NCBI RefSeq assembly: GCF_024494645.1
Contig: NZ_JANHDJ010000001.1
Coordinates: 372,001-436,000 of the forward strand
Source of the DNA: Halohasta litorea
GTDB lineage: Archaea > Halobacteriota > Halobacteria > Halobacteriales > Haloferacaceae
DNA length: 64,000 nt
Direction of reading: 5' to 3'
Part shown: in pieces, positions 1-64,000 of the stretch
How the letters are laid out: each line of letters starts with the position of its first letter
Position numbering within the stretch: the stretch's first letter is position 1
The notes under the pieces: model-generated
What the model saw: only the letters and a program-made list of their open reading frames with translations
Told to the model about the DNA's origin: nothing
The model's database searches: none
Made by a program: the position numbers and the translations under genes

Positions 1-1
1 T

Positions 2-460
2 CCAGAGGATTGCCAGATTAGAGATGCCCAGTTTCGAGTCGAAGCAGTCGGTGACCTTGTGGTTGAACATAATGGGTCCTTCTCGAAAGAAGCTGTCGAA
101 GATACCCTCCCAGCGTGGCGTGGCCGCGACCAGTTCCCTGGAGCACGTGACAATGTGAACGGTGATCAAACGATCGCCGCACTGGTGACGCTTGTCGACC
201 GGTGGGACGACTTCGAGTCCGCAAGTCTCGAGTGGTTCGAAACTGAGGCCAGAGAAATATTCGAGGAGCGTGTCGACGACCCCGACACATTGTCTCTCAG
301 GGATGGAGCCTTTCAGCCAGACATCGACTTTTCGGCGGTCGCCTACATTGTCGAAGACATCTGTGGTGTCGATCACAATGTGGCAGCAGACGTAACACGA
401 GTTCTGATGGACTGTGAGGCGCTCAGTGTGCATCCTCCGGCACAGGTCCGACTCGTTTGA
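2..460 (+). CDS. Unrecognised acidic protein, 5'-truncated by the window edge
   Basis: The frame is open from the first bases of the window to a TGA at 458-460, giving 152 visible residues. Start codons inside the window (for example the GTG at 59) fall within continuous coding-like sequence, so the true start probably lies upstream. The protein is rich in Asp and Glu, as haloarchaeal cytosolic proteins are, and shows no membrane segment or signal peptide. I do not recognise the family. It sits left of the polysaccharide island and is separated from the next gene by about 110 bp of AT-rich sequence, so it is probably the last gene of a neighbouring unit. Confidence 0.6.
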   Translation, partial: PEDCQIRDAQFRVEAVGDLVVEHNGSFSKEAVEDTLPAWRGRDQFPGARDNVNGDQTIAALVTLVDRWDDFESASLEWFETEAREIFEERVDDPDTLSLRDGAFQPDIDFSAVAYIVEDICGVDHNVAADVTRVLMDCEALSVHPPAQVRLV

Positions 461-540
461 CATCCACTCCGCGCTAAACAGTAATTACCAGATCAAATTC
501 CTATAAAATCAGCTACTTGGAGTAGGAAGGGTCGGAAAGC

Positions 541-549
541 ATATATTTA
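541..549 (+). promoter_or_regulatory. TATA box for the gene at 570
   Basis: An ATATATTTA box is centred about 25 nt before the ATG at 570. That spacing places the transcription start at or next to the start codon, the leaderless arrangement common in haloarchaea. Confidence 0.55.
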
Positions 550-569
550 CCCTATCTTGATCTATTGTC

Positions 570-806
570 ATGGCTGATTGTGTAGACTCTAACGACTGTC
601 TTTCAGATCCAATAAATGCCGAAACTCTTCGAGATTATCATGGTGTACCCATCTCTAAACATTATTTTTATCAGTTTAATAATGGCATATCTGGAAAGAC
701 AGAATATGTGACGATCACAAATAGGGGTTATCTACAATTAGTTAATGGTGATTTTGTTCCTGATGAGCTGTTTGAGAATTCACGAGTATACACATTTCTT
801 GAATAA
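570..806 (+). CDS. Small hypothetical protein (78 aa), AT-rich
   Basis: A 78-residue open frame with a well-placed TATA box about 25 nt upstream, which supports expression from this ATG. The protein is soluble, with many Tyr, Asn and Phe residues and three Cys, and shows no recognisable motif. Codon use is clearly AT-rich compared with the GC-rich genes in the right half of the window, matching the lower-GC character of the island that begins here. It is monocistronic, with about 200 bp of non-coding sequence before the next gene. I do not recognise a family. Confidence 0.5.
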   Translation: MADCVDSNDCLSDPINAETLRDYHGVPISKHYFYQFNNGISGKTEYVTITNRGYLQLVNGDFVPDELFENSRVYTFLE

Positions 807-983
807 GATTCCATACTAAATGGCCCTGTTTAGTTAGTGACTTCCTCAGCTGGTGCTTGATCATCGATTGATGCGGTCGACTCGCTTGTGGCGGATCTGT
901 CCGATCTTGTTGGCAGATTATTCAACTATAAATTTGAACAGTATATCTTGATGATCCATCATCTTCGATCAAATATTCATGTT

Positions 984-992
984 TTTATACTT
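984..992 (+). promoter_or_regulatory. TATA box of the nucleotide-sugar operon
   Basis: TTTATACTT lies about 24 nt before the ATG at 1012. It falls inside the extended open frame that begins at ATG 979, which argues that 1012 is the true, leaderless start of the first gene. Confidence 0.55.
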
Positions 993-1011
993 CAAAATAA
1001 ACATAGGGCGT

Positions 1012-1572
1012 ATGCAGAACAACGAGCTATCGGATGTAACGGTTGGGCATTCGTATTCGCCTGAATCAACTTCTCCAGACATAGGCACAGACCCGACATT
1101 CCGTGGAGGAACAGTAGTGTACAATGATGTGCAAATAGGTGATCACATCAGTACCGGTCACAACGTGTTGATACGTGAAAAAACAGAGATCGGTGATGAT
1201 GTTGTGGTAGGAACAAACAGTGTTATCGACGGGCACAGTACTATCGGATCAAACGTCAGTATGCAGACGAGTGTCTATGTCCCCAAACAATCGACTATCC
1301 TCGATCGAGTGTTCATTGGGCCTGGTGCGGTACTTACCAATGATACCTCGCCGGTTCGTGAGGACGTCGACCTAGAGGGCCCGACGATCATGCCAGATGT
1401 CTCAATTGGGGCTAATGCGACGATTCTTCCCGGCGTGACAATCGGTGAACGATCGTTTGTTGCGGCAGGTGCCACAGTAACGTCCGATGTGCCACCTGAT
1501 ACGTTAGCCATTGGAACTCCTGCAGAACACCGTGAGTTACCTGCCCGGCTTGCGGGAGGCAATGACCTGTGA
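1012..1572 (+). CDS. Hexapeptide-repeat N-acetyltransferase, WbpD-like
   Basis: A 186-residue left-handed beta-helix acyltransferase. Imperfect hexapeptide repeats (IGDHIS, IGDDVVVG, IGSNVS, later IGANAT and IGERS) run from about residue 30 to 165, followed by the usual closing GTPAEH motif. By family and position next to WbpE-, WbpB-, WbpA- and WbpI-like genes it should acetylate the 3-amino group of UDP-2-acetamido-3-amino-2,3-dideoxy-glucuronate using acetyl-CoA, in the cytoplasm. ATG 1012 is preferred over ATG 979 because a TATA box overlaps the extra codons and they do not resemble the family N-terminus. It is the first gene of the operon; its stop overlaps the next start. Substrate specificity is inferred from context. 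Confidence 0.85.
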   Translation: MQNNELSDVTVGHSYSPESTSPDIGTDPTFRGGTVVYNDVQIGDHISTGHNVLIREKTEIGDDVVVGTNSVIDGHSTIGSNVSMQTSVYVPKQSTILDRVFIGPGAVLTNDTSPVREDVDLEGPTIMPDVSIGANATILPGVTIGERSFVAAGATVTSDVPPDTLAIGTPAEHRELPARLAGGNDL

Positions 1573-2660
1573 TCCCGATTGCAAATCCGGATCTCGGAAC
1601 ACCGGAAGCCGAGAGTGTTAGTGAAGTAATACACAGTGGAATGGTTGCTGACGGAGAGCACGTACGAGCGTTCGAAGATGCTTTTTCGGAGTTCTGTAAC
1701 ACTGACTATGGTGTCGCAACGAGCAACGGAACGACGGCACTCCACTCTGGTCTGAAGGCACTTGGAATTGGACACGGTGACCGAGTCGTGACGACTCCAT
1801 TTTCGTTTGTTGCCAGTGCCAACGCAATCAGACTTACCGGTGCCAAGCCTGTCTTTGCCGATATCGATCCACAGACGTATAATTTGGATCCCGATTCGGT
1901 CGCCGACGTTGTTGCTCAGCAGGACGTCGATGCGATCCTAACGGTCCATCTCTATGGGTTGCCGAGTGATCTCGATGCCTTAGGTGAGATTGCTGATGAA
2001 CACGACCTACCTCTGATCGAAGACTGTGCGCAGGCACACGGTGCCACCTACAACGGACAGCCTGTTGGGTCTGTTGGTGACATCGGGTGTTTCTCGTTTT
2101 ACCCAACAAAAAACATGACGACCGGCGAGGGAGGGATGGTTGTAACTGATCGGCAAGACGTCGCGGAGGCTGCACGGAGCTACGGAAATCACGGACGTCC
2201 CCCAGACGGTGGCTACGAACACGTCCAGCTTGGGAATAACTTCCGGATGACCAATATTGCTGCTGCTATCGGACAGGAACAACTCAAGAAACTCCCCGAG
2301 TTCCTTACTGATCGTCGGGCAAACGCACAGCGTTTCGATACGGAAATCGACAATGATTCCGTTACGCTTCCGTCCGTCCCGGATACGTGTGAACACGCGT
2401 ATCACCAGTATACCGTCCGGACCGACAAACGAGCTGAGTTCCTTGAATATCTCCATGAGCACGGTGTCGGGGCGAAAATATACTATCCAAAATGTATCCA
2501 TCAGCAACCTGCCTACGATGCCGAGAGCTACGAGTATAGCTGTCCTGTCGCAGAGCAGATTGCTGATGAGGTCGTCTCTATTCCCGTCCACCCTCAGCTG
2601 TCTGAGGAAGACATCTCAACGATCATCGATACAGTCAATGCGTTTGACCACGGGAATTGA
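1569..2660 (+). CDS. DegT/DnrJ/EryC1/StrS aminotransferase, WbpE-like
   Basis: A 363-residue PLP-dependent sugar aminotransferase of normal length. The PLP lysine is Lys181 in the motif SFYPTKNMTTGEGG, preceded by the EDCAQAHGA block at about 151-159. It would convert the UDP-3-keto-GlcNAcA made by the WbpB-like oxidoreductase into the 3-amino sugar, the substrate of the acetyltransferase just upstream. The start is a GTG at 1569 that overlaps the upstream stop by 4 bp, indicating translational coupling. The family is certain; the exact sugar is inferred from the five-gene set. Confidence 0.88.
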   Translation: MIPIANPDLGTPEAESVSEVIHSGMVADGEHVRAFEDAFSEFCNTDYGVATSNGTTALHSGLKALGIGHGDRVVTTPFSFVASANAIRLTGAKPVFADIDPQTYNLDPDSVADVVAQQDVDAILTVHLYGLPSDLDALGEIADEHDLPLIEDCAQAHGATYNGQPVGSVGDIGCFSFYPTKNMTTGEGGMVVTDRQDVAEAARSYGNHGRPPDGGYEHVQLGNNFRMTNIAAAIGQEQLKKLPEFLTDRRANAQRFDTEIDNDSVTLPSVPDTCEHAYHQYTVRTDKRAEFLEYLHEHGVGAKIYYPKCIHQQPAYDAESYEYSCPVAEQIADEVVSIPVHPQLSEEDISTIIDTVNAFDHGN

Positions 2661-2706
2661 TTTAACCGGTAAATATGACATCTATTGATGCGTTTGGAGG
2701 AGATCG

Positions 2707-3690
2707 ATGACTCGAGAGACGGATACTGAATCGTTGACAGCCGGTGTTATCGGTGTTGGGAGTATGGGTCAGCATCACGCACGGATTTATAATGAACTCC
2801 CAGAAGCCAACCTCGTGGGTGTATACGATGTGGATACTGAACAGGCAGTCGAAATAGCCGAAAAAAACGGCACAGAGGCCTTAGAAATCGACGAACTGCT
2901 TGCCTCTGTTGAGGTAGTTTCGATTGCAGTGCCGACAGCCTACCACTACGAGATGGCGACCAAAGCCATCGAGCATGGTGTCCACGTCCTTATTGAGAAG
3001 CCCTTCGTCGACGAGCGTGATCAAGGCGAGGAGTTGCTGGCACAGGCTGACGAAAACGACGTCCTCGTCCAAGTTGGCCACATTGAGCGATTCAATCCCG
3101 CAATCATGGCACTTCGAGATATCGTCCCTGATCTCGATATCATCAGTGTAGATGCCAAACGACTTGGCCCACCCATCGACCGGGAACTCGGAGATACTGT
3201 GGTTCGAGATCTGATGATTCACGACATCGATATTCTACTGTGGCTGATCGACGCATCTGTAACGTCGGTAGCTGCGTTCGACACCAATGAGGCCCATACG
3301 ATTGCCAACTTCGAATTCGACGACGGCACCGTCGGCAGTCTCACTGCGAGCCGCGTTACTCAACGGAAAGTCCGAGAACTCACGATCACTGCGGAATCGT
3401 GTCATGTTGAAGTGGATTATATCGACCAGTCGGTCGAAATATATCGTCACTCGCTACCAGAGTACATTGAGGAAAACGGCGATATTCGCTACCGACACGA
3501 GAGCATCGTCGAGCGACCGATGGTTGACAACGCCGAGCCATTAAAAAGCGAACTATCTGCGTTCATCGATGCAGCACAGACTGGAAACATCCCAACCGTG
3601 TCGGGTCAAGACGGATTGCGAGCAGTCGAGTATGTTGAGGCGATCGAAGAACTCACTACTCGCGACTCTACAGCAACAAACAATGAGTAA
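2707..3690 (+). CDS. Gfo/Idh/MocA oxidoreductase, WbpB-like
   Basis: A 327-residue NAD(P)-dependent oxidoreductase. The Rossmann motif GVGSMG is at 16-21 and the family hallmark EKPF is at 97-100. In the WbpB role it oxidises C3 of UDP-GlcNAcA to the 3-keto form, to be aminated by the DegT-family enzyme. It lies 46 bp after the aminotransferase, and its last codons overlap the start of the next gene by 8 bp, so it belongs to the same operon. The fold assignment is firm; the substrate is inferred from neighbours. Confidence 0.87.
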   Translation: MTRETDTESLTAGVIGVGSMGQHHARIYNELPEANLVGVYDVDTEQAVEIAEKNGTEALEIDELLASVEVVSIAVPTAYHYEMATKAIEHGVHVLIEKPFVDERDQGEELLAQADENDVLVQVGHIERFNPAIMALRDIVPDLDIISVDAKRLGPPIDRELGDTVVRDLMIHDIDILLWLIDASVTSVAAFDTNEAHTIANFEFDDGTVGSLTASRVTQRKVRELTITAESCHVEVDYIDQSVEIYRHSLPEYIEENGDIRYRHESIVERPMVDNAEPLKSELSAFIDAAQTGNIPTVSGQDGLRAVEYVEAIEELTTRDSTATNNE

Positions 3691-5047
3691 ACACGACACA
3701 TTACAGTCGATCTACGGTACTGATGTTTCTAAATCCCAACGGCGAGAGGCCTTCGTCTCGGGAGACATACCTGTGGCAGTCTATGGACTCGGGAAAATGG
3801 GTCTGCCACTTGCGGCAGTGTACGGCGACGTAACGGGGAACGTGGTTGGTGCAGATATTGACCCAGATGTTGTTGGGGCTCTCGAACGTGGCGAAAGCCA
3901 TGTCGATGGCGAACCAGGACTTGACGACCTCATCGGCGAGCTTGTCGCAGACGGTGCTTTTCGTGCGGTCGAAGACCCTAGTGAAGCAGCATCAGACGCG
4001 GCCATACACATTATCATCGTCCCAACGCTCATCGATGAGAACAACGAACCGGATCTCTCGATCCTTCGTGCAGTCAGTGAATCTATCGGGTCCGAGTTAG
4101 ATGAAGGCGACCTCGTGATCGTCGAGTCGACGGTTCCCCCACAGACCTCTCGAAATGTCGTTTTGCCGATCCTCAAAACACAGAGTGGGATGTCGCTCGG
4201 TGAGTTCGGGCTTGCGTTCTGTCCAGAACGGACTGCAAGCGGGCGTGCACTGCAAGATATTCGTGGGGCCTATCCAAAGATCGTCGGCGGTGTAGATACA
4301 GAGAGTACGACCGCTGCACAAATCATCTACGAAGAAATCAACAGTTCTGGTGTCCTTCCGACATCAGATATTACCGTGTCAGAAGCGGTAAAACTGTTTG
4401 AAGGACTATATCGTGATGTAAATATCGCGCTGGTGAATGAACTGGCACGGTTTACTGATGAACTTGGAATCGATGTTAACGAAGCAATCGAGATGGCAAA
4501 TACTTCGCCATACGTCGATCTTCATGCGCCCGGCCCCGGTGTCGGTGGTCACTGTATTCCATACTATCCACACTTCCTGATTCATCCATTCGATACTGAG
4601 GCCCCACTACTAGGCACGGCTCGTGAAATCAACGATGGGATGCCCGAATTCACAGTCCAAAAGCTCCATGAAGAGTTTGAGGCAGAAGGCCGAGAGTTAG
4701 ACGATGCAACGGTTCTCGTACTCGGCCTCACCTACCGTCCAGGAGTCAACGAGATTCGAGCCACACCATCTCTGCCAATTGCAGAACAACTGGCCGAACA
4801 CGGTGCAGATGTTCGACTCGTTGATCCAGTTTTGGACGACTTCGAAGCGTTCACCGGCACTCAGGTAGGGCTTGAAGAGATCTACGACTGTGACCCAGAT
4901 GCTGCTGTCATGGTCACACCACACGAAGAGTTCGATGATATTGAGTGGGAGCGGTTTGATCCACTAGTTGTCATTGACGGTCGACAGTCGCTTGATCTCG
5001 CTGAGACAGTACATCGAGTGTATACGATTGGAAGCGGAATCCAGTAG
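3683..5047 (+). CDS. UDP-sugar 6-dehydrogenase, WbpA/WecC family
   Basis: A 454-residue nucleotide-sugar dehydrogenase with the N-terminal NAD motif GLGKMGLP at 35-42 and the catalytic GPGVGGHCIP block with Cys291, followed by the C-terminal UDP-binding domain. It oxidises the C6 hydroxyl of a UDP-HexNAc to a carboxylate with two NAD+. In this context UDP-GlcNAc (WbpA role) is likelier than UDP-ManNAc (WecC role), because genes for all later steps of the diacetamido-uronate pathway are adjacent. A longer open frame starts at 3569, but ATG 3683 is the natural start: the upstream extension is the preceding gene read in another frame. Part of the operon with overlapping starts and stops. Confidence 0.88.
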   Translation: MSKHDTLQSIYGTDVSKSQRREAFVSGDIPVAVYGLGKMGLPLAAVYGDVTGNVVGADIDPDVVGALERGESHVDGEPGLDDLIGELVADGAFRAVEDPSEAASDAAIHIIIVPTLIDENNEPDLSILRAVSESIGSELDEGDLVIVESTVPPQTSRNVVLPILKTQSGMSLGEFGLAFCPERTASGRALQDIRGAYPKIVGGVDTESTTAAQIIYEEINSSGVLPTSDITVSEAVKLFEGLYRDVNIALVNELARFTDELGIDVNEAIEMANTSPYVDLHAPGPGVGGHCIPYYPHFLIHPFDTEAPLLGTAREINDGMPEFTVQKLHEEFEAEGRELDDATVLVLGLTYRPGVNEIRATPSLPIAEQLAEHGADVRLVDPVLDDFEAFTGTQVGLEEIYDCDPDAAVMVTPHEEFDDIEWERFDPLVVIDGRQSLDLAETVHRVYTIGSGIQ

Positions 5048-5112
5048 CTCGAATAGCGACTCGGCATATCGAATGATATAACAAAACAGTCGGCTTGTTC
5101 GAGAATACTACA

Positions 5113-6186
5113 ATGAAGATTCTTTCAGTTGTTGGCGCGCGGCCACAGTTCATTAAGGCGTTTGCGGTCTCGAAGGAACTCCGGACGAAACACGAGGAAG
5201 TGCTTGTTCACACAGGCCAACACTACGATGAGGAGCTTTCGGATGTGTTCTTTGAGAAGTTGAATATTCCACAGCCAGATTATAATCTTGGAGTGGGGTC
5301 TGGATCACATGGGGAACAGACAGCCGAGATGCTCGTTCGCTTAGAGGAACTAATTGAGGATGAACAACCTGATTTTGTGCTTCTGTATGGTGATACGAAC
5401 TCAACACTGGCAGGTGTGATTGCTGGTACAAAGCTGGACACAAAAGTCGCTCATGTCGAAGCGGGCCTTCGAAGCCACAACCGCGAGATGCCCGAAGAGA
5501 TCAATCGGGTACTCACCGACCACGGAGCCGATCTGCTGCTTGCCCCGAGTCCAACTGCTGTCGACCAACTCTCTACAGAAGGCCGCGACGGAGTGACAGT
5601 CGAGACCGGCGATGTGATGTACGATGCACTCCTTGAGGTCCGTGATCGAGTAGCTGAGGAATCAAATGTTCTTGAGCAGTATTCGCTTTCCGAAGGTGAG
5701 TTCATCTTGAGTACGGTTCATCGAGCTGTGAACACCGATAGTCGTGACCGACTTGAAGCGATTTTTGAAGCACTTAGCGACGCACCGCTTCCAGTGATCC
5801 TTCCGCTGCATCCGCGTACCGAGTCCTACCTGAAGGAATATGGTCTGTGGGAGTTTGCTAACGAATATATACAGATTGTTGACCCGCTGGATTATCTTGA
5901 TTTTGTCTGTCTGATGGACGCTGCCGAGCGAATTGTCACTGACTCCGGTGGCATTCAAAAGGAAGCATTCTTCTTAGACACGTTTTGTGTGACGATGCGG
6001 GATGAAACGGAATGGACCGAAACTGTTGACGCAGGCTGGAACACGCTTGTTGGTGCTGATCTCGATATGATTAGTGCGGCTTTGAATCGTGACTGGGAAC
6101 GACCTGTGGAGAAACCCGAGCCATATGGGGACGGGAATGCGTCCAGAGAAGTTCGGTTGGCTATCGAGGAGTACGCGAGGAAATGA
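5113..6186 (+). CDS. UDP-HexNAc 2-epimerase (non-hydrolysing), WbpI/WecB family
   Basis: A 357-residue non-hydrolysing UDP-N-acetylglucosamine 2-epimerase family protein. It opens with KILSVVGARPQ and carries GDTNST (93-98), HVEAGLRS (114-121) and EEINR (128-132), the family's conserved substrate and catalytic blocks. As the last of the five adjacent genes it probably works as WbpI, epimerising UDP-GlcNAc3NAcA to UDP-ManNAc3NAcA; a plain WecB role making UDP-ManNAc is the alternative. ATG 5113 is chosen over TTG 5095 because the family begins directly with the beta-strand MKIL. It follows the dehydrogenase by 65 bp. Confidence 0.87.
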   Translation: MKILSVVGARPQFIKAFAVSKELRTKHEEVLVHTGQHYDEELSDVFFEKLNIPQPDYNLGVGSGSHGEQTAEMLVRLEELIEDEQPDFVLLYGDTNSTLAGVIAGTKLDTKVAHVEAGLRSHNREMPEEINRVLTDHGADLLLAPSPTAVDQLSTEGRDGVTVETGDVMYDALLEVRDRVAEESNVLEQYSLSEGEFILSTVHRAVNTDSRDRLEAIFEALSDAPLPVILPLHPRTESYLKEYGLWEFANEYIQIVDPLDYLDFVCLMDAAERIVTDSGGIQKEAFFLDTFCVTMRDETEWTETVDAGWNTLVGADLDMISAALNRDWERPVEKPEPYGDGNASREVRLAIEEYARK

Positions 6187-6233
6187 GATGATCGGTGTCA
6201 CAAACTCCTTCAATTTAAAGGTGTACTGTTGAT

Positions 6234-7202
6234 ATGACTTCCGTACTTCATGTACACAATCCTGCAGGGGCAGCTACGCATTTGTCGGAAGCACAGCAGA
6301 AGCGTGGGATGAAGTCCGATGTCTTTGTCACACACGACCGGTTTGAATTCGGCTATGACTATTGTTACAAAATGGAGTCGAATAGTTCTAATGAGTCACT
6401 CTGGCAACGCTTGAGACGGAAAATTGGGGAATTCCGAAAAATAATCACACTGGCACGTGACTACGATATCATTCATTTCCATAGCATGTCGTGTCTTGAT
6501 TACTCGAAACCGTTTTTCCCGAGAGGAATCGACGATCCGGTGTATCAGTTTTCCGGAACTCGCGTCGTCCTCCACCATCATGGTAGTGATATCCGTGGAA
6601 TAGGAGAACCATGGTTTCACCGTCTCTTTGCCGATGAAATCCTTGTGTCGACTCCAGATCTGCTTGAATGGACACCAGACGGAACATGGGTCCCAAACCC
6701 TGTCGACATTGGGCAGCTGCCATTCAACGGGCCGGCTACCACCGGTCCACCGTACACAGTGTGCCACGCTCCTACAGATCGCAAAAGTAAAGGAACAGAT
6801 GCTGTGATCCAAGCAGTCGATACACTCGCTGATGCTGGCTACGACATCAAGTTGGATCTGGTCGAGGGCGTCACAAGATCAGAGGTTCTGGATCGATTCG
6901 CAGCGGCCGATGTAGTCGTCGATCAACTAAACCTCGGATGGTACGGACTCGTCAGTATCGAGGCGATGGCACTCGGGAAACCAGTTTGTGTATACATTAA
7001 CCGAGAGTTGGAACCTGATAACTTCAAATCACCCCTCGTTAATGTCGACCACGAAACATTGGCAGATGAACTCGCCCAACTTCTTGAGAACCCAGATCGT
7101 AGACGGAGATTAGCACATCGAGGCAGAGAGTTTGTAGAGCGGACACATGACCCAGAGATGGTCGCACAACAAGTGTCAGCAGTCTATGAACGGATCCTCT
7201 GA
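6234..7202 (+). CDS. Glycosyltransferase family 4
   Basis: A 322-residue cytosolic GT-B enzyme. The N-terminal half carries HVHNPAGAATHL and a HHHGSDIRG acceptor-side loop. The C-terminal half has the nucleotide-sugar site GLVSIEAMALGKPV, the GT4 equivalent of the E-x7-E motif. It would transfer a sugar from an activated donor to a growing lipid-linked glycan at the inner face of the membrane. It is the sixth co-directional gene after the five nucleotide-sugar genes, separated by 47 bp, so the diacetamido-uronate is a plausible donor, though this is inference only. Confidence 0.83.
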   Translation: MTSVLHVHNPAGAATHLSEAQQKRGMKSDVFVTHDRFEFGYDYCYKMESNSSNESLWQRLRRKIGEFRKIITLARDYDIIHFHSMSCLDYSKPFFPRGIDDPVYQFSGTRVVLHHHGSDIRGIGEPWFHRLFADEILVSTPDLLEWTPDGTWVPNPVDIGQLPFNGPATTGPPYTVCHAPTDRKSKGTDAVIQAVDTLADAGYDIKLDLVEGVTRSEVLDRFAAADVVVDQLNLGWYGLVSIEAMALGKPVCVYINRELEPDNFKSPLVNVDHETLADELAQLLENPDRRRRLAHRGREFVERTHDPEMVAQQVSAVYERIL

Positions 7203-7228
7203 GTTGTCACCAAGTTACTCTATCTCTG

Positions 7229-7516
7229 CTATTGGTGTGAGTTGGAACCTAGCCGGGCGGCTGCGAGTGCGACACCGAATAGAATCCAGCTCAGTTCCAT
7301 TATGAAAGCATTACTAGGTCCGATTACAGACAACGGGAACGAAATGAGTGCAGTAAAGACCCCGAGATTCACCGGCTCCTCCCAACGGAGATAGTTGTGG
7401 AGGGTGTTCACCAGCAGTGACCCATAAATGGTTAGAAACAGTGCTGTCCCGACGAGCCCAAAGTTCCCCAACACTCGATACACTCGCTCCGCATATTGAT
7501 GATGTCGCTACTTGCC
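7229..7516 (-). pseudogene. Truncated O-antigen polymerase-like fragment
   Basis: About 95 codons on the minus strand encode only the last two or three membrane segments of a Wzy/O-antigen ligase-like protein. The peptide (GNFGLVGTALFLTIYGSLLV, then GPSNAFIMELSWILFG) lines up without gaps with the C-terminus of the intact protein encoded at 7732-9066 (DTGILGLTLFLVFYGSLVAG, then GSSNALILPTFWIVLG). An in-frame stop at 7517-7519 cuts it off upstream and no further homology is visible. It is most simply the remnant of a duplicated or replaced polymerase gene. Confidence 0.7.
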
Positions 7517-7731
7517 TTGCAATCTGAAATAGGTTCCACCGACTCCATATTGGCTGGCCGACATTTATTGAAAGTCGACTGAAAAAAGAATCGGTGTGAT
7601 CCCGGTCAGAGTAACCAGATGTAGGGTAAACCGGTGTGATTGATCGAATTGGTTCTATTTATATAATTGAAATTAAATATTTGTATTAAATATACCTCTA
7701 AAATTAGAATTTGTTAATTGCTTTCTTATAT

Positions 7732-9066
7732 CTATTCACTATACATTTGTGATCTAAAAGTGCTAATTGAGAGGCCTAACACGATCCAAAACGTTGGTAA
7801 AATAAGTGCATTACTTGAACCAAGGCCAGCAACAGGAAGTGCAATTAACGAAGTTATACTTATAATTGAAATCGGATCTCGTAAATTAGCAGTTCGAACT
7901 ATGCCAGCTACAAGACTCCCATAAAATACAAGAAAGAGAGTAAGCCCTAGTATTCCCGTATCAGTAATGAAAGCCCCATACCAGCTGTGAGGTGATACTG
8001 TGCCACCTGTGTCGATCGGGGATTGACTAATAACAACAGGGCTACTGCCAAATCCATTACCCCAGAATCCCCCCTCAAGCACTGCAGCTTTTTGAAGTTG
8101 CCAACGCGTCCAGAGTGACGAGCCGTGCTCCGTAATTGGGTTAGGCACTAAGACAAAAAGCCCTGCTAAAACAAATCCAAATATGGGGGGCACAACTTTT
8201 CCAATACGGCGCGGTATTCGTTCGATTATTCGGCGAATAGTGTTAACGTGTGTAAGTCCGAAAGCGGTTGTGGCAACAATAATATAAGCGAGTATTACCG
8301 CTCGGGATCTAAGGTGAACAGTGAGAGAAGCACCGATAGTCCAAACACCAATAGAGAATACACGTATTCGAGAGTCCGTTGTAGGAGTTAGCCCGAGAAC
8401 TAGCGCAGGGATTGTTGTCATAAGTAGAAAGAATGAAAAGTCATTGACGTTAGCATACCATGCAGTTACCCAAGTCGAGTAAGGTGCACGGTCAGGGAGC
8501 CGATGAATTTGACTACCCGCAAAATGCCATCCTGTAGTATGTTCGAATAAAGCTACAATCATCGCGAGTAAAAAGAGTCCGATGAGCACTGTCCACGCCC
8601 GGTAGATCCAGTCACGTGTATCTATAACTATTATAATACTAATGAGGAGAACGCATCGTGTTAAGATTACTATGAGCTGTGTAGTTTGGAATCCCTTTCC
8701 GGTTGACACAGCATAAAGGAAGCTGAAAATACCAAGACACATGAGTATAAACAGTGGAACAGTTATTCTCGGAAAACGGATTTTGTCCTGACTGTATGAA
8801 CTAATCGCTGCCGCGAGGATCGCAATATAAATGGGTAGGAACAGTCGAAACGGAAATAATTCGCCCGAACTTGTCTGGATACCCGGTAGTATTGGTCCAA
8901 GAACTACAAGTGAAATCAAGAGAAGTGTAACGCTCTTAACCCAAGGCGGAAATCCGTAGTTGTGTTCGCCTGCACGTTGTCCGTAATTCGATGGCACGGT
9001 GAAACTGTATTTATCGGTGAATAAGTTATATTTACTGAATGCGATAGCATCTTTCTTGTAGCGCAA
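7732..9066 (-). CDS. O-antigen ligase/polymerase-like membrane protein (Wzy-like)
   Basis: A 444-residue protein with roughly ten to twelve hydrophobic segments and a larger extracytoplasmic loop near the C-terminal third (around HSWYGAFITDTG), the layout of Wzy polymerases and WaaL ligases. It would polymerise or ligate lipid-linked repeat units at the outer face of the membrane. The gene is strikingly AT-rich compared with its neighbours and is transcribed against the nucleotide-sugar operon; a paralogous C-terminal fragment lies just downstream. The family call rests on topology and local similarity; polymerase versus ligase cannot be decided from sequence alone. Confidence 0.75.
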   Translation of the reverse strand: MRYKKDAIAFSKYNLFTDKYSFTVPSNYGQRAGEHNYGFPPWVKSVTLLLISLVVLGPILPGIQTSSGELFPFRLFLPIYIAILAAAISSYSQDKIRFPRITVPLFILMCLGIFSFLYAVSTGKGFQTTQLIVILTRCVLLISIIIVIDTRDWIYRAWTVLIGLFLLAMIVALFEHTTGWHFAGSQIHRLPDRAPYSTWVTAWYANVNDFSFFLLMTTIPALVLGLTPTTDSRIRVFSIGVWTIGASLTVHLRSRAVILAYIIVATTAFGLTHVNTIRRIIERIPRRIGKVVPPIFGFVLAGLFVLVPNPITEHGSSLWTRWQLQKAAVLEGGFWGNGFGSSPVVISQSPIDTGGTVSPHSWYGAFITDTGILGLTLFLVFYGSLVAGIVRTANLRDPISIISITSLIALPVAGLGSSNALILPTFWIVLGLSISTFRSQMYSE

Positions 9067-9567
9067 CTCATCCTATTTCGGCTCTGTAGTCCCGCTATTC
9101 TGTTATTTCACGGATATCGGATACTCCGGCGAAGGTTATACACGGTAGCTTTCAGCAGCGTTTCTCGGAACACTGAGTACAAGCCTCACGTACGAACGGC
9201 GGCACCGAGCGTACACTTGATTGAAAGGAAGACGGGCTATGATATGAATCGCTGGTAAACCGATCACCACCCATGCGGTCTCATGGATGTAATTAGTCGT
9301 TACCATCTTGGAGTTACTCGGAATAGATCGATCTCACGGCGCTGTGTGGAACTGGACACTCGAACAGGTTGTTGAGGAGCCGACGACCTCCCCAGTCGTG
9401 GCATCCAGGCTGTAACGCCTCTGAATCGGCTTATTTCACACACGACCAGTCTAGGACTTGCTCGTTGGCACGGAATCGCGGTTGGTCTCTTCTGCTCTCA
9501 TGGCGTAGCAGTGTTTCTAACAAACTAATAGAACAATCGGACTCCGAGGAAATCAAAAAGTCGGTTG
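9067..9567. other. Long gap with decayed sequence
   Basis: About 500 bp lie between two minus-strand genes. No intact gene is visible. The only recognisable content is a short transposase-like reading frame at 9293-9415, described separately. Confidence 0.5.
9293..9415 (+). pseudogene. IS6-family-like transposase remnant
   Basis: A 40-codon stretch between stops reads ILELLGIDRSHGAVWNWTLE and then a PTTSPVVASRL tail. It resembles the segment just before the first catalytic Asp of haloarchaeal IS6-type transposases, where a short helix-turn-helix with DRSHGAVWNW precedes a Pro-Thr linker. No DDE residues survive in frame. The match is from memory of the family and has not been searched. Confidence 0.4.
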
Positions 9568-10806
9568 TTAAGGCGTATAATCCGTCCTGTCTGGTTCAAA
9601 CCACCGAACACCGATTGACGACATTTCCCCATCCGGGGGGTTTTCTTGCAGTTCGTCTTCAGGAATGGGGTCGCCACGTAGTGTAATACTCGTGGTAGAT
9701 GGGCTCTCAGTATAGAAGGTTATCCCTCGAAGTTGCTTGAGCTCCGGAACAAAATTGTCAAATATCGGATCGGCGACGTGGGAAATATCTATTACATCTC
9801 CATGTACGTTGTATTCAAGAAATTTCCATACTCGGTTGTATTCCAGCAACCTCGATGTTCGGCTGACGAGAATTTCTTCCTCATCTTGTCGCTCTCGAAG
9901 TTTTCTCAATGCCTTGCGTGCCGAAACTGGGAGCGGTTTTTCTCTACATCCAAGATGCTGGCCGATAATGGCATATTGGCCATTGTCGACTAACTGCTGG
10001 AGGTTCTTTTCGGAAAGTTGTTCATGTAGTCGTTCTGGATGCCATAGATTTGATTTAAGTACTGTGAAGATCCGAGAGGAGATTCCGGTTATTGTTTCAA
10101 CCCTGTTTGCGACTTTCCCGAGCTGGTTTCGGAGGAATGATTTTGGGCCGGTGTTGTGAGTGAATCGTTGAAACCCCCACACTTGTTGTCCGTCCCACAG
10201 TGAGACTGGTTTAATAATACTCTCGTATCCAAGTTGACTTCCCGTTTTATTCCACACGAACTCGATTCCACTATTAAGTGTCAAATCTGTATGGTAGGCA
10301 TCCGTGTCGGGGTTGTCACCAGTGAAGTTGTCATCTATCGTTCCATAGAAATTCTGGCTATTCTTAATGTCACCGTGGTTCGTCCAGACCTGAATCTGAC
10401 ATCCCATCGCGTTCAATTCGGCTACCGCCTCTTCAGCATGTGTTCTAGTGAACCCTCCCTCTATCGAAAAATCGCCATATGAGTGTAGTGTATCAATCCA
10501 TCCGCAATTGATGTATTGGCGGATTTCCTCCGCGTTTTGAGTCGCCTTGGAGCAATGCCCTTTCCAATACGACATCGTGTCGTCTCCCGCATACTGGGTT
10601 TTCCCGTTGATTGTTTTGTCTGCCAAATTATACATCCAAAATGAATCAGCGATATCTAATCCGACACCAGAACCTATTCGCGTATCTTTCTCCGTATTCA
10701 AGAAGCGATGAAGTTCCCGAAAATTCTGGATATCGGTTCCATCTATATCATTGGAAATAGCTAGCATAGCCGAATAGGGATATGGGAACTTCCTCAGGCG
10801 AGTCAT
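9568..10806 (-). CDS. Polysaccharide deacetylase-like protein
   Basis: A protein of about 412 residues, apparently cytosolic. The opening block YSAMLAISNDIDGTD resembles the first strand and metal-binding Asp of NodB-type deacetylases, and a His-containing motif (DTLHSYGDF at about 115) and a later IIGQHLG fit the same TIM-barrel-like fold. It may remove acetyl groups from a glycan or act as an unusual hydrolase in the polysaccharide pathway. The GTG at 10824 could add six residues, but ATG 10806 directly precedes the hydrophobic block. The family assignment is tentative; activity is not established by the visible motifs. Confidence 0.55.
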   Translation of the reverse strand: MTRLRKFPYPYSAMLAISNDIDGTDIQNFRELHRFLNTEKDTRIGSGVGLDIADSFWMYNLADKTINGKTQYAGDDTMSYWKGHCSKATQNAEEIRQYINCGWIDTLHSYGDFSIEGGFTRTHAEEAVAELNAMGCQIQVWTNHGDIKNSQNFYGTIDDNFTGDNPDTDAYHTDLTLNSGIEFVWNKTGSQLGYESIIKPVSLWDGQQVWGFQRFTHNTGPKSFLRNQLGKVANRVETITGISSRIFTVLKSNLWHPERLHEQLSEKNLQQLVDNGQYAIIGQHLGCREKPLPVSARKALRKLRERQDEEEILVSRTSRLLEYNRVWKFLEYNVHGDVIDISHVADPIFDNFVPELKQLRGITFYTESPSTTSITLRGDPIPEDELQENPPDGEMSSIGVRWFEPDRTDYTP

Positions 10807-11217
10807 AACTAAACAGTAATCCACTCATTTTCGTTCAGCGATAAATAGATTTGGCTCTATAGTTCCGATCATGTTTGGTTATGACTGATGAATGAGTCGA
10901 AGTGAATTTCGGCTGGTCTATGGTGGAAATCAGCCGCCGCCTCGGCTTCACAGGTCGATTCGCATCGTGTTTCGTTGAGGTGACCGGGCAGATGTCAGTG
11001 CTGTACTGCGTTTTGACATTCCAGAGCGGAGTGACTTCAGTGCTCGAAAACGGTCGTTTAGTAACTGCGTTAGCCACTGCAGCACGGCGCAGAGATAGAA
11101 TTCAGAAGTCACAATTCTCGTCTCTTCACTTTTACAGAAATAACGAGGCCGTTGTTGCTACATTTAGCGAAAGTATAGAGCCACAGGTTTATAGGTAGAC
11201 CGTATATTTGATTTGAT
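10807..11217. other. Intergenic region between divergent genes
   Basis: About 410 bp between the divergent deacetylase-like and sulfatase-like genes. A 98-codon plus-strand frame (10902-11198) and an overlapping minus-strand frame exist, but neither resembles a protein I know and the region has a decayed appearance. The right end carries the promoter of the gene at 11218. Confidence 0.4.
11188..11195 (+). promoter_or_regulatory. TATA box for the gene at 11218
   Basis: TTTATAGG is centred about 27 nt before the ATG at 11218, the spacing of a leaderless haloarchaeal promoter. Confidence 0.5.
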
Positions 11218-12615
11218 ATGCGACGCAATGTTGTCCTTATCGTTTTAGATACGGTTCGAAAAGATTTTTTTCACGAATATGCGTCCCGACTTCTCAAACG
11301 ATCTGATTGTATATTTCAACAGTGTAGGGCTGCAAGTTCTTGGAGTACGCCAAGCCATGCAAGTATGTTAACAGGGGAACTTCTACACCAACACGGTGTT
11401 CATGCAAACCAACAAAATTTTAATGACGTAGATGTCTCGGATACTTTTCTTGGTGAACTTGATGAATTTTCTCGAATATGTGTGGCATACCATAACTTAT
11501 TGCAGCCCAAGTATTCTTTTGACAAATACTTTGATGTACACAGAACAACGCCGACACGCCAGATAAGAAATAACCTTGGCACTGATGAGGGATATAAAAA
11601 ATATTTAAATTTTGCATTTGAATCATTCAAACAATCTGACTCGTATCTTATTTATAAGGGACTTCAAGATGGAGTATGGTCGACCTTCGATTCTCAGTTA
11701 TCTATGCTTCCATATCTTGAACGACCAGACATTGATACCGGTGAAACATCACACATAATAAAAAAAGAAGTAGAAAAGACGCAAGAACCGTTTTTCCTGT
11801 TCACGAATTACCTAGAGGCTCACTCACCTATACAGGTAAACCGGTATCTTGATCCGGAATTATATTCCGCGTCGGAATTCTGGGATGAGGGATCATACGA
11901 GGTCTGGGAGATGCAAGACAATCCAGAGCTTGATGAGGATTATACCACCAACTACAGAGAACTCTACGGAGCGTCTATCGAATATCTGGATCGGAAACTT
12001 TCCCGTCTTATCGATCATATTCAGTCGACTACCGAGCGCGAAACCACAGTCCTCGTTACTGCTGATCACGGTCATAATTTAGGGTATCCTAATGAAGATC
12101 ACCTGTTTAGCCACGGTTGTTCAATGAGTGAGGGTGTTTTACATATCCCGTTAATAATGATCAACCCACCGACCGGGTTCCCGAACGAAGTTACCGAACA
12201 CTTCTCTCATCTCGACTTGGGAGAATTAATCGTCCGTCTCTCCCACGGTGATAGTCACATTGACGATATTGTTGGTGGGACAATTGCGTCCGAACACGAA
12301 GGGTTTGGCAGTCCGCAAAGCAAGTTTGAAAAATTCCCGGGCACTCAGGAAGAGTGGGAATATTGGAATCGTTCAATCCGAGTCATCTATGAAGATGAGA
12401 CTAAATTCGAATGGGATACCGCTGGCGGAGAAAAAAAGTATCATATCACCTCAGATAACCCATGTCGACAAGAACTCATTGAAACAAACATAACGATACC
12501 CGATACGGCCGACGAATTCTTTGACATTGATATGGCCGAGTATAAAAAGAAGATCGATTCTATGAAAATCAGTGCAGATGTTAAAGAAGATCTAGCAGAT
12601 CTGGGGTATCTGTAA
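11218..12615 (+). CDS. Sulfatase-like alkaline-phosphatase-superfamily enzyme (1)
   Basis: A 465-residue protein with the metal-binding N-terminus VVLIVLDTVRKD, the nucleophile block WSTPSHASMLTG (candidate nucleophile Ser43), the second metal block VTADHGHN and the C-terminal LADLGYL common to this family. In canonical sulfatases the nucleophile block is C/S-x-P-S-R and the first residue becomes formylglycine; here Arg is replaced by His. No signal peptide or membrane segment is seen, so it probably acts in the cytoplasm, perhaps on lipid-linked or nucleotide-bound glycan intermediates. Low GC for the organism. The superfamily is secure; sulfatase activity is not. Confidence 0.8.
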   Translation: MRRNVVLIVLDTVRKDFFHEYASRLLKRSDCIFQQCRAASSWSTPSHASMLTGELLHQHGVHANQQNFNDVDVSDTFLGELDEFSRICVAYHNLLQPKYSFDKYFDVHRTTPTRQIRNNLGTDEGYKKYLNFAFESFKQSDSYLIYKGLQDGVWSTFDSQLSMLPYLERPDIDTGETSHIIKKEVEKTQEPFFLFTNYLEAHSPIQVNRYLDPELYSASEFWDEGSYEVWEMQDNPELDEDYTTNYRELYGASIEYLDRKLSRLIDHIQSTTERETTVLVTADHGHNLGYPNEDHLFSHGCSMSEGVLHIPLIMINPPTGFPNEVTEHFSHLDLGELIVRLSHGDSHIDDIVGGTIASEHEGFGSPQSKFEKFPGTQEEWEYWNRSIRVIYEDETKFEWDTAGGEKKYHITSDNPCRQELIETNITIPDTADEFFDIDMAEYKKKIDSMKISADVKEDLADLGYL

Positions 12616-12860
12616 CGTGTTTTAGCTCAGTAAGACTGACCGACGATTAGAGGTAACTCAGCGTCGCAAGTGTTTCTGATCCACAGGAGCAAGAGCGTCG
12701 GGGTTACGTGCCAGTGCAGAATCGGAGGGTAATAAAGTGCCTTAGGACCGTGAAAAAATACAGTTCATTAGCGAACTTAAAATGAAATTCACATTATGTA
12801 TCCGGGGCCGTTTCCATTCATTAAAGTATAATTGTAGCTGTGATACTTAAATAACAAGGA

Positions 12861-14333
12861 ATGAAGCGACTCGCTCGGTCTGTAATCGATATATTGATAG
12901 GAAACATTTCTATCAAATTTTTAGGTTTCCTTTTTACACCCCTGCTCGTTCGCGCCCTGACGAAATCACAGTATGGGCAGTTTGTTGGCATACTTGTAGT
13001 CTTAGAGCTGATCCAAGTGCTTTCGAACGTCGGACTGTTCCAGTCAATGAAAAAGCATACAGCAGCCACTGCGGATTCCGAACGAAAGAGCGTATTCATT
13101 GCAGGGCTCGCACTCGCGGTCGCGTACTCGGCTGTGGCCGTCATTGTGGTCTACGGTCTCACGACGTACTCGCCATTCAATTTGTTCACTGGAACTACAA
13201 TAGCCTATGCCGCTATCGCTGTCATCGTATTCCGGAACCCCCTCGAGGTAGTCCGCGGATATCTGTATGGGCTCAAACAAGAGCGTGCCGCAGAGATTCT
13301 GCGGCTATTCCGAAAAGGGATATACACCGTCTTGGGACTCGGAGCTGCGTACACAGGACTCGGTCTTGTTGGGATATTCACCGGATATGCAGTCTCGTTC
13401 TTTTTTGCCGCAGTTGTTGGGTTAGGTCTCGGATATCGGGCAGGATGGATCACTACGGCCGCACTACCGAACCGACCACAGCTCGACCGTGTGGCTCGTT
13501 ACGGTGCTGTTAGCATACTGGGATATATTTCTGCCTTCTTATTATATAGGGTTGACATTCTTTTAATACAGTACTTTATCGGAGACAGTGCTACCGCAGG
13601 GTACCAAGCCGCAACTTTTTCTTCCGAACTGATTTGGATTGTTCCTGGAGCAATACAAGGTGCCCTCTTACAAGATGTCGCAGCCAAATGGAGCAACGAC
13701 GACATCGATAGTGTGAGTGAGACGTTACACACTAGTATAAAATATGGCGTAGGAGCGATTATTCTATTCGGTGGCGGTCTATTTGCACTTACAGATGACT
13801 TTTTATTAGTTTATTTTGGATCGGAATACACAGAGAGCACTTTCGCACTCCGGATACTCCTCATTGGTACTGCCGTCTATGGGATGAACAGACTGTACAT
13901 ACCCGTTCTTCAGGCGGTTGGTAAACTGAGACAGCAGCAGGCGACGAATGTGGCTGCACTCGGTCTGAACGTCGTCGCGAACCTCATACTCATTCCCCGG
14001 TTCGGTGTTATTGGGGCGGTGGTCGGAACAACCGTTTCATACGTTTCAATTATTATCGGCTCGATACTCATATTGCGGCAGACACCAATCGAGGGGCCGG
14101 GCACGAAATTGTGGATTCGGCTCGGTGCATTGACTGTCGGCTTCGTAACGTTATATGTCGTACCAGTGTCAGTAATACCTTTGTCCCCAGTTCAGTCACT
14201 GCTCGTGTTCCCACCGATCGGTGGACTCGTATTCTTCGTCCTCGCTCACTCTCTCGGACTGCTCGACGGACAGTCTGTACTCGCTTCGTTTATCGACCAA
14301 GTATCGACACAACTCAACAGAATGTCCCGCTAA
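12861..14333 (+). CDS. Polysaccharide flippase (Wzx/MOP superfamily)
   Basis: A 490-residue membrane protein with about 12 to 14 hydrophobic segments from residue 10 to the end and the MOP-type N-terminus RSVIDILIGNISIKFLGFLF. It would flip lipid-linked oligosaccharide repeat units across the cytoplasmic membrane. It lies between two sulfatase-like genes on the same strand, about 245 bp after the first and 51 bp before the second. Together with the Wzy-like polymerase it completes a Wzx/Wzy-type export route. Directionality and substrate are inferred. Confidence 0.85.
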   Translation: MKRLARSVIDILIGNISIKFLGFLFTPLLVRALTKSQYGQFVGILVVLELIQVLSNVGLFQSMKKHTAATADSERKSVFIAGLALAVAYSAVAVIVVYGLTTYSPFNLFTGTTIAYAAIAVIVFRNPLEVVRGYLYGLKQERAAEILRLFRKGIYTVLGLGAAYTGLGLVGIFTGYAVSFFFAAVVGLGLGYRAGWITTAALPNRPQLDRVARYGAVSILGYISAFLLYRVDILLIQYFIGDSATAGYQAATFSSELIWIVPGAIQGALLQDVAAKWSNDDIDSVSETLHTSIKYGVGAIILFGGGLFALTDDFLLVYFGSEYTESTFALRILLIGTAVYGMNRLYIPVLQAVGKLRQQQATNVAALGLNVVANLILIPRFGVIGAVVGTTVSYVSIIIGSILILRQTPIEGPGTKLWIRLGALTVGFVTLYVVPVSVIPLSPVQSLLVFPPIGGLVFFVLAHSLGLLDGQSVLASFIDQVSTQLNRMSR

Positions 14334-14384
14334 CGGAGAGTATCGATAGAGATTTTACTGTGTTTAAAAGAAGGTATAACTGTC

Positions 14385-15674
14385 GTGACCAGCATCGCCG
14401 TTTTTGTCCTCGACACACTCCGGAAAGATAGCTTTGACCAACACTTCGATTGGCTCCCCGGCGCTCGGTTCGATCGGACGTATGCGCCGAGTCACTACAC
14501 CGTCCCCGTTCACGCTAGTCTATTCACTGGTCGGTACCCAAGTACAGTTGGCGTTGGAGCAAAACATGAGCAGTTCGATTGTAAAGAACCGTCTCTCGTG
14601 GAGGAGATCAGTACGGCGGGATACGACACAGCCGGGTTCACTGCCAACGGATTATTGACCGAGAATCGATCTTTCGATAGAGGTTTCGATCAGTATCACA
14701 CGAGTTGGCGTGTCAGGTTGATGGATGACGACGTGTTTGGCTGGAGTCGTGCAGTCCGCGAAATTCCACCCGGACCACTCCGAGACGTTCGAGCTGTGTG
14801 GCGTTGTCTCCGCTCCGACACTGCTACTATCCCCTCACTTCGGTTGGGCTGGCGACAGAAGTTCGCCGATCACGACGGTGGTCGACGCGTTCTCAAGATG
14901 GCTCGTTCAGGATCATTCCGAGAGGCTGACTTCCTGTTCGTTAATCTTATGGAAGCTCACTCACCGTACCGCGCGCCGGACGAGTATGAGATGCCTACTA
15001 CCGAACCAGTCGATCCAAACACTATTTTGGAAGGTGATGTCGACCTTTCGAACCACCGTGAACGGTACGAAGTAGCTGTACAATGGCTTTCGGACTTGTA
15101 TAAGCAGATTTTTGAAGCAATCAGCGACGATTTCGACTACGTCTTCACTCTTTCCGACCATGGAGAACTGTTCGGGGAACATGGAGCACGTGCTCACTTC
15201 CACGGAGTGTACCCTGAACTGGTACACGTACCACTCTGTGTAAGTGGCTTCAACGACGATGACGTGGCGACTGACAGTACACGATCTCTCCTCGATGTCC
15301 ATCGAACTATCGCAGAATTGATGGATGTTCAGACAGAGTCGGAAGGTGTCGACCTAAGAAAAAAAGCTCCTGATCGGGATTGTTTTACGGAGTACCACGG
15401 ATTTCGGCAAATGCGTCGTGATATCCTCTGTGAATATGGATTTGCTGAATCGACGGTCGACGTGTACGATCAACCGCTTGTCGGACACGTATCTGACAGG
15501 AAAAACTACGCCTACCAGCGGATTTCAAACGGTGAACGTAACTCGACCGAGACCCGGGCGGAACTCGAAGACCGTGCAGAGGTAATTGAGGCTGCGATCA
15601 AACACCATGTGTCGACCAACCAAGACCTGTCTAAAGATGCCCTTGAACAGTTGCGAAATTTAGGATATGCATAG
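14385..15674 (+). CDS. Sulfatase-like alkaline-phosphatase-superfamily enzyme (2)
   Basis: A 429-residue enzyme starting at GTG 14385, with a TTTAAA box about 20 nt upstream. The N-terminal metal block is VFVLDTLRKD, the nucleophile block is HYTVPVHASLFTG with Thr39 where sulfatases have the modified Cys/Ser, the second metal block is LSDHGELFGEHG, and it ends in LRNLGYA. Thr at this position is typical of the phosphoglycerol and phosphoethanolamine transferase branches rather than of formylglycine sulfatases. No signal peptide or TM segment is apparent. It follows the flippase by 51 bp and probably belongs to the same unit. Confidence 0.8.
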   Translation: MTSIAVFVLDTLRKDSFDQHFDWLPGARFDRTYAPSHYTVPVHASLFTGRYPSTVGVGAKHEQFDCKEPSLVEEISTAGYDTAGFTANGLLTENRSFDRGFDQYHTSWRVRLMDDDVFGWSRAVREIPPGPLRDVRAVWRCLRSDTATIPSLRLGWRQKFADHDGGRRVLKMARSGSFREADFLFVNLMEAHSPYRAPDEYEMPTTEPVDPNTILEGDVDLSNHRERYEVAVQWLSDLYKQIFEAISDDFDYVFTLSDHGELFGEHGARAHFHGVYPELVHVPLCVSGFNDDDVATDSTRSLLDVHRTIAELMDVQTESEGVDLRKKAPDRDCFTEYHGFRQMRRDILCEYGFAESTVDVYDQPLVGHVSDRKNYAYQRISNGERNSTETRAELEDRAEVIEAAIKHHVSTNQDLSKDALEQLRNLGYA

Positions 15675-16058
15675 ACATCTACAAGCAGCATATTTAATAT
15701 GTCGTCCACGGGTCGGAAAATACAACAACGGAGATGTGCACGTCGATACCAGCGAACAGCTATGGTCGTTGGCATGAACTTGACCCTCGCCATATTGAGA
15801 TATTTCCAAGGACAAACAGTTGAAGGAGAGATGCTCAAACAGAGCTCACGTCCCAGTCCCCGCGATACTGAAAAACGACTCTACCAAATTATTATGTCAC
15901 AGGATCGCTGAGCACAGGTCATCCCAGCGTTCGTCCTACCCGTCATGTGTAATCGTTCTATGACCCCTCAAGGAGGCCCTAAACCCCCTCGGAACTGTTT
16001 TATGCTGCGTCAGTAATCTCCGCTACAAAGTCATCAGTTAATCAGTTATATAGCTATT
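15675..16058. other. Intergenic region between convergent genes
   Basis: About 380 bp between convergent sulfatase-like genes. A 70-codon frame (15699-15911) is present but has no recognisable family or promoter. I see no RNA gene or repeat here. Confidence 0.4.
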
Positions 16059-17370
16059 TTAATCAATATATCCGAGTTCTTCTAAGCGTGCACTCACACT
16101 TTCATCAACATTCCCTTCCGCCCCTCGACCAATGGATGTGTACATATCAATCTCTATCTCAAAGTCCTCTATGAATGCATCTACTTTCTGTCTTAGTTCG
16201 ATTGTCTTTTTTTCCTCAGCCTCTGAAATATCTTTTTTTGAGTTTGTGAATGCATCATCCTGATACAACTCTTCACTTTCAATACGCCCATCCGTAGGAT
16301 TACGTAGTTGTAGATAGTGGTAGTTTGGAGTGCGGCATCCAACGAAGAGTTGACCATAGCCGTGAATAGAAGGATGGATAATAAAGCTACAATCGTCGGA
16401 GTATTCTGCCGCTCGTTTCCAATCTTTCGGCGGCTTGATTCCCTCCTGGGCAAGGATTTCGGATGCGATCTCGACGTGCCTTGAAATATTATCGTGGGTC
16501 GGATCTACATTTGTATAGAAGGGTACTTTTATACAGTCATCGTACGGACGGGAATGTCCATACCATTCATCACTAAATTCCTCACCATGGTCTGCTGTAA
16601 GATATATTTTTGTATCCGAGCTACAAGCAGATAGTAAACGTACTACTGAATTGTCTAAGACTCTGTTCGTAGAATTATACAATTTCTGAAGTTGATGCCT
16701 AAATTCGCTATATCTATCTGACTCTATAAGTTCTTGACGGGTATTTGTTCCCTGAATATAGAACGTTTGATATGTTTCCAACAATCCGTTATTCCATGCC
16801 TCGGATAAACCCGCGTAATAGGGGCCGTGCGGCTCCATGAGATGGACCCAAACGAACCTTGGAGAGTCTGTCTCTTCGATCCAATCGAGTGCTTTATTCA
16901 CGAGATGGGACGCCGGAGATTTCTTTTTTTTGTAATCCGAGATGAAACAAAGAATCCAATTTTGAGGGGAGATTCTCCATTCCGTTGATGATTGGTTTTG
17001 ATTTATTCGACCATGTGTCAAAGAACGGTTCCCACATCTCAAGATATGGGTTGTCTCCTATGAAAGCCGCCGTCTCGTAACCAGCCTCTGATAGCAACTG
17101 TGGAAGAACATCTACATTCTCATCCACCATTGGGATTTCACTACTCTGAATCGAATCACTTTGAAGCTCCAAGACGTTTGGAAAGTGCTGACCGGCTAAA
17201 AGAGAAGGCGTAGACCATGCGGTTGCTGCTGCGTGAGTTGTTACTGTTTTCCTTTGAAATCCGTTTTTGCTGATATATTCGCGAGTATGGTCCATATATT
17301 CCGTCGCGTCATCTCGCCAACAGTCTACAGTAATTAATATAATATCTGAGAGTTCGATATCGCAATCCAT
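16059..17370 (-). pseudogene. Sulfatase-like enzyme (3), split by a frameshift at an A8 tract
   Basis: The N-terminal half (from ATG 17370; metal block IILITVDCWRDD, nucleophile block AWSTPSLLAG with Ser53) and the C-terminal half (metal block LTADHGEEF, ending LEELGYID) lie in two different minus-strand frames that overlap at 16894-17042. The frames join cleanly at a run of eight A residues on the coding strand (16924-16931): one frame reads GLQKKE, the other DYKKKK. Joined, they give about 437 residues, the normal family length. This may be a sequencing error, a recent null mutation, or slip-strand phase variation. Upstream codons to 17409 are possible. Flanking GC is low. Confidence 0.75.
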
Positions 17371-17855
17371 ATCTATCGCTTCAATCGTACTTAGAACAGA
17401 TATATTCATCGAAGGTGTAATTCACACATTGCAGCCAGCCTATTACTGTCGACGACATATTATACGTCGATAGATGTGGGAGATGCTCAGGCTCAAGCTC
17501 GATGATCTTCAAAATTGGCAGCATCGGTTACAACTGGTTGTTGATCATCTCATAGGTCTCATTAATCAAAATCCCTGCTCGTCAACAGAGATTATCGCAC
17601 ACTTGACGAAATTGCCGCCGCCTTCTGGCATGCAGTTTCGTTCGAATCATCGAAATAATGTTCAGATAGAGACATAATATATTCGATGAGGCGGGCGGTA
17701 CGTTCATCCAAACTACTACTGTTCCGCTTCAGCTCTTTACCGACCGATCCCGGTACCATCTAGTGATTGTATAGAACCTAATTCTCCAAACTGAACTCTA
17801 TCTCAGTAACAATCTACGCCAGAGCGAAGGGATTTTTGATTAGTCAAGAGACTGG
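17371..17855. other. Long intergenic region without a recognised gene
   Basis: About 480 bp. A 67-codon plus-strand frame at 17474-17677 and a short stretch reading DEIAAAFWHAVSFESSK in another frame look like decayed coding sequence, but I cannot assign either. The left end probably holds the promoter of the broken sulfatase-like gene. Confidence 0.4.
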
Positions 17856-18809
17856 TTATGACTGTATATCATCCTCAAATACCTGAGCCATCATCTGGAA
17901 ATAATGGTCGTTAGTCAGATCATATAATGTTCTCAACTGCTGGATGTGTATATTATGATATTTGACTGTATTTGAGTGTGTGGCACCTAACCAGTATCGG
18001 CTTGTCTTGTTCGGTCTCCGGTAGTCTTGTAGATGATTTTTTATTGTTGTTATACTTGCATCAAGAGCTCTTTTCGGCAACTCAGACTGATTTAATAACC
18101 AGTATTCGTATATTCCCCAGATTGCAAAATTGAACCCATTTAATGTATGTATTAGAGTTGGCTTAGGATATTCTTCAATCCAGTAATATCCCTTTTCATC
18201 GATTGCAACAACCCACGGTTTTGTATCTCTATCCGATGGAAAAGTTACCAATGTTTCAAAAATTTCATCTGCTCGGTTTTGATACCACTCGTCCTCTGAT
18301 TCTACATAGCCTCGTGTATATGCTGACAAAGCAATTCCCTGTGCCATTCCGGAATACCAAGGCTTTCCAAAAGTATACACTCCGTTCGGGAATGTAAATT
18401 CATATGGAAAATATATCCCGCCATCATGTTTGATAGATCTTTCAACAAATGCTTCTGCTACTTCACGTGCCTTGTTTCTATATCGGTTATCGTTGTCAGC
18501 ACGGTACATTTCTAATAAACTAAGCAAGTGGCGTGCTGTTGCTACTGGATGGAGGGCACTTTCTCCATCATTATCCCGTGTTATAACGGTCGGTAGGTTC
18601 TCAAGCTCACTAACTCCATAATTGTTACCCCCCTTCTGTGGGAGATCTTCGGTTTCGAGTTCAGTATAATCATAACTTTCAGAAATAATGTGTTCATCCA
18701 TTAACAGATTCTGATTATTTTCAGACCCAAATGAAGAGAGTGCAGAACAACCAGCTAACCCAGATACCGCTCCTGCTGTAAGCGAACTTAAGAAGACACG
18801 ACGGTTCAT
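17856..18809 (-). CDS. Lipoprotein resembling the D-glucuronyl C5-epimerase C-terminal domain
   Basis: A 317-residue protein with a twin-arginine-type lipoprotein leader (NRRVFLSS, lipobox LAGC with Cys21), so it should be anchored on the outer face of the cell membrane. The mature part resembles the C-terminal (alpha/alpha-barrel-like) domain of heparosan glucuronyl C5-epimerases: IYFPYEFTFPNG, then KPWYSGMAQGIALSAYTR, then HTLNGFNFAIWGIYEYW, matching the conserved Tyr- and Gly-rich active-site face of that domain. It would epimerise uronate residues in an already polymerised glycan. This fits an island that makes uronic-acid sugars. Low GC. The domain call is from recall; activity is inferred. 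Confidence 0.65.
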   Translation of the reverse strand: MNRRVFLSSLTAGAVSGLAGCSALSSFGSENNQNLLMDEHIISESYDYTELETEDLPQKGGNNYGVSELENLPTVITRDNDGESALHPVATARHLLSLLEMYRADNDNRYRNKAREVAEAFVERSIKHDGGIYFPYEFTFPNGVYTFGKPWYSGMAQGIALSAYTRGYVESEDEWYQNRADEIFETLVTFPSDRDTKPWVVAIDEKGYYWIEEYPKPTLIHTLNGFNFAIWGIYEYWLLNQSELPKRALDASITTIKNHLQDYRRPNKTSRYWLGATHSNTVKYHNIHIQQLRTLYDLTNDHYFQMMAQVFEDDIQS

Positions 18810-19140
18810 AGTGGTTTGTTAATCTACTTCTTATAAAATTACTCTGAAATCAATGGAGTCATACAACCCTTACAACATCGACGAGCAAGGGTGCATGCTG
18901 TGGTGGATGACTGCAAGAACTCTTTGTAGAGCTGTCCTGATTCTCGTGGAGACAGTAGCGTTGTTGATGAATTGCTCTTCTGAATTTCTCGAAGAGTTCA
19001 AGATTCGCTTTGACAGACGGACGAACACGAGCTCAGGAACCACTAGAGATGATTGGTGGCTTTATTTACCCCTCTCACAAGCACATTTATAATATTCTCA
19101 TAGGTTGTAATTTCGGACCAAATAGACTCTGGAAGACCGT
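18810..19140. other. Intergenic region without a recognised gene
   Basis: About 330 bp. The left end is the upstream region of the epimerase-like lipoprotein gene. A 79-codon plus-strand frame (18853-19092) has no family resemblance. No repeat or RNA gene is seen. Confidence 0.4.
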
Positions 19141-20523
19141 TTATTCAATATACCCTAGGTTCTTTAGGTGCTGTTTGTCGACCTCAACTGTCACGTCTTC
19201 TGGTGTTGAATTCGGTTCGACTGCATCACCAAATGATGACAGTTCGTCTCGAAGTTCTTGAGCCCACTCCGGAAGTTCCTCATGTGATACGTCAGGAGTT
19301 CCCTCAAACATAACCGTATCACTTCCAGTAGATCCAACCTCGGTGGCGACCAGCGTGTCGACACCGTCCCGTTTGGCACCAAACAGTTTCCGGCCGTCAG
19401 CTCTCCTGAGGCCCCTGTATGTCGTAACCGAGTCATCTCTTTCGTCCCATTCAGAGACAACTGGTGTGACTGTCCGAAATAGATCACTCGGGGAGACTGA
19501 GTCGTCAGTCACACCCGCCGCAGCCAAGATGGTCGTTTTGAGGTCAAGGAGACTTACCTGCTCGGCGACGGTATCAGTTTCCCAGTCCGGGTGGCCGATG
19601 ATCAGCGGAACTCGGATGATTTCTTCCCAGAACGCTGGCGGTACGTGTCCGAGCATCCCGTACTTCGACCGGTCGAGTACTTCTCCGTGGTCTGCTGTCA
19701 CAACAAGAATATCAATATCCGGGTCGTAGTGACCGCTCTCCTGTAATTGCTCAATAAACTGTGGCAATTGGTCAGCAGTATAGGCACACGAAGCCTCGAA
19801 AGCGGTCTTGAGATCTGCCTGTTCGGCAGCCGAAAGTTCCTCCCCGTTTGACTTGATGGCCTCTCGGGTGAACTTTCCGAGCTCACTTCGACTCCGCTCC
19901 TTTGAGAACGATTGCTTATCAAGGTACGACGAAGGCGGCTGGTATGGGTGGTGCGTGTCCATATAGTGTAGCCAACAGAACACGGGCGCGTCTTTCTCTC
20001 GACTCTCTAGCCAGTTGAGTGCTTGTTCGTTTAGCGCTTGTGCGGGGCGGTAGAATGACTCTTCACCGCTTGAGGCCGACAATAGCGGTTCGATGAGCCC
20101 GAAGTACGCCGTTTCGAAAAGCCAAAAGAACCGACTCAATGGTGTTTCACGGACGACGTTCGCAAGACGCTTCTTCACCCCCGGCCGTCCGAGATTCCCC
20201 GCAGTAAATCCCCGATCGTAGTTGTACATTTCACCGAAGAGATAGTTATCGGTCCAAAGACCGCACGCATATCCATGTTCGGCCAGCACTTCAGCGATTG
20301 GAGTGGGTTCACCTGATTCTGGAAGTCCCCACGCAGGAACCTCATCCGTCAGTGACCCCGTTGTTATGGCAGGCATTGAAGAACCAGTAAACGAAGCCGG
20401 AGCCACTGCTTGAGTGAAGTTCACGCCGTCGACGAGCGAAGCAATTCGTTCACTAGCCTCTTGGAACGAGGCGTACGGAAGAGAGTCTACAGAGAGAATA
20501 AATATATTCGGTTGGCGAGTCAT
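19141..20523 (-). CDS. Sulfatase-like alkaline-phosphatase-superfamily enzyme (4)
   Basis: A 460-residue protein with an IFILSVDSLPYAS metal block at 7-19, nucleophile block SFTGSSMPAITTG with Thr46 at the Cys/Ser position of sulfatases, the second metal block VTADHGEVLDR, a following GHVPP loop, and the family C-terminus LKNLGYIE. There is no signal peptide or TM segment. Like enzyme 2 it has Thr and lacks the C-x-P-x-R signature, so a phospho- or sulfo-transfer/hydrolysis role is open. It lies on the minus strand, divergent from a glycosyltransferase 108 bp away. Confidence 0.8.
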   Translation of the reverse strand: MTRQPNIFILSVDSLPYASFQEASERIASLVDGVNFTQAVAPASFTGSSMPAITTGSLTDEVPAWGLPESGEPTPIAEVLAEHGYACGLWTDNYLFGEMYNYDRGFTAGNLGRPGVKKRLANVVRETPLSRFFWLFETAYFGLIEPLLSASSGEESFYRPAQALNEQALNWLESREKDAPVFCWLHYMDTHHPYQPPSSYLDKQSFSKERSRSELGKFTREAIKSNGEELSAAEQADLKTAFEASCAYTADQLPQFIEQLQESGHYDPDIDILVVTADHGEVLDRSKYGMLGHVPPAFWEEIIRVPLIIGHPDWETDTVAEQVSLLDLKTTILAAAGVTDDSVSPSDLFRTVTPVVSEWDERDDSVTTYRGLRRADGRKLFGAKRDGVDTLVATEVGSTGSDTVMFEGTPDVSHEELPEWAQELRDELSSFGDAVEPNSTPEDVTVEVDKQHLKNLGYIE

Positions 20524-20631
20524 ACTTTTTGCTCACCGTGGGTCGCTAAGAATCTGATGAATTGCTGGAGACAATTACGACAGGTTAATACGGGGGTTGA
20601 CCGGAAAAGATACTGATACTTGTGTACAGAT

Positions 20632-21741
20632 ATGGATGCACTACATTTGACCACAGCGCATAATAGCACTGACACACGGATTTTTGACAAAGAGGCCAAA
20701 AGTCTCGTTGAGGCTGGGTTCGACATCGAGATTGTTGCTCATGATACATCAGATGAGCCACAAGATGGCGTAGAATTCCAGTCGCTCGGAACTGCAAAGT
20801 CTCGGACCGACCGATGGACGAGTATTCGTGATGTCGCTCGGATCGCGCAGAACGCTGATGCCGGGATCTACCATTTCCACGATCCAGAACTAATTCCGGT
20901 TGGTGTGTATCTGTCCTATGCGACGGATGGCGCAGTAGTGTACGATGCACATGAGGATTACGGACACATCGTGCCGATGCGTGATTGGGTTCCAAGTTGG
21001 GCAGAATACGCTCTTTCAAAAGGAATCCCGATTGCTGAATCAATATCTGCACGACGATTCGACGCTGTCGTCGCTGTTTCTGATTGGATCGGCAAACCGT
21101 TTCATGATGTTACTGACACCGTCGAAACGATACACAATTTCCCACAAACAACGTCGATGCCCTCAGTCGACGGGACCATCGAGACGACTGCTGAATGTAC
21201 TCTGTGTTTTGTTGGGGGACTTGTTGATGTTCGTGGTATACATCAGATGCTCGATCTCCTTCGATATCTTGTTGCAGATGGTGTCGACGCGGAATTGTGG
21301 GCACTCGGATCTTGGAAGCCAGACGCCGATCGTGATGCCGCAATCGAGTTCATCAAAACTCATTCTCTCGAAGAACGGGTCACCTTTCCAGGATACTTAA
21401 CATATGAGGAGATGTTCCGCTGGTTAGCATCTGCAGACGTAGGGCTTGCCCTACTAGACGTCGAACATTATGAGGGGGGAATCCCTACAAAATTCTTTGA
21501 GTACCTCTATGCTGGGCTCCCAGTCGTGACCACACCAGTTGATGCAGCAAGCCAGTTCCTACCTGCAGAGTACAAGTACGTCGTACCACAGGGAGACACA
21601 GAGGCCGCCGCCGAGGCTGTGCGACGAGCCTTAGATAGGGAGCATGACCAAGAAACAATACAACGGATAGTTGAGGAGCAGTATAGCTGGGAGCAGGAAG
21701 CCGAGAAGCTAATCGCTCTCTATGAGGATCTTCTAGAATAA
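20632..21741 (+). CDS. Glycosyltransferase family 4
   Basis: A 369-residue GT-B enzyme. The N-terminal TTAHNSTDTRIFDKEAKSL block is typical of GT4 enzymes of capsule and exopolysaccharide clusters, followed by DAHEDY and, in the C-terminal domain, EGGIPTKFFEYLYAGLPVV, the donor-binding E-x7-E-like region. It would add a sugar to the lipid-linked precursor in the cytoplasm. ATG 20632 is preferred over TTG 20620, as the family starts close to the first beta-strand DALHLTTAHN. It is followed by a GT2 gene on the same strand. Confidence 0.85.
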   Translation: MDALHLTTAHNSTDTRIFDKEAKSLVEAGFDIEIVAHDTSDEPQDGVEFQSLGTAKSRTDRWTSIRDVARIAQNADAGIYHFHDPELIPVGVYLSYATDGAVVYDAHEDYGHIVPMRDWVPSWAEYALSKGIPIAESISARRFDAVVAVSDWIGKPFHDVTDTVETIHNFPQTTSMPSVDGTIETTAECTLCFVGGLVDVRGIHQMLDLLRYLVADGVDAELWALGSWKPDADRDAAIEFIKTHSLEERVTFPGYLTYEEMFRWLASADVGLALLDVEHYEGGIPTKFFEYLYAGLPVVTTPVDAASQFLPAEYKYVVPQGDTEAAAEAVRRALDREHDQETIQRIVEEQYSWEQEAEKLIALYEDLLE

Positions 21742-21838
21742 ATTATAGAATGTACCAAAAGCATAAAAATGGAAATACCGGCTTTCAAAAACTATTCGTA
21801 TGATATGCGAAAGTACCTCTGAGTAATTATGCATCCCA

Positions 21839-22654
21839 ATGAATAAAAGCGTCTCAGTAGTCATGACGACATATGATGGTGATGAGGTATCCTATTTAAA
21901 GGAATGTTTTGAGAGTCTTATACAACAAACACAACAGCCTGATGAAATTATAGTAGTACGCGGGCACAATCTGAGAGCTGAGCTAAAAAAAGCTATTATT
22001 GAATTTAAGTCGACTACAGCTTTCACTGTACGCGATATCTCAGTTAACGAGCGTGGAAGAGGATATGCTCGGAAAGTTGGTACTACAAAAGCCTCCTCAG
22101 AGTTTGTTGCTATTGTTGATTCAGATGATATAGTATGTCCAAACAGGATAGAGGTACAATTTGAATATCTGTGTGAAAATCCGTCTACTGACGCTGTCGG
22201 CGGATATATTGGAGAATTTGAGACGGTGCCTGACGAAATCAAGGGTATTCGAGAGGTGCCAACAAATCCAGATGACGTCGAAAAAATGGCCTATCATCGT
22301 TGCCCAATCAACCATCCGACCGTTATGTTCCGGCGAGACGCTATAATCGATGTGGGAAATTATCGAGAAATGGAATATGGAGAGGATTATGAACTTTGGT
22401 GTCGGCTGTTATCCAACAATAAAATTTTAGATAATATACCGGAAGTACTGGTGAAAGCTCGGGCTTCGGAATTGATAAGTCGTCGCCGGGGATATAAGAT
22501 CGCTCGACATGAAATTAAACTACAGCGTGCTATCGTCCAATCTGGATTCTATGGGTGGTGGACAGCAATTATAAATCTCAGTGTTAGGATTCCACTGCGT
22601 CTGCTTCCAGAACGACTTGTTCGAGGACTCTATTACAGATTTCTACGGACATAA
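21839..22654 (+). CDS. Glycosyltransferase family 2
   Basis: A 271-residue GT-A enzyme. The start VSVVMTTYDGD, the early block QPDEIIVVRG, the DXD-type metal motif VDSDDIV at about residues 97-103 and the acceptor-side ED (GEDYELWCRL at about 180) are all in the expected order. It probably transfers a hexose or its uronate from a nucleotide sugar to the growing glycan on the cytoplasmic side. AT-rich codon use fits the island. It is the last gene of the island before the replication-origin region. Confidence 0.87.
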   Translation: MNKSVSVVMTTYDGDEVSYLKECFESLIQQTQQPDEIIVVRGHNLRAELKKAIIEFKSTTAFTVRDISVNERGRGYARKVGTTKASSEFVAIVDSDDIVCPNRIEVQFEYLCENPSTDAVGGYIGEFETVPDEIKGIREVPTNPDDVEKMAYHRCPINHPTVMFRRDAIIDVGNYREMEYGEDYELWCRLLSNNKILDNIPEVLVKARASELISRRRGYKIARHEIKLQRAIVQSGFYGWWTAIINLSVRIPLRLLPERLVRGLYYRFLRT

Positions 22655-22809
22655 GTATTCCACAGTGTGGATCGACATTACGTCGGCACAATCTGTCTCA
22701 ATGAGCCGGACGATGGGATCGATCGCTTACTAACACGACTCAACCGGTCTCTCAGATCCCATTAGAGTTGAATATTCTTCTGCATTTGGTGTAACAAGCT
22801 CACACACCC

Positions 22810-22858
22810 GTTCTTACCAAGTCATTGGAATACACAGTTACAACAGCTTGGTAAGAAC
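22810..22858 (+). repeat. 49-bp palindromic element, left copy
   Basis: Perfect 12-bp arms GTTCTTACCAAG and CTTGGTAAGAAC flank a 25-nt centre. A second element with the same arms and the same centre length lies at 28870-28918. The right half of this copy (22837-22858) matches the reverse complement of the left half of the other copy at 20 of 22 positions, so the two elements face each other. Confidence 0.8.
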
Positions 22859-22915
22859 TCAATCGGTCGACATTGAGTCGGAGGCCTATCGTCTCAATAA
22901 GAGTCCCTGTCTCAA

Positions 22916-23017
22916 TCAGACATTGGATTCGTACTCGTAGCATTGGCCACCAGCACGACTCTCATTTCGAGACTGCCGATTGAGGATCCTATGCATTGCG
23001 AGATCTAAGAGGTGGTT
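22916..23017 (-). pseudogene. C-terminal fragment of a second orc1/cdc6
   Basis: On the minus strand 33 codons before a TGA read [15 protein letters not shown] followed by [18 protein letters not shown]. This matches the winged-helix end of the intact Orc1 at 23295 (NHLSDLTMLGFLERTEQNEG then RAGGAHYQYELTLD), including the RAGG turn and Y-x-Y. Upstream the similarity stops, so only a remnant of a divergently oriented initiator gene survives. Confidence 0.65.
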
Positions 23018-23090
23018 GCCTATGCGCCGACGAGGCAAAGAAAGCCTGATCCCTGATAAAATTACCCACACCACGTAACGAGTGAAAACC

Positions 23091-23116
23091 GACACACCCC
23101 TCATTTCGTCTGTTCT
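23091..23116 (+). repeat. Origin recognition box-like repeat 1
   Basis: A 26-bp repeat with core CACCCCTCATTTCGTCTGTT, identical to the copy at 23152-23177, starting 61 bp from it in the same orientation, and inverted relative to the two copies beyond the 3' end of orc1. Confidence 0.8.
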
Positions 23117-23151
23117 CGCTACCGAGATGTATCCGACAAATGAATCAAACA

Positions 23152-23177
23152 GACACACCCCTCATTTCGTCTGTTCT
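23152..23177 (+). repeat. Origin recognition box-like repeat 2
   Basis: Exact 26-bp copy of the repeat at 23091-23116, same orientation, lying 118 bp before the orc1 start. Confidence 0.8.
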
Positions 23178-23294
23178 AAATTCCCAAACCGTGTACTACG
23201 ACACGATACACGAAAAACCAGATACAGACAAAACATACGAAACACACGAAACACAATACTTTTACAAGGTGGTATTGATACTTTAGCTACTGAA

Positions 23295-24494
23295 ATGAGT
23301 GACGACCTCTTTGCGGATATGACTGAGACACTGTTTGAAGACAAGTCAATTCTCTCCGAGGAGTATCGTCCAGACGTGATTGTCGAACGAGATGATGAGA
23401 TCGATGCCTACCGAACAGCACTCAAAGATGTGCTCTTCGGTCGAAATCCATCGAACGTCTTTCTATATGGCAAAACCGGCGTCGGGAAGACTGCCGTCAC
23501 CGAATACATCATCGAGGCACTGCAAGCAGAAGTCCAACGTCGAGAGGCTGCCGACGAGTTGCACGTTCACTCTCGAAACTGCAACGATGATAGTGTATAT
23601 CGCACAGTACGCTCGCTGATCAACAGTATCCGTGAAGATCATCAAGAGCAGTTCCCTGAAACAGGTCTCTCAACATCGCACGCCCTCGAAACACTGTATG
23701 AAGAAATGGAAGCAGTTGGTGGGACGTTTCTGTTCATCCTTGATGAGATTGACCACCTTTCGGATCCAGACTCTTTACTATACGAACTCCCGCGGGCGCG
23801 AGCAAATGGCCACCTAGAGACTGCAAGTGTTGGTGTGATCGGGATTAGCAACAACTACACGTTCCGATCCTCACTGAGCCCGAAAGTGAAAGATACGCTG
23901 ATGGAAAAAGAACTGGCATTTTCGCCATATGATGCCGAAGAGTTACAATCAATTCTCGCCGAACGTGCGGAGAAAGCATTGGTCGATGACGCCTGCGATG
24001 ACTCTGCGATCAGACTGGCCGCAGCAAGAGCTGCAAAAGATACAGGAAGTGCCCGACAAGCGATTGATCTCCTCCGCGAAGGCGGCGATGTGGCTGAAGA
24101 ACAAGGTGATGAGGCAATCACAGATTCTCATATCGAGATCGCCGCAGAGAGAGTCCAACGAGGTCGCGTCCAAGATAAGCTTCGTGACCAAACAATGCAC
24201 GCCCAACTAATTTTGGAGGCACTGGCTCACCTAGAGATCCGTGGCCAAGTTCCCGTACGATCGAAAGAGATCCAAAATGTATACGTGGACATCACTAATG
24301 AGTGGAACCACGATCCACTTACCACACTCAAAAGTATCCAAAATCACCTCTCGGACCTCACAATGCTCGGATTTCTCGAACGAACCGAACAGAATGAAGG
24401 CCGAGCAGGTGGGGCACACTACCAGTACGAGCTAACGCTTGATCCTGAGATCATTATCGATACTCGAAATGCCATTGAAGCTGAAGAGCAGTGA
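23295..24494 (+). CDS. orc1: Orc1/Cdc6-type replication initiator
   Basis: A 399-residue AAA+ ATPase with Walker A GKTGVGKT at 59-66, Walker B LFILDEID at about 145-152, a sensor strand GVIGISNN at about 180 and a C-terminal winged-helix domain (about 300-399). It binds origin recognition boxes and loads the MCM helicase. The open frame extends upstream to 23082 through the repeats, but ATG 23295 gives the family N-terminus (SDDLFADMTETLFEDKSIL) and lies after a TATA-like stretch. Repeats on both sides suggest that it controls its own origin. As haloarchaea have many orc1 paralogues, this may serve a secondary origin or a former plasmid. Confidence 0.9.
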   Translation: MSDDLFADMTETLFEDKSILSEEYRPDVIVERDDEIDAYRTALKDVLFGRNPSNVFLYGKTGVGKTAVTEYIIEALQAEVQRREAADELHVHSRNCNDDSVYRTVRSLINSIREDHQEQFPETGLSTSHALETLYEEMEAVGGTFLFILDEIDHLSDPDSLLYELPRARANGHLETASVGVIGISNNYTFRSSLSPKVKDTLMEKELAFSPYDAEELQSILAERAEKALVDDACDDSAIRLAAARAAKDTGSARQAIDLLREGGDVAEEQGDEAITDSHIEIAAERVQRGRVQDKLRDQTMHAQLILEALAHLEIRGQVPVRSKEIQNVYVDITNEWNHDPLTTLKSIQNHLSDLTMLGFLERTEQNEGRAGGAHYQYELTLDPEIIIDTRNAIEAEEQ

Positions 24495-24518
24495 CTCTGC
24501 TACTACCAATATAACGCC

Positions 24519-24542
24519 AGAACAGACGAAATGAGGGGTGTG
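24519..24542 (-). repeat. Origin recognition box-like repeat 3 (inverted)
   Basis: Reads AGAACAGACGAAATGAGGGG and then TGTG on the plus strand, the exact reverse complement of 24 bp of the upstream 26-bp repeat. It lies 25 bp after the orc1 stop. Confidence 0.8.
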
Positions 24543-24599
24543 AGGTTGACTAGGAAGGTGCTATTTCTCCGTGTGAACTGGAGCCCCCAATTTACTCTG

Positions 24600-24623
24600 A
24601 GAACAGACGAAACGAGGGGTGTG
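24600..24623 (-). repeat. Origin recognition box-like repeat 4 (inverted)
   Basis: The same inverted 24-bp sequence with a single T-to-C change (GACGAAACGAGG instead of GACGAAATGAGG), starting 81 bp after repeat 3. Confidence 0.8.
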
Positions 24624-24893
24624 TGAATATCGAAGCTCTATAGCCAAACTGCGAATCCTTGGCCGTCGACCAACACATTCTAATTATTTTCAGACGTCGC
24701 TATTGGTACTCTTTAGTTGGGATACGGTTGCAGCGTTGCTCTGGGGAGTCAACAAATCACCTGAAATAACACCTCAATTGGACTGAGGCAATCCTTGGAA
24801 AGAAGGGTCTGAATGCTCTCTATATTCATATGGAACTAATGGTCGACGCCACACTTTATGAGCGGTTGTTCACCATTTCAGTGCGTCGATGAT

Positions 24894-25121
24894 CTATAAT
24901 TCACCTTTACAAACGACCTCTCGAAGCTCTTCGAGGAGTTCTGGATGATGTTCTGAAAGAACATCAACATCTGTTTCTAATTCTTCAATTCTACTACGAA
25001 CACGATGAATCGCTTGATACCGTTTTTCATCAGACACATCAGACTCACCAGAGATCCTCTCCCGATCAGTCGTTGTCATAATAGCGCGGTATTTGCCCAT
25101 GTTTGTAGATTCAGAAGCCAT
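24894..25121 (-). CDS. Small conserved-looking acidic helical protein (75 aa)
   Basis: A 75-residue, highly charged, probably all-helical protein. The core MTTTDRERISGESDVSDEKR is followed by a likely helical hairpin (YQAIHRVRSRIEELETDVDVL then HHPELLEELREVVC). The pattern resembles small haloarchaeal proteins of unknown function that I have seen near replication and plasmid genes. It is divergent from the structured-leader operon at 25299, with about 175 bp between the two starts. An internal Met at residue 15 could be an alternative start. No function can be assigned. Confidence 0.65.
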   Translation of the reverse strand: MASESTNMGKYRAIMTTTDRERISGESDVSDEKRYQAIHRVRSRIEELETDVDVLSEHHPELLEELREVVCKGEL

Positions 25122-25195
25122 ATACTTCTACGTTAGCATCACCGCAATTTAACTTCGCACCATAGCCAATAGTTTGCTATAGTGCAAAGTTTTAA

Positions 25196-25318
25196 GTAGA
25201 TTCGGAATCGACATTTAATCGAGAAGCACGGGGTACCGCCTCAGAAAGTGAGGCCGGTGTTGCACCACCGACCTCCGTGCTTCGCGACCAAACGAAGCAT
25301 GAATGATTCCGAATCTAC
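25196..25318. repeat. 14-bp inverted repeat enclosing the leader and start codon
   Basis: GTAGATTCGGAATC (25196-25209) and GATTCCGAATCTAC (25305-25318) are perfect inverted arms, 95 bp apart. The left arm overlaps the promoter (a TTTTAA box at about 25190-25195) and the right arm overlaps codons 3-7 of the gene at 25299. It could be a paired operator at DNA level, or a conserved binding site used twice. Confidence 0.6.
25220..25286 (+). ncRNA. Predicted three-way-junction 5' leader RNA
   Basis: Three helices can form. P1 is a 9-bp stem GAAGCACGG (25223-25231) with CCGTGCTTC (25275-25283), extendable by two pairs beyond an A-G mismatch. P2 is GCCTCA (25238-25243) with TGAGGC (25249-25254) around a 5-nt loop. 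P3 is CGGTG (25255-25259) with CACCG (25266-25270) around a 6-nt loop, directly abutting P2. The TATA-like TTTTAA box would place the transcript start at about 25217-25222, exactly before P1, and the ATG follows 15 nt after P1. An alternative pairing of ACCGCCTCA with TGAGGCCGGT competes with P3, so switching is conceivable. I know of no matching RNA family. Confidence 0.5.
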
Positions 25319-25826
25319 GCCAGATGAATCTGTCGAACAGCACAGCAACCAATGGAGTGGCCCGCAACTCCAATCCTGTCCGAACTGCGGCGTGGTTGGC
25401 CTCCCAAAACGGATCGCAGCTCACGACTGCAGTCCCAATCAAACACCTAACGCAGCCTCCCACAAACACACCGACAAGGACACCACCGACCACACAACCG
25501 AAGGCCCAGCGCTCAAACTCAACACAACCATCGTCCGCCAGCGTGAAGCCGACCACACCACCGGCAGCCTCGAAATCACACGGGCCGCAACCACCGACCC
25601 AACACTCACTCTCGGACTCATCACCAATAGAGAGTCGACCACGATCGAACTGACCCCACAACAGGCAATCCAGGTTGCCAACACACTCCAGACCACGGCC
25701 ACCGAAATAGCAGCTTCCGAACTCCCAGACGACGCCTCACAGACACCCAATACGAACCAAATCCAAGACACCGAGTCCACACCGTCGACAGAGCCTACGC
25801 TGGGGGTGTTCGAGACCGATGACTGA
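25299..25826 (+). CDS. Zinc-knuckle-like protein upstream of a nuclease
   Basis: A 175-residue acidic protein. Near the N-terminus lies a CPNCGVVGLPKRIAAHDC motif (Cys27, Cys30, His42, Cys44), a likely CCHC zinc site. The middle (about 70-150) looks like a small alpha/beta domain with a final helix (LTPQQAIQVANTLQTTATEI), and the tail is Thr/Pro-rich. A longer frame from 25248 would translate the structured leader, so ATG 25299 is preferred. The stop overlaps the start of the nuclease gene by 8 bp, so the two are translated together. I do not recognise the family; binding of nucleic acid, or control of the nuclease, is a reasonable guess. Confidence 0.7.
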   Translation: MNDSESTPDESVEQHSNQWSGPQLQSCPNCGVVGLPKRIAAHDCSPNQTPNAASHKHTDKDTTDHTTEGPALKLNTTIVRQREADHTTGSLEITRAATTDPTLTLGLITNRESTTIELTPQQAIQVANTLQTTATEIAASELPDDASQTPNTNQIQDTESTPSTEPTLGVFETDD

Positions 25827-26451
25827 CAATCCCAATAGCTCGGCAGACACCAACACCGACGAGAACACGACCCCCGAGGACACCACCGAGACCCACCCCA
25901 AGGCTGACCCACAGCAAACAAACACTAACACCGAACAGTCGACTGATCCACCCCGAGAAACCACACCAGGACGCGGGCCGGGCCACGGCAAGTGGCTCGA
26001 AGACCGCGTCGCAACAGCTCTCGAAGAGTGGGGCTACCGAACCACCACACGGACCCAACTGTTGGCACTCACCGCAGATGTCGCCGCCCGCCGAGAAGAG
26101 CCCCAAGACGACCCCAGCGATTTCCTCGTCGTCGAATGCAAAGATTGGGCGACCAAGCTAGTCGGCGAACAGACGATCATTCGGCTGTGTCTGTTGGCCT
26201 TCATCGCTCGCGCGATGCCCGTGTTGTGTCACACCACCCATCTCACCGACCACGCTTGGGAGCTGGCCCAAGCCTACGACGTTCGGCTCCTAACGCTCGA
26301 TGACCTCGACAAAGACCAACTGCCACCGTTGACCGCCCGTCGCCCACCGGCTGGCACGACCCCCCCACCGACAGGGAGAGTTCCCCCGCGACCTTCGTTC
26401 GCGGCTCCCATTGTTACTGTGTCGGACGCCAGCCTGCGAGTACGACATTGA
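25819..26451 (+). CDS. PD-(D/E)XK restriction-endonuclease-like protein
   Basis: A 210-residue protein. After a disordered acidic N-terminus (1-50) comes GKWLEDRVATALEEWGY, then LTADVAA (Asp87), then DFLVVECKDW with Glu106 and Lys108: the E...D...ExK order of Mrr-like PD-(D/E)XK nucleases. It should cut DNA if metal and partner requirements are met. The gene overlaps the upstream zinc-knuckle gene and lies beside orc1. The last 35 residues (after a run of seven C) are Pro/Arg-rich and do not look native; another frame immediately after reads as good protein to 26569, so the 3' end may be frameshifted. Confidence 0.75.
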   Translation: MTDNPNSSADTNTDENTTPEDTTETHPKADPQQTNTNTEQSTDPPRETTPGRGPGHGKWLEDRVATALEEWGYRTTTRTQLLALTADVAARREEPQDDPSDFLVVECKDWATKLVGEQTIIRLCLLAFIARAMPVLCHTTHLTDHAWELAQAYDVRLLTLDDLDKDQLPPLTARRPPAGTTPPPTGRVPPRPSFAAPIVTVSDASLRVRH

Positions 26452-26569
26452 AGGGCCTGTCTTCGGCCACCCCAATGTTCCGCCCTGCTATGTGCCGGAT
26501 CGGACCGGCCACGATGAGTATGTATCGGCCTACGACAGCGACTACGAGTTCCACGACGGGCTGCCATAA
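26435..26569 (+). pseudogene. Out-of-frame tail after the nuclease gene
   Basis: In the +1 frame relative to the nuclease the sequence reads CEYDIEGPVFGHPNVPPCYV followed by PDRTGHDEYVSAYDSDYEFHD and a stop at 26567-26569. This looks like real haloarchaeal protein. It may be the original C-terminus of the nuclease, displaced by a frameshift near the C7 tract at about 26361-26368, or a piece of another gene. A similar RHVPDRTGHEGPALIDA peptide is encoded near 28815-28865. Confidence 0.4.
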
Positions 26570-26681
26570 GAAGTAGGTGAGATATCTTCCCCTGAACAAC
26601 AGACGAATTGCATTCTAACCTCGTCCAGAAGGCCATCAAACGCACTACCGACAACATTAGCCGCCTACAGCGTACTGTCAG

Positions 26682-27926
26682 ATGACTCCCGAACCAACGG
26701 CTACAAAGACGCTTGAAGCCACCCTCGCGCCACCAACGGCACACAAAGAGCGGCGGCTTCAGCGAACGGTGGCGACCTACCGCCAGGCCCTCGAAGACGC
26801 CTTCGAGAGTGGTGCGGATACGCAGTCGGCAGTCAACGAAGTTGTGACACCATACACGCTCACCTCCTACGCCAAAGACGCCCTCAAGAGCTACGTCCCG
26901 AAACTCCGCGACACATACAACGCGTCGGAACTTGACGACGACCACCCGGTTCGGTTCACGAACCGTGGGTTTCGTATTGACCACTCCGAGGACCGTCGAC
27001 ACGAGTTCTGCTGGCGTGTCCCGCAGGCCGGGCGTGGCAACGCCTTCTGGATTCCACTGCGGATCAATCCAGATCAACGTGAGTTATGGGCTGATCTGTT
27101 TGACGGCGAGTTGTCGCCGGGTGAGTTCCGACTGCAACGCAACCGAACGAACTGGGTATTGCACGTCACCGTTGAATACGAGATTGAACCTGTCCAGATA
27201 CCGGACGACCCAACACCAGTTGGTTTCGATATCGGCGAATCCAAACTCCTGACGGGCTGTGCCCTGACAGAGAATGGAACACCGAAAGAGCCGTTTCTGT
27301 TCGACGGTAGCCGCGCCCGGCATCTCCGAAAAGAGATGCACACCACGCTCAAACGCCTGCAAGAACGCGACTGTGCGGAGTGGCGACGTGATGAACGTTT
27401 CGACTACTACCAGAACGCGCTCACCGATATTGTCGAAAAAGCGTCTCGGCAAGCAATCGACTACACCCAACAGTTCGATGATCCAGTGATCGTCCTCGAA
27501 GACCTGTCGTACATCCGTGAGAATCTGGACTGCGGGAAATACATGAACCGTCGACTGCATGGGTGGGCGTTCGCCCGTCTCACTGACCGAATCGAGGACA
27601 AAGCTGCCGACACAGGTATTCCAGTTCGGTTCGTGAATCCAGCCTACACCTCGAAAACGTGCCACGCCTGCAACCATATCGGTCGGCGGGATTCACAAGC
27701 AGAGTTCCGGTGTACGAACAGTGAGTGTTGGGTCACAGAGTACCAAGCAGATGTCAACGCCGCGGCCAATATCGCTGGTCGCCTTGACCCGTGGGGAGAG
27801 AGCCTGCCGTGGAAACCGGCAGGCGATGACTCGCCACAGGATAGGAGCGGTTGTGACACCGCCACAGGACACCACACGCCGAGTCCGAAACCCGGACAGA
27901 CGACGCTTGTGGCGTTTCAGTCCTGA
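26682..27926 (+). CDS. tnpB: TnpB RNA-guided nuclease (IS200/IS605 family)
   Basis: A 414-residue TnpB with all three RuvC-like acidic residues: Asp183 in GFDIGES, Glu273 in VLEDLSYIRE and Asp357 in YQADVNAAANI. The zinc ribbon C-x2-C/C-x4-C is Cys327, Cys330, Cys344 and Cys349. TnpB proteins are guided by omega RNA transcribed from the 3' part of the gene and the right end; the guide is the flanking DNA. Here the guide would begin at 27993, inside the 3' end of the neighbouring regulator gene. The catalytic site looks intact. It is only distantly similar to the other TnpB of this window. Confidence 0.88.
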   Translation: MTPEPTATKTLEATLAPPTAHKERRLQRTVATYRQALEDAFESGADTQSAVNEVVTPYTLTSYAKDALKSYVPKLRDTYNASELDDDHPVRFTNRGFRIDHSEDRRHEFCWRVPQAGRGNAFWIPLRINPDQRELWADLFDGELSPGEFRLQRNRTNWVLHVTVEYEIEPVQIPDDPTPVGFDIGESKLLTGCALTENGTPKEPFLFDGSRARHLRKEMHTTLKRLQERDCAEWRRDERFDYYQNALTDIVEKASRQAIDYTQQFDDPVIVLEDLSYIRENLDCGKYMNRRLHGWAFARLTDRIEDKAADTGIPVRFVNPAYTSKTCHACNHIGRRDSQAEFRCTNSECWVTEYQADVNAAANIAGRLDPWGESLPWKPAGDDSPQDRSGCDTATGHHTPSPKPGQTTLVAFQS

Positions 27927-27940
27927 AACCTCCCTCAACG

Positions 27941-27992
27941 CGAGGCTTCCTTTGTAGGAAGCCTCGCCGTTCACGGCGGGTGAGGATGTCAC
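27941..27992 (+). repeat. Right end of TnpB element 1, likely omega-RNA 3' scaffold
   Basis: An 11-bp hairpin CGAGGCTTCCT/AGGAAGCCTCG (27941-27951 and 27956-27966) with a 4-nt loop is followed by CCGTTCACGG and GAGGATGTCAC at the element border. The segment from the hairpin's 3' arm to the border resembles the right end of the minus-strand element at 34437. Confidence 0.65.
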
Positions 27993-28637
27993 TTAAAACA
28001 GTTCCTCAAGCGTTCGATCACCGTCTGCATCCGCATTCAGAACGCTTGGATCAGCGGGAGCTGCGTCTGCATAGAGCGTCTGTGTATGGAATTCAGTACA
28101 TGAATCAGCAGTAACTCTTGGATCTGCCTGATCTGTCTCGTCGAATGTTAACACAGATTGAATCAACGCTGGGAGAGTCGGTCGCGGGGCAGCTTCATGT
28201 CGCTGTACTTTCTCAGTCTTGTCTGTGGCGTCGTGGGCCGCACGCATGATGGGGAGCCCTCGAAGGTAGTTGTACTCTGCGATGAGTCGCAGACCAAACT
28301 CCGTGAACCCCCAGAAATCGGTGGGAAGATCTCTTACCTCAGCATTCGGCTGATGGGTATACTGTGTGAGTATTTCGTGGTCGGCGAGGTCGGCTAACTG
28401 TTCGCTGATGGTTGAGCGACTCTTGGGGATGTAGTAGTCGAACTCAGTAACCGAAACAAGGTGGTGTGGGTGACCGAGGATTAGTTGGAGGATATTGTGT
28501 CGTGTCTCTTGGGAGAGATACTGCTGGACCGTCTGTGGTGTTTCGTCTGGGATCGAACCATCTACATCGAAGACAGACTCAACCGAGATATCTGTGCTAC
28601 AGATATGCTGATCAGAGGAAATATTTGGATCACTCAT
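27993..28637 (-). CDS. Winged-helix transcriptional regulator (ArsR-like)
   Basis: A 214-residue protein with a winged-helix domain at about 35-115: TVQQYLSQETRHNILQLILG, then the recognition helix PKSRSTISEQLADLADHEIL and the wing with FWGFTEFGLRLI. The C-terminal half is acidic and of unknown function. ATG 28637 is preferred over an upstream start at 28661 because a TATA-like ATTTA (about 28666-28672 on the coding strand) would place a leaderless start there. An 8-bp-arm palindrome further upstream is a likely operator. A TnpB element lies directly against its stop codon. Confidence 0.78.
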   Translation of the reverse strand: MSDPNISSDQHICSTDISVESVFDVDGSIPDETPQTVQQYLSQETRHNILQLILGHPHHLVSVTEFDYYIPKSRSTISEQLADLADHEILTQYTHQPNAEVRDLPTDFWGFTEFGLRLIAEYNYLRGLPIMRAAHDATDKTEKVQRHEAAPRPTLPALIQSVLTFDETDQADPRVTADSCTEFHTQTLYADAAPADPSVLNADADGDRTLEELF

Positions 28638-28684
28638 CGTGGTAATAGTTACCCCTGCCACGACACTAAATGTTTCGTAGAGGT

Positions 28685-28715
28685 CATGACGGATATCATC
28701 GAAATTTCCGTCATG
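28685..28715. promoter_or_regulatory. Palindrome upstream of the regulator, candidate operator
   Basis: CATGACGG (28685-28692) and CCGTCATG (28708-28715) are perfect inverted arms around a 15-nt AT-rich centre. It lies about 50-80 bp before the regulator start, just upstream of its TATA-like box, so it could bind the regulator itself or another dimeric factor. Confidence 0.5.
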
Positions 28716-28869
28716 GTCGAACGATCAGTAGTCGACGACACTCTCAGTGGCGGTCTGACAACTCGATGGCCACAATGCATCCAAAGCCCGATTTTCGGAG
28801 GCCAACGCGCACGCCATGTCCCGGATCGAACTGGCCACGAAGGACCTGCTCTGATCGATGCAACCCTAC

Positions 28870-28918
28870 GTTCTTACCAAGTTGTTGTAATGATCCGTTG
28901 TGGTTGCTTGGTAAGAAC
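28870..28918 (-). repeat. 49-bp palindromic element, right copy
   Basis: The same perfect 12-bp arms GTTCTTACCAAG/CTTGGTAAGAAC and a 25-nt centre as at 22810-22858, in opposite orientation by its inner half. The remainder of the gap between the regulator and the AglB-like gene (28638-29028) contains no intact gene; a short VPDRTGHE-encoding stretch lies at about 28815-28865. Confidence 0.8.
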
Positions 28919-29028
28919 CCAATTGTTCTGAAGTTACAATTTTCGAATCTGTGCGGGCAGTTTCAAAATCGGTTAGACTGATCTTCACCGACAGTCCACG
29001 AATCCAAGAGACACATACTATTTTACCT

Positions 29029-31452
29029 CTATCCACTACCGGCCGCAACTACCGTTCCATCGAGCACATCCGTCTCAGTCACCTCAACACTCGCTGACCC
29101 AACGCTGTACTCACCAGCATAGGGAACAGTCACCTCGACTTGCCCAGAGTCTCCAACAGTCACCTCACGTTCGTAAGTGAATAATGCGGTATCAACAGAC
29201 ACCTCTGTACTCACGTTAACCGTCTCACCTGGCTCTTCGGGTACAGTAATCGTTGCTCCCGGAACGACGACAAATGCAGCCGCAGACCGATCGTCGTCGA
29301 CAGATAACAGCTGATAGTGTGACAGTGCCTCTGTACCGTTTCCACCAGTACCGAGGTTTGTGAGCAACTGATTCTGTGTACTCTCGGCTGGGATATCTGC
29401 ATCAACCTCCGTCAGAACCACATAGCCAACGCGGCCGTCGAACTGACTGTACCAGCCGTCAGGATCCGCATCCAACAGAAAGTCCTGGAAATTATTTTGG
29501 GCGTAGCTATAGCTTCGTGACTCTCCATTTACGAAGTGATTGTACATCCTATTGTCTCCCCACTCGCTCAGCACGAAGTTAGCCGGATATTCGCGATCGA
29601 ACTCCGTGGCATGGTCGTCAATCGCCTCTAAGGCACTCGCTTGTGGACCGCTATAGGTCGCCTGTGCTGTTAATCCCGGAACAAAAATGAGACTCATCCC
29701 GAAAATCAACACGCCAATGCCTACCAGATAGACCAGTTTGTGACGGTCGGGCAGCGAAATGGATGGCATGGATGGTCCACTATCAGAAACCTTCGAGGCT
29801 GTCTGTGCTTCGAATGGTGCTGGAGGCCGTGCTAGATCAACAACCGACAGGACATACACCACTCCGAGTCCACCGAGGATCGAGAAGGGAATCGCAAGTT
29901 GCCCGGCGAATCGAACTTGGATTCCTGCGAGAACAAGCAAGAATCCACTGTAGGTCCCAAGCAACAACCAGCCGGGTTCGTACTGTCGATAGACAACCAG
30001 CCCAACCCATCCCAAGACAGCCAATGCAATGTAGAATTCCATGCCAAGCTGGTATATTGGCCCGAGCAATACAGCATACTCCGTTGAGAACAACGACGCA
30101 GTCTCTGTTATATCCTCACGGAAAAACAGATCATCAACCCGCCGTTGAGCCGCCGCCCAGTCTTCAGGACGGAGCCATCGGAACACGAAGAGACCACCCG
30201 CTGCAACGACACCCTCACCGACAAGCAGACCACGATAATCTAGTTCATGTCGACGCCACAATTCTGCGAGTGCAGCCACGACAACGGCACCACCGAACAC
30301 CAACAGCGGAGTTGTCGAAACGAACCCTGAGTGCCAGCCCCAGCGAAGATGCAGTACAAGTGTAAGGACACTCCCGATACCCACACCAACTAACGCTGGA
30401 AGATTTGCCAACACTGGCGAAACGTCTGCTCGGGTATCCAGTGCCACACGCAGTCCAATGTATCCCGCAAGCGGCATCAAAAGAAGTGGTGAACCACCCC
30501 ACGCATGAGTACCAAACGCAACTGAGAGACCAAAGGCGACTGCAACGCCCCACGTAAGAATTGACCGGAGATGCGACATAACAGCCCCTCGCGTATCACT
30601 ACTCTCTTCGAGTCGCTGCTGGAGGTCGACCGCAAGCCACCCAAGCGTAAGCAGCGTTATGCCGAGCCAAAAGTACTGGTGGACATTGTGATCGAGAAAG
30701 CCCAGCCCCGTATATACTGCATGAATCGGTGTCACAGCAAATACGAGCACCGACGTGATTCCGACACGGACGTCTTGGGTGAGAATTACGGCTAGTTTGT
30801 AAATCACAACCCCAAGTGCAACGGACCCTAAAACAGGGAGCCAGATGGCAACGGTCTCTGCGGCCACCTGACCTCCACCAAGCACTGTTGCAACAAACCA
30901 GTTTGTCGCATGGGCAAACGGTCGTACTCCAGAGACACCAACTGGTGCGTCGACCAAGACGTTGTAATCGGTCACTCCCGAAGAGTCTGCCAACAACTCA
31001 CCCATCCAGTACCGGAAATAGTAGGGGTCATTGCCCGGCGAGATGGCATAGCCACGTTGAAAGATCGACCCAAACGCGGTCATCCGTGCCCCAGCGACTG
31101 CTAGCAACCCAATGAATAGCCCGGCCATTGCTTGGCGGTCGACCGATGGTAGAGACAGATTCTGTGCCGGCTCATCTGCGCTAGTCTCTTCGTCTACCAG
31201 ATCTCCATCCAAGACCGCCTGAACGTTTTTGGGGTCTGCTATTTGATACTCCCCATCGACCTTCTCGACGATTCCTCGCGAGACAAGCTCGCCAAACGTT
31301 CCAGAATCGATTGCAATATCGTCGAAGGTCCACGTTGTTGTCTCTGAGTCGACTGCAAGGACAGCTGCAAGTGCCCGTTCTCCGTCAGTATGATCTGCAA
31401 GAAACGAAGATGTTGCATCGGTGTCAGTCCCCGAGTCGGCATCAGAAGTCAT
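29029..31452 (-). CDS. AglB/STT3-like oligosaccharyltransferase family membrane protein
   Basis: An 807-residue protein. Residues 1-105 are cytosolic and resemble a small winged-helix-like domain (GERALAAVLAVDSETTTWTF ... LVSRGIVEKVDGEYQI). About 13 membrane segments follow (110-590), with an early loop GNDPYYFRYW (from about 140) in the place of the metal-binding G-x-D-P loop of AglB/STT3. A C-terminal outer domain with beta-rich end follows. The STT3 signature WWDYG appears to be replaced by SEWGDNRMYNHF. Canonical AglB transfers lipid-linked glycan to Asn of secreted proteins; whether this paralogue does so is uncertain. ATG 31452 is preferred over GTG 31461. Confidence 0.78.
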   Translation of the reverse strand: MTSDADSGTDTDATSSFLADHTDGERALAAVLAVDSETTTWTFDDIAIDSGTFGELVSRGIVEKVDGEYQIADPKNVQAVLDGDLVDEETSADEPAQNLSLPSVDRQAMAGLFIGLLAVAGARMTAFGSIFQRGYAISPGNDPYYFRYWMGELLADSSGVTDYNVLVDAPVGVSGVRPFAHATNWFVATVLGGGQVAAETVAIWLPVLGSVALGVVIYKLAVILTQDVRVGITSVLVFAVTPIHAVYTGLGFLDHNVHQYFWLGITLLTLGWLAVDLQQRLEESSDTRGAVMSHLRSILTWGVAVAFGLSVAFGTHAWGGSPLLLMPLAGYIGLRVALDTRADVSPVLANLPALVGVGIGSVLTLVLHLRWGWHSGFVSTTPLLVFGGAVVVAALAELWRRHELDYRGLLVGEGVVAAGGLFVFRWLRPEDWAAAQRRVDDLFFREDITETASLFSTEYAVLLGPIYQLGMEFYIALAVLGWVGLVVYRQYEPGWLLLGTYSGFLLVLAGIQVRFAGQLAIPFSILGGLGVVYVLSVVDLARPPAPFEAQTASKVSDSGPSMPSISLPDRHKLVYLVGIGVLIFGMSLIFVPGLTAQATYSGPQASALEAIDDHATEFDREYPANFVLSEWGDNRMYNHFVNGESRSYSYAQNNFQDFLLDADPDGWYSQFDGRVGYVVLTEVDADIPAESTQNQLLTNLGTGGNGTEALSHYQLLSVDDDRSAAAFVVVPGATITVPEEPGETVNVSTEVSVDTALFTYEREVTVGDSGQVEVTVPYAGEYSVGSASVEVTETDVLDGTVVAAGSG

Positions 31453-31634
31453 TGTCAACACGATAAGAATCAGATCTCATGATGGTTTCGTTTTAGAAAG
31501 CTATCGAAACATCAAACCACTACTAAGACGAGGAGATAAATTATGTGTGCAGCTATTCAGTTTGCGCTAAATATTACTACACTATTTACAACTGTTTGAT
31601 AAGATTCCGATACCGTTTCCCCCAGAGAGCCATG

Positions 31635-32102
31635 TCACTCAATCCGTCGACTACCACTCCCAAGTCGTCGCAGGGCGGGCCAGTAGAACCACCAGATAAC
31701 GACGCCGGTCGCAATCACACCGACCGGAATCGGTCCGGAGACGCTACGGCCAGCCAACCTCCACCAGACCATCGTCGACCCAACCGCTGACAACACGAGC
31801 AGTCCGGCGGTCAGCCGGGGGTCCTCGCGGTCGAGGATGACGCCGCTGGCTGCACTCGCTACGGCCCCAATATAAAAACCGAGGCTGATCGGCCACACCT
31901 GCAGCGACCACGGCAGCGTCCCGAAGCCGCGTGTCGCACCGAGATACTCGGGGAGACCGAAGACGTGCCACGGGTTCGTGTTGACCAGTCCCCACGACAT
32001 CACGAACGTCAGCTCACCCGCGCCGTTTGGGAGGGCGACCCATGGAACAACCACGAGCCCACAGACCGCCGCCAGTGCCGCCCGTGAGGAGACTCGATCC
32101 AT
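31635..32102 (-). CDS. Four-TM membrane protein of unknown function
   Basis: A 155-residue hydrophobic protein with about four membrane segments (9-25, 68-87, 97-112, 123-142) and a short basic tail. It directly abuts the DRG-type GTPase gene (its start is adjacent to that gene's stop on the same strand), so the two are co-transcribed. I recall similar haloarchaeal four-TM proteins of unknown role but cannot name a function. The right-hand gap to the AglB-like gene is about 180 bp. Confidence 0.72.
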   Translation of the reverse strand: MDRVSSRAALAAVCGLVVVPWVALPNGAGELTFVMSWGLVNTNPWHVFGLPEYLGATRGFGTLPWSLQVWPISLGFYIGAVASAASGVILDREDPRLTAGLLVLSAVGSTMVWWRLAGRSVSGPIPVGVIATGVVIWWFYWPALRRLGSGSRRIE

Positions 32103-33212
32103 CTACCGACTCGTGATGATCCGCAGTACGTCCTCGTCGGCCAACTCGTGGCCCGTGCCGACCTGCTGGTCGTCGTGTTTCGCACTCGGCCCGCTGACCC
32201 GGGCGAACCGGAACCGCTCTTCGAACTCGCCGCCGAGTTTGTGGAGGGCGTCCTCGATAGTCGCGCCCTCCCGGAGCATCAGTGGCTCGTCGTAGTCGAC
32301 GCCCCGGCCGGGTTTGTCCATATAAATACGGACCAGCCCGAGTTTTTCGTAAATCCGCTCTTTGAGGGCCTCAAGCCCTTTCTCCTTCTCGGCACTAATG
32401 AACGTACACTCCTCGGGGTCGATATCGTGGGCCCGAAGGTTCTCCTTGACGGTCGGAATGTAGCTTTCGTCGATCAGATCGGTCTTGTTGACCGCCACCA
32501 TCGAGGGGATGTAGATCCGGTTGTCCATCATCCCGTCGATGAGTTCGTCGATGGAGGGATCGCCCCGCACGGTGACCTCGGCGTTGACGTAGCCGTTCTC
32601 CCGGAGCACGTCCTTGATCGTCTGCTCGTTGAGGCTGACGCTGTCGCTTTTGTTGACCTGTATCCCGTTTTTGTGTCGCTTCCGGATGTGGATGCTCGGC
32701 GGCTCCGTATCGAGGCGGATCTTGTTGTTGTACAGCTCCTGGCGGAGTCGTTCGTACTGGTCGATCTCGAAGACCGACAGCATGAATACCGCGAGGTCGG
32801 CGGTGCGGACGACCGACAGCACCTCCTGGCCCCCGCCGCGGCCGTCGGCTGCGCCCTCGATCAGTCCCGGCACGTCCAGGATCTGGATGTTCGCCCCGCG
32901 GTACTGGAGCATTCCTGGATTCACGTCGAGCGTCGTAAACTCGTAGGAGCCGGTCTCGCTGTCGGCGTTGGTCAGCGCGTTGATCAGCGTCGATTTGCCG
33001 ACACTCGGGAAGCCGACGAGGGCGACCGTGGCGTCGCCGTGTTTCTCGACGGCGTACCCCTGGCCGCCGCCCGCGGAGGACTGGTTTTCGAGTTTCTCTT
33101 TTTTCTCCGCGAGTTTCGCCTTCAGTCGGCCGATGTGGGCCTCGGTCGACTTGTTGTACGGCGTCTCGGCGATCTCCTCGCGGATCGATTCGATTTCCTC
33201 CTCCAATCCCAT
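32103..33212 (-). CDS. DRG-family (Obg-like) GTPase
   Basis: A 369-residue GTPase with G1 GFPSVGKST at 67-75, G2/G3 region SYEFTTLDVNPG ... ILDVPGLIEGAADGRGGG, G4 NKTD, and a C-terminal TGS domain (from about 295; VRIYMDKPGRGVDYDEP). The N-terminal basic/acidic helix (1-45) is typical of the developmentally regulated GTP-binding (DRG) proteins found in all archaea and eukaryotes. It probably acts on ribosomes. High GC and conserved: a core gene. It is the first gene of a two-gene unit with the four-TM protein. Confidence 0.93.
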   Translation of the reverse strand: MGLEEEIESIREEIAETPYNKSTEAHIGRLKAKLAEKKEKLENQSSAGGGQGYAVEKHGDATVALVGFPSVGKSTLINALTNADSETGSYEFTTLDVNPGMLQYRGANIQILDVPGLIEGAADGRGGGQEVLSVVRTADLAVFMLSVFEIDQYERLRQELYNNKIRLDTEPPSIHIRKRHKNGIQVNKSDSVSLNEQTIKDVLRENGYVNAEVTVRGDPSIDELIDGMMDNRIYIPSMVAVNKTDLIDESYIPTVKENLRAHDIDPEECTFISAEKEKGLEALKERIYEKLGLVRIYMDKPGRGVDYDEPLMLREGATIEDALHKLGGEFEERFRFARVSGPSAKHDDQQVGTGHELADEDVLRIITSR

Positions 33213-33361
33213 TATCGGCCACTGGGCTGTCGCCGTCGAAAAACCTGTTCATTCGGTGGGTTCGCCCCCGCCTCGGGCGTGTCGAGATGCCGCCATACCC
33301 ACTGTATTGCCCGCCAAAACCACGATTCGACACGGTTTTACACCATGTTACTAACGTTTAG

Positions 33362-33574
33362 ATGAGCGATATGCCGAACCCCTCGCGTCTCCGCGATAGC
33401 ACACAGATCGAACTCCCCGCCCGCTCCCTCGATGGGCTTCGCGACCAGGTCGAAGCTGAGTACACGGTGACGATCCTCCAGGACGATCCCGCTCAGTGTC
33501 GCATCGTCGGCAGCCCGGTCGAAATCAAGGCCGTCTCGTCGTTTCTGAGCCGACACGGCATCAGTCTCCCGTAA
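33362..33574 (+). CDS. Small conserved haloarchaeal protein (VNG_1110C-like)
   Basis: A 70-residue acidic protein with the pattern IELPARSLDGLRDQVEAEYT, then VTILQDDPAQCRIVGSPVEI and a closing VSSFLSRHGISLP. It resembles a small haloarchaeal family known by the locus name VNG_1110C, whose function is not known. The predicted fold is a short alpha/beta unit (beta-alpha-beta-beta-alpha). It stands before the small membrane proteins of the cytochrome-oxidase cluster on the same strand, divergent from the DRG gene. Confidence 0.75.
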   Translation: MSDMPNPSRLRDSTQIELPARSLDGLRDQVEAEYTVTILQDDPAQCRIVGSPVEIKAVSSFLSRHGISLP

Positions 33575-33631
33575 GCCGGTGGCGGTCGGCGTTCCGAAGC
33601 GTTTCTTAGGCTGGGTACCGTCCCTCAGGGC

Positions 33632-34006
33632 ATGGAAGAGACCCCGGGACTCAGCGAGCAGTATCGCAAGGCGAGTCCGTGGCCGCTGTTTATCGCACTC
33701 GGTGTGCCGATCTCCGAGATCGGCCTCGTCTTCGACATCTTTCCGGTGGCCGTCGGTGGCCTGCTGTTGTTCTGTGGCTGTATCGCCGGGATGCTCCAGG
33801 AGTCCGGCTACGTCGCAGCGCCGTGGAACTCGCTGGGCGCGATGGCCCTGCTACTGTTCGCGGCTGGCGGTTGGGTATATGTCGCCAATCCGGGCGGGAT
33901 CGACCTGACGCTTCGCGCGTACGCGATGATAGCAAGCGGTGGCATCCTCGTTGCCGCGGTGGTCGCAGGGAAACTCTTCGTTCCGAAACGGCAGTTCGAT
34001 AGCTGA
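33632..34006 (+). CDS. Three-TM small membrane protein of the cox cluster
   Basis: A 124-residue protein with about four short hydrophobic segments (18-38, 40-57, 68-85, 95-115). It belongs to the small membrane proteins that accompany cytochrome oxidase genes in haloarchaea and are annotated only as domains of unknown function. The gene lies 58 bp after the small VNG_1110C-like gene and 41 bp before the next membrane-protein gene. Its placement before subunit I suggests a role in assembly or as an accessory subunit; this is inference from context. Confidence 0.72.
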   Translation: MEETPGLSEQYRKASPWPLFIALGVPISEIGLVFDIFPVAVGGLLLFCGCIAGMLQESGYVAAPWNSLGAMALLLFAAGGWVYVANPGGIDLTLRAYAMIASGGILVAAVVAGKLFVPKRQFDS

Positions 34007-34047
34007 AACCGGAAACCTATTTGGGCGGCCCTCCCAACCGTTCGGGT

Positions 34048-34440
34048 ATGGAATCCGAGACCTTCGACAGAGAGACGATCCTCGACCTGATGGTCAACTT
34101 CATTCCGTTGGGGATCATCCTCTTTTTCATCGGGACGTTCGCTGTTTTCGCACCGTGGGGGTTCGACCTCATGCCGTCGGGACAGATGTTTGCGATCATG
34201 GGCATCATGTTCGTCGCGCTGTTGGTGTTGACCTACCTCTCGGCGAAAGCGATCGCCGGGGATGAGAAACGGGCCACCGTCTACGCGCAGGGACAGGCCG
34301 GACTCGATGGCGCAACCCCGCTCCACGAGCTGGAAGCCGACGCCGAAACCGACGGTGCCGAGACGACCCGCGAGGCCGACGGCATGGCGGTCGACGGGAG
34401 CGACAGAGCCGACGCCGACGACTCGACCAACACCGAGTGA
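34048..34440 (+). CDS. Two-TM cox-cluster protein, 3' end at a TnpB border
   Basis: A 130-residue protein with two membrane segments (about 12-35 and 45-68) and an acidic Thr/Asp/Glu-rich tail. It resembles the small cox cluster protein found beside subunit I in haloarchaea. ATG 34048 is preferred over an upstream in-frame TTG at 34021. The stop TGA at 34438-34440 overlaps the terminal GTGAC of the inserted TnpB element, so the element may have supplied the stop and shortened or altered the tail. Confidence 0.75.
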   Translation: MESETFDRETILDLMVNFIPLGIILFFIGTFAVFAPWGFDLMPSGQMFAIMGIMFVALLVLTYLSAKAIAGDEKRATVYAQGQAGLDGATPLHELEADAETDGAETTREADGMAVDGSDRADADDSTNTE

Positions 34441-34489
34441 CATCCTCCTCGCCGTAAACGGCGAGGCTTCCCGACCGCAGTTGGGATGT

Positions 34490-35794
34490 TTATGGTTTGC
34501 AGCTGCTCGCTTGTTCAGCGAACGTCCCCTGTTCACAGCTCGGGTCGTGTTTCCCACGACGGAACCGGTTGACTACTGGACGTGCCACACGCCCGCTACT
34601 CCTATCCCCAGAAGACTGAGGACTCAGAGTTACCTTTTCTACTTGGTCTAACCGACGCCGAATGTTCTCCGCACCATTCGAGTCGGCGTTCATCACAGCA
34701 TTACACCCTCGACAAACGTACAAGCCACGCTCAACACGGTTGGCGTCTCGTTTCTGTCCACAACACGAACACGTCTTCGACGTGTCTCGCTCACTCACTA
34801 CGACCACAGCGATACCTTCGGCTTTCGCCTTGTACGTGAGCAAATTCGTGAAGCGGTCGAACGCCCATCCGTGCAAGCCTTCGTTGCCACGGTCGCCCCA
34901 ATTTCGAGCTTCACCAGTCTCGTCGTCTTCACGAATGCCTTCGAGGTTGCCGACAGCAATTGTCCCGACATCCCGTTCAACACATGCTGCAACGATGTAT
35001 TCCGTGACGGCGTGTAAGTAGTGCGACCGACGTTTAGACCGCTTCTTGTAGAGTCTCAAGGCTTTATTTGACCGAGACGAGTTACACTTCGCTATCTCCT
35101 TGGCGAAGTACCGTTCATCAGTCTTGAGGGCGTTCCCTGGATATAACTCGTGGTCGCCCGTTGAATACGAGACGGCGGCGAAGTTCGATATACCAAGATC
35201 AATCCCAGCGGTTCCATCACCGGGTGACTCAGCTTCGATCTCGTGTTTGCAGACGATGTGGAGTTCCCATTCAACTCCATTCCAGACTGCTTTCACCTGA
35301 CGAACATTCTCGACAGTAACATCTGGTCGGGTTTCGATCTCGCAGAGAATAAAGTCTGACCAGTGTTCCTTCAGATTTCGGCCTTTTGAGAGTCGAATCC
35401 GATTGTTCTTGCTGTCGTGTTTGAATCCATCTTCTTTGAATGTGACTGTGGAACGTGGGTGATCGTCGCCGTTTTTGCGATACTTCGGTGGGTTTGCGCG
35501 GTCGTCCCCGTTTCGGCGCTTGGCATACCACCCTTTGAACGCTTCAGCGAGTTCTTCAATGACTCGCTGACTCGACTGAGAATTGAGGTCGGCGTAGCGT
35601 TCGTGGGTCTTCAGGTATGCCTTGAGCGGGCCATCCTCGGGGATTGTCCCAGTTTCACTCCAGATGCGGTCGCACGTCCAGCGTGCGATGTTCCAGAGTT
35701 TCGAGGCGGCGAACCCGAGCGAGTCCAAGTCACTCTTGACCTGTTGCTGGTTCCGAATGGAAGCAACATAGGTTCGAGTGACCCGAATCGCCAT
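34490..35794 (-). CDS. tnpB: TnpB RNA-guided nuclease (IS200/IS605 family), second copy
   Basis: A 434-residue TnpB with an N-terminal wedge/REC region (1-180), RuvC I GIDLGIS (Asp199), RuvC II VGNLEGI (Glu285), zinc ribbon Cys342/Cys345 and Cys361/Cys364, and RuvC III NADSNGAENI (Asp371). All catalytic residues are present. It differs strongly from the 414-residue TnpB at 26682, although the ends of the two elements are alike. The omega RNA would run through 34490-34437 on the minus strand and take its guide from the 3' end of the adjacent cox-cluster gene. Short upstream promoter ATAAACTATG-like sequence is present before 35794. Confidence 0.9.
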   Translation of the reverse strand: MAIRVTRTYVASIRNQQQVKSDLDSLGFAASKLWNIARWTCDRIWSETGTIPEDGPLKAYLKTHERYADLNSQSSQRVIEELAEAFKGWYAKRRNGDDRANPPKYRKNGDDHPRSTVTFKEDGFKHDSKNNRIRLSKGRNLKEHWSDFILCEIETRPDVTVENVRQVKAVWNGVEWELHIVCKHEIEAESPGDGTAGIDLGISNFAAVSYSTGDHELYPGNALKTDERYFAKEIAKCNSSRSNKALRLYKKRSKRRSHYLHAVTEYIVAACVERDVGTIAVGNLEGIREDDETGEARNWGDRGNEGLHGWAFDRFTNLLTYKAKAEGIAVVVVSERDTSKTCSCCGQKRDANRVERGLYVCRGCNAVMNADSNGAENIRRRLDQVEKVTLSPQSSGDRSSGRVARPVVNRFRRGKHDPSCEQGTFAEQASSCKP

Positions 35795-35893
35795 ACATAG
35801 TTTATGTAGATAATCCTACTTAATGGTGTGGTTTGACGTTGAATATCCGGCTTGCCATCGGCGGTGGATTGTCGAGGATTTGTCGGATTCACG

Positions 35894-35911
35894 CCCGGCG
35901 TAAACGCCGGG
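35894..35911. repeat. Hairpin near the left end of TnpB element 2
   Basis: CCCGGCGT (35894-35901) and ACGCCGGG (35904-35911) form a perfect 8-bp stem with a 2-nt centre. Such subterminal hairpins mark IS200/IS605 ends, so the left border is probably close by. Confidence 0.55.
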
Positions 35912-36015
35912 ATTCTCTCCTCGCAGGAAGATAGCCCACTGCCGACAACCCGCGGCAGGCTCGGCGGTCGTCGCCACCCGAATCTTTCTTTACCCTCCAC
36001 TTCCTGACTCACGGT

Positions 36016-37827
36016 ATGGATATTAGCGCGCAGATCAGTCTGACGGTGCTGATGGGGGTGTTTCTCGTCGCCGTCGCCACGTGGCTCACACGCGTCGAGA
36101 ACTGGCGCTCCTACACGCCGGTCGGCGGCGGTGGCTCCTTCATCGACGAGTCGGGCTATGTCGACGAGGAGAAACCCGCGGGAATCATTCGCTGGCTAAC
36201 GACGGTCGACCACAAGGATATCGGCATTCTCTACGGGCTCTACGGCATCACCGCCTTCGTCGTCGGTGGGCTGATGGTGACCGCGATGCGGATCGATCTC
36301 GTGACGACCGAATCGCTGCTCGGAACGGCGACCTACAACGGCTTGCTTACCAGCCACGGGATCACGATGCTGTTCCTCTTCGGGACGCCGATCATCGCCG
36401 CCTTCTCCAACTACCTGATTCCGCTGATTATCGGGGCCGACGACATGGCCTTTCCCCGGATCAACGCCATCGCCTTTTGGCTGTTGCCGCCCGCAGCGCT
36501 CCTGATCTGGGCGGGCTTTTTCGCCCAACCGCTCGGGCTGTTTGGTCCGGCCCAGACCGCCTGGACGATGTACACGCCGCTGTCGCTCGGTGAGGCTGGT
36601 GCCAGCTCCGATATGGTCGGCGGCGCGGGCGTCGACCTGATGCTGTTGGGGCTCCACCTCTCGGGTGTCGCCGCCACCATCGGGGCGATCAACTTCATCG
36701 CGACCATCTTCACCCACCGCGGCGAGAAGGTCACGTGGGCCAACCTCGATATCTTCTCCTGGACGGTCCTTACCCAGTCGGGGCTCATCCTGTTTGCGTT
36801 CCCGCTGCTCGGCAGCGCGCTGGTGATGTTGCTGGCCGACCGGAACTTCGGAACGACCTTTTTCCTCTCGGACGGCGGCACCCTGCTGTGGCAGCACCTC
36901 TTTTGGTTCTTCGGCCATCCCGAGGTCTACATCCTCGTGTTGCCGATGATGGGAATCGTCAGCTACGTCCTCCCGCGGTTCGCGGGCAGACAGCTGTTCG
37001 GCTTCAAGTTCGTCGTCTACTCCACGCTCGCGATCGGCGTGCTGTCGTTCGGCGTCTGGGCCCACCACATGTTCTCGACGGGGATGGACCCACGGCTCCG
37101 GACCTCCTTTATGGCCGTCTCGATGGCGATCGCGATCCCCTCTGCGGTGAAGACGTTCAACTGGATTACGACGCTGTGGAACGGCCGGATTCGCCTCACG
37201 ACGCCGATGTTGTTCTGTATCGGCTTCGTTTCCAACTTCATCATCGGCGGCGTCACTGGGGTCTTCCTCGCGTCGATCCCGGTCGACCTCGTGCTCCACG
37301 ATACCTACTACGTCGTCGGTCACTTCCACTACATCGTCATGGGCGCGATCGCCTTCGCTGGCTTCGCGGGCATCTACTACTGGTTCCCGCTTGTCACCAA
37401 ACGGATGTACCAGTCCAGTCTCGGGAAAGCCCACTTCTGGCTGACGATGGTCGGGACGAACGTGACGTTCTTCGCGATGATCCTGCTGGGTTACGGCGGG
37501 ATGCCGCGGCGATATGCGACCTACCTGCCGGAGTTCGCGACGCTCCACCAGGTCGCCACTCTCGGGGCCCTGATCATCTTCGTGGGCCAGCTCATCTGGT
37601 TCTGGAACATGGTCTCGTCGTGGTTCGAGGGCAAACGCGTCGAGAGCGGAGACCCGTGGAACCTTGCCGACGATGGCGTCAACACCGTCGAATGGCAGTG
37701 GTTCGAGAACAAGCTCGAAACCTCGCTTGCGACTGACGGCGGCGAAGAGGCCGACCCGGACGTTGCAACCGATGGCGGACAGCCCGAATCGGTTGACGGC
37801 GACGCTGCCGACGAGACCGACGCCTAA
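36016..37827 (+). CDS. coxA: Haem-copper cytochrome oxidase subunit I
   Basis: A 603-residue subunit I with 12 or more membrane helices. Key blocks: LLTSHGITMLF (low-spin haem His), WFFGHPEVYILVLP (Cu_B His, cross-linked Tyr and the helix-VI Glu that marks A-type oxidases), WAHHMFSTGMD (Cu_B His pair) and VVGHFHYIV (haem ligands). It reduces O2 to water and pumps protons. An acidic Asp-rich tail of about 60 residues follows the last helix. Subunit II and III genes are not adjacent, so they lie elsewhere. Upstream small cox-cluster genes are now separated from it by a TnpB element; a promoter must lie within 35936-36015 or the element. Confidence 0.95.
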   Translation: MDISAQISLTVLMGVFLVAVATWLTRVENWRSYTPVGGGGSFIDESGYVDEEKPAGIIRWLTTVDHKDIGILYGLYGITAFVVGGLMVTAMRIDLVTTESLLGTATYNGLLTSHGITMLFLFGTPIIAAFSNYLIPLIIGADDMAFPRINAIAFWLLPPAALLIWAGFFAQPLGLFGPAQTAWTMYTPLSLGEAGASSDMVGGAGVDLMLLGLHLSGVAATIGAINFIATIFTHRGEKVTWANLDIFSWTVLTQSGLILFAFPLLGSALVMLLADRNFGTTFFLSDGGTLLWQHLFWFFGHPEVYILVLPMMGIVSYVLPRFAGRQLFGFKFVVYSTLAIGVLSFGVWAHHMFSTGMDPRLRTSFMAVSMAIAIPSAVKTFNWITTLWNGRIRLTTPMLFCIGFVSNFIIGGVTGVFLASIPVDLVLHDTYYVVGHFHYIVMGAIAFAGFAGIYYWFPLVTKRMYQSSLGKAHFWLTMVGTNVTFFAMILLGYGGMPRRYATYLPEFATLHQVATLGALIIFVGQLIWFWNMVSSWFEGKRVESGDPWNLADDGVNTVEWQWFENKLETSLATDGGEEADPDVATDGGQPESVDGDAADETDA

Positions 37828-37938
37828 CGATCCGTCGACTCCTCTCGAAGTTTTTGCGGCCGCCGTGTTTGATCATCATTGACCACCAGCGGCGTCCGAA
37901 GTCGATACTTCTTTCCCAGATCTGAGTCAGTTAGTTAC

Positions 37939-38784
37939 ATGGTTGTCATTAGTGCCCTTGGCACGGCCGGGAGCGCCGTCAAACGCAATCCGATCCTGTT
38001 CGTCGTCGTTGCAGCTTTCGGGTTGTTTCAGGTTCCTGGACTGGTCGCACAGTCGATCGATCCACTGCTCGGGAGCGTCGTTTCGCTCGGAGTCTCGGGG
38101 GTGTTAGTTCTCCTGATGCCGTTTTTCTTCGGCGGACTGATCGCGATGGCCAACGAAGCAATCGACGGCCGAACCGAAGTTGGAACACTGCTCGATGCGG
38201 GGAAGGACAACTATCTCTCGATCCTCGCGGTTTCCCTTGGACTGCTTGCGTTTTATATCGTGCTCTGGTTGTTCACCATCGTCACCATCGCAGTCAGTGG
38301 GGCCTTCGCCATCGGCTTCGGCAGCGGTGGCGGTGGCGTCGGGTTCAGTCCCGCGGTACTCGTAGTGGTCGCGGTCGTCGGTCTGTTCGGGCTGCTCGTC
38401 TATTTCGGAGTCGTGTTCTTCCTCCAGTTTTACGCCCATGCCATCGTCCTCGACGGGGTCGGTGCGGTCGACGGCGTCAAACGAAGCGTTCGCGCCGTGC
38501 GACGGAACCTCTCGACCGTCTTCGGCTACAACCTCATCACTGGAATCGTTGGGGCAGGTGTTGGACTGCTCACTGGCGCGATATCGATACTCAGCAACCC
38601 CTCGTTCACCGCGTCGCCGGGTGCCACGACACCGATGTCCGGAGTCGCCGAATCCGTGCCGACTATCGGAACCGCTGGCGTTGTCGGTCTGACGCTCGTC
38701 GTCGTCCTCCTGAGCGCAGGCGTCGGCGGCCTGTTTGCGGCGTATTCGACCGCAGTGTACCGCTCGATTCGACCGACGGTGTAA
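37939..38784 (+). CDS. Multi-TM membrane protein of unknown function
   Basis: A 281-residue integral membrane protein with about six hydrophobic segments and Gly/Val-rich helices, with a cytosolic loop DGVGAVDGVKRSVRAVRRNL between helices 4 and 5. The fold resembles the haloarchaeal DUF7847-type (glycerophosphoryl-diester-phosphodiesterase membrane-domain-like) proteins. ATG 37939 is chosen over 37879 because the hydrophobic N-terminus begins there. It stands alone, 111 bp after coxA on the same strand. Function unknown. Confidence 0.72.
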   Translation: MVVISALGTAGSAVKRNPILFVVVAAFGLFQVPGLVAQSIDPLLGSVVSLGVSGVLVLLMPFFFGGLIAMANEAIDGRTEVGTLLDAGKDNYLSILAVSLGLLAFYIVLWLFTIVTIAVSGAFAIGFGSGGGGVGFSPAVLVVVAVVGLFGLLVYFGVVFFLQFYAHAIVLDGVGAVDGVKRSVRAVRRNLSTVFGYNLITGIVGAGVGLLTGAISILSNPSFTASPGATTPMSGVAESVPTIGTAGVVGLTLVVVLLSAGVGGLFAAYSTAVYRSIRPTV

Positions 38785-38834
38785 CTACTTACAGCGGTAC
38801 CTGGAGGGCCGACTCACGGGTAATATAAAAATAG

Positions 38835-38918
38835 CTACATTACCAGCACGATGCCGGTGACGAACATCAGCAGGGCGATTCCCGCGAGGACTACGCCGAG
38901 CAGGTCGCTGTCATCCAT
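38835..38918 (-). CDS. 27-residue single-TM small protein
   Basis: A minus-strand frame of 27 codons encodes MDDSDLLGVVLAGIALLMFV followed by TGIVLVM and a TAG stop. A short acidic head followed by a single hydrophobic helix of about 20 residues is a typical small membrane protein; the acidic head would stay in the cytoplasm. The flanking 50-80 bp on both sides are otherwise non-coding. Below the usual size cut-offs of gene callers, so likely to be missing from annotations. Conservation in other haloarchaea would confirm it. Confidence 0.5.
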   Translation of the reverse strand: MDDSDLLGVVLAGIALLMFVTGIVLVM

Positions 38919-38998
38919 ACACGACGTTCGGAGTCACGGCGCAAAACGGCGTCGGTCGACAGCGAAACCACTAATCCCATGCCGGAGCAACTACGACT

Positions 38999-39397
38999 GT
39001 GTCTTCCGGACTACGCGGCCAGCGAGTCGTCGTCGGGATCTACCTCATCATCGTCGCCTTCACCGGCGTCGCTGGCTACATGACCGCGACCGTCGTCGGC
39101 GAGATCGATCCCCCACGCTTGCTGTTCCTTATCGAGGTACCTCCGACGCCGATCGGGCTGGCAGTTTTCGGCGCAGGAACCATCGGCTTCGTTCTCGGTG
39201 TCCTCCTGGTCGCGGTGACGGTCGTCTCCGACCGGTTCGACGATGCCGAACCCGGCGACAGCAAGGCGACTACGCCATCGACCGATCCCTCGACGGAACC
39301 GGCCGCACCATCCGACGAATCGAGCCAGGCGACGGACGAGCCGACTGGCTCCGCCAACAGCCCAACCGACACCACCGACGATCCGAACGCTCCTTAG
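38999..39397 (+). CDS. Two-TM membrane protein with acidic Ser/Thr-rich tail
   Basis: A 132-residue protein starting at GTG 38999. Two membrane segments (about 9-30 and 50-75) are followed by a 55-residue low-complexity tail rich in Thr, Ser, Asp, Glu and Pro, which is probably disordered. Such proteins are common and conserved in haloarchaea but have no known function. It is monocistronic, followed by about 135 bp of AT-richer intergenic sequence. Confidence 0.65.
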   Translation: MSSGLRGQRVVVGIYLIIVAFTGVAGYMTATVVGEIDPPRLLFLIEVPPTPIGLAVFGAGTIGFVLGVLLVAVTVVSDRFDDAEPGDSKATTPSTDPSTEPAAPSDESSQATDEPTGSANSPTDTTDDPNAP

Positions 39398-39534
39398 TAG
39401 ACATTCATCCGTCGTGGTGTGCAAATAGCCGATACAAACAAACGATTGGCCAGAATTCTATGCATTTATAACTATACTATCGCCCATCCTGTTTGTTCGT
39501 TGGGTTTTAATAATTGTCCGTGGTATGTGTGATC

Positions 39535-40281
39535 ATGCAAATCAGGCCAGCAACGGAAATCGACGCTGAGGCGATCCGTGAGGTGGCCGAGGCGTCGCTG
39601 GCAGCCTCCTACAGTCACGTCGTCGACGCCGAGAGCCGCGACCGCGCAGTCGAGGCGTGGTACGGGACAGACACCCTTGCCGAGCGACTGGCCGACGACG
39701 AGTCGGTGTTTCTGGTCGCCGTCGAGGGCGGTGATCTCGTCGGCGTTGTTCAGGGAGCAGTGATCGACGGCCCCGACCGGGTCGGCCGGATCGACTGGCT
39801 CCACGTCGATCCCAACCGACGAGGCAAAGGAATCGGTAGCGAACTCCTCGGGCAGTTAGAGACGCGGCTCCAGGAGCAGGACGTCGACGCCGTCGAGGGC
39901 CGCGTACTGGCTGCCAATACTGCCGGTGGCGACTTTTATGAATCACACTCCTTTAGCGAGGTCGGGGAGCGACCTATCGAGATCGGCGGCCGAACGTTCA
40001 CCGAACGGCGGTACCGGAAACGGGACGACCGCGAGGCGTCGACCCTTGCCACTGTCGAGAGCGACGCTGCCCAGCTGTACCTCGCCACCGACGAGCGCGA
40101 ACGAGGCTCGAACGGTCCCTTCTACCCCGCCTACACCGACACCGACCGCACCGAACGGTACGGCTACGTCTGTGGCTCTTGCAACAGCACGGAAGTCGGC
40201 ATGGACCCGATGGGGCGGCTCGAATGCAACGACTGCGGCAACGCTCGCAAACCCACCCGGTGGGACGCTGCCTATCTGTAG
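39535..40281 (+). CDS. GNAT acetyltransferase fused to a DUF5816-type zinc ribbon
   Basis: A 248-residue protein. Residues 1-150 form a GNAT domain: MQIRPATEIDAEAIREVAEA start, then acetyl-CoA loop DPNRRGKGIGSELL at about 95-108 and a later ANTAGGDFYESHSF. Residues about 175-248 form a separate module with CGSC ... CNDCGN zinc-ribbon cysteines, followed by RKPTRWDAAYL. The N-terminal domain should acetylate an amine or protein; the ribbon may recognise the target. ATG 39535 is preferred over 39514 because the family begins at this Met. The substrate is unknown. Confidence 0.82.
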   Translation: MQIRPATEIDAEAIREVAEASLAASYSHVVDAESRDRAVEAWYGTDTLAERLADDESVFLVAVEGGDLVGVVQGAVIDGPDRVGRIDWLHVDPNRRGKGIGSELLGQLETRLQEQDVDAVEGRVLAANTAGGDFYESHSFSEVGERPIEIGGRTFTERRYRKRDDREASTLATVESDAAQLYLATDERERGSNGPFYPAYTDTDRTERYGYVCGSCNSTEVGMDPMGRLECNDCGNARKPTRWDAAYL

Positions 40282-40390
40282 CCCGTCTCCCTGACTTCCT
40301 TACCGTGTGTGGCCCGTGTCGACCGCCTGCGGCGTGATGCGTTCAAGATGTTGCACGAAACTATTCGGGTTCTCTCGGCCCCTCTACGGT

Positions 40391-40795
40391 ATGCAGGATC
40401 GAACCCGTGCCAGACTCCAGGGCCTCGCCCGAGCGGTCGCGGTCGGGATCACGTTCATCCCGGCGCTGGGGAAGTTCGCCGCGTACAGTCAGCAGGTCGC
40501 CGAGTTTCAGATGTGGGGAATTCCGAACCCCGAACTACTGGTCCCGATTACAGGCGTCGTCCAGTTCATCGCCATGTTCACGATTGCGCTCGGGTTCGGG
40601 GGGCGGTACGGTGCTGCGGCACTGTCGGTCGTGATGGTCGTCGCCATGTCTGCCGCTGGCCCAAGCAGGCTCAACATTCCCGTCTTCCTGTCGTGTCTCA
40701 CCATCGTCGCCCTCGGGACCGGGCCGTACTCGCTGTGGGATCCACCGCTGCCGATCGTCGGCGAGGTCGGCTCCGATCGGGAAACGCCGACGTAG
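40391..40795 (+). CDS. DoxX-family four-TM membrane protein
   Basis: A 134-residue protein with four hydrophobic segments and the N-terminal pattern GLARAVAVGITFIPALGKFA, typical of the DoxX/SURF4-like family (thiosulfate:quinone oxidoreductase-related and many unassigned proteins). ATG 40391 gives this N-terminus; an upstream frame from 40307 is non-coding in character. It lies 109 bp after the GNAT gene and 80 bp before the MinD-like gene. No Cys or redox motif is visible, so a redox role is not supported. Confidence 0.7.
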   Translation: MQDRTRARLQGLARAVAVGITFIPALGKFAAYSQQVAEFQMWGIPNPELLVPITGVVQFIAMFTIALGFGGRYGAAALSVVMVVAMSAAGPSRLNIPVFLSCLTIVALGTGPYSLWDPPLPIVGEVGSDRETPT

Positions 40796-40875
40796 CCCGG
40801 CGAGCTCTCGGCGCTGTTCTCAGCGGTGATTTTCGAGAACGTGGATTTATGTTGGTGTCGCTGTGAGAAGGTCCT

Positions 40876-41799
40876 ATGGCAGACGGGCGTGTCCTCGCGG
40901 TCGCCGGAGCGAAAGGCGGCGTCGGCAAGACCACCACGGCAGTCAATCTCGGCGTCGCGCTCGCTGAGGCGGGCGAAACGGTCGCCATCGTCGAGATGGA
41001 TCTGGCGATGGCCAACATCGTCGATTTCCTCCAGTTCGAGCCCGAACGCACCCTCCACGACGTGCTCTCCGGCACCGTCACGACCACCAAAGCACTGTAC
41101 GCGGTCGACGACCGGCTCCACGTCCTCCCGGCGGGAACCGAGCTCGCGGATTTCAATGCGATCAACGTCGCCGCCCTCGCCCCCGTGGTCCGGAGCCTGC
41201 GTCCGGCCTACGACTGGATCATCCTGGACACTGCGGCGGGCGTCAGTCCCGAGACGATATACCCGCTGCGGCTCTCCGATGAGGTGATCATCGTCTCGAC
41301 GCCCCGGGTCGCCTCGATCCGGGATGCGAAAAAGACGATCGAGCTGGCCGACCGCGTCAACGGGACGGTCGGCGGCGTCGTTCTCGTCCGTGCAGGAACC
41401 GGCCAGGCACCGCCACCCGAACGGCTGGCGGGGTTCCTGGAGACCGACCTGCTGGGCTCGGTGCCGAACGATCCGACCGTCGCGGAGGCCCAAGACCGGA
41501 GCCAGCCCGTCTCGACGTACGACCCGGAGAGCCCGGCGGCCGAAGCCTACCAGCGCATCGCCGACAACCTGATCCTTTCGACACCCGACTCGGACGACGA
41601 GGGCGAGCAGGTCCTCGGCACCGGCGGGGTGAGCGACCTCCAGAACGCCGAGAAAATTGCCGAGAGCGCAGCCAACGCTGACCCCGACAATCTCGATGGC
41701 TCGACGCGTCCTCTGGAGGGCGACGAACTCGACACCGGTGAGGCCGACGACGACGATGGCGGTTTCGAGTTCGTCAAACGGAAGGGCGACTCCCAGTAA
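40876..41799 (+). CDS. MinD/ParA-family ATPase
   Basis: A 307-residue deviant-Walker ATPase: AGAKGGVGKTTTAVNLG at 10-26, switch I VEMDLAMANI, Walker B DWIILDTAAGV at about 113-123. A 70-residue acidic, disordered C-terminal tail ends in a basic GFEFVKRKGDSQ segment, in place of the MinD membrane helix. Haloarchaea carry several MinD homologues that position surface structures and other machines. Without a partner gene nearby the cargo cannot be told. Confidence 0.88.
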   Translation: MADGRVLAVAGAKGGVGKTTTAVNLGVALAEAGETVAIVEMDLAMANIVDFLQFEPERTLHDVLSGTVTTTKALYAVDDRLHVLPAGTELADFNAINVAALAPVVRSLRPAYDWIILDTAAGVSPETIYPLRLSDEVIIVSTPRVASIRDAKKTIELADRVNGTVGGVVLVRAGTGQAPPPERLAGFLETDLLGSVPNDPTVAEAQDRSQPVSTYDPESPAAEAYQRIADNLILSTPDSDDEGEQVLGTGGVSDLQNAEKIAESAANADPDNLDGSTRPLEGDELDTGEADDDDGGFEFVKRKGDSQ

Positions 41800-41835
41800 T
41801 CACATCTCTTTATCAGCGGGCGAGCTTTTTACCCG

Positions 41836-42075
41836 ATGTCGACCGAAGGGGTAGCTATGGGAAACGAATCGGATGGGACTGCGTTTCCGGATGGGTTTGC
41901 AGTCCCGATTACCGGACTGCTTGCCTTTTTATTTGCGCTGATGGCTGGAATGAGCGTGTTTCCGGCCCTCTCTGGCTCACTTGGTGACATCGCACTGCCG
42001 ATTATTTTCGGTGCCGCAAGTCTCATCAGTTTTCGTCTGAGACAGCGATATATCGCGGCTCGCGATACCAACTAA
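41836..42075 (+). CDS. Two-TM small membrane protein
   Basis: A 79-residue protein with two hydrophobic segments (about 23-43 and 50-68) and a basic C-terminal end (RLRQRYIAARDTN). ATG 41857 (residue 8) is a possible alternative start. It follows the MinD-like gene by 36 bp on the same strand and may be co-transcribed with it. No family recognised. Confidence 0.6.
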   Translation: MSTEGVAMGNESDGTAFPDGFAVPITGLLAFLFALMAGMSVFPALSGSLGDIALPIIFGAASLISFRLRQRYIAARDTN

Positions 42076-42246
42076 AACCGTTGAACTCTGGCATGTTCCG
42101 AATCGCTGGCTGGATTACTCAATATGAATTTACCATGCTCGATTAATTATCTCCGCGTCTATTATCAGAAAGAAATCCCTGTGGCCTTATAAATATAAAA
42201 TTTAAAACAGATATGGTAAATAGCATACGTTTATTCTATTGTTGTT

Positions 42247-42675
42247 TCATAAATCATCCCTATTATCTTCTGTACGTATTCCTATCTCCTCAGATTCTTT
42301 GACAAATATGTATATGTTTCCACAATTAACTACCTCTTCCGTATTTAGTGTGTTATTTTCAGAGAGACTTGCTTCAAATGTATATTGTTGGTCATACTGA
42401 ACTTTGGTATCGATTTCAACACCTGCAAACGTATCTTTATGTTTTTCTAGTTCAAGCGTATCTGAGAATAAATCCACACCCTCATCATTCGTAATTCGAA
42501 CTGTTACTGATCTCACTTCGTCAGATGTGTTAGATACAATCACACCCCATTCTTTAGAACAGAATTCTTCGACATTTCTCTGATTTCTTTGATTTAGTGG
42601 TTCTTCATCAGTACACCCTGCTGTAGATAGAAGAAGTGAACAACTGGATGCGGCGATAAATGTACGACGATTCAT
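42247..42675 (-). CDS. AT-rich twin-arginine lipoprotein, unknown
   Basis: A 142-residue protein with a Tat-type lipoprotein leader (NRRTFIAASS, lipobox STAGC with Cys21). The mature part is an Ig-like beta domain judging by strand pattern (WGVIVSNTSDEVRSVTVRIT ...), typical of haloarchaeal surface lipoproteins. Its AT-rich codon use contrasts sharply with the GC-rich genes on both sides, so it is probably a recent acquisition. Two cysteines (41 and about 119) may form a disulfide. No function can be assigned. Confidence 0.68.
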   Translation of the reverse strand: MNRRTFIAASSCSLLLSTAGCTDEEPLNQRNQRNVEEFCSKEWGVIVSNTSDEVRSVTVRITNDEGVDLFSDTLELEKHKDTFAGVEIDTKVQYDQQYTFEASLSENNTLNTEEVVNCGNIYIFVKESEEIGIRTEDNRDDL

Positions 42676-42788
42676 GTATGAGATACAATGTATGACTGAT
42701 CAAATTTCTTCTGGAAATCAGACACATTAAAACCAGACTACATCGGGAATGTTTATTTATAATATGGATGTAGTACGAATCTCATTCA

Positions 42789-43013
42789 CTACTGGTTCGC
42801 CTGTTCTGCCTGTCCCAACGAGAAGACGAACCCGAAGTAGGCCGGGATTCCAGCGACCATGAACAGGTAGTAGGCCCACGTGGGTGCGGTCACGAAGACG
42901 AGATCGAACAGGATCGAGACGACCCCGACCCAGACGACCGCGAACATCAGGTCATAAAGCATGCCCTGTCGGTGCTCGCTGGCGTGGTCGCGGAGGCGGT
43001 CGACGAGGCTCAT
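42789..43013 (-). CDS. Small two-TM membrane protein
   Basis: A 74-residue protein with two membrane segments (about 21-41 and 46-66) and a basic-acidic N-terminus MSLVDRLRDHASEHRQG. It is the last gene of the acetate module, 10 bp after the UspA gene on the same strand. Conserved proteins of this sort follow UspA-symporter genes in haloarchaea; the role is unknown. Confidence 0.68.
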   Translation of the reverse strand: MSLVDRLRDHASEHRQGMLYDLMFAVVWVGVVSILFDLVFVTAPTWAYYLFMVAGIPAYFGFVFSLGQAEQANQ

Positions 43014-43023
43014 TTATATATCG

Positions 43024-43488
43024 TCATTCGTCGGCTCGCTCGTAGTCGACCACGAGCACGGGAACGTGGGTCGACCGGAGGGTCCGTTCGGTGACGCTGC
43101 CGAGCAGCGCCCGGCGGACGCCCGAGCGGCCGTGGCTCCCCATGACGACGAGCTCGATGTCGTTGTCGGCGGCGTAGTCGGCGATCACCGCGTGGGGTCG
43201 CCCACCGGCGTGGCGTTCGACCACCGACAGGCCGAGCGGTTCGGCCTGCCGTTTCACGTAGCCAGTGGCTTCTTCGGCGTCCTCCCGGAGATCGGTCATC
43301 CCCTGAAAGTTGCCCTGGCGGATGCGGTCGATCTGTTCGGTGCCGAGGCTGTAGGTGACGGCGTCGACGTCGGCGACGAACAGCGCATGGACCTCGGCGT
43401 CGTACTTTTCGGCGAGGTCGACGGCGTGGTCGACGGCGGCCTCGGCGACGTTGCTTCCGTCCGTTGGAACCAGTATTCGATCGTACAT
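43024..43488 (-). CDS. Universal stress protein UspA family
   Basis: A 154-residue UspA domain protein. The start MYDRILVPTDGSNVAEAA is the classic first strand and phosphate loop; the ATP-binding G-x2-G-x9-G(S/T) motif is GSHGRSGVRRALLGS at about 116-130. It separates from the symporter by 2 bp and is clearly co-transcribed with it. UspA proteins next to sodium:solute symporters probably tune transport in response to energy state. Confidence 0.92.
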   Translation of the reverse strand: MYDRILVPTDGSNVAEAAVDHAVDLAEKYDAEVHALFVADVDAVTYSLGTEQIDRIRQGNFQGMTDLREDAEEATGYVKRQAEPLGLSVVERHAGGRPHAVIADYAADNDIELVVMGSHGRSGVRRALLGSVTERTLRSTHVPVLVVDYERADE

Positions 43489-43490
43489 TG

Positions 43491-45191
43491 TTAGTCGTCA
43501 GCGGGCGGGACGTTGTCGGTCTTTTCGGCAACCACGTCGGCTGCGGTCTTGTCCTTCGGCATCGGATCGGGGCTGTGGCACTGTCGAACCATCATCTTCG
43601 TGTCGACCGGCGGCTCGTCGGTCACCGCCGAGACGACGATCACGACGAGGAAGACGAGTGGCGTGGCGATCAGTGCGGAGCCGACCGCTGGCATCCAGGT
43701 GGCGAGGATCTCGATTCCCCATCCTTCGCCGCCGTTGATGATTCCGAAGTTGCCCTCGTTGAGCATCGGGATGAACCAGAGGACGAGCCCCGAGACCATC
43801 CCGGCGAGCGCGCCCTGTCGGTTGGCGTTCTCCCACCACAGCCCGAGGAAGAACATCGGGAACAGGACGATGGCGGCCAGCGAGAAGGCGAAGCCGACCA
43901 ACGCCGCGATCGGTTGCTGTGGATCGAGCGCGAAGACGATCGTCAGCAGGCCGATGGCGACGATGCTGAGCCGCCCCACAAGCACCTGCTGGCGCTGGGT
44001 GGCGTCCTCGTTGATGATGTTGGCGTAGATGTCGTGGGAGATCGCTGAAGAGGCGGCGATGAACAGTCCCGCGACAGTCGCGACCGCGGCGGCGATCCCG
44101 CCAGCGGCCACCAGTCCGACGAGCCACGTCGGCAGTCCCGCGAGCTGTGAGGCGAGGACGACGATCACGTCGCCAGCGGCACTACTCATGCCGGGGTCAC
44201 CGTACACGGGCCCGATCTGGGAGCCGTACAGCGCGGTTCCGAACGCCGCGAAGGCGGGCGCACTCAGGTAGAGCAAACAGATGAAAAACAGCCCCCAGGT
44301 ACAGGACCAGCGGGCGACCCGCTCGTTTTGCACGGTATAAAACCGAACGAGGACGTGCGGCAGCCCACAGGTCCCGAAGACGAGACTGAAGCAGGTCGCG
44401 ACCCACAGATAGTAGCTCCCACCGGCGAACGGCGCGGAGAACTCCGCGCTGAGTTCGCTTATTAGGGCACCGTATTCGAGCTGTGGCAGCACCGTCGAAA
44501 ACCCGGCCGACCAGCCGGTGACGAGCAGGCCGATCAGGAACGCGCCGATGAGAATGATGAACTGTAGCACCATGTTCTTGGTCGCCCCCAGCATGCCGGA
44601 GAGCGCCAGGTAGCCGATGGTGACGACCATGAACAGGATCATCATCGCCTGGTAGGCGCTCAACCCCGCCAGCGGGACGACGGCGGTGATGTCGCCGAGG
44701 ATGTACATCCCGACCAGCCCCATCCCGCGGGCCTGACCGAGCGCGTAGACGAAGCCGATGAGGAACGTCGTCACCGCCGCCAGCGCGCGAGCCCCGTCGG
44801 AGTTGAACCGGTCGCCGACGAAGTCCGGGGCGGTGTACTTGCCGAACCGTCGCATCTGCGCTGCGAGGAAGATGAGCAAAATGAAGTAGCCGGTCGTCCA
44901 GCCGACGACGTAGGCCAGCCCATAGACGCCCGACAGCGCGATCAACGAGGCCATCCCGAGGTAGGAGGCCGCCGACATCCAGTTGGCACCGATCGCCATC
45001 CCGTTTTCGACGTTGCCGATCGAGCGACCGGCGACCCACATGTTCCCGGTATCGGCGACCTTGTAGAAGTAGCCGACCCCGAGGAACGACAGCATCATCG
45101 TGACGACGATAACCCCTGGCAGGAGCTTGAACGAGATGTTGAGTCCCTCAGGGAGTAGTTCCTGTTGGAGCACGGTCACTGCGAGGTTCAT
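43491..45191 (-). CDS. Sodium:solute symporter, acetate/monocarboxylate type
   Basis: A 566-residue symporter of the SSS family with about 13 membrane helices. The conserved GLAYVVGWTTGYFILLIFLA and the later GLPHVLVRFYTVQNERVARW blocks fit the ActP-like branch. Its start overlaps the 3' end of the DUF4212 gene by 4 bp, and acs lies upstream of that, so acetate or a related monocarboxylate is the likely substrate, taken up with Na+ and activated by acetyl-CoA synthetase. It ends with a short acidic cytosolic tail. Confidence 0.9.
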   Translation of the reverse strand: MNLAVTVLQQELLPEGLNISFKLLPGVIVVTMMLSFLGVGYFYKVADTGNMWVAGRSIGNVENGMAIGANWMSAASYLGMASLIALSGVYGLAYVVGWTTGYFILLIFLAAQMRRFGKYTAPDFVGDRFNSDGARALAAVTTFLIGFVYALGQARGMGLVGMYILGDITAVVPLAGLSAYQAMMILFMVVTIGYLALSGMLGATKNMVLQFIILIGAFLIGLLVTGWSAGFSTVLPQLEYGALISELSAEFSAPFAGGSYYLWVATCFSLVFGTCGLPHVLVRFYTVQNERVARWSCTWGLFFICLLYLSAPAFAAFGTALYGSQIGPVYGDPGMSSAAGDVIVVLASQLAGLPTWLVGLVAAGGIAAAVATVAGLFIAASSAISHDIYANIINEDATQRQQVLVGRLSIVAIGLLTIVFALDPQQPIAALVGFAFSLAAIVLFPMFFLGLWWENANRQGALAGMVSGLVLWFIPMLNEGNFGIINGGEGWGIEILATWMPAVGSALIATPLVFLVVIVVSAVTDEPPVDTKMMVRQCHSPDPMPKDKTAADVVAEKTDNVPPADD

Positions 45192-45649
45192 TCGTCGACA
45201 CCTCCGTCAGTCGCGGTGACCTCCTCGCCTGTCGTCTCGGTCGGCGTCTCCATCTCTTCGGTCCGCATCTGTGTGATCCCGTACTTCTCGTCGATCTGGT
45301 CCCGCTTGCGCGCGTACCATACCGACAGGATCAGTGCTGCCGACGGCCCGCCGATAGCGATCAGAAAGTAGTGCAACGGGAAGCCGATCGCTGGCATCGT
45401 CGCGGTCATCAGCTCCGGGACGATACGCGTCAACGTGATGGGGCCGAAGGTGGTAAGCGTCCAGATCGCAAATCCGATCCAGATGATTCGGAGGTGATCC
45501 CGCATAAACGGGGTCGCGGGTTTCAGGAGGTTGATCTCGACATCGAGGTAGTCGGCTTGCTGTTCTCGCTGGACATCGGTCAGTCCGCCGTCGGCTTCGA
45601 GCTGCTCGGCGGGGTTTGGGGACCGTTCGTCGGGGTCTGTTTCGTTCAT
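45188..45649 (-). CDS. DUF4212 small subunit of the symporter
   Basis: A 153-residue protein with an acidic N-terminal 45 residues and two membrane segments (about 56-76 and 84-105), followed by a basic cytosolic loop WYARKRDQIDEKYGI. DUF4212 proteins are encoded next to SSS-family symporters in haloarchaea and proteobacteria and are thought to be a second subunit of the transporter. The 4-bp overlap with the symporter gene supports this. Confidence 0.9.
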   Translation of the reverse strand: MNETDPDERSPNPAEQLEADGGLTDVQREQQADYLDVEINLLKPATPFMRDHLRIIWIGFAIWTLTTFGPITLTRIVPELMTATMPAIGFPLHYFLIAIGGPSAALILSVWYARKRDQIDEKYGITQMRTEEMETPTETTGEEVTATDGGVDE

Positions 45650-45785
45650 TGTTTGTTTTTAATCGTGATAGTTTTCTCGAACCGTCCACCCCCGTCGGAG
45701 TGGGTGAAACGGCAGACGGCCGGAGGGGGCCGCGTACTATCGAGATTGTTGTCTGTTCGCTCGGTTCACCGTGGCTCTGCAGTAG

Positions 45786-47777
<1,992 letters not shown>

Positions 47778-48091
47778 ACGCCATAACTGTCTGTATTGTC
47801 TATGATAAACCTATGGCAACAACCGTCATGAGAGAACTGTTTGCCTAACCAATAGTTCGGCCGATTCTCCCGACCAGTCGACACGGCGCTTTATATACTA
47901 TCTATGACGCGTGGGGGGATGGCTTCCGGTCGACCGAGCCACACACCCCACCGAAACAGCTCGTCGGTGACGTCCTCGCCGGTCGTCATCCCGGCAGACA
48001 GCCGCCTCACCGGGGGCTGGCTTGGCGCATCAATGGCTTTATTCAGACGCAAACCTTCACCTCCAGAAAGAAGACCCGGAGTCGAGTACTG
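47778..48091. other. Divergent intergenic region between acs and the kinase
   Basis: About 310 bp. It must hold the promoters of acs (minus) and of the kinase (plus). A TTTATATA-like box lies at about 47891-47898. No repeat or RNA gene is seen. Confidence 0.5.
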
Positions 48092-50893
48092 ATGATCGAC
48101 ATACAAACCGACAAAGAGCCGATACTCGTCTACGACGCTGCGAGCGATGTCGTCGGGTCCTACCAATCGGAGTTCTACACCGCCCTCTGGTCGACCTTCG
48201 ACGTCGACCACACGGATTCGGTCGAGGAACTCGCCGCGGAGTCGACGGCGAGTCGGTACGCCGCGGTCGTCTACCGGTGGCGATCGAGCACCATCGAGGA
48301 TCTCGTCTCCGTGTTGGACCGCCTCCCGGAGCCGTTTTCGATCCCGTTTATCGTCGCCGGACCCGACGACCCGACCGCAGTGCGGAACGTACTCGTGACC
48401 GCGGCCGACGGCTACGTGCCTGTCGGAGCCGAGAGCGCGGACAAACTCGAAGCCCGGATCGACACCGAGACGCCGATGTCGAAAACCGCTGGCGCGGAGG
48501 CGGTCGACACCTCGGCGCTCCACGAGGCGATCGTCGAACAGATGCAGGATTCGGCGTGGGTCCTCGACAGCGAGCTGCGGATCAGCTACGTCAACGACAG
48601 GCTGATCGAGCGGCTCGACCTCTCGGCGAGCGATCTCATCGGCCAGCCACTCGCCGACGTGTTCAACGAAACGCTCCTGGAGGGTCCGGACTACGGCCGA
48701 TTCGAACGCGGGCTGCAGGAGCTCCTTGCGGGGAGCCGCGAACAGTTTCGCATCCAGCTCACCCACCATCCCGACGACGCACCGACCTACACGACTGACG
48801 TGTTGGCCCGCCCCTACCGAGATTCCGACGACGAGATCGTCGGGATCGTCGGGATCGGCCGCGATATTACCGAGCAGCTGGCCGAACAGCGCCGTATGGA
48901 ACGCCAGAACGACCTGTTCCGACAGGCCGAGCAGCTTGCGGCCATCGGCGGCTGGGCGTGGGATCTCGACGACAACGCCGTCGAGGTCACCGACCAGGTC
49001 TACGATATCTACGAACTGCCCGACTCCTTCGATCCGACCATCGAGAACATCCTCCAGTACCACCCCGATCCGACCAACGCGGTCCGGGAGGCCTTCGAGG
49101 GGCTTCGGTCAGGCGAGCCCGCGGACCTCGAAGCCCGGCTCCGGACGCCCGCGGGCGACCACAAATGGGTTCGGATTCACGGCTCGCCCAAGGAAACCGA
49201 CGGCGAGGTAACCGAGATCATCGGCTCGGTCCAGGACATCACCGAGCGCCGACGGCTCGAAACCCAGCTTCGGGAGAACGTCGACTCCCTGCGGCAGCTC
49301 TATCAGCTCTCTGCTGATACGACGCTGTCGTTCGCCGACCGGATCGACCGCGTCCTGGAGCTGACCTGCGACCGGCTGGATCTGCGCTACGGCGTGTTGT
49401 CGACGGTCGAGGACGACCGGCGACAGATAGTCTCGGTCCACGGCGACCACGACCGGCTCCAGCCCGGAGCGACAGCCCCGCTTTCGGAGAGCTACTGCCG
49501 GAAGACGATTCAGCAGGACTCGCTGTTTAGCCTGGAAAACGCCCCCGAGGAAGGGTGGGCCGACGATCCGGCCTACCAGCGGCTCGCACTCGACTGCTAT
49601 CTCGGCGGCAACATTCGGATCGACGGCCGACTGTACGGCACGTTGTGGTTTGCCGACGACGATCCACGCGAACAGTCGTTTACCGAGACCGAACTCGCCT
49701 TCGTCGAGGTGCTGACCAAGTGGGTGAGCTACCAGCTCGAACGCCGCTCGACGGAGTCGAAGCTCCGGGAGCTCCAGGAGACGACCCAGGAGTTCCTGAC
49801 GGCTGACGACGACGAGGCGGTCGCCGAACTCGCCATGGAGGCCGCCGCCGAGATCCTCGAACTCCCGCTGACAGCACTCTGGAAGCACGACGACGAGGAT
49901 GACGCACTGCTGCCGGTGACCCAGACCGAGGAGGCCGACGCCCACTTCGAGAGCCAGCCCCGCTTCGAGGGCGGCGAGGGCCTCATCTGGAAGGCGTATG
50001 CGATGAACTCAGTGGTGGTCGTCGACGACGTGCAGGCCGAACCCGACCGGTATTCGACCGACACGGATATCAAATCCGAGATCATCGTCCCCGTCCAGTC
50101 CTACGGTGTCCTCGTCACGGCGACGCTCGAACAGCGGGAGTTCACCGATCTCGAAGTCGATCTGCTGCGGATTCTCGCAGCCAGCGTGAGCGCGGCGATG
50201 GTTCGGGTCGAACGCGAGGTCGAACTCCAGCGCCAAAACGACCGGCTCAGTGAGTTCACCGGCTACGTCTCACACGACCTGCGGAACCCCCTGAGCGTCG
50301 CCCAGGGGTATATCGATCAGGTCAAAGAGACCGGAAACACCGAGACGCTAGCGGCGGTCGAACGCGCCCACGACCGGATGCAGACGCTGATCGACGATAT
50401 GCTGCTGCTCGCACGCAAAGGAGAAGTGATCGACATGGTCGGCCCCACCAACGTCGAGACGATCGCCGAGTGGGCCTGGGAGTCGGTCGACTCCCGGGAC
50501 GCCGACCTCGAAATCGAGGGCGAACTCACCGTCGAGGCCGACGCCCCGCGCCTCCAGCAGGTCTTCGAGAACCTCTTCCGCAACAGCGTCGAACACGGCG
50601 GCCCGGAGCTGACGATCACCGTCGAATGTCACGACGACTGGTTCGCCGTCGCCGACGACGGCCACGGCTTCGAGGACGGTCCGCCCCGCCTCGACAGCGA
50701 GACCCACGAGTCCGAGTCGGGACTCGGGCTCTCGATCGTCGCCAAAATCGTCGAGGCACACGGCTGGACGATTACCGCCCAGGATGGTCCCGACGGCGGG
50801 AGTCGCTTCGAAATCACCGGAGCCCAACCGGTCGATCCCGAGGCCCAAACCGAGATCGAACACGCCGACAGCGAGCCGTCGGTCGATCACTAA
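48092..50893 (+). CDS. Multi-domain PAS/GAF histidine kinase
   Basis: A 933-residue cytosolic sensor kinase. Order: a degenerate receiver-like domain (about 1-125), PAS 1 (about 140-265), PAS 2 with PAC (about 275-395; GWAWDLDDNAVEVTD), GAF 1 (about 405-555), GAF 2 (about 560-710), HisKA with phospho-acceptor His728 in YVSHDLRNPL, and a HATPase domain (FRNSVEHGG, DDGHGFEDG, GLGLSIVAKIV). No membrane segment is present, so it senses an intracellular signal. It stands alone, divergent from acs; control of acetate use is a reasonable guess but unproven. The receiver-like domain lacks the full Asp pocket by eye. Confidence 0.9.
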   Translation: MIDIQTDKEPILVYDAASDVVGSYQSEFYTALWSTFDVDHTDSVEELAAESTASRYAAVVYRWRSSTIEDLVSVLDRLPEPFSIPFIVAGPDDPTAVRNVLVTAADGYVPVGAESADKLEARIDTETPMSKTAGAEAVDTSALHEAIVEQMQDSAWVLDSELRISYVNDRLIERLDLSASDLIGQPLADVFNETLLEGPDYGRFERGLQELLAGSREQFRIQLTHHPDDAPTYTTDVLARPYRDSDDEIVGIVGIGRDITEQLAEQRRMERQNDLFRQAEQLAAIGGWAWDLDDNAVEVTDQVYDIYELPDSFDPTIENILQYHPDPTNAVREAFEGLRSGEPADLEARLRTPAGDHKWVRIHGSPKETDGEVTEIIGSVQDITERRRLETQLRENVDSLRQLYQLSADTTLSFADRIDRVLELTCDRLDLRYGVLSTVEDDRRQIVSVHGDHDRLQPGATAPLSESYCRKTIQQDSLFSLENAPEEGWADDPAYQRLALDCYLGGNIRIDGRLYGTLWFADDDPREQSFTETELAFVEVLTKWVSYQLERRSTESKLRELQETTQEFLTADDDEAVAELAMEAAAEILELPLTALWKHDDEDDALLPVTQTEEADAHFESQPRFEGGEGLIWKAYAMNSVVVVDDVQAEPDRYSTDTDIKSEIIVPVQSYGVLVTATLEQREFTDLEVDLLRILAASVSAAMVRVEREVELQRQNDRLSEFTGYVSHDLRNPLSVAQGYIDQVKETGNTETLAAVERAHDRMQTLIDDMLLLARKGEVIDMVGPTNVETIAEWAWESVDSRDADLEIEGELTVEADAPRLQQVFENLFRNSVEHGGPELTITVECHDDWFAVADDGHGFEDGPPRLDSETHESESGLGLSIVAKIVEAHGWTITAQDGPDGGSRFEITGAQPVDPEAQTEIEHADSEPSVDH

Positions 50894-50948
50894 AACGTGC
50901 CGCCGAGTGGTAGCCTATCTCTCCGATTCGGTACTCAGTCGGCGGTTC

Positions 50949-51587
50949 CTACCCGAAGTTTTCGACCTTTACTGCGTCGGGATCGCCACCGGCGGCCTCG
51001 ATCGCGTCGATCGCCTCCTCTACGAAGTCGGCGAAGCCGTAGACGAAGACCTGTTCGTCCTCGCGGCCGGTCAGTGCGGCGTCGACGGCCTCAGTGATCG
51101 AGCCGTCGGTGATCGCCACGCTCGCCCCGGCCGCATCGAGTTTCGAGAGCCGATCCTCGTGTGCGGGCGCGTCATCTTTATAAACGATCGCCAGCTCGCC
51201 GCCGTCGTCGACGACGCGTTCGCCGATTCCGACCGCAGGGCCGATTCCCGGTCCTCCCGCGAGGACGACGACACGAGGCTCGTTCTCGTAGTAGTCGGTG
51301 CCGAACGGCCCGCTCATCTCGATGTCGTCGCCCGCCGAGAGGTCGGCGAGCCGTTCGCTGAAGGGGCCGCTCTCCGTGGGGTCGATCTCGATCGTGATCT
51401 CGAACTCTGTGACCATATCCGGCGAGGAAATCGTATAAAAACGGGCGTAGCGCTCGCCGTCGATCTCGGCGCTGAGCTTGACGAACTGGCCGGGCTGGGC
51501 ATCGAACCCCTCGGGGGTCTCGAAGGCGATCGAGACCGTCTCGGGACCGACATCCGCCCTTTCGGTGACCGTAACTGTGGCGTCCAT
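50949..51587 (-). CDS. FAD/NAD-binding oxidoreductase (ferredoxin reductase-like)
   Basis: A 212-residue FNR-type flavoprotein: an FAD-binding beta barrel with RYARFYTISSPD at about 47-58, then the NAD(P) domain with VVVLAGGPGIGPAVG at about 106-120 and a C-terminal FVYGFADFVEEA. It lacks an iron-sulfur domain, so it is a stand-alone reductase that probably passes electrons between NAD(P)H and a ferredoxin or flavoprotein. It is divergent from korA, which uses ferredoxin, a suggestive neighbour. Confidence 0.85.
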   Translation of the reverse strand: MDATVTVTERADVGPETVSIAFETPEGFDAQPGQFVKLSAEIDGERYARFYTISSPDMVTEFEITIEIDPTESGPFSERLADLSAGDDIEMSGPFGTDYYENEPRVVVLAGGPGIGPAVGIGERVVDDGGELAIVYKDDAPAHEDRLSKLDAAGASVAITDGSITEAVDAALTGREDEQVFVYGFADFVEEAIDAIEAAGGDPDAVKVENFG

Positions 51588-51784
51588 ACCACCCGTACTT
51601 ACCGCGGGCTAAAGGGTTCTTCTCTCCATTGCATCCATGCGGGACGCAGACATACAGCATGATATGGAATAAAATTTGATAAGTACTCATTGTTGTCCGA
51701 TACATGTTCGACAATGCCCAGAAATGTCGCCGGAGTACCTTTCAGAAGCCTTTTGATTTACCATTAGAAAGGGTAGACAATATC

Positions 51785-53548
51785 ATGCCTGCGGACTTCA
51801 ACTGGGCCATCGGCGGCGAGGCTGGCGATGGCATCGACTCGACGGGGAAGATCTTCGCTCGGGCACTCTCACGGGCCGGTCGGCACGTGTTTACCTCGAA
51901 GGATTTCGCCTCACGTATCCGCGGCGGATACACGGCCTACAAGATCCGCACGTCGGTCGACCGGGTCCAGAGTGTCGTCGACAGACTCGACGTCCTCATC
52001 GCGTTGACGCCACGGACGATCGACGAGAACCGCTCGGAGCTCCACGACGGGTCGGTCATCATCTACGACGGCGAGCGGACGACGATGCAGAACGCCACCA
52101 TCCCGGACGACGTGATCGGCCTCGACGTGCCGCTCAAACGCCTGGCCGAGGAGGCAGGCGGGGCGATCATGCGCAACGTCGTCGCCCTCGGGGCGGCCTG
52201 TGCGGTCGCCGACTTCCCGATCGAGAACCTCGATAGCGCCCTCCAGAAACGGTTCGGTTCGAAAGGCCAGAAACTGGTCGACAACAACAAGGAGGCCGCC
52301 CGCGCGGGTCGGGACTACGTCCAGGAGACCTACGATCACGATTTCGCCTACGATCTCGACACCACCGACGAGGATTACGTCCTGATCAACGGCGACGAGG
52401 CCATCGGGATGGGAGCGATCGCCGCGGGCTGTCGGTTCTACGCTGGCTACCCGATCACCCCCGCGACCAACGTGATGGAGTACCTCACGGGCCGGATCGA
52501 GAACTACGGCGGCCACGTCGTCCAGGCCGAAGACGAACTGTCGGCGATCAACATGGCACTCGGTGGCGCGCGGGCTGGCGCACGCGCGATGACTGCCACC
52601 TCCGGGCCGGGGATCGACCTCATGACCGAGACGTTCGGCCTGGTCGCCACCAGTGAGACGCCGCTTGTGATCTGTAACGTCATGCGCTCGGGCCCTTCGA
52701 CGGGAATGCCGACCAAACAGGAACAGGGCGATATCAACCAGATGTTGTACGGCGGCCACGGCGAAATTCCGCGGTTCGTCCTCGCGCCGACGACCATCGA
52801 CGACTGTTTCTGGAAAACCGTCGAGGCGTTCAACCTCGCCGAGAAGTACCAGATTCCCGTCTACCTCACGGCGGACCTCTCGATGGCGGTCACCGAACAG
52901 ACGTTTGCGCCCGATGCGTTCGACATGGACGACGTCGAGATCGACCGTGGCAAGGTCGTAGACGAGGAGTCGATCGACGAGTGGCAGAACGAAAAGGGGC
53001 AGTTCAAACCCCACGCCCTGACCGACGACGGCGTGAGTCCGCGGGCCTTGCCCGGCACCACCGAGGGCGCACATATGACGACCGGCCTCGAACACGACGA
53101 GTTGGGGCGGCGGACCGAAGACACCGAGATGCGCGTCGAACAGGTCGACAAGCGCAACCGAAAGGTCGAGACGGCCCAAGAGCAGGAAGATTGGAGTCCG
53201 CGCGAGTTCGGCGATCCCGAGAGCGACACGCTGGTCATCTCGTGGGGTTCGAACGAAGGGGCGATGGTCGAAGCCATCGACCTCTTGGAAGAAGAGGCGA
53301 TCAGCATCCGCTTCATCTCGGTGCCCTACATCTTCCCGCGGCCCGACCTCAGCGAGGAGATCACCAGCGCCGACGACGTGCTCGTCGTCGAGTGTAACAA
53401 CACCGGGCAGTTCGCGGATCTCCTGGAGCACGACGCACTCGCACGCGTCCAGCGGATCAACAAGTACAACGGAGTCAGATACAAGGCCGACGAGCTGGCC
53501 GAGGAAATCAAGGCTGCACTTGCGGCCTCACAGGAGGCAACCCAATGA
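51785..53548 (+). CDS. korA: 2-oxoacid:ferredoxin oxidoreductase subunit alpha
   Basis: A 587-residue subunit in which the gamma domain (about 1-195; FNWAIGGEAGDGIDSTGKIF) is fused in front of the alpha domain (about 220-587; GCRFYAGYPITPATNVMEY), the usual haloarchaeal two-subunit layout. With KorB it oxidises 2-oxoglutarate to succinyl-CoA and reduces ferredoxin. ATG 51785 is preferred over 51704 because PADFNWAIGGEAGDG is the family N-terminus. korA and korB overlap by 4 bp. High GC, core gene. Confidence 0.94.
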   Translation: MPADFNWAIGGEAGDGIDSTGKIFARALSRAGRHVFTSKDFASRIRGGYTAYKIRTSVDRVQSVVDRLDVLIALTPRTIDENRSELHDGSVIIYDGERTTMQNATIPDDVIGLDVPLKRLAEEAGGAIMRNVVALGAACAVADFPIENLDSALQKRFGSKGQKLVDNNKEAARAGRDYVQETYDHDFAYDLDTTDEDYVLINGDEAIGMGAIAAGCRFYAGYPITPATNVMEYLTGRIENYGGHVVQAEDELSAINMALGGARAGARAMTATSGPGIDLMTETFGLVATSETPLVICNVMRSGPSTGMPTKQEQGDINQMLYGGHGEIPRFVLAPTTIDDCFWKTVEAFNLAEKYQIPVYLTADLSMAVTEQTFAPDAFDMDDVEIDRGKVVDEESIDEWQNEKGQFKPHALTDDGVSPRALPGTTEGAHMTTGLEHDELGRRTEDTEMRVEQVDKRNRKVETAQEQEDWSPREFGDPESDTLVISWGSNEGAMVEAIDLLEEEAISIRFISVPYIFPRPDLSEEITSADDVLVVECNNTGQFADLLEHDALARVQRINKYNGVRYKADELAEEIKAALAASQEATQ

Positions 53549-54408
53549 GCTCAGACGTTCGATTCACGGATTTCAAATCAGACAAACAACCGACCTGGTG
53601 TCCCGGCTGCGGTGACTTCGGGACGATGAACGGGATGATGAAAGCCCTCGCCAACACCGGCAACGACCCCGACAACACCTTCGTTGTGGCGGGAATCGGC
53701 TGTTCCGGCAAGATCGGGACCTACATGCACAGCTACGCGCTGCACGGCGTCCACGGCCGGGCGCTGCCGGTCGGCACGGGCGTCAAACTCGCCAACCCGA
53801 ATCTCGAAGTGATGGTTGCGGGCGGCGACGGCGACGGCTACTCCATCGGTGTGGGGCATTTCATCCACGCCGTCCGGCGCAACGTCGACATGAGCTACGT
53901 CGTGATGGACAACCGGATCTACGGCCTCACCAAGGGACAGGCCTCGCCGACCTCGCGGGAGGACTTCGAGACCTCGACGACGCCCGAGGGGCCGAAACAG
54001 CCCCCTGTCAATCCGCTCGCACTGGCGCTGTCGGCTGGGGCGACGTTCATCGCCCAGTCGTTCTCGTCGGACGCGATGCGCCACGCCGAGATCGTCCAGG
54101 AGGCGATCGAACACGACGGCTTCGGCTTCGTGAACGTCTTTTCACCATGTGTGACGTTCAACGACGTCGATACCTACGACTACTTCCGCGATTCGCTGGT
54201 GGATGTCGAAGACACCGACCACGACCGGACCGATTACGACGCCGCCAAGGACCTCATCCTGGATATGGACAAGGAGTACCAGGGCGTGCTCTACCAGAAT
54301 GAGGACGCCGCCTCCTACGAGCAGGCCCACGGCCTCACCGAGAACATGGCCGAGATCCCCGACGGCGCGCCCGACGACGCGACGGATCTCGTCCGAGAAT
54401 TCTACTGA
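53545..54408 (+). CDS. korB: 2-oxoacid:ferredoxin oxidoreductase subunit beta
   Basis: A 287-residue thiamine-diphosphate-binding subunit: TWCPGCGDFG at about 14-23, the TPP/Mg motif GGDGDGYSIG at about 93-102 and NRIYGLTKGQ (about 127-136). It forms the catalytic half of the oxoglutarate:ferredoxin oxidoreductase with KorA. Ferredoxin is the electron acceptor. The start overlaps the korA stop. Confidence 0.94.
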   Translation: MSSDVRFTDFKSDKQPTWCPGCGDFGTMNGMMKALANTGNDPDNTFVVAGIGCSGKIGTYMHSYALHGVHGRALPVGTGVKLANPNLEVMVAGGDGDGYSIGVGHFIHAVRRNVDMSYVVMDNRIYGLTKGQASPTSREDFETSTTPEGPKQPPVNPLALALSAGATFIAQSFSSDAMRHAEIVQEAIEHDGFGFVNVFSPCVTFNDVDTYDYFRDSLVDVEDTDHDRTDYDAAKDLILDMDKEYQGVLYQNEDAASYEQAHGLTENMAEIPDGAPDDATDLVREFY

Positions 54409-54438
54409 TCACCAGCGGCTTGCCGCCGATTGCGTCGG

Positions 54439-54969
54439 TCAGACTAACAGCGACCAGTTGAACTGGACATCGTCGTTGAGACGGAGTTCGAGACTCACGG
54501 TCTCTCCGGCCTCCGGAACGGTAAATACCAGCCAGCCTTCGGCTTCCTCCTCGGGACCGACCTCGGAGATCGACGGGAACAGCGGTCCCGATACCGGCTC
54601 GCTGATCGACGACTGGATCGCATCCATTATTTCGCTGTAGTCGACCCGGTAGGGGTCCTGTCGCTGTCCACCCGACAACAGATTGAAACTGCTGGGCTCC
54701 GGCACCGAAAGCGGCGACTCCGTCGTATTCGTGGCGACGAGATGTGGAATAACGAACGTGACCGCACTGCTCGCACTGCTGATTTCCGATCCGTTCCCGA
54801 GCGTGATCGACCCGCCAGCCTGTGTTTCGAGCTGGTCGACGGTGAGTTCGAGCTCCTCGTCGGTGGTGTAGCTTTCGCCGACATCGTCGGTCGGATTGGC
54901 TCCCGAAAGCGCCGAACAGCCCGACAGTGCCGCCATACCGACCACCCCGAGATAGCTTCGTCGTTTCAT
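54439..54969 (-). CDS. Twin-arginine lipoprotein of unknown function
   Basis: A 176-residue lipoprotein with leader KRRSYLGVVGMAALSGC (lipobox LSGC, Cys18). The mature part is beta-rich and acidic (ELTVDQLETQAGGSITLGNG ...), the kind of extracellular Ig-like domain common in haloarchaeal surface lipoproteins. ATG 54969 is preferred over an upstream in-frame start at 55047, which would place extra residues before the twin-arginine motif. Convergent with korB. Function unknown. Confidence 0.78.
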   Translation of the reverse strand: MKRRSYLGVVGMAALSGCSALSGANPTDDVGESYTTDEELELTVDQLETQAGGSITLGNGSEISSASSAVTFVIPHLVATNTTESPLSVPEPSSFNLLSGGQRQDPYRVDYSEIMDAIQSSISEPVSGPLFPSISEVGPEEEAEGWLVFTVPEAGETVSLELRLNDDVQFNWSLLV

Positions 54970-55074
54970 ACTGGTCACAGCAACCGATCTAATAAATTCC
55001 TTGGGGATATTCGTGAGACTGCTCGGGGCCACGCAACGCGGGATCAACCACGCCGTACCGGGCTCGCCAGGGGT

Positions 55075-55200
55075 TCAAGCGTCGCCGATCCCGTTTGCCA
55101 CCGAACCGCCGGGAACTGCTGTACAGCCAGACAGCACCGCCAGTGCGACGATCGATCCGTAGGCTGCCTGCGTCGGGCCGGAAATCAGCAGGCACTGCAT
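55075..55200 (-). pseudogene. Lipoprotein N-terminal fragment
   Basis: A 41-codon minus-strand frame encodes AAYGSIVALAVLSGCTAVPG and a short tail before a stop. It resembles the leader of the lipoprotein gene just downstream (RRSYLGVVGMAALSGCSALS). It lacks the twin arginine and has no mature domain, so it is probably a decayed duplicate. Confidence 0.4.
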
Positions 55201-55209
55201 ACTTGGGTC

Positions 55210-55692
55210 TCAGAAGAGTGTCACTGACAGCACGAAGACCGCGAGCATCGACAGCGTGAGCAGAACCTGAGCGACCGACGACGCGAGCACACCGACCGCC
55301 GTGTACAGCGATCGCTTTGCAGCCCGCTCGGTGTCGCTCCCGTTTTTCAGTTCGAGCAGGAACACCGTGCCGACGACACCGACGATGATCCCGATCGGTC
55401 CGAGGACCAACAGCATCAGGAGGCCACCGATCGCCGAGGCAACGGTCACCTCGGTCGATGCACCGCTGGCGCGGGCGGCGAGCGGGCCAGCGAACTGTTC
55501 GAGGACGACGGTAGCTAGCCCCGCCAGCGTCAGGCTCACGACCGCCAGTACCCCGACCGGCTCGGCTCCGAAGAGGACGTAGGTCCAGACGCCAGCCAAC
55601 GAAACCAGTCCCGCCGGGATCAGCGGGAGCACGCTGCCAGCGACCCCGGCGACCAGGAGTCCGACGGCGACGACGAACACCAACTCAACCAT
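55210..55692 (-). CDS. DUF456-like membrane protein
   Basis: A 160-residue membrane protein with about four to five hydrophobic segments and Gly-rich turns. The pattern VLPLIPAGLVSLAGVWTYVL near the N-terminus and GGLLMLLVLGPIGIIVGVVG in the middle is typical of the DUF456 family (small Gly-zipper proteins). ATG 55692 gives this start; the longer frame to 55758 adds non-family residues. Function not known; monocistronic. Confidence 0.75.
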   Translation of the reverse strand: MVELVFVVAVGLLVAGVAGSVLPLIPAGLVSLAGVWTYVLFGAEPVGVLAVVSLTLAGLATVVLEQFAGPLAARASGASTEVTVASAIGGLLMLLVLGPIGIIVGVVGTVFLLELKNGSDTERAAKRSLYTAVGVLASSVAQVLLTLSMLAVFVLSVTLF

Positions 55693-55763
55693 ATCGGGGC
55701 TTCGGGCGACATCCCGATAAGTACCACGCCGACAGCTGCCGATCGGCCGACCATCCACCGGAG

Positions 55764-55772
55764 ATATTTATA
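55764..55772 (+). promoter_or_regulatory. TATA box for the phospholipase D-type gene
   Basis: ATATTTATA is centred 27 nt before the GTG start at 55795, indicating a leaderless transcript and supporting the GTG. Confidence 0.55.
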
Positions 55773-55794
55773 CGAATACGGCACCATCCGGACC

Positions 55795-57456
55795 GTGGCC
55801 CGGCTTTCATCCACTCGCCGACGCCGACTGCTCACGCTTCTGGTGCTCGCGGTCGCCAGCGGCGCGCTCGTCGCTGGCGGCGGGACCGCCCTCGCCCACA
55901 GCGCCGGTGAGTCGACACACACTGCCTCCGCAGGGGCCGACGGTCGAATCATAGAGGTGTATCCCAACCCGACGACCGCACAGAACCGCGGCGAGTACGT
56001 GACGGTCGACCTCGATAGGCCGGGCAACTGGACGGTGACCGACGGCGAGGGGACCGCACGGCTCCCCGACCGGACCGGCGAGTTCGCCGTCACGCGCCAC
56101 CCCGCGGAGACGGCCACCCATACGAACGTTACTGCGGTCGAGGCTGGGGGTTCGTTCCAGCTTGCTGTCAGCGGCGAGACGCTTGAACTCCGGCGGGATG
56201 GCAGGCTGGTCGACCGAGTTTCCTACGAGGACGCCCCCGAAAGCCAGCAGTGGCACCGCGATCGCGACCCTCACTGGCAGCCCGCTGGCTTCCGACCCCG
56301 GGACCCCGCGACCACTGGGTCTACTTCGGTCGAAGCCTTCGTGTTGCCCGACGCTCCTGGAGCCCCAACCGAGGCCATCGCCGAGGCCGACCGGCGGCTC
56401 TATCTGGCGGCCTACACGCTGACCTCCGAGCGGGTGGTCGAGGAACTGATCGCCGCCCACGACCGTGGTGCCGAGGTGCGCGTGCTCGTCGAGGGAGGAC
56501 CGGTCGGGGGAATGTCGACCAAGCAGGCCGCCCGGCTGGATAGGCTCGCCGAGGCGGGCGCCGAGGTCCACGCCATGACCGGCGAGCGGGCGCGGTTCCG
56601 CTACCACCACGCCAAGTACGCGGTGGTCGACGACCGCGCGGTCGTCCTCACCGAGAACTGGAAACCCTCCGGTACCGGCGGTGCGGACAACCGCGGCTGG
56701 GGCGTGCGTGTCGATGCCGCCGCCACGGCCGACGATCTCGCGGCCGTATTTAAGCACGATGCGACGTGGAACGATACCGTTCGGTGGTCCGAGTTCCGGT
56801 CGACCGTCGAGACCACCGACCAGGAGTCCTCGACCGGATCGTACGCCCGGAATCATCCACCGCTGACGACAACCGCCGATTCGGTGACGGTGCTCACAGC
56901 ACCCGACAACACCGACGAGGAACTGATCGAGCTTATAAATGAGACGGATGACCGCCTGTTGATCGTCCAGCCGTCTATCGGCAGCGCCGACTTCCCGCTG
57001 CTCGAAGCAGCCATGCGGGCGGCCGACCGCGGCGTCGACGTTCGAATCCTGCTCGGGAGCCAGTGGTACAACGAGGAGGAAAACGATGCTCTCGCATCCC
57101 GGCTCGGCGAGCGAACCGAGGGGTCGGACAACCTCAACATCCGGCTCGCGGAGGGCAACGGTCGGTTCGGCAAGATCCACGCCAAGGGGGTCGTCGCCGA
57201 CGACACAGCGGTTGTCGGCAGCCTGAATTGGAACGACAACTCCCTCCGAAACAACCGCGAGGTCGCGCTCGCCATCCAGGACGAAGCGGTCGCCGACTAC
57301 TACGCCGAGGTCTTCGACGGTGACTGGAGCAGCGACGGAACCCGCGAGATTCCGGTCGGTATTCTCGTCGTCACGATCGGTGCTGCTGGCGGGACCGTCC
57401 TGGCGCTGAAGCGTCGGCTCGAATTCGCCGACCAGCCGAACCGGCAGCGCTCTTAA
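55795..57456 (+). CDS. Secreted phospholipase D-type nuclease with lamin-tail-like domain
   Basis: A 553-residue protein starting at GTG. A basic-hydrophobic signal peptide (RRRRLLTLLVLAVASGALVAGG) is followed by a lamin-tail-like beta domain (about 50-165; IIEVYPNPTTAQNRGEYVTV) and two PLD repeats: HHAKYAVVDD with His272/Lys274, and KIHAKGVVADD with His462/Lys464. A C-terminal membrane helix (about 520-537) anchors it. It probably cleaves phosphodiester bonds of extracellular DNA, perhaps for phosphate or DNA uptake. A leaderless TATA box supports the start. Confidence 0.87.
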   Translation: MARLSSTRRRRLLTLLVLAVASGALVAGGGTALAHSAGESTHTASAGADGRIIEVYPNPTTAQNRGEYVTVDLDRPGNWTVTDGEGTARLPDRTGEFAVTRHPAETATHTNVTAVEAGGSFQLAVSGETLELRRDGRLVDRVSYEDAPESQQWHRDRDPHWQPAGFRPRDPATTGSTSVEAFVLPDAPGAPTEAIAEADRRLYLAAYTLTSERVVEELIAAHDRGAEVRVLVEGGPVGGMSTKQAARLDRLAEAGAEVHAMTGERARFRYHHAKYAVVDDRAVVLTENWKPSGTGGADNRGWGVRVDAAATADDLAAVFKHDATWNDTVRWSEFRSTVETTDQESSTGSYARNHPPLTTTADSVTVLTAPDNTDEELIELINETDDRLLIVQPSIGSADFPLLEAAMRAADRGVDVRILLGSQWYNEEENDALASRLGERTEGSDNLNIRLAEGNGRFGKIHAKGVVADDTAVVGSLNWNDNSLRNNREVALAIQDEAVADYYAEVFDGDWSSDGTREIPVGILVVTIGAAGGTVLALKRRLEFADQPNRQRS

Positions 57457-57524
57457 ACGGTGTCGCCGATGTCGCCGTTCCAACAAAACATATACATCAG
57501 AACGGTAACCGGACAACCGAACTA

Positions 57525-57971
57525 ATGGAACGACTCTCGGATTCGGTAGTACTCCTGCTTGTCGGTACGCTCGTCGTCGCATCTGCATTGCTCGTCCCGG
57601 TCGTCTGGCCGAACTACGGGCAGACACCGTACTTCCTCGACGCGTCGCCGGTCGACGAGACCGGGAACGAATCGGGCGTCATCGAATACGACGAACTGCC
57701 CCCAGTCGTCCAGGAGTCGTTCGATCCGTCGGGCCAGTCGGAGCCGATGTATATCGAAGGGGACCCGGCACTCGACCGTCTTGACGAGACTCAATATATA
57801 AGACACGAGGGCGACCTCTATCGCGTCTCCCTGTATCACGGCGACGGCGCATGGATATTCGTCACGCTGCTCCGATATGGCTTGTTTACCGTCGGTGGTC
57901 TCCTCGCGGTAGCTGGAATCGGCGTTGGTCTTTATAAAAGAATCCGTCAGTCGACAACGAGCGAGTCCTGA
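57525..57971 (+). CDS. Two-TM membrane protein with outer loop
   Basis: A 148-residue protein with an N-terminal helix (about 8-28), an acidic outer domain of about 85 residues rich in Tyr and Asp, and a second helix (about 112-134) before a basic tail. Similar haloarchaeal proteins of unknown function exist. It starts 68 bp after the nuclease gene and is convergent with the DHH gene. Confidence 0.68.
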   Translation: MERLSDSVVLLLVGTLVVASALLVPVVWPNYGQTPYFLDASPVDETGNESGVIEYDELPPVVQESFDPSGQSEPMYIEGDPALDRLDETQYIRHEGDLYRVSLYHGDGAWIFVTLLRYGLFTVGGLLAVAGIGVGLYKRIRQSTTSES

Positions 57972-57977
57972 GCGACG

Positions 57978-59876
57978 TTATTCCAGCGGTGCGGCCGTCG
58001 ACAGCGACTCGTCGAGGTCGGCCTCGGCCATCTTCTCGACCAGGAGATCGATCACCGATTCACGGCGGCCTTTGACGAACTTGATCGAGCCGACGACGAG
58101 GTGGCCGCCACCGGAGACACCGGCACCGGGCAGCTCCTCGTTGAGTTCGGTGACCATCCGTGGGATGTCGAGTCGGACGCCGTCGGAGCGGAGCACGGCG
58201 AAATCCGGGCCGTAGCCGATGGTGATGACCGGCTCGCCCGTCTCAGTGACCTTTCGGTCGTGGAGGTTGCCGGTCGTTTTACCGGGCGCGGGGTAGGTGA
58301 ATCGGTGGGCGAAGTTGTCGAGGTCGACCCGATACAGGTGGGCCTCCGAGTCGAGTCGCTCGTGTTCGACGTGGGGCTCGACCGCTTCGAGCTGGCGGTC
58401 GATATCGCGTTCGGCCCGCGCCGAGAGGAACTCGATGAGTTCGGCGTGGCGCTCGGGGTCGTCACAGCCGACGTCCAGGACATCCGTAACGAGGGTTTTG
58501 CCCTCGCTGTAGCGGAGCCAGTGGGCGGCGTAGTCGAGTGCCTCGCCGATGTCTTCGAGATGGCCGCGGTCGTAGCCCGCCGTGTCGGCGAGCTCGACGT
58601 AGTCGCCCATTGCGTCGGCCTTCGAGCGGTCCGACAGCCCCGCTACTGCCGGGACGTGTTCGAGATCTTCGCTGATGGAGGGGTCGATCAGCCGGGCGAG
58701 TTCGACACACATCATCCCCGTGGTGATCCGGTAGTCCTCGTCGTAGAGGTAGGGATTGACGTGGGCATCGAGCAGCGGCTCGACCGCCTCGGGATCGGGG
58801 TGGTGGTGGTCGATGACGGCAATGGGAATGTCGTAGTGAGCGAGGTTCTGGTAGGCGGGCACGTCCTCCTCGGTCGAGCCGTTGTCGAGCATCAGCAGAA
58901 ACGGCAGCTTCTGGCCGTGTCGCTCCTGGCCTTCCAGGGCGAAGTTCAGATCCCGCGTGACGTCCTCCATCTCGTAGTAGGGGGCCTTGCTCGGTAGCCG
59001 TTTAAATAGATGCCGCGGCGCTTCGGGGTCGCCGTGGACCTCCTCGATGAGGTTTTCGAGCGCGAGTTGGACCGGCGCGGCCGCACACATCCCGTCGCCG
59101 TCGGCGTGGTGCCGGACGCGGATCGGTCGGCCCTCCAGGACGGTCTCCCGGAGCAGCCGGGCGACGCCTTTGAGCTCCTCGAAGACGGGCTCGAAGGCGG
59201 GCCACTCGATGAGCGGCTCGATGTCGGCCGCGGCCGCTCGTTCGTCGAGGGCCGACTCCAGGGTCTCGCGGGCGTCGGCTTCGGTCTCGCCCTCCAGGAC
59301 CGCAAGCGAGTCGGCCTCGATCTGCTGGACGTCCTGGTGGGTTTCGACGCTGCCGCTGATCCGGACGATGTCGTCGATCTCGGCCTCCGGGTAGGCCCGG
59401 ACGCCCGCAGCCTCGAAGGCGGCGGCGCTGACGATTCCCGTGCCGTCGTTGATGTGGAAGATCGTCGGGCCGCCGGTCTGTTTGATCTGGACGACAGAGC
59501 CCTCGATGGTCGCCTCGCTGCCGGTTTCGAGGTCGCCGATCGGCGTGATGTCGGGTTCGTGATCGACCACGTCGGTGCGATAGTCCTCGATGTCGGGGAC
59601 GTCGAAGGCGATGTCGCCGTTTTCCTTCCGCTCTTCGAGTTCGACGATCAGGCGGTCGCCGACGGTGTAGTCGCGGTCGAGGTTCGATTCGTGAACGAGG
59701 CCGGAGACGGAGTCGGAGATGTCAACGAAAACGCCGTAGGCAACAACACCGTTGACGACGGCGTGATAGTTCGCACCGACTTCGACGTCTGCGAGCGTGC
59801 AGTCGGGCGCGAGATCGTAAACGACGGGACGCGAATCGTCCCGCTCGCCGGACTCCCCGGCGGTATCGTCGGTCAT
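57978..59876 (-). CDS. DHH-family phosphoesterase with S1 and OB domains (RecJ-like)
   Basis: A 632-residue protein. Residues about 30-95 form an S1 domain (VEVGANYHAVVNGVVAYGVF), then an OB-fold (about 115-205), then DHH domain motifs VRHHADGDGM and VIDHHHPDPE, and a C-terminal DHHA1-type domain with the Gly-rich VSGGGHLVVGS. It is probably a single-strand-specific exonuclease or nano-RNase of the archaeal RecJ group. ATG 59876 is preferred; the longer open frame to 60311 is antisense to the JAMM gene. High GC core gene. Confidence 0.88.
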   Translation of the reverse strand: MTDDTAGESGERDDSRPVVYDLAPDCTLADVEVGANYHAVVNGVVAYGVFVDISDSVSGLVHESNLDRDYTVGDRLIVELEERKENGDIAFDVPDIEDYRTDVVDHEPDITPIGDLETGSEATIEGSVVQIKQTGGPTIFHINDGTGIVSAAAFEAAGVRAYPEAEIDDIVRISGSVETHQDVQQIEADSLAVLEGETEADARETLESALDERAAAADIEPLIEWPAFEPVFEELKGVARLLRETVLEGRPIRVRHHADGDGMCAAAPVQLALENLIEEVHGDPEAPRHLFKRLPSKAPYYEMEDVTRDLNFALEGQERHGQKLPFLLMLDNGSTEEDVPAYQNLAHYDIPIAVIDHHHPDPEAVEPLLDAHVNPYLYDEDYRITTGMMCVELARLIDPSISEDLEHVPAVAGLSDRSKADAMGDYVELADTAGYDRGHLEDIGEALDYAAHWLRYSEGKTLVTDVLDVGCDDPERHAELIEFLSARAERDIDRQLEAVEPHVEHERLDSEAHLYRVDLDNFAHRFTYPAPGKTTGNLHDRKVTETGEPVITIGYGPDFAVLRSDGVRLDIPRMVTELNEELPGAGVSGGGHLVVGSIKFVKGRRESVIDLLVEKMAEADLDESLSTAAPLE

Positions 59877-59981
59877 ACCCCCCGTTTGGGCGACCGACGT
59901 GTTAAGCTTGTTATCTCGCGCCGCCCAGTGGGGAGTCGACGGTTCGGAACGCTTAGATGGACGCCGGACCGAAATCCGCCA

Positions 59982-60461
59982 ATGCGGCTCTTCAGATCGA
60001 GCGAGATCCTCGGCATCGCCCGCGACACCATGGAGTTCGCGCTCGAAGCCTCCGAGGAGACTCATCCCAACGAGTATATGGGCTTTCTGCGGGCCGAAGA
60101 CGCCCGCAAACTCGGCCTCGACAGGAAGGGCCAGGTGATCACCGACGTGCTTGTGATCCCGGGCACGAAATCCGATCCGACGAGCGCGACCGTCCAGACC
60201 AATATGGTTCCCAACGATATCAAAGCGGTCGGCTCGGTTCACTCCCACCCCAACGGCGTCCTCCGGCCAAGCGACGCCGACCTCGCCACCTTCCATAAGG
60301 GCGATGTCCACATCATTATCGGCGCACCCTACGGCTGGAGCGACTGGCAGGTCTTCGACAGCAGCGGCGAGCCACGCTCGCTGGATGTTCTCGACGTGCC
60401 ACTGCCAGAAGAGCAGTTTTTCGACTTCACGCAGGCAGATATCGACGAGGAGCTCTCATGA
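59982..60461 (+). CDS. JAMM/MPN+ metalloprotease
   Basis: A 159-residue JAB1/MPN domain with the complete JAMM motif: Glu31, His87, His89, Ser97 and Asp100 ([14 protein letters not shown]). Archaeal stand-alone JAMM proteins of this size desample SAMP-type ubiquitin-like modifiers or act on small proteins. Its stop overlaps the ribL start by 4 bp, and it diverges from the DHH gene. Whether it equals JAMM1 (HvJAMM1-like) or a second form cannot be decided. Confidence 0.87.
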
Positions 60462-60892
60462 GCAGGCAAACCCGTGCAGTCGCCCAGGGCACGTTTGACA
60501 TCCTGCATCCAGGACACGTCCACTACCTGCGGGACGCCGCCAGCTACGGCGAGGAACTCCACGTCATCGTCGCCCGCGCCGACAACGTCACCCACAAAGC
60601 CCCGCCGATCCTCTCGGACCGCCAGCGCGTCGAGATGGTTCGGGCCCTCGGGGTCGTCGACCATGCCCGACTCGGCCATCCCGAGGACATCTTCGTCCCC
60701 ATCGAGGAGATCGAACCCGACGTGATCGTGCTGGGCTACGACCAACACCACGACGCTGAGGGGATTCGAGCCGCACTCCGCGAACGGGGGATCGACTGCC
60801 GGGTCGAACGAGCCACCGCCCGCGAGGACCATCCCGACGAACTGCTCTCGACGGGCCGGATCGTCGACCGAATCCTCGAACAGCGCGGCTGA
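60458..60892 (+). CDS. ribL: FAD synthase (RibL-type cytidylyl/adenylyltransferase)
   Basis: A 144-residue nucleotidyltransferase with the signature [14 protein letters not shown] (HPGH at 17-20) and a later VLGYDQ. The archaeal FAD synthase RibL is of this size and fold and transfers AMP from ATP to FMN. A glycerol-3-phosphate cytidylyltransferase role is the main alternative but is less common in haloarchaea. It is translationally coupled with the JAMM gene. Confidence 0.87.
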
Positions 60893-60963
60893 TCGTCGCT
60901 TCGAGTTATCAAATAGCCACTGCCTAACGGTGCTGTTTTGCGGGTCGCCGAGAACTGCGAGGT

Positions 60964-61665
60964 ATGCCGACACTCGATTTCGACTCGTTCGTGCTTGCGG
61001 CGGCGACCGACAACCTCGAAGCAGAGCCTGCGGCCCGCGAAGACGCCGATGCCGTCGAGTTCCGCCTGGATCTGGCGACCGACCCGCTCGACCAGCTTGC
61101 AGCGTACGACGGCGAACTCCCGCTGATTGTCACCAACCGCGCCACCTGGGAGGGTGGTGAGGCCGACGACGAAATCCGGCGACTCGATACGCTCGAAGCG
61201 GCAGTTGACCACGAGGCAGTCACGGCGGTCGACATCGAATGCGGTGCGCTCGATGGCAGCATCGCGGCCGCCGACACCAATCGGGCACGGCAACTGCGTG
61301 AGACGGCCCGAGATGCCGGTATCGTAGTCATCGCCTCGGTCCACGACTTCGAGTCGACGCCATCGGTCGACGGGCTGACAGAGCTGTTAAAGACGGCCAG
61401 CGACGAGGGCGATGTCGGCAAACTCGCGGTGACCGCCGCCGACCGCAGCGACGCGCTGGCGGTGCTGTCGGCGACCCACCGGGCCGCCGAAGCCGGATGG
61501 ACCGTTGCCACGATGGCGATGGGGGCGGCGGGTCAGCACACGCGGGCGGTCGCGCCAGTCTACGGCTCGGCGATTGGCTATGCACCGGTCGACCCCGAGG
61601 GGGCGACCGCCCCCGGCCAGTACGATCTCGCAACGCTCCGCAGGCTGGTCGACGAGCTCCAGTAG
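60964..61665 (+). CDS. aroD: 3-dehydroquinate dehydratase, type I
   Basis: A 233-residue class I enzyme. VEFRLDLA at about 35-42, the general-base His in ASVHDFEST at about 124-132, and the Schiff-base Lys in GKLAVTAADR (about 157) are in place. It dehydrates 3-dehydroquinate to 3-dehydroshikimate in the shikimate pathway. Start ATG 60964, 71 bp after ribL. Other shikimate genes are not adjacent, as usual in haloarchaea. Confidence 0.92.
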   Translation: MPTLDFDSFVLAAATDNLEAEPAAREDADAVEFRLDLATDPLDQLAAYDGELPLIVTNRATWEGGEADDEIRRLDTLEAAVDHEAVTAVDIECGALDGSIAAADTNRARQLRETARDAGIVVIASVHDFESTPSVDGLTELLKTASDEGDVGKLAVTAADRSDALAVLSATHRAAEAGWTVATMAMGAAGQHTRAVAPVYGSAIGYAPVDPEGATAPGQYDLATLRRLVDELQ

Positions 61666-61770
61666 CGGCGAACTCTTCTGTTCAATCGTTGGGCGGTCAG
61701 GGCCATCTGAGCGGCCAACCGAAAATATCAAGCGCAGCTATATCTCAGATACTGATACTCACTGAAAATT

Positions 61771-63207
61771 ATGGATAGCTCTGGAGCCGTTTCAAATGTC
61801 GTTCTGCTGACGGTCGACTCGCTCCGGGCGGATGCGGTCGGTGCCTACGACGAGCGTCGACATACGCCGGTTATGGATTCGATCGCCGAGGCGGGGACGG
61901 TCTTCGAGCGGGCGTTTGCGACCGGCAACTGGACGCCGTTTTCGTTTCCAGCGATGCTTTCGGCGCGGCCGGTGTTTGCGGACTCGGGCCGGATCGGGAT
62001 CACCGCCGAGCGGGCGCTCGCATCGGTGCTCTCGGAGGCAGGCATCTCGACTGCTGGCTTCAATGCGGCTAACGGCTTTCTGACCTCTCACTGGGGGTAC
62101 GACGCCGGATTCGACGAATTCGAACCCTTCGTGGCGAGTGTCGGATCGAGCGTCTACAGCAAGTATCTGGCGACCCATCCGACCGTCGAGGCGTGGGTCC
62201 AGCTGGCCACCTCGCCGCTCCGGCGGGCTGGCTCGTGGCTCCGGCGCAACACCGACGACAGACCGTTCCTCGACACCTCCAGGATGTTCGACGTCGAACA
62301 CGCCGCCACCTCGTTTCTCGAGACGGCCGACGCGCCGTTTTTCCTCTGGGTCCACTACATGGATGCCCACACGCCCTACGTCCCGGCCCCGCGGTACATC
62401 CGTGAGGTCTCCTCGAACTTCTTCGGGACCCACCGGATGCTGCATGCCCACCTCCGAACCGGCCTCGGCTGGGAGGTCGACGACCGCACGCTCAACGAAC
62501 TTCGGACGCTGTATGCGGCGGCCGTCCGGCAGGTCGACGCCAGCATTGGCCGCCTCCGGGAGGCCCTCGAAGCCAATGGGCTGGCCGAGGACACGGCGAT
62601 CATCCTGGCAGGCGACCACGGCGAGGAGTTCCAGGAGCACGGCCACCTCGCCCACTACCCCAAACTGTACGACGAGCTGATTCGAGTGCCGTTTATCGTC
62701 GATATCCCCGGCGAGGCCCCGCGGTGTGTCGACCCACAGGTAAGCCTCGCGTCGATTCCGGCGACCGTCGCCGACCTGCTCGGTGTGGACCCACATCCCG
62801 ACTGGATGGGTGACTCGCTCGTCCCCGCGGTATCGAGCGGCGAAGAACCCGCCGACGAGCCGGTTGTCTCGGTGACGGTTCGCGGCGAGGAGGTCACCAC
62901 CCAGCCAATCCCCCGATCGCTGTCGGACGGCGAGCTACTGGTCAGTGTCCGGGATCGCGACTGGATCTACATCGAGAACGTCGACGCCGACGAGCGGGAA
63001 CTCTACCACCGGCCGTCGGACCCGACCCAACAGACCGATCTCTCGGCCGATCCGACCGCCGAGCAAGCGGAGGTGATCGATCGGTTCAGCCAGCGGGTCG
63101 AAGCCCACGCAGCAACAATACTGACGGGCGAGGACGCCGACGAGTCGACTGCCGAGGCCGTAGACGAGGATCTCAACGCACGCCTCGAAGCCCTCGGCTA
63201 CAAATAG
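61771..63207 (+). CDS. Sulfatase-like alkaline-phosphatase-superfamily enzyme (5)
   Basis: A 478-residue protein with metal block VVLLTVDSLRADAV, nucleophile block GNWTPFSFPAMLSA with Thr55 at the sulfatase Cys/Ser position, second metal block LAGDHGEEFQEHG and terminal LEALGYK. The catalytic Arg is again absent. No signal peptide or TM segment is seen. Unlike the four in the island it is GC-rich and lies with a GtrA gene that starts immediately after its stop, so it probably works in a distinct glycan-modification unit of the core genome. Confidence 0.82.
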   Translation: MDSSGAVSNVVLLTVDSLRADAVGAYDERRHTPVMDSIAEAGTVFERAFATGNWTPFSFPAMLSARPVFADSGRIGITAERALASVLSEAGISTAGFNAANGFLTSHWGYDAGFDEFEPFVASVGSSVYSKYLATHPTVEAWVQLATSPLRRAGSWLRRNTDDRPFLDTSRMFDVEHAATSFLETADAPFFLWVHYMDAHTPYVPAPRYIREVSSNFFGTHRMLHAHLRTGLGWEVDDRTLNELRTLYAAAVRQVDASIGRLREALEANGLAEDTAIILAGDHGEEFQEHGHLAHYPKLYDELIRVPFIVDIPGEAPRCVDPQVSLASIPATVADLLGVDPHPDWMGDSLVPAVSSGEEPADEPVVSVTVRGEEVTTQPIPRSLSDGELLVSVRDRDWIYIENVDADERELYHRPSDPTQQTDLSADPTAEQAEVIDRFSQRVEAHAATILTGEDADESTAEAVDEDLNARLEALGYK

Positions 63208-63657
63208 ATGCTTAGATCGTTTCTCAGGAACCTCACTCACGGCCCCCTCACCCGACTGCTACGCCGGTTCGTCGCGGTCGGCGTGCTCACCGCTGGCGTC
63301 CAACAGCTCCTGTTGTGGCTGTTTCTCGATTGGGCCAGTCTGAACTACCTGCTGGGGGCGCTGATCGCCATCGAGATAACGATCGTTCTCTCCTATGTTC
63401 TCAACAACGCCTGGACCTTCGAGCGCTCACAGAATACGGGATGGGGGTCCTATCTGGTCGGCCTTTTAAAAACGAACCTCATCCGCGGTTCGGCGATCCC
63501 GATCCAGCTCGGCATCCTCTATGCACTCGTCGAATGGCTTTTGGTCCCGTTTTTCGCACCCGACGGGGTTGCGATTGTCCTGATAGGCAACGGGGTTGCG
63601 ATCCTTATCAGTGGGATCTATCGGTTCGTCCTGGATGCGACGTGGACGTGGGGCTGA
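63208..63657 (+). CDS. GtrA-family membrane protein
   Basis: A 149-residue protein with four membrane segments and the family hallmark YVLNNAWTFERS at about residues 65-76. GtrA proteins are thought to flip undecaprenyl or polyprenyl-phosphate-linked sugars, or to assist glycosyltransferases of cell-surface glycans. The start is directly adjacent to the stop of the sulfatase-like gene, so the two are co-transcribed and probably serve one surface-glycan step. Convergent with the UPF0058 gene. Confidence 0.88.
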   Translation: MLRSFLRNLTHGPLTRLLRRFVAVGVLTAGVQQLLLWLFLDWASLNYLLGALIAIEITIVLSYVLNNAWTFERSQNTGWGSYLVGLLKTNLIRGSAIPIQLGILYALVEWLLVPFFAPDGVAIVLIGNGVAILISGIYRFVLDATWTWG

Positions 63658-63660
63658 CAG

Positions 63661-63936
63661 TCAGGACGCCCGCTTCGACGTGGAGTCCGAGTCGGTCCGA
63701 ACGGCCTCGACGTCCGCCGGTGGTTCGTACTCGTCGCTCACCGCCGCCGCCAGGAGTGCGGCGAGCAGGAGGACTGCCGCCTCATGGTGGTCCCGCCGCG
63801 CGCGAAACGACACCGGCGTCACCCCGAGCTCGGTGTAGGGCTCGAAGTACGATCGGTCGACGATCCCCCGGTCGACGAGCCGCTCGGAGCACAGCACCAA
63901 TAGGGCGTGCAAATGAACGAGCTCGGTTTTCTTCAC
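63661..63936 (-). CDS. UPF0058-family protein
   Basis: A 91-residue haloarchaeal protein starting at GTG 63936: KKTELVHLHALLVLCSERLV matches the UPF0058 family N-terminus, and the C-terminal half is acidic and Ser/Asp-rich. A longer frame to 63960 adds residues that do not belong to the family. UPF0058 proteins are small, highly helical, and of unknown function, conserved in Halobacteria. The stop is just beyond the GtrA stop (convergent, 3 bp apart). Confidence 0.87.
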   Translation of the reverse strand: MKKTELVHLHALLVLCSERLVDRGIVDRSYFEPYTELGVTPVSFRARRDHHEAAVLLLAALLAAAVSDEYEPPADVEAVRTDSDSTSKRAS

Positions 63937-64000
63937 ACCGTGGTGTTGGCTCCCAAGCAAAGTAAACCCTCTGCGGTAATTGCTGACTACTCGTTGGTTA

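Follow-up and report, generated by a model that had tools for sequence, protein, structure and literature searches.

In a 64,000-nucleotide stretch of the Halohasta litorea genome, here called the window, two palindromes face each other across a segment that carries an orc1/cdc6 initiator gene, which raises the question of what such a pair does at a replication origin unit. Haloarchaeal cells carry several orc1-driven replicons together, and the counting and segregation of each of these are poorly understood.

The palindrome pair and the segment between its members

Both palindromes consist of perfect 12-bp arms around a 25-nt centre (GTTCTTACCAAG-N25-CTTGGTAAGAAC), exactly as the original prediction had given them in coordinates and sequence. 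The likeness of their inner halves in inverted orientation, predicted at 20 of 22 positions, was agreed by eye and corresponds to inverted repeat I7, whose 21-nt arms are 95% complementary. The centres otherwise differ, with 12 of 25 positions identical in either orientation. The segment has the following features.

22810..22858, no strand: left palindrome, GTTCTTACCAAG-N25-CTTGGTAAGAAC; one of two such sites genome-wide
22838..22858, plus strand: inner half of the left palindrome, inverted repeat I7; its likeness to the right inner half, inverted, extends past the arm (TTACAACA)
23093..23177, plus strand: two origin recognition boxes (ORBs), CACACCCCTCATTTCGTCTGTTCT, upstream of orc1; repeats D5, I1, I3
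23295..24494, plus strand: orc1/cdc6 initiator gene (Cdc6_C, Cdc6_lid, AAA_16); orthologues 57-86%
24519..24623, minus strand: two inverted origin recognition boxes downstream of orc1; repeats D4, I1-I4
24894..25121, minus strand: 75-aa protein, convergent to orc1 (open reading frame)
25248..25826, plus strand: 192-aa protein, passenger gene (open reading frame)
25819..26451, plus strand: Mrr-type nuclease, passenger gene (Mrr_cat, E 7e-6)
26682..27926, plus strand: TnpB, passenger insertion (Cas12f1-like_TNB)
27993..28661, minus strand: ArsR-like winged-helix regulator, F2 (weak HTH_metalloreg match; 97 plasmid records)
28870..28890, minus strand: inner half of the right palindrome, inverted repeat I7
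28870..28918, no strand: right palindrome, arms as in the left one, centre different

In 40 random windows of matched dinucleotide make-up, palindromes with 12-bp arms and 20-30-nt spacers occurred at a mean of 0.025 per window, and same-arm pairs did not occur at all; the window pair is far beyond chance. The genome-wide search for arms and spacer that had been proposed as a check, with up to three mismatches allowed, found the exact window palindrome in its own genome at these two positions only, and the palindrome was absent from the 196 other haloarchaeal genomes searched. The combination of four identical arms and diverged centres suggested that selection on the arms had acted until recently.

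As to the genes listed above, the content between the palindromes agreed with the original description. Four ORB repeats, two on either side of orc1, lie in the segment. The palindromes themselves were rejected as ORBs: they do not match the ORB consensus, and the ORBs of the window have a different sequence (CACACCCCTCATTTCGTCTGTTCT). A small minus-strand gene (11044-11316) occupies the position equivalent to that of the 75-aa gene in a palindrome-bracketed unit of the same genus (locus L041). The 192-aa protein matched no Pfam family, and TnpB, like the Mrr nuclease, appears to be a passenger. F2 is a haloarchaeal plasmid gene; its window copy shows 59% identity to a Natrinema plasmid protein and 50% to a pNRC200 protein. 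In plasmid copies of F2, the divergent promoter carries TTTGGTT...AACCAA motifs.

A widespread palindrome family with a set spacing

By its sequence, the window pair belongs, as a variant, to a family of palindromes with 10-14-bp arms, a T[AT]ACCAA core and half-sites ~34 bp apart. This family is widespread and apparently undescribed. The pattern TAACCAA-N20..40-TTGGTTA was found in 104 of 157 haloarchaeal genomes (1-32 per genome), whereas its reversed control pattern gave almost no matches, and the palindromes were concentrated on particular contigs, mostly of plasmid-like DNA. The version closest to the window arms, CTTACCAA, was present in 28 of 177 genomes.

Geometry was tight across the family. 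When 18-40 nt were allowed between the 7-mers, 153 of 161 distinct T[ATC]ACCAA palindromes had 24-29 nt there, and a pyrimidine preceded the core in 98% of the half-sites of these 161 elements. Among 50 distinct CTTACCAA elements, the spacer between 8-mers measured 26-30 in 49 (27 in the window) and T preceded both arms in 46, as it does in the window. With TTACCAA arms and 27 nt between the 7-mers, the window palindromes fall within the family definition (core T[AT]ACCAA, 24-29 nt between 7-mers). Palindrome centres showed no conservation across the family; fixed spacing and unconserved centres therefore give a picture of two recognised half-sites at a set distance.

Confinement of conservation to the arms bears on an alternative in which the palindromes are ends of MITE-like or IS605/PATE-like elements, or terminal repeats of an integrated element. 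Haloarchaea do have palindrome-ended IS605-type elements and PATEs (PMC3119063), and a TnpB gene lies inside the segment. However, TnpB copies that are ~68-79% identical are found in many haloarchaeal plasmids by themselves, the match spanning TnpB alone. The window variant exists in two copies rather than as many near-identical full copies, centres are unrelated between copies, so that only the arms are common, and arm type goes with the subtype of a protein, F7, that is described below. The 80-110-bp SMRs of Haloquadratum and the longer PATEs are likewise short, palindrome-bearing haloarchaeal repeats, but they are mobile and have conserved interiors (PMC3119063), whereas in F7-linked palindromes conservation is limited to the arms. 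An origin as mobile-element ends is therefore considered highly improbable.

Palindrome pairs at orc1 units

Scanning of the regions around orc1 orthologues yielded a first further same-arm pair, ACTAACCAAG-N32-CTTGGTTAGT and ACTAACCAAA-N33-TTTGGTTAGT, which flanks orc1 in a genome of the same genus. By a motif search of the genus, a second pair of that motif was found in the same genome, enclosing another orc1 gene, and a single copy on another contig of the window's own genome, 92 bp from a further orc1. A generic same-arm pair scan of orc1-orthologue regions returned ACCAA-core families only, bar one secondary overlap in such a cluster. Beyond the window, orc1 is enclosed by palindrome pairs in six or more plasmid loci and in two further cases within the genus, in a sample that is small and partly motif-selected. 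A CTTACCAA pair encloses orc1 in the window and in loci L154, L183, L219, L220, L221, L223 and L243, a CACTAACCAA pair does so in L041 and L112, and TTAACCAAC elements do so in L122, L123 and L244; genes in unannotated loci were called from open reading frames. Spacing was nearly constant in L183, L223 and L243, at ~660-700 bp before orc1 and 126-188 bp after it. L183 is a Halobacterium sp. DL1 plasmid, the same as L240, and L243 is a Halomarina sp. BND7 plasmid.

Palindrome density around 94 orc1 genes was ~0.08-0.10 per kb over the nearest 2 kb on the upstream side and the nearest 1 kb on the downstream side, compared with ~0.015 farther off, a difference whose strength is approximate in this partly motif-selected sample. 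Palindromes of the family were thus found at orc1 units and in pairs. The original proposal, in which the pair belongs specifically to orc1 units and may provide sites for a partition or silencing factor, gained support from the related pairs that bracket other orc1 genes and from the way the family tracks F7. Scattered copies unrelated to replicons, which had been named as the contrary outcome, were not seen.

A strict paired-palindrome scan of Halorubrum-type orc1 orthologues found none, and the pair was absent at close orc1 orthologues (65-86%) in Halorubrum, Halobellus, Haloquadratum and Natronocalculus. The pair is therefore not required for the window orc1. In Haloarcula hispanica, ORB repeats and the Cdc6-titrating cluster oriC2D are cis elements that flank orc1/cdc6 and regulate initiation (PMC3936714). 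The palindromes share this flanking position but differ in sequence and geometry, occur in the window next to separate ORBs and co-vary with F7.

F7 genes and their promoter palindromes

A gene family, F7, often begins 2-16 bp from a palindrome and encodes a protein of ~107-126 aa. The protein ends in ..KATITIKEINDNRYYYWQWREG..YKGPV, whereas cysteine-bearing members have ..CGKDNCKC..HGPYKYIVRRQG... One cysteine-bearing F7 matches Pfam DUF6788, and the family is termed DUF6788-like. No recognised DNA-binding domain was found in F7, no F7 relatives were confirmed in viral contigs, and among the papers searched, none was found that describes these palindromes or names DUF6788.

As a guard against circularity, 40 F7 genes were picked on protein similarity alone and their upstream DNA was then read. 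By one uniform criterion (exact arms of 9 bp, spacer of 14-30, no more than 80 bp upstream), an upstream palindrome was detected for 36 of the 40 F7 genes and for 29 of 2001 control genes. The exceptions among the 40 included two genes with directly repeated TTAACCAAC half-sites and one with an imperfect palindrome. Arm type matched F7 subtype in every one of the 50 typed cases that had a motif, without a single off-diagonal case (Y-type with TTAACCAAC, 36; Cys-type with TCTTACC, 10; AYITIK-type with TTACCCCAC/TAACCCAC, 4); in 8 further typed F7 proteins, the motif was not matched by the pattern used for this count. Such joint divergence of F7 and its promoter site is typical of DNA-binding proteins that regulate their own genes.

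In a 31-row table of F7 neighbours, whose loci were partly selected for orc1 or motif and of which two were counted twice, orc1 lay no more than 1.6 kb from F7 in 25 rows, F2 no more than 1.3 kb from it in 12 and ParA no more than 5 kb from it in 8. F2, itself frequently near F7 and orc1, was also considered as the binding factor, but it is absent near many palindromes and was set aside as a minor possibility.

The window contains no F7 gene, nor was one found beside CACTAACCAA pairs, and the window pair is an orphan as to F7. Six F7 genes are present in the window's genome; the four that were located have TTAACCAAC promoters. In this genome, CTTACCAA palindromes are limited to the window pair, and therefore no cognate F7 with a matching operator was found. 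The operator of a Cys-type F7 in locus L298, GTTCTTACCTAACA, is nearly the window arm; the window arms end in AAG and most Cys-type sites in AAAC.

Several sites spread across each replicon, together with an autoregulated site-binding candidate, would also fit a centromere proper, in which the sites are parS-like and F7 is a ParB-like centromere protein that works with ParA. ParABS, archaeal SegAB and AspA of pNOB8 likewise combine an autoregulated site-binding protein with several palindromic sites near the origin, and ParA does lie near F7 in some loci (L150, in the order F7-palindrome-ParA; L183; L229). However, ParA is no constant neighbour of F7, as its 8 of 31 rows against 25 for orc1 indicate, and the window has no ParA. 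A classical ParA partition role is therefore not general, and a centromere proper appears unlikely. In IncP plasmids, KorB recognises a few palindromic O_B sites over the plasmid, one of them in its own promoter, and acts both as regulator and in partition. The scattered palindromic plasmid sites, one of them at the protein's own promoter, recall this system; F7 differs as an archaeal DUF6788-kind protein of 107-126 aa whose sites bracket orc1, and a sequence relation is not expected. By analogy, KorB of IncP or ParB/parS would be nearest in working principle. Membership is not claimed, in the case of ParB/parS because a linked ParA is not general.

Position among genes and homology breakpoints

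The near-constant presence of a palindrome at F7 promoters, and the stop codons that some palindromes abut, could also indicate plain operators or terminators that serve the transcription of plasmid genes and play no part in replication. Convergent gaps, however, held 27 of 111 palindromes, the same share as among all intergenic gaps, divergent gaps (23) were not enriched, and the codirectional share was likewise that of all gaps; palindromes are therefore not simply operators of flanking genes. In the window, moreover, 436 bp and 208 bp separate the two sites from the closest gene starts. As an account of the whole family, operators only was rejected on the finding that convergent gaps are not depleted, and a purely transcriptional role for the palindromes is very doubtful.

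Recombination or resolution sites had been among the functions originally suggested. The palindromes would then be crossover points of a recombinase that delimit exchangeable plasmid modules (orc1, PolB, single genes). Palindromes often adjoin gene 3' ends whatever the orientation, 17 of 115 at a distance of no more than 5 bp, and the stop codon then falls in the arm or next to it. In several high-identity plasmid pairs, including L154/L200 (96% over 1547 bp), L210/L216 and L115/L116, homology ends 0-5 bp from the outer edge of a palindrome. Compared with Halorubrum sp. JWXQ-INN 858, the window also has its orc1 unit in the opposite orientation with respect to the DRG gene. These observations recall pdif modules and integron attC sites, which lie between plasmid gene modules and, in attC, have the crossover in the outer arm; the palindromes differ from both by their 20-25-nt spacer.

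In a count of homology breakpoints near palindromes, 60 were found at 60 bp, a moderate excess over 200 random intergenic placements (mean 33, maximum 52), but at 5 bp the excess was not significant. Arms shared for reasons of function would in any case make homology appear to stop at the outer edge. The gene that accompanies the sites is F7, no recombinase gene having been observed to do so, and four identical arms with unrelated centres favour arm recognition over recent exchange. Recombination sites are thus a weaker rival to F7 sites and, in our estimate, a rather unlikely one.

Genomic setting of the segment

The segment sits within a variable glycosylation island, where its neighbours, a glycosyltransferase and AglB, are not present in other members of the genus. 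The closest relatives are without this AglB and do not have the orc1 segment at the DRG locus; because they lack the surrounding AglB island, there is no clean empty site for comparison. The suggestion that the palindromes are terminal repeats of an integrated replicon was not supported: no empty site could be demonstrated, and family members are scattered across replicons, some in promoters and some in gaps that separate single genes.

A proposed role in replicon control

We consider it modestly probable that the palindromes are F7-type binding sites and that the pair forms a replicon-control or partition bracket around the orc1 origin unit, because of the palindromes at F7 promoters, the co-variation of arm type with F7 subtype and the location of most F7 genes beside orc1. 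F7 would be a small, putative DNA-binding protein of haloarchaea, plasmid-borne beside orc1 and autoregulated via the palindrome in its own promoter. Each arm may represent a single half-site, and ~3 helical turns would separate the half-sites within a palindrome. With the pair positioned outside both ORB clusters, bound proteins could bridge to form a loop or handcuffed complex around orc1 and the origin, which would limit orc1 expression or origin firing; the pair may perhaps also mark the replicon for segregation. The window unit, which keeps the pair and F2 without F7, might be served in trans by another F7, or it might be a recent remnant of a plasmid's replication module that now lies within the glycosylation island.

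Taken together, this analysis suggests an unstudied system to control or share out replicons. That it is general, and that orc1-linked F7 proteins and dispersed, co-diverging palindromes bracketing the origin form an undescribed replicon-identity system that sets compatibility, copy number or segregation, is a serious possibility that we stop short of calling probable. If true, a small protein whose co-varying sites enclose orc1 would be a concrete and testable candidate for replicon control, and the palindromes would offer a sequence signature by which to assign plasmid modules, integrated plasmids and possibly incompatibility groups.

Genomic setting of the orc1 segment

In the window, a glycosylation island with genes for sulfatase-like proteins, glycosyltransferases, and AglB spans approximately positions 12000-31500. 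Its AglB showed 64% to an order-level relative and was absent in other members of the genus, with which synteny picks up again at the island boundary (approximately position 31640). A 155-aa gene and a DRG GTPase gene are located in the right flank (31635-33212), and the same two genes adjoin the orc1 orthologue of Halorubrum sp. JWXQ-INN 858 (L061:5435-9191). Since the orientation of orc1 relative to this gene pair is opposite in the two genomes, the orc1 unit is possibly inverted between them.

Ahead of the 192-aa gene, a perfect 14-bp inverted repeat (25196-25318; arms 25196-25209 and 25305-25318) encloses an imperfect 18-bp one. Candidate readings of these repeats are a structured leader or an element end.

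Palindromes and promoter motifs

TTAACCAACA palindromes enclose or abut a plasmid-borne gene for a type B DNA polymerase (L244:4399-6805, L122, L113), whose stop codon lies within a palindrome arm. A distinct arm variant, CTAACCAATG, was found on one contig, where the palindromes are clustered, some as near-identical duplicates (L128:5255-6637). In L239-L244, a gap containing TTTGGTT...AACCAA motifs, 115 bp long in most plasmids, separates the ArsR-like regulator gene F2 from its divergent partner.

F7, a family of small, DUF6788-like proteins found in approximately 100 genomes, carries a promoter palindrome whose arms co-vary with protein subtype.

Examples of F7 genes
L242:2431-2754, F7
L244:12681-13004, F7
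L240:9481-9819, F7
L243:1677-2195, F7

Upstream of F7 in L299 and L300, half-sites TTAACCAAC occur as direct repeats rather than as an inverted pair. The family and its co-varying promoter palindrome have apparently not been described so far.
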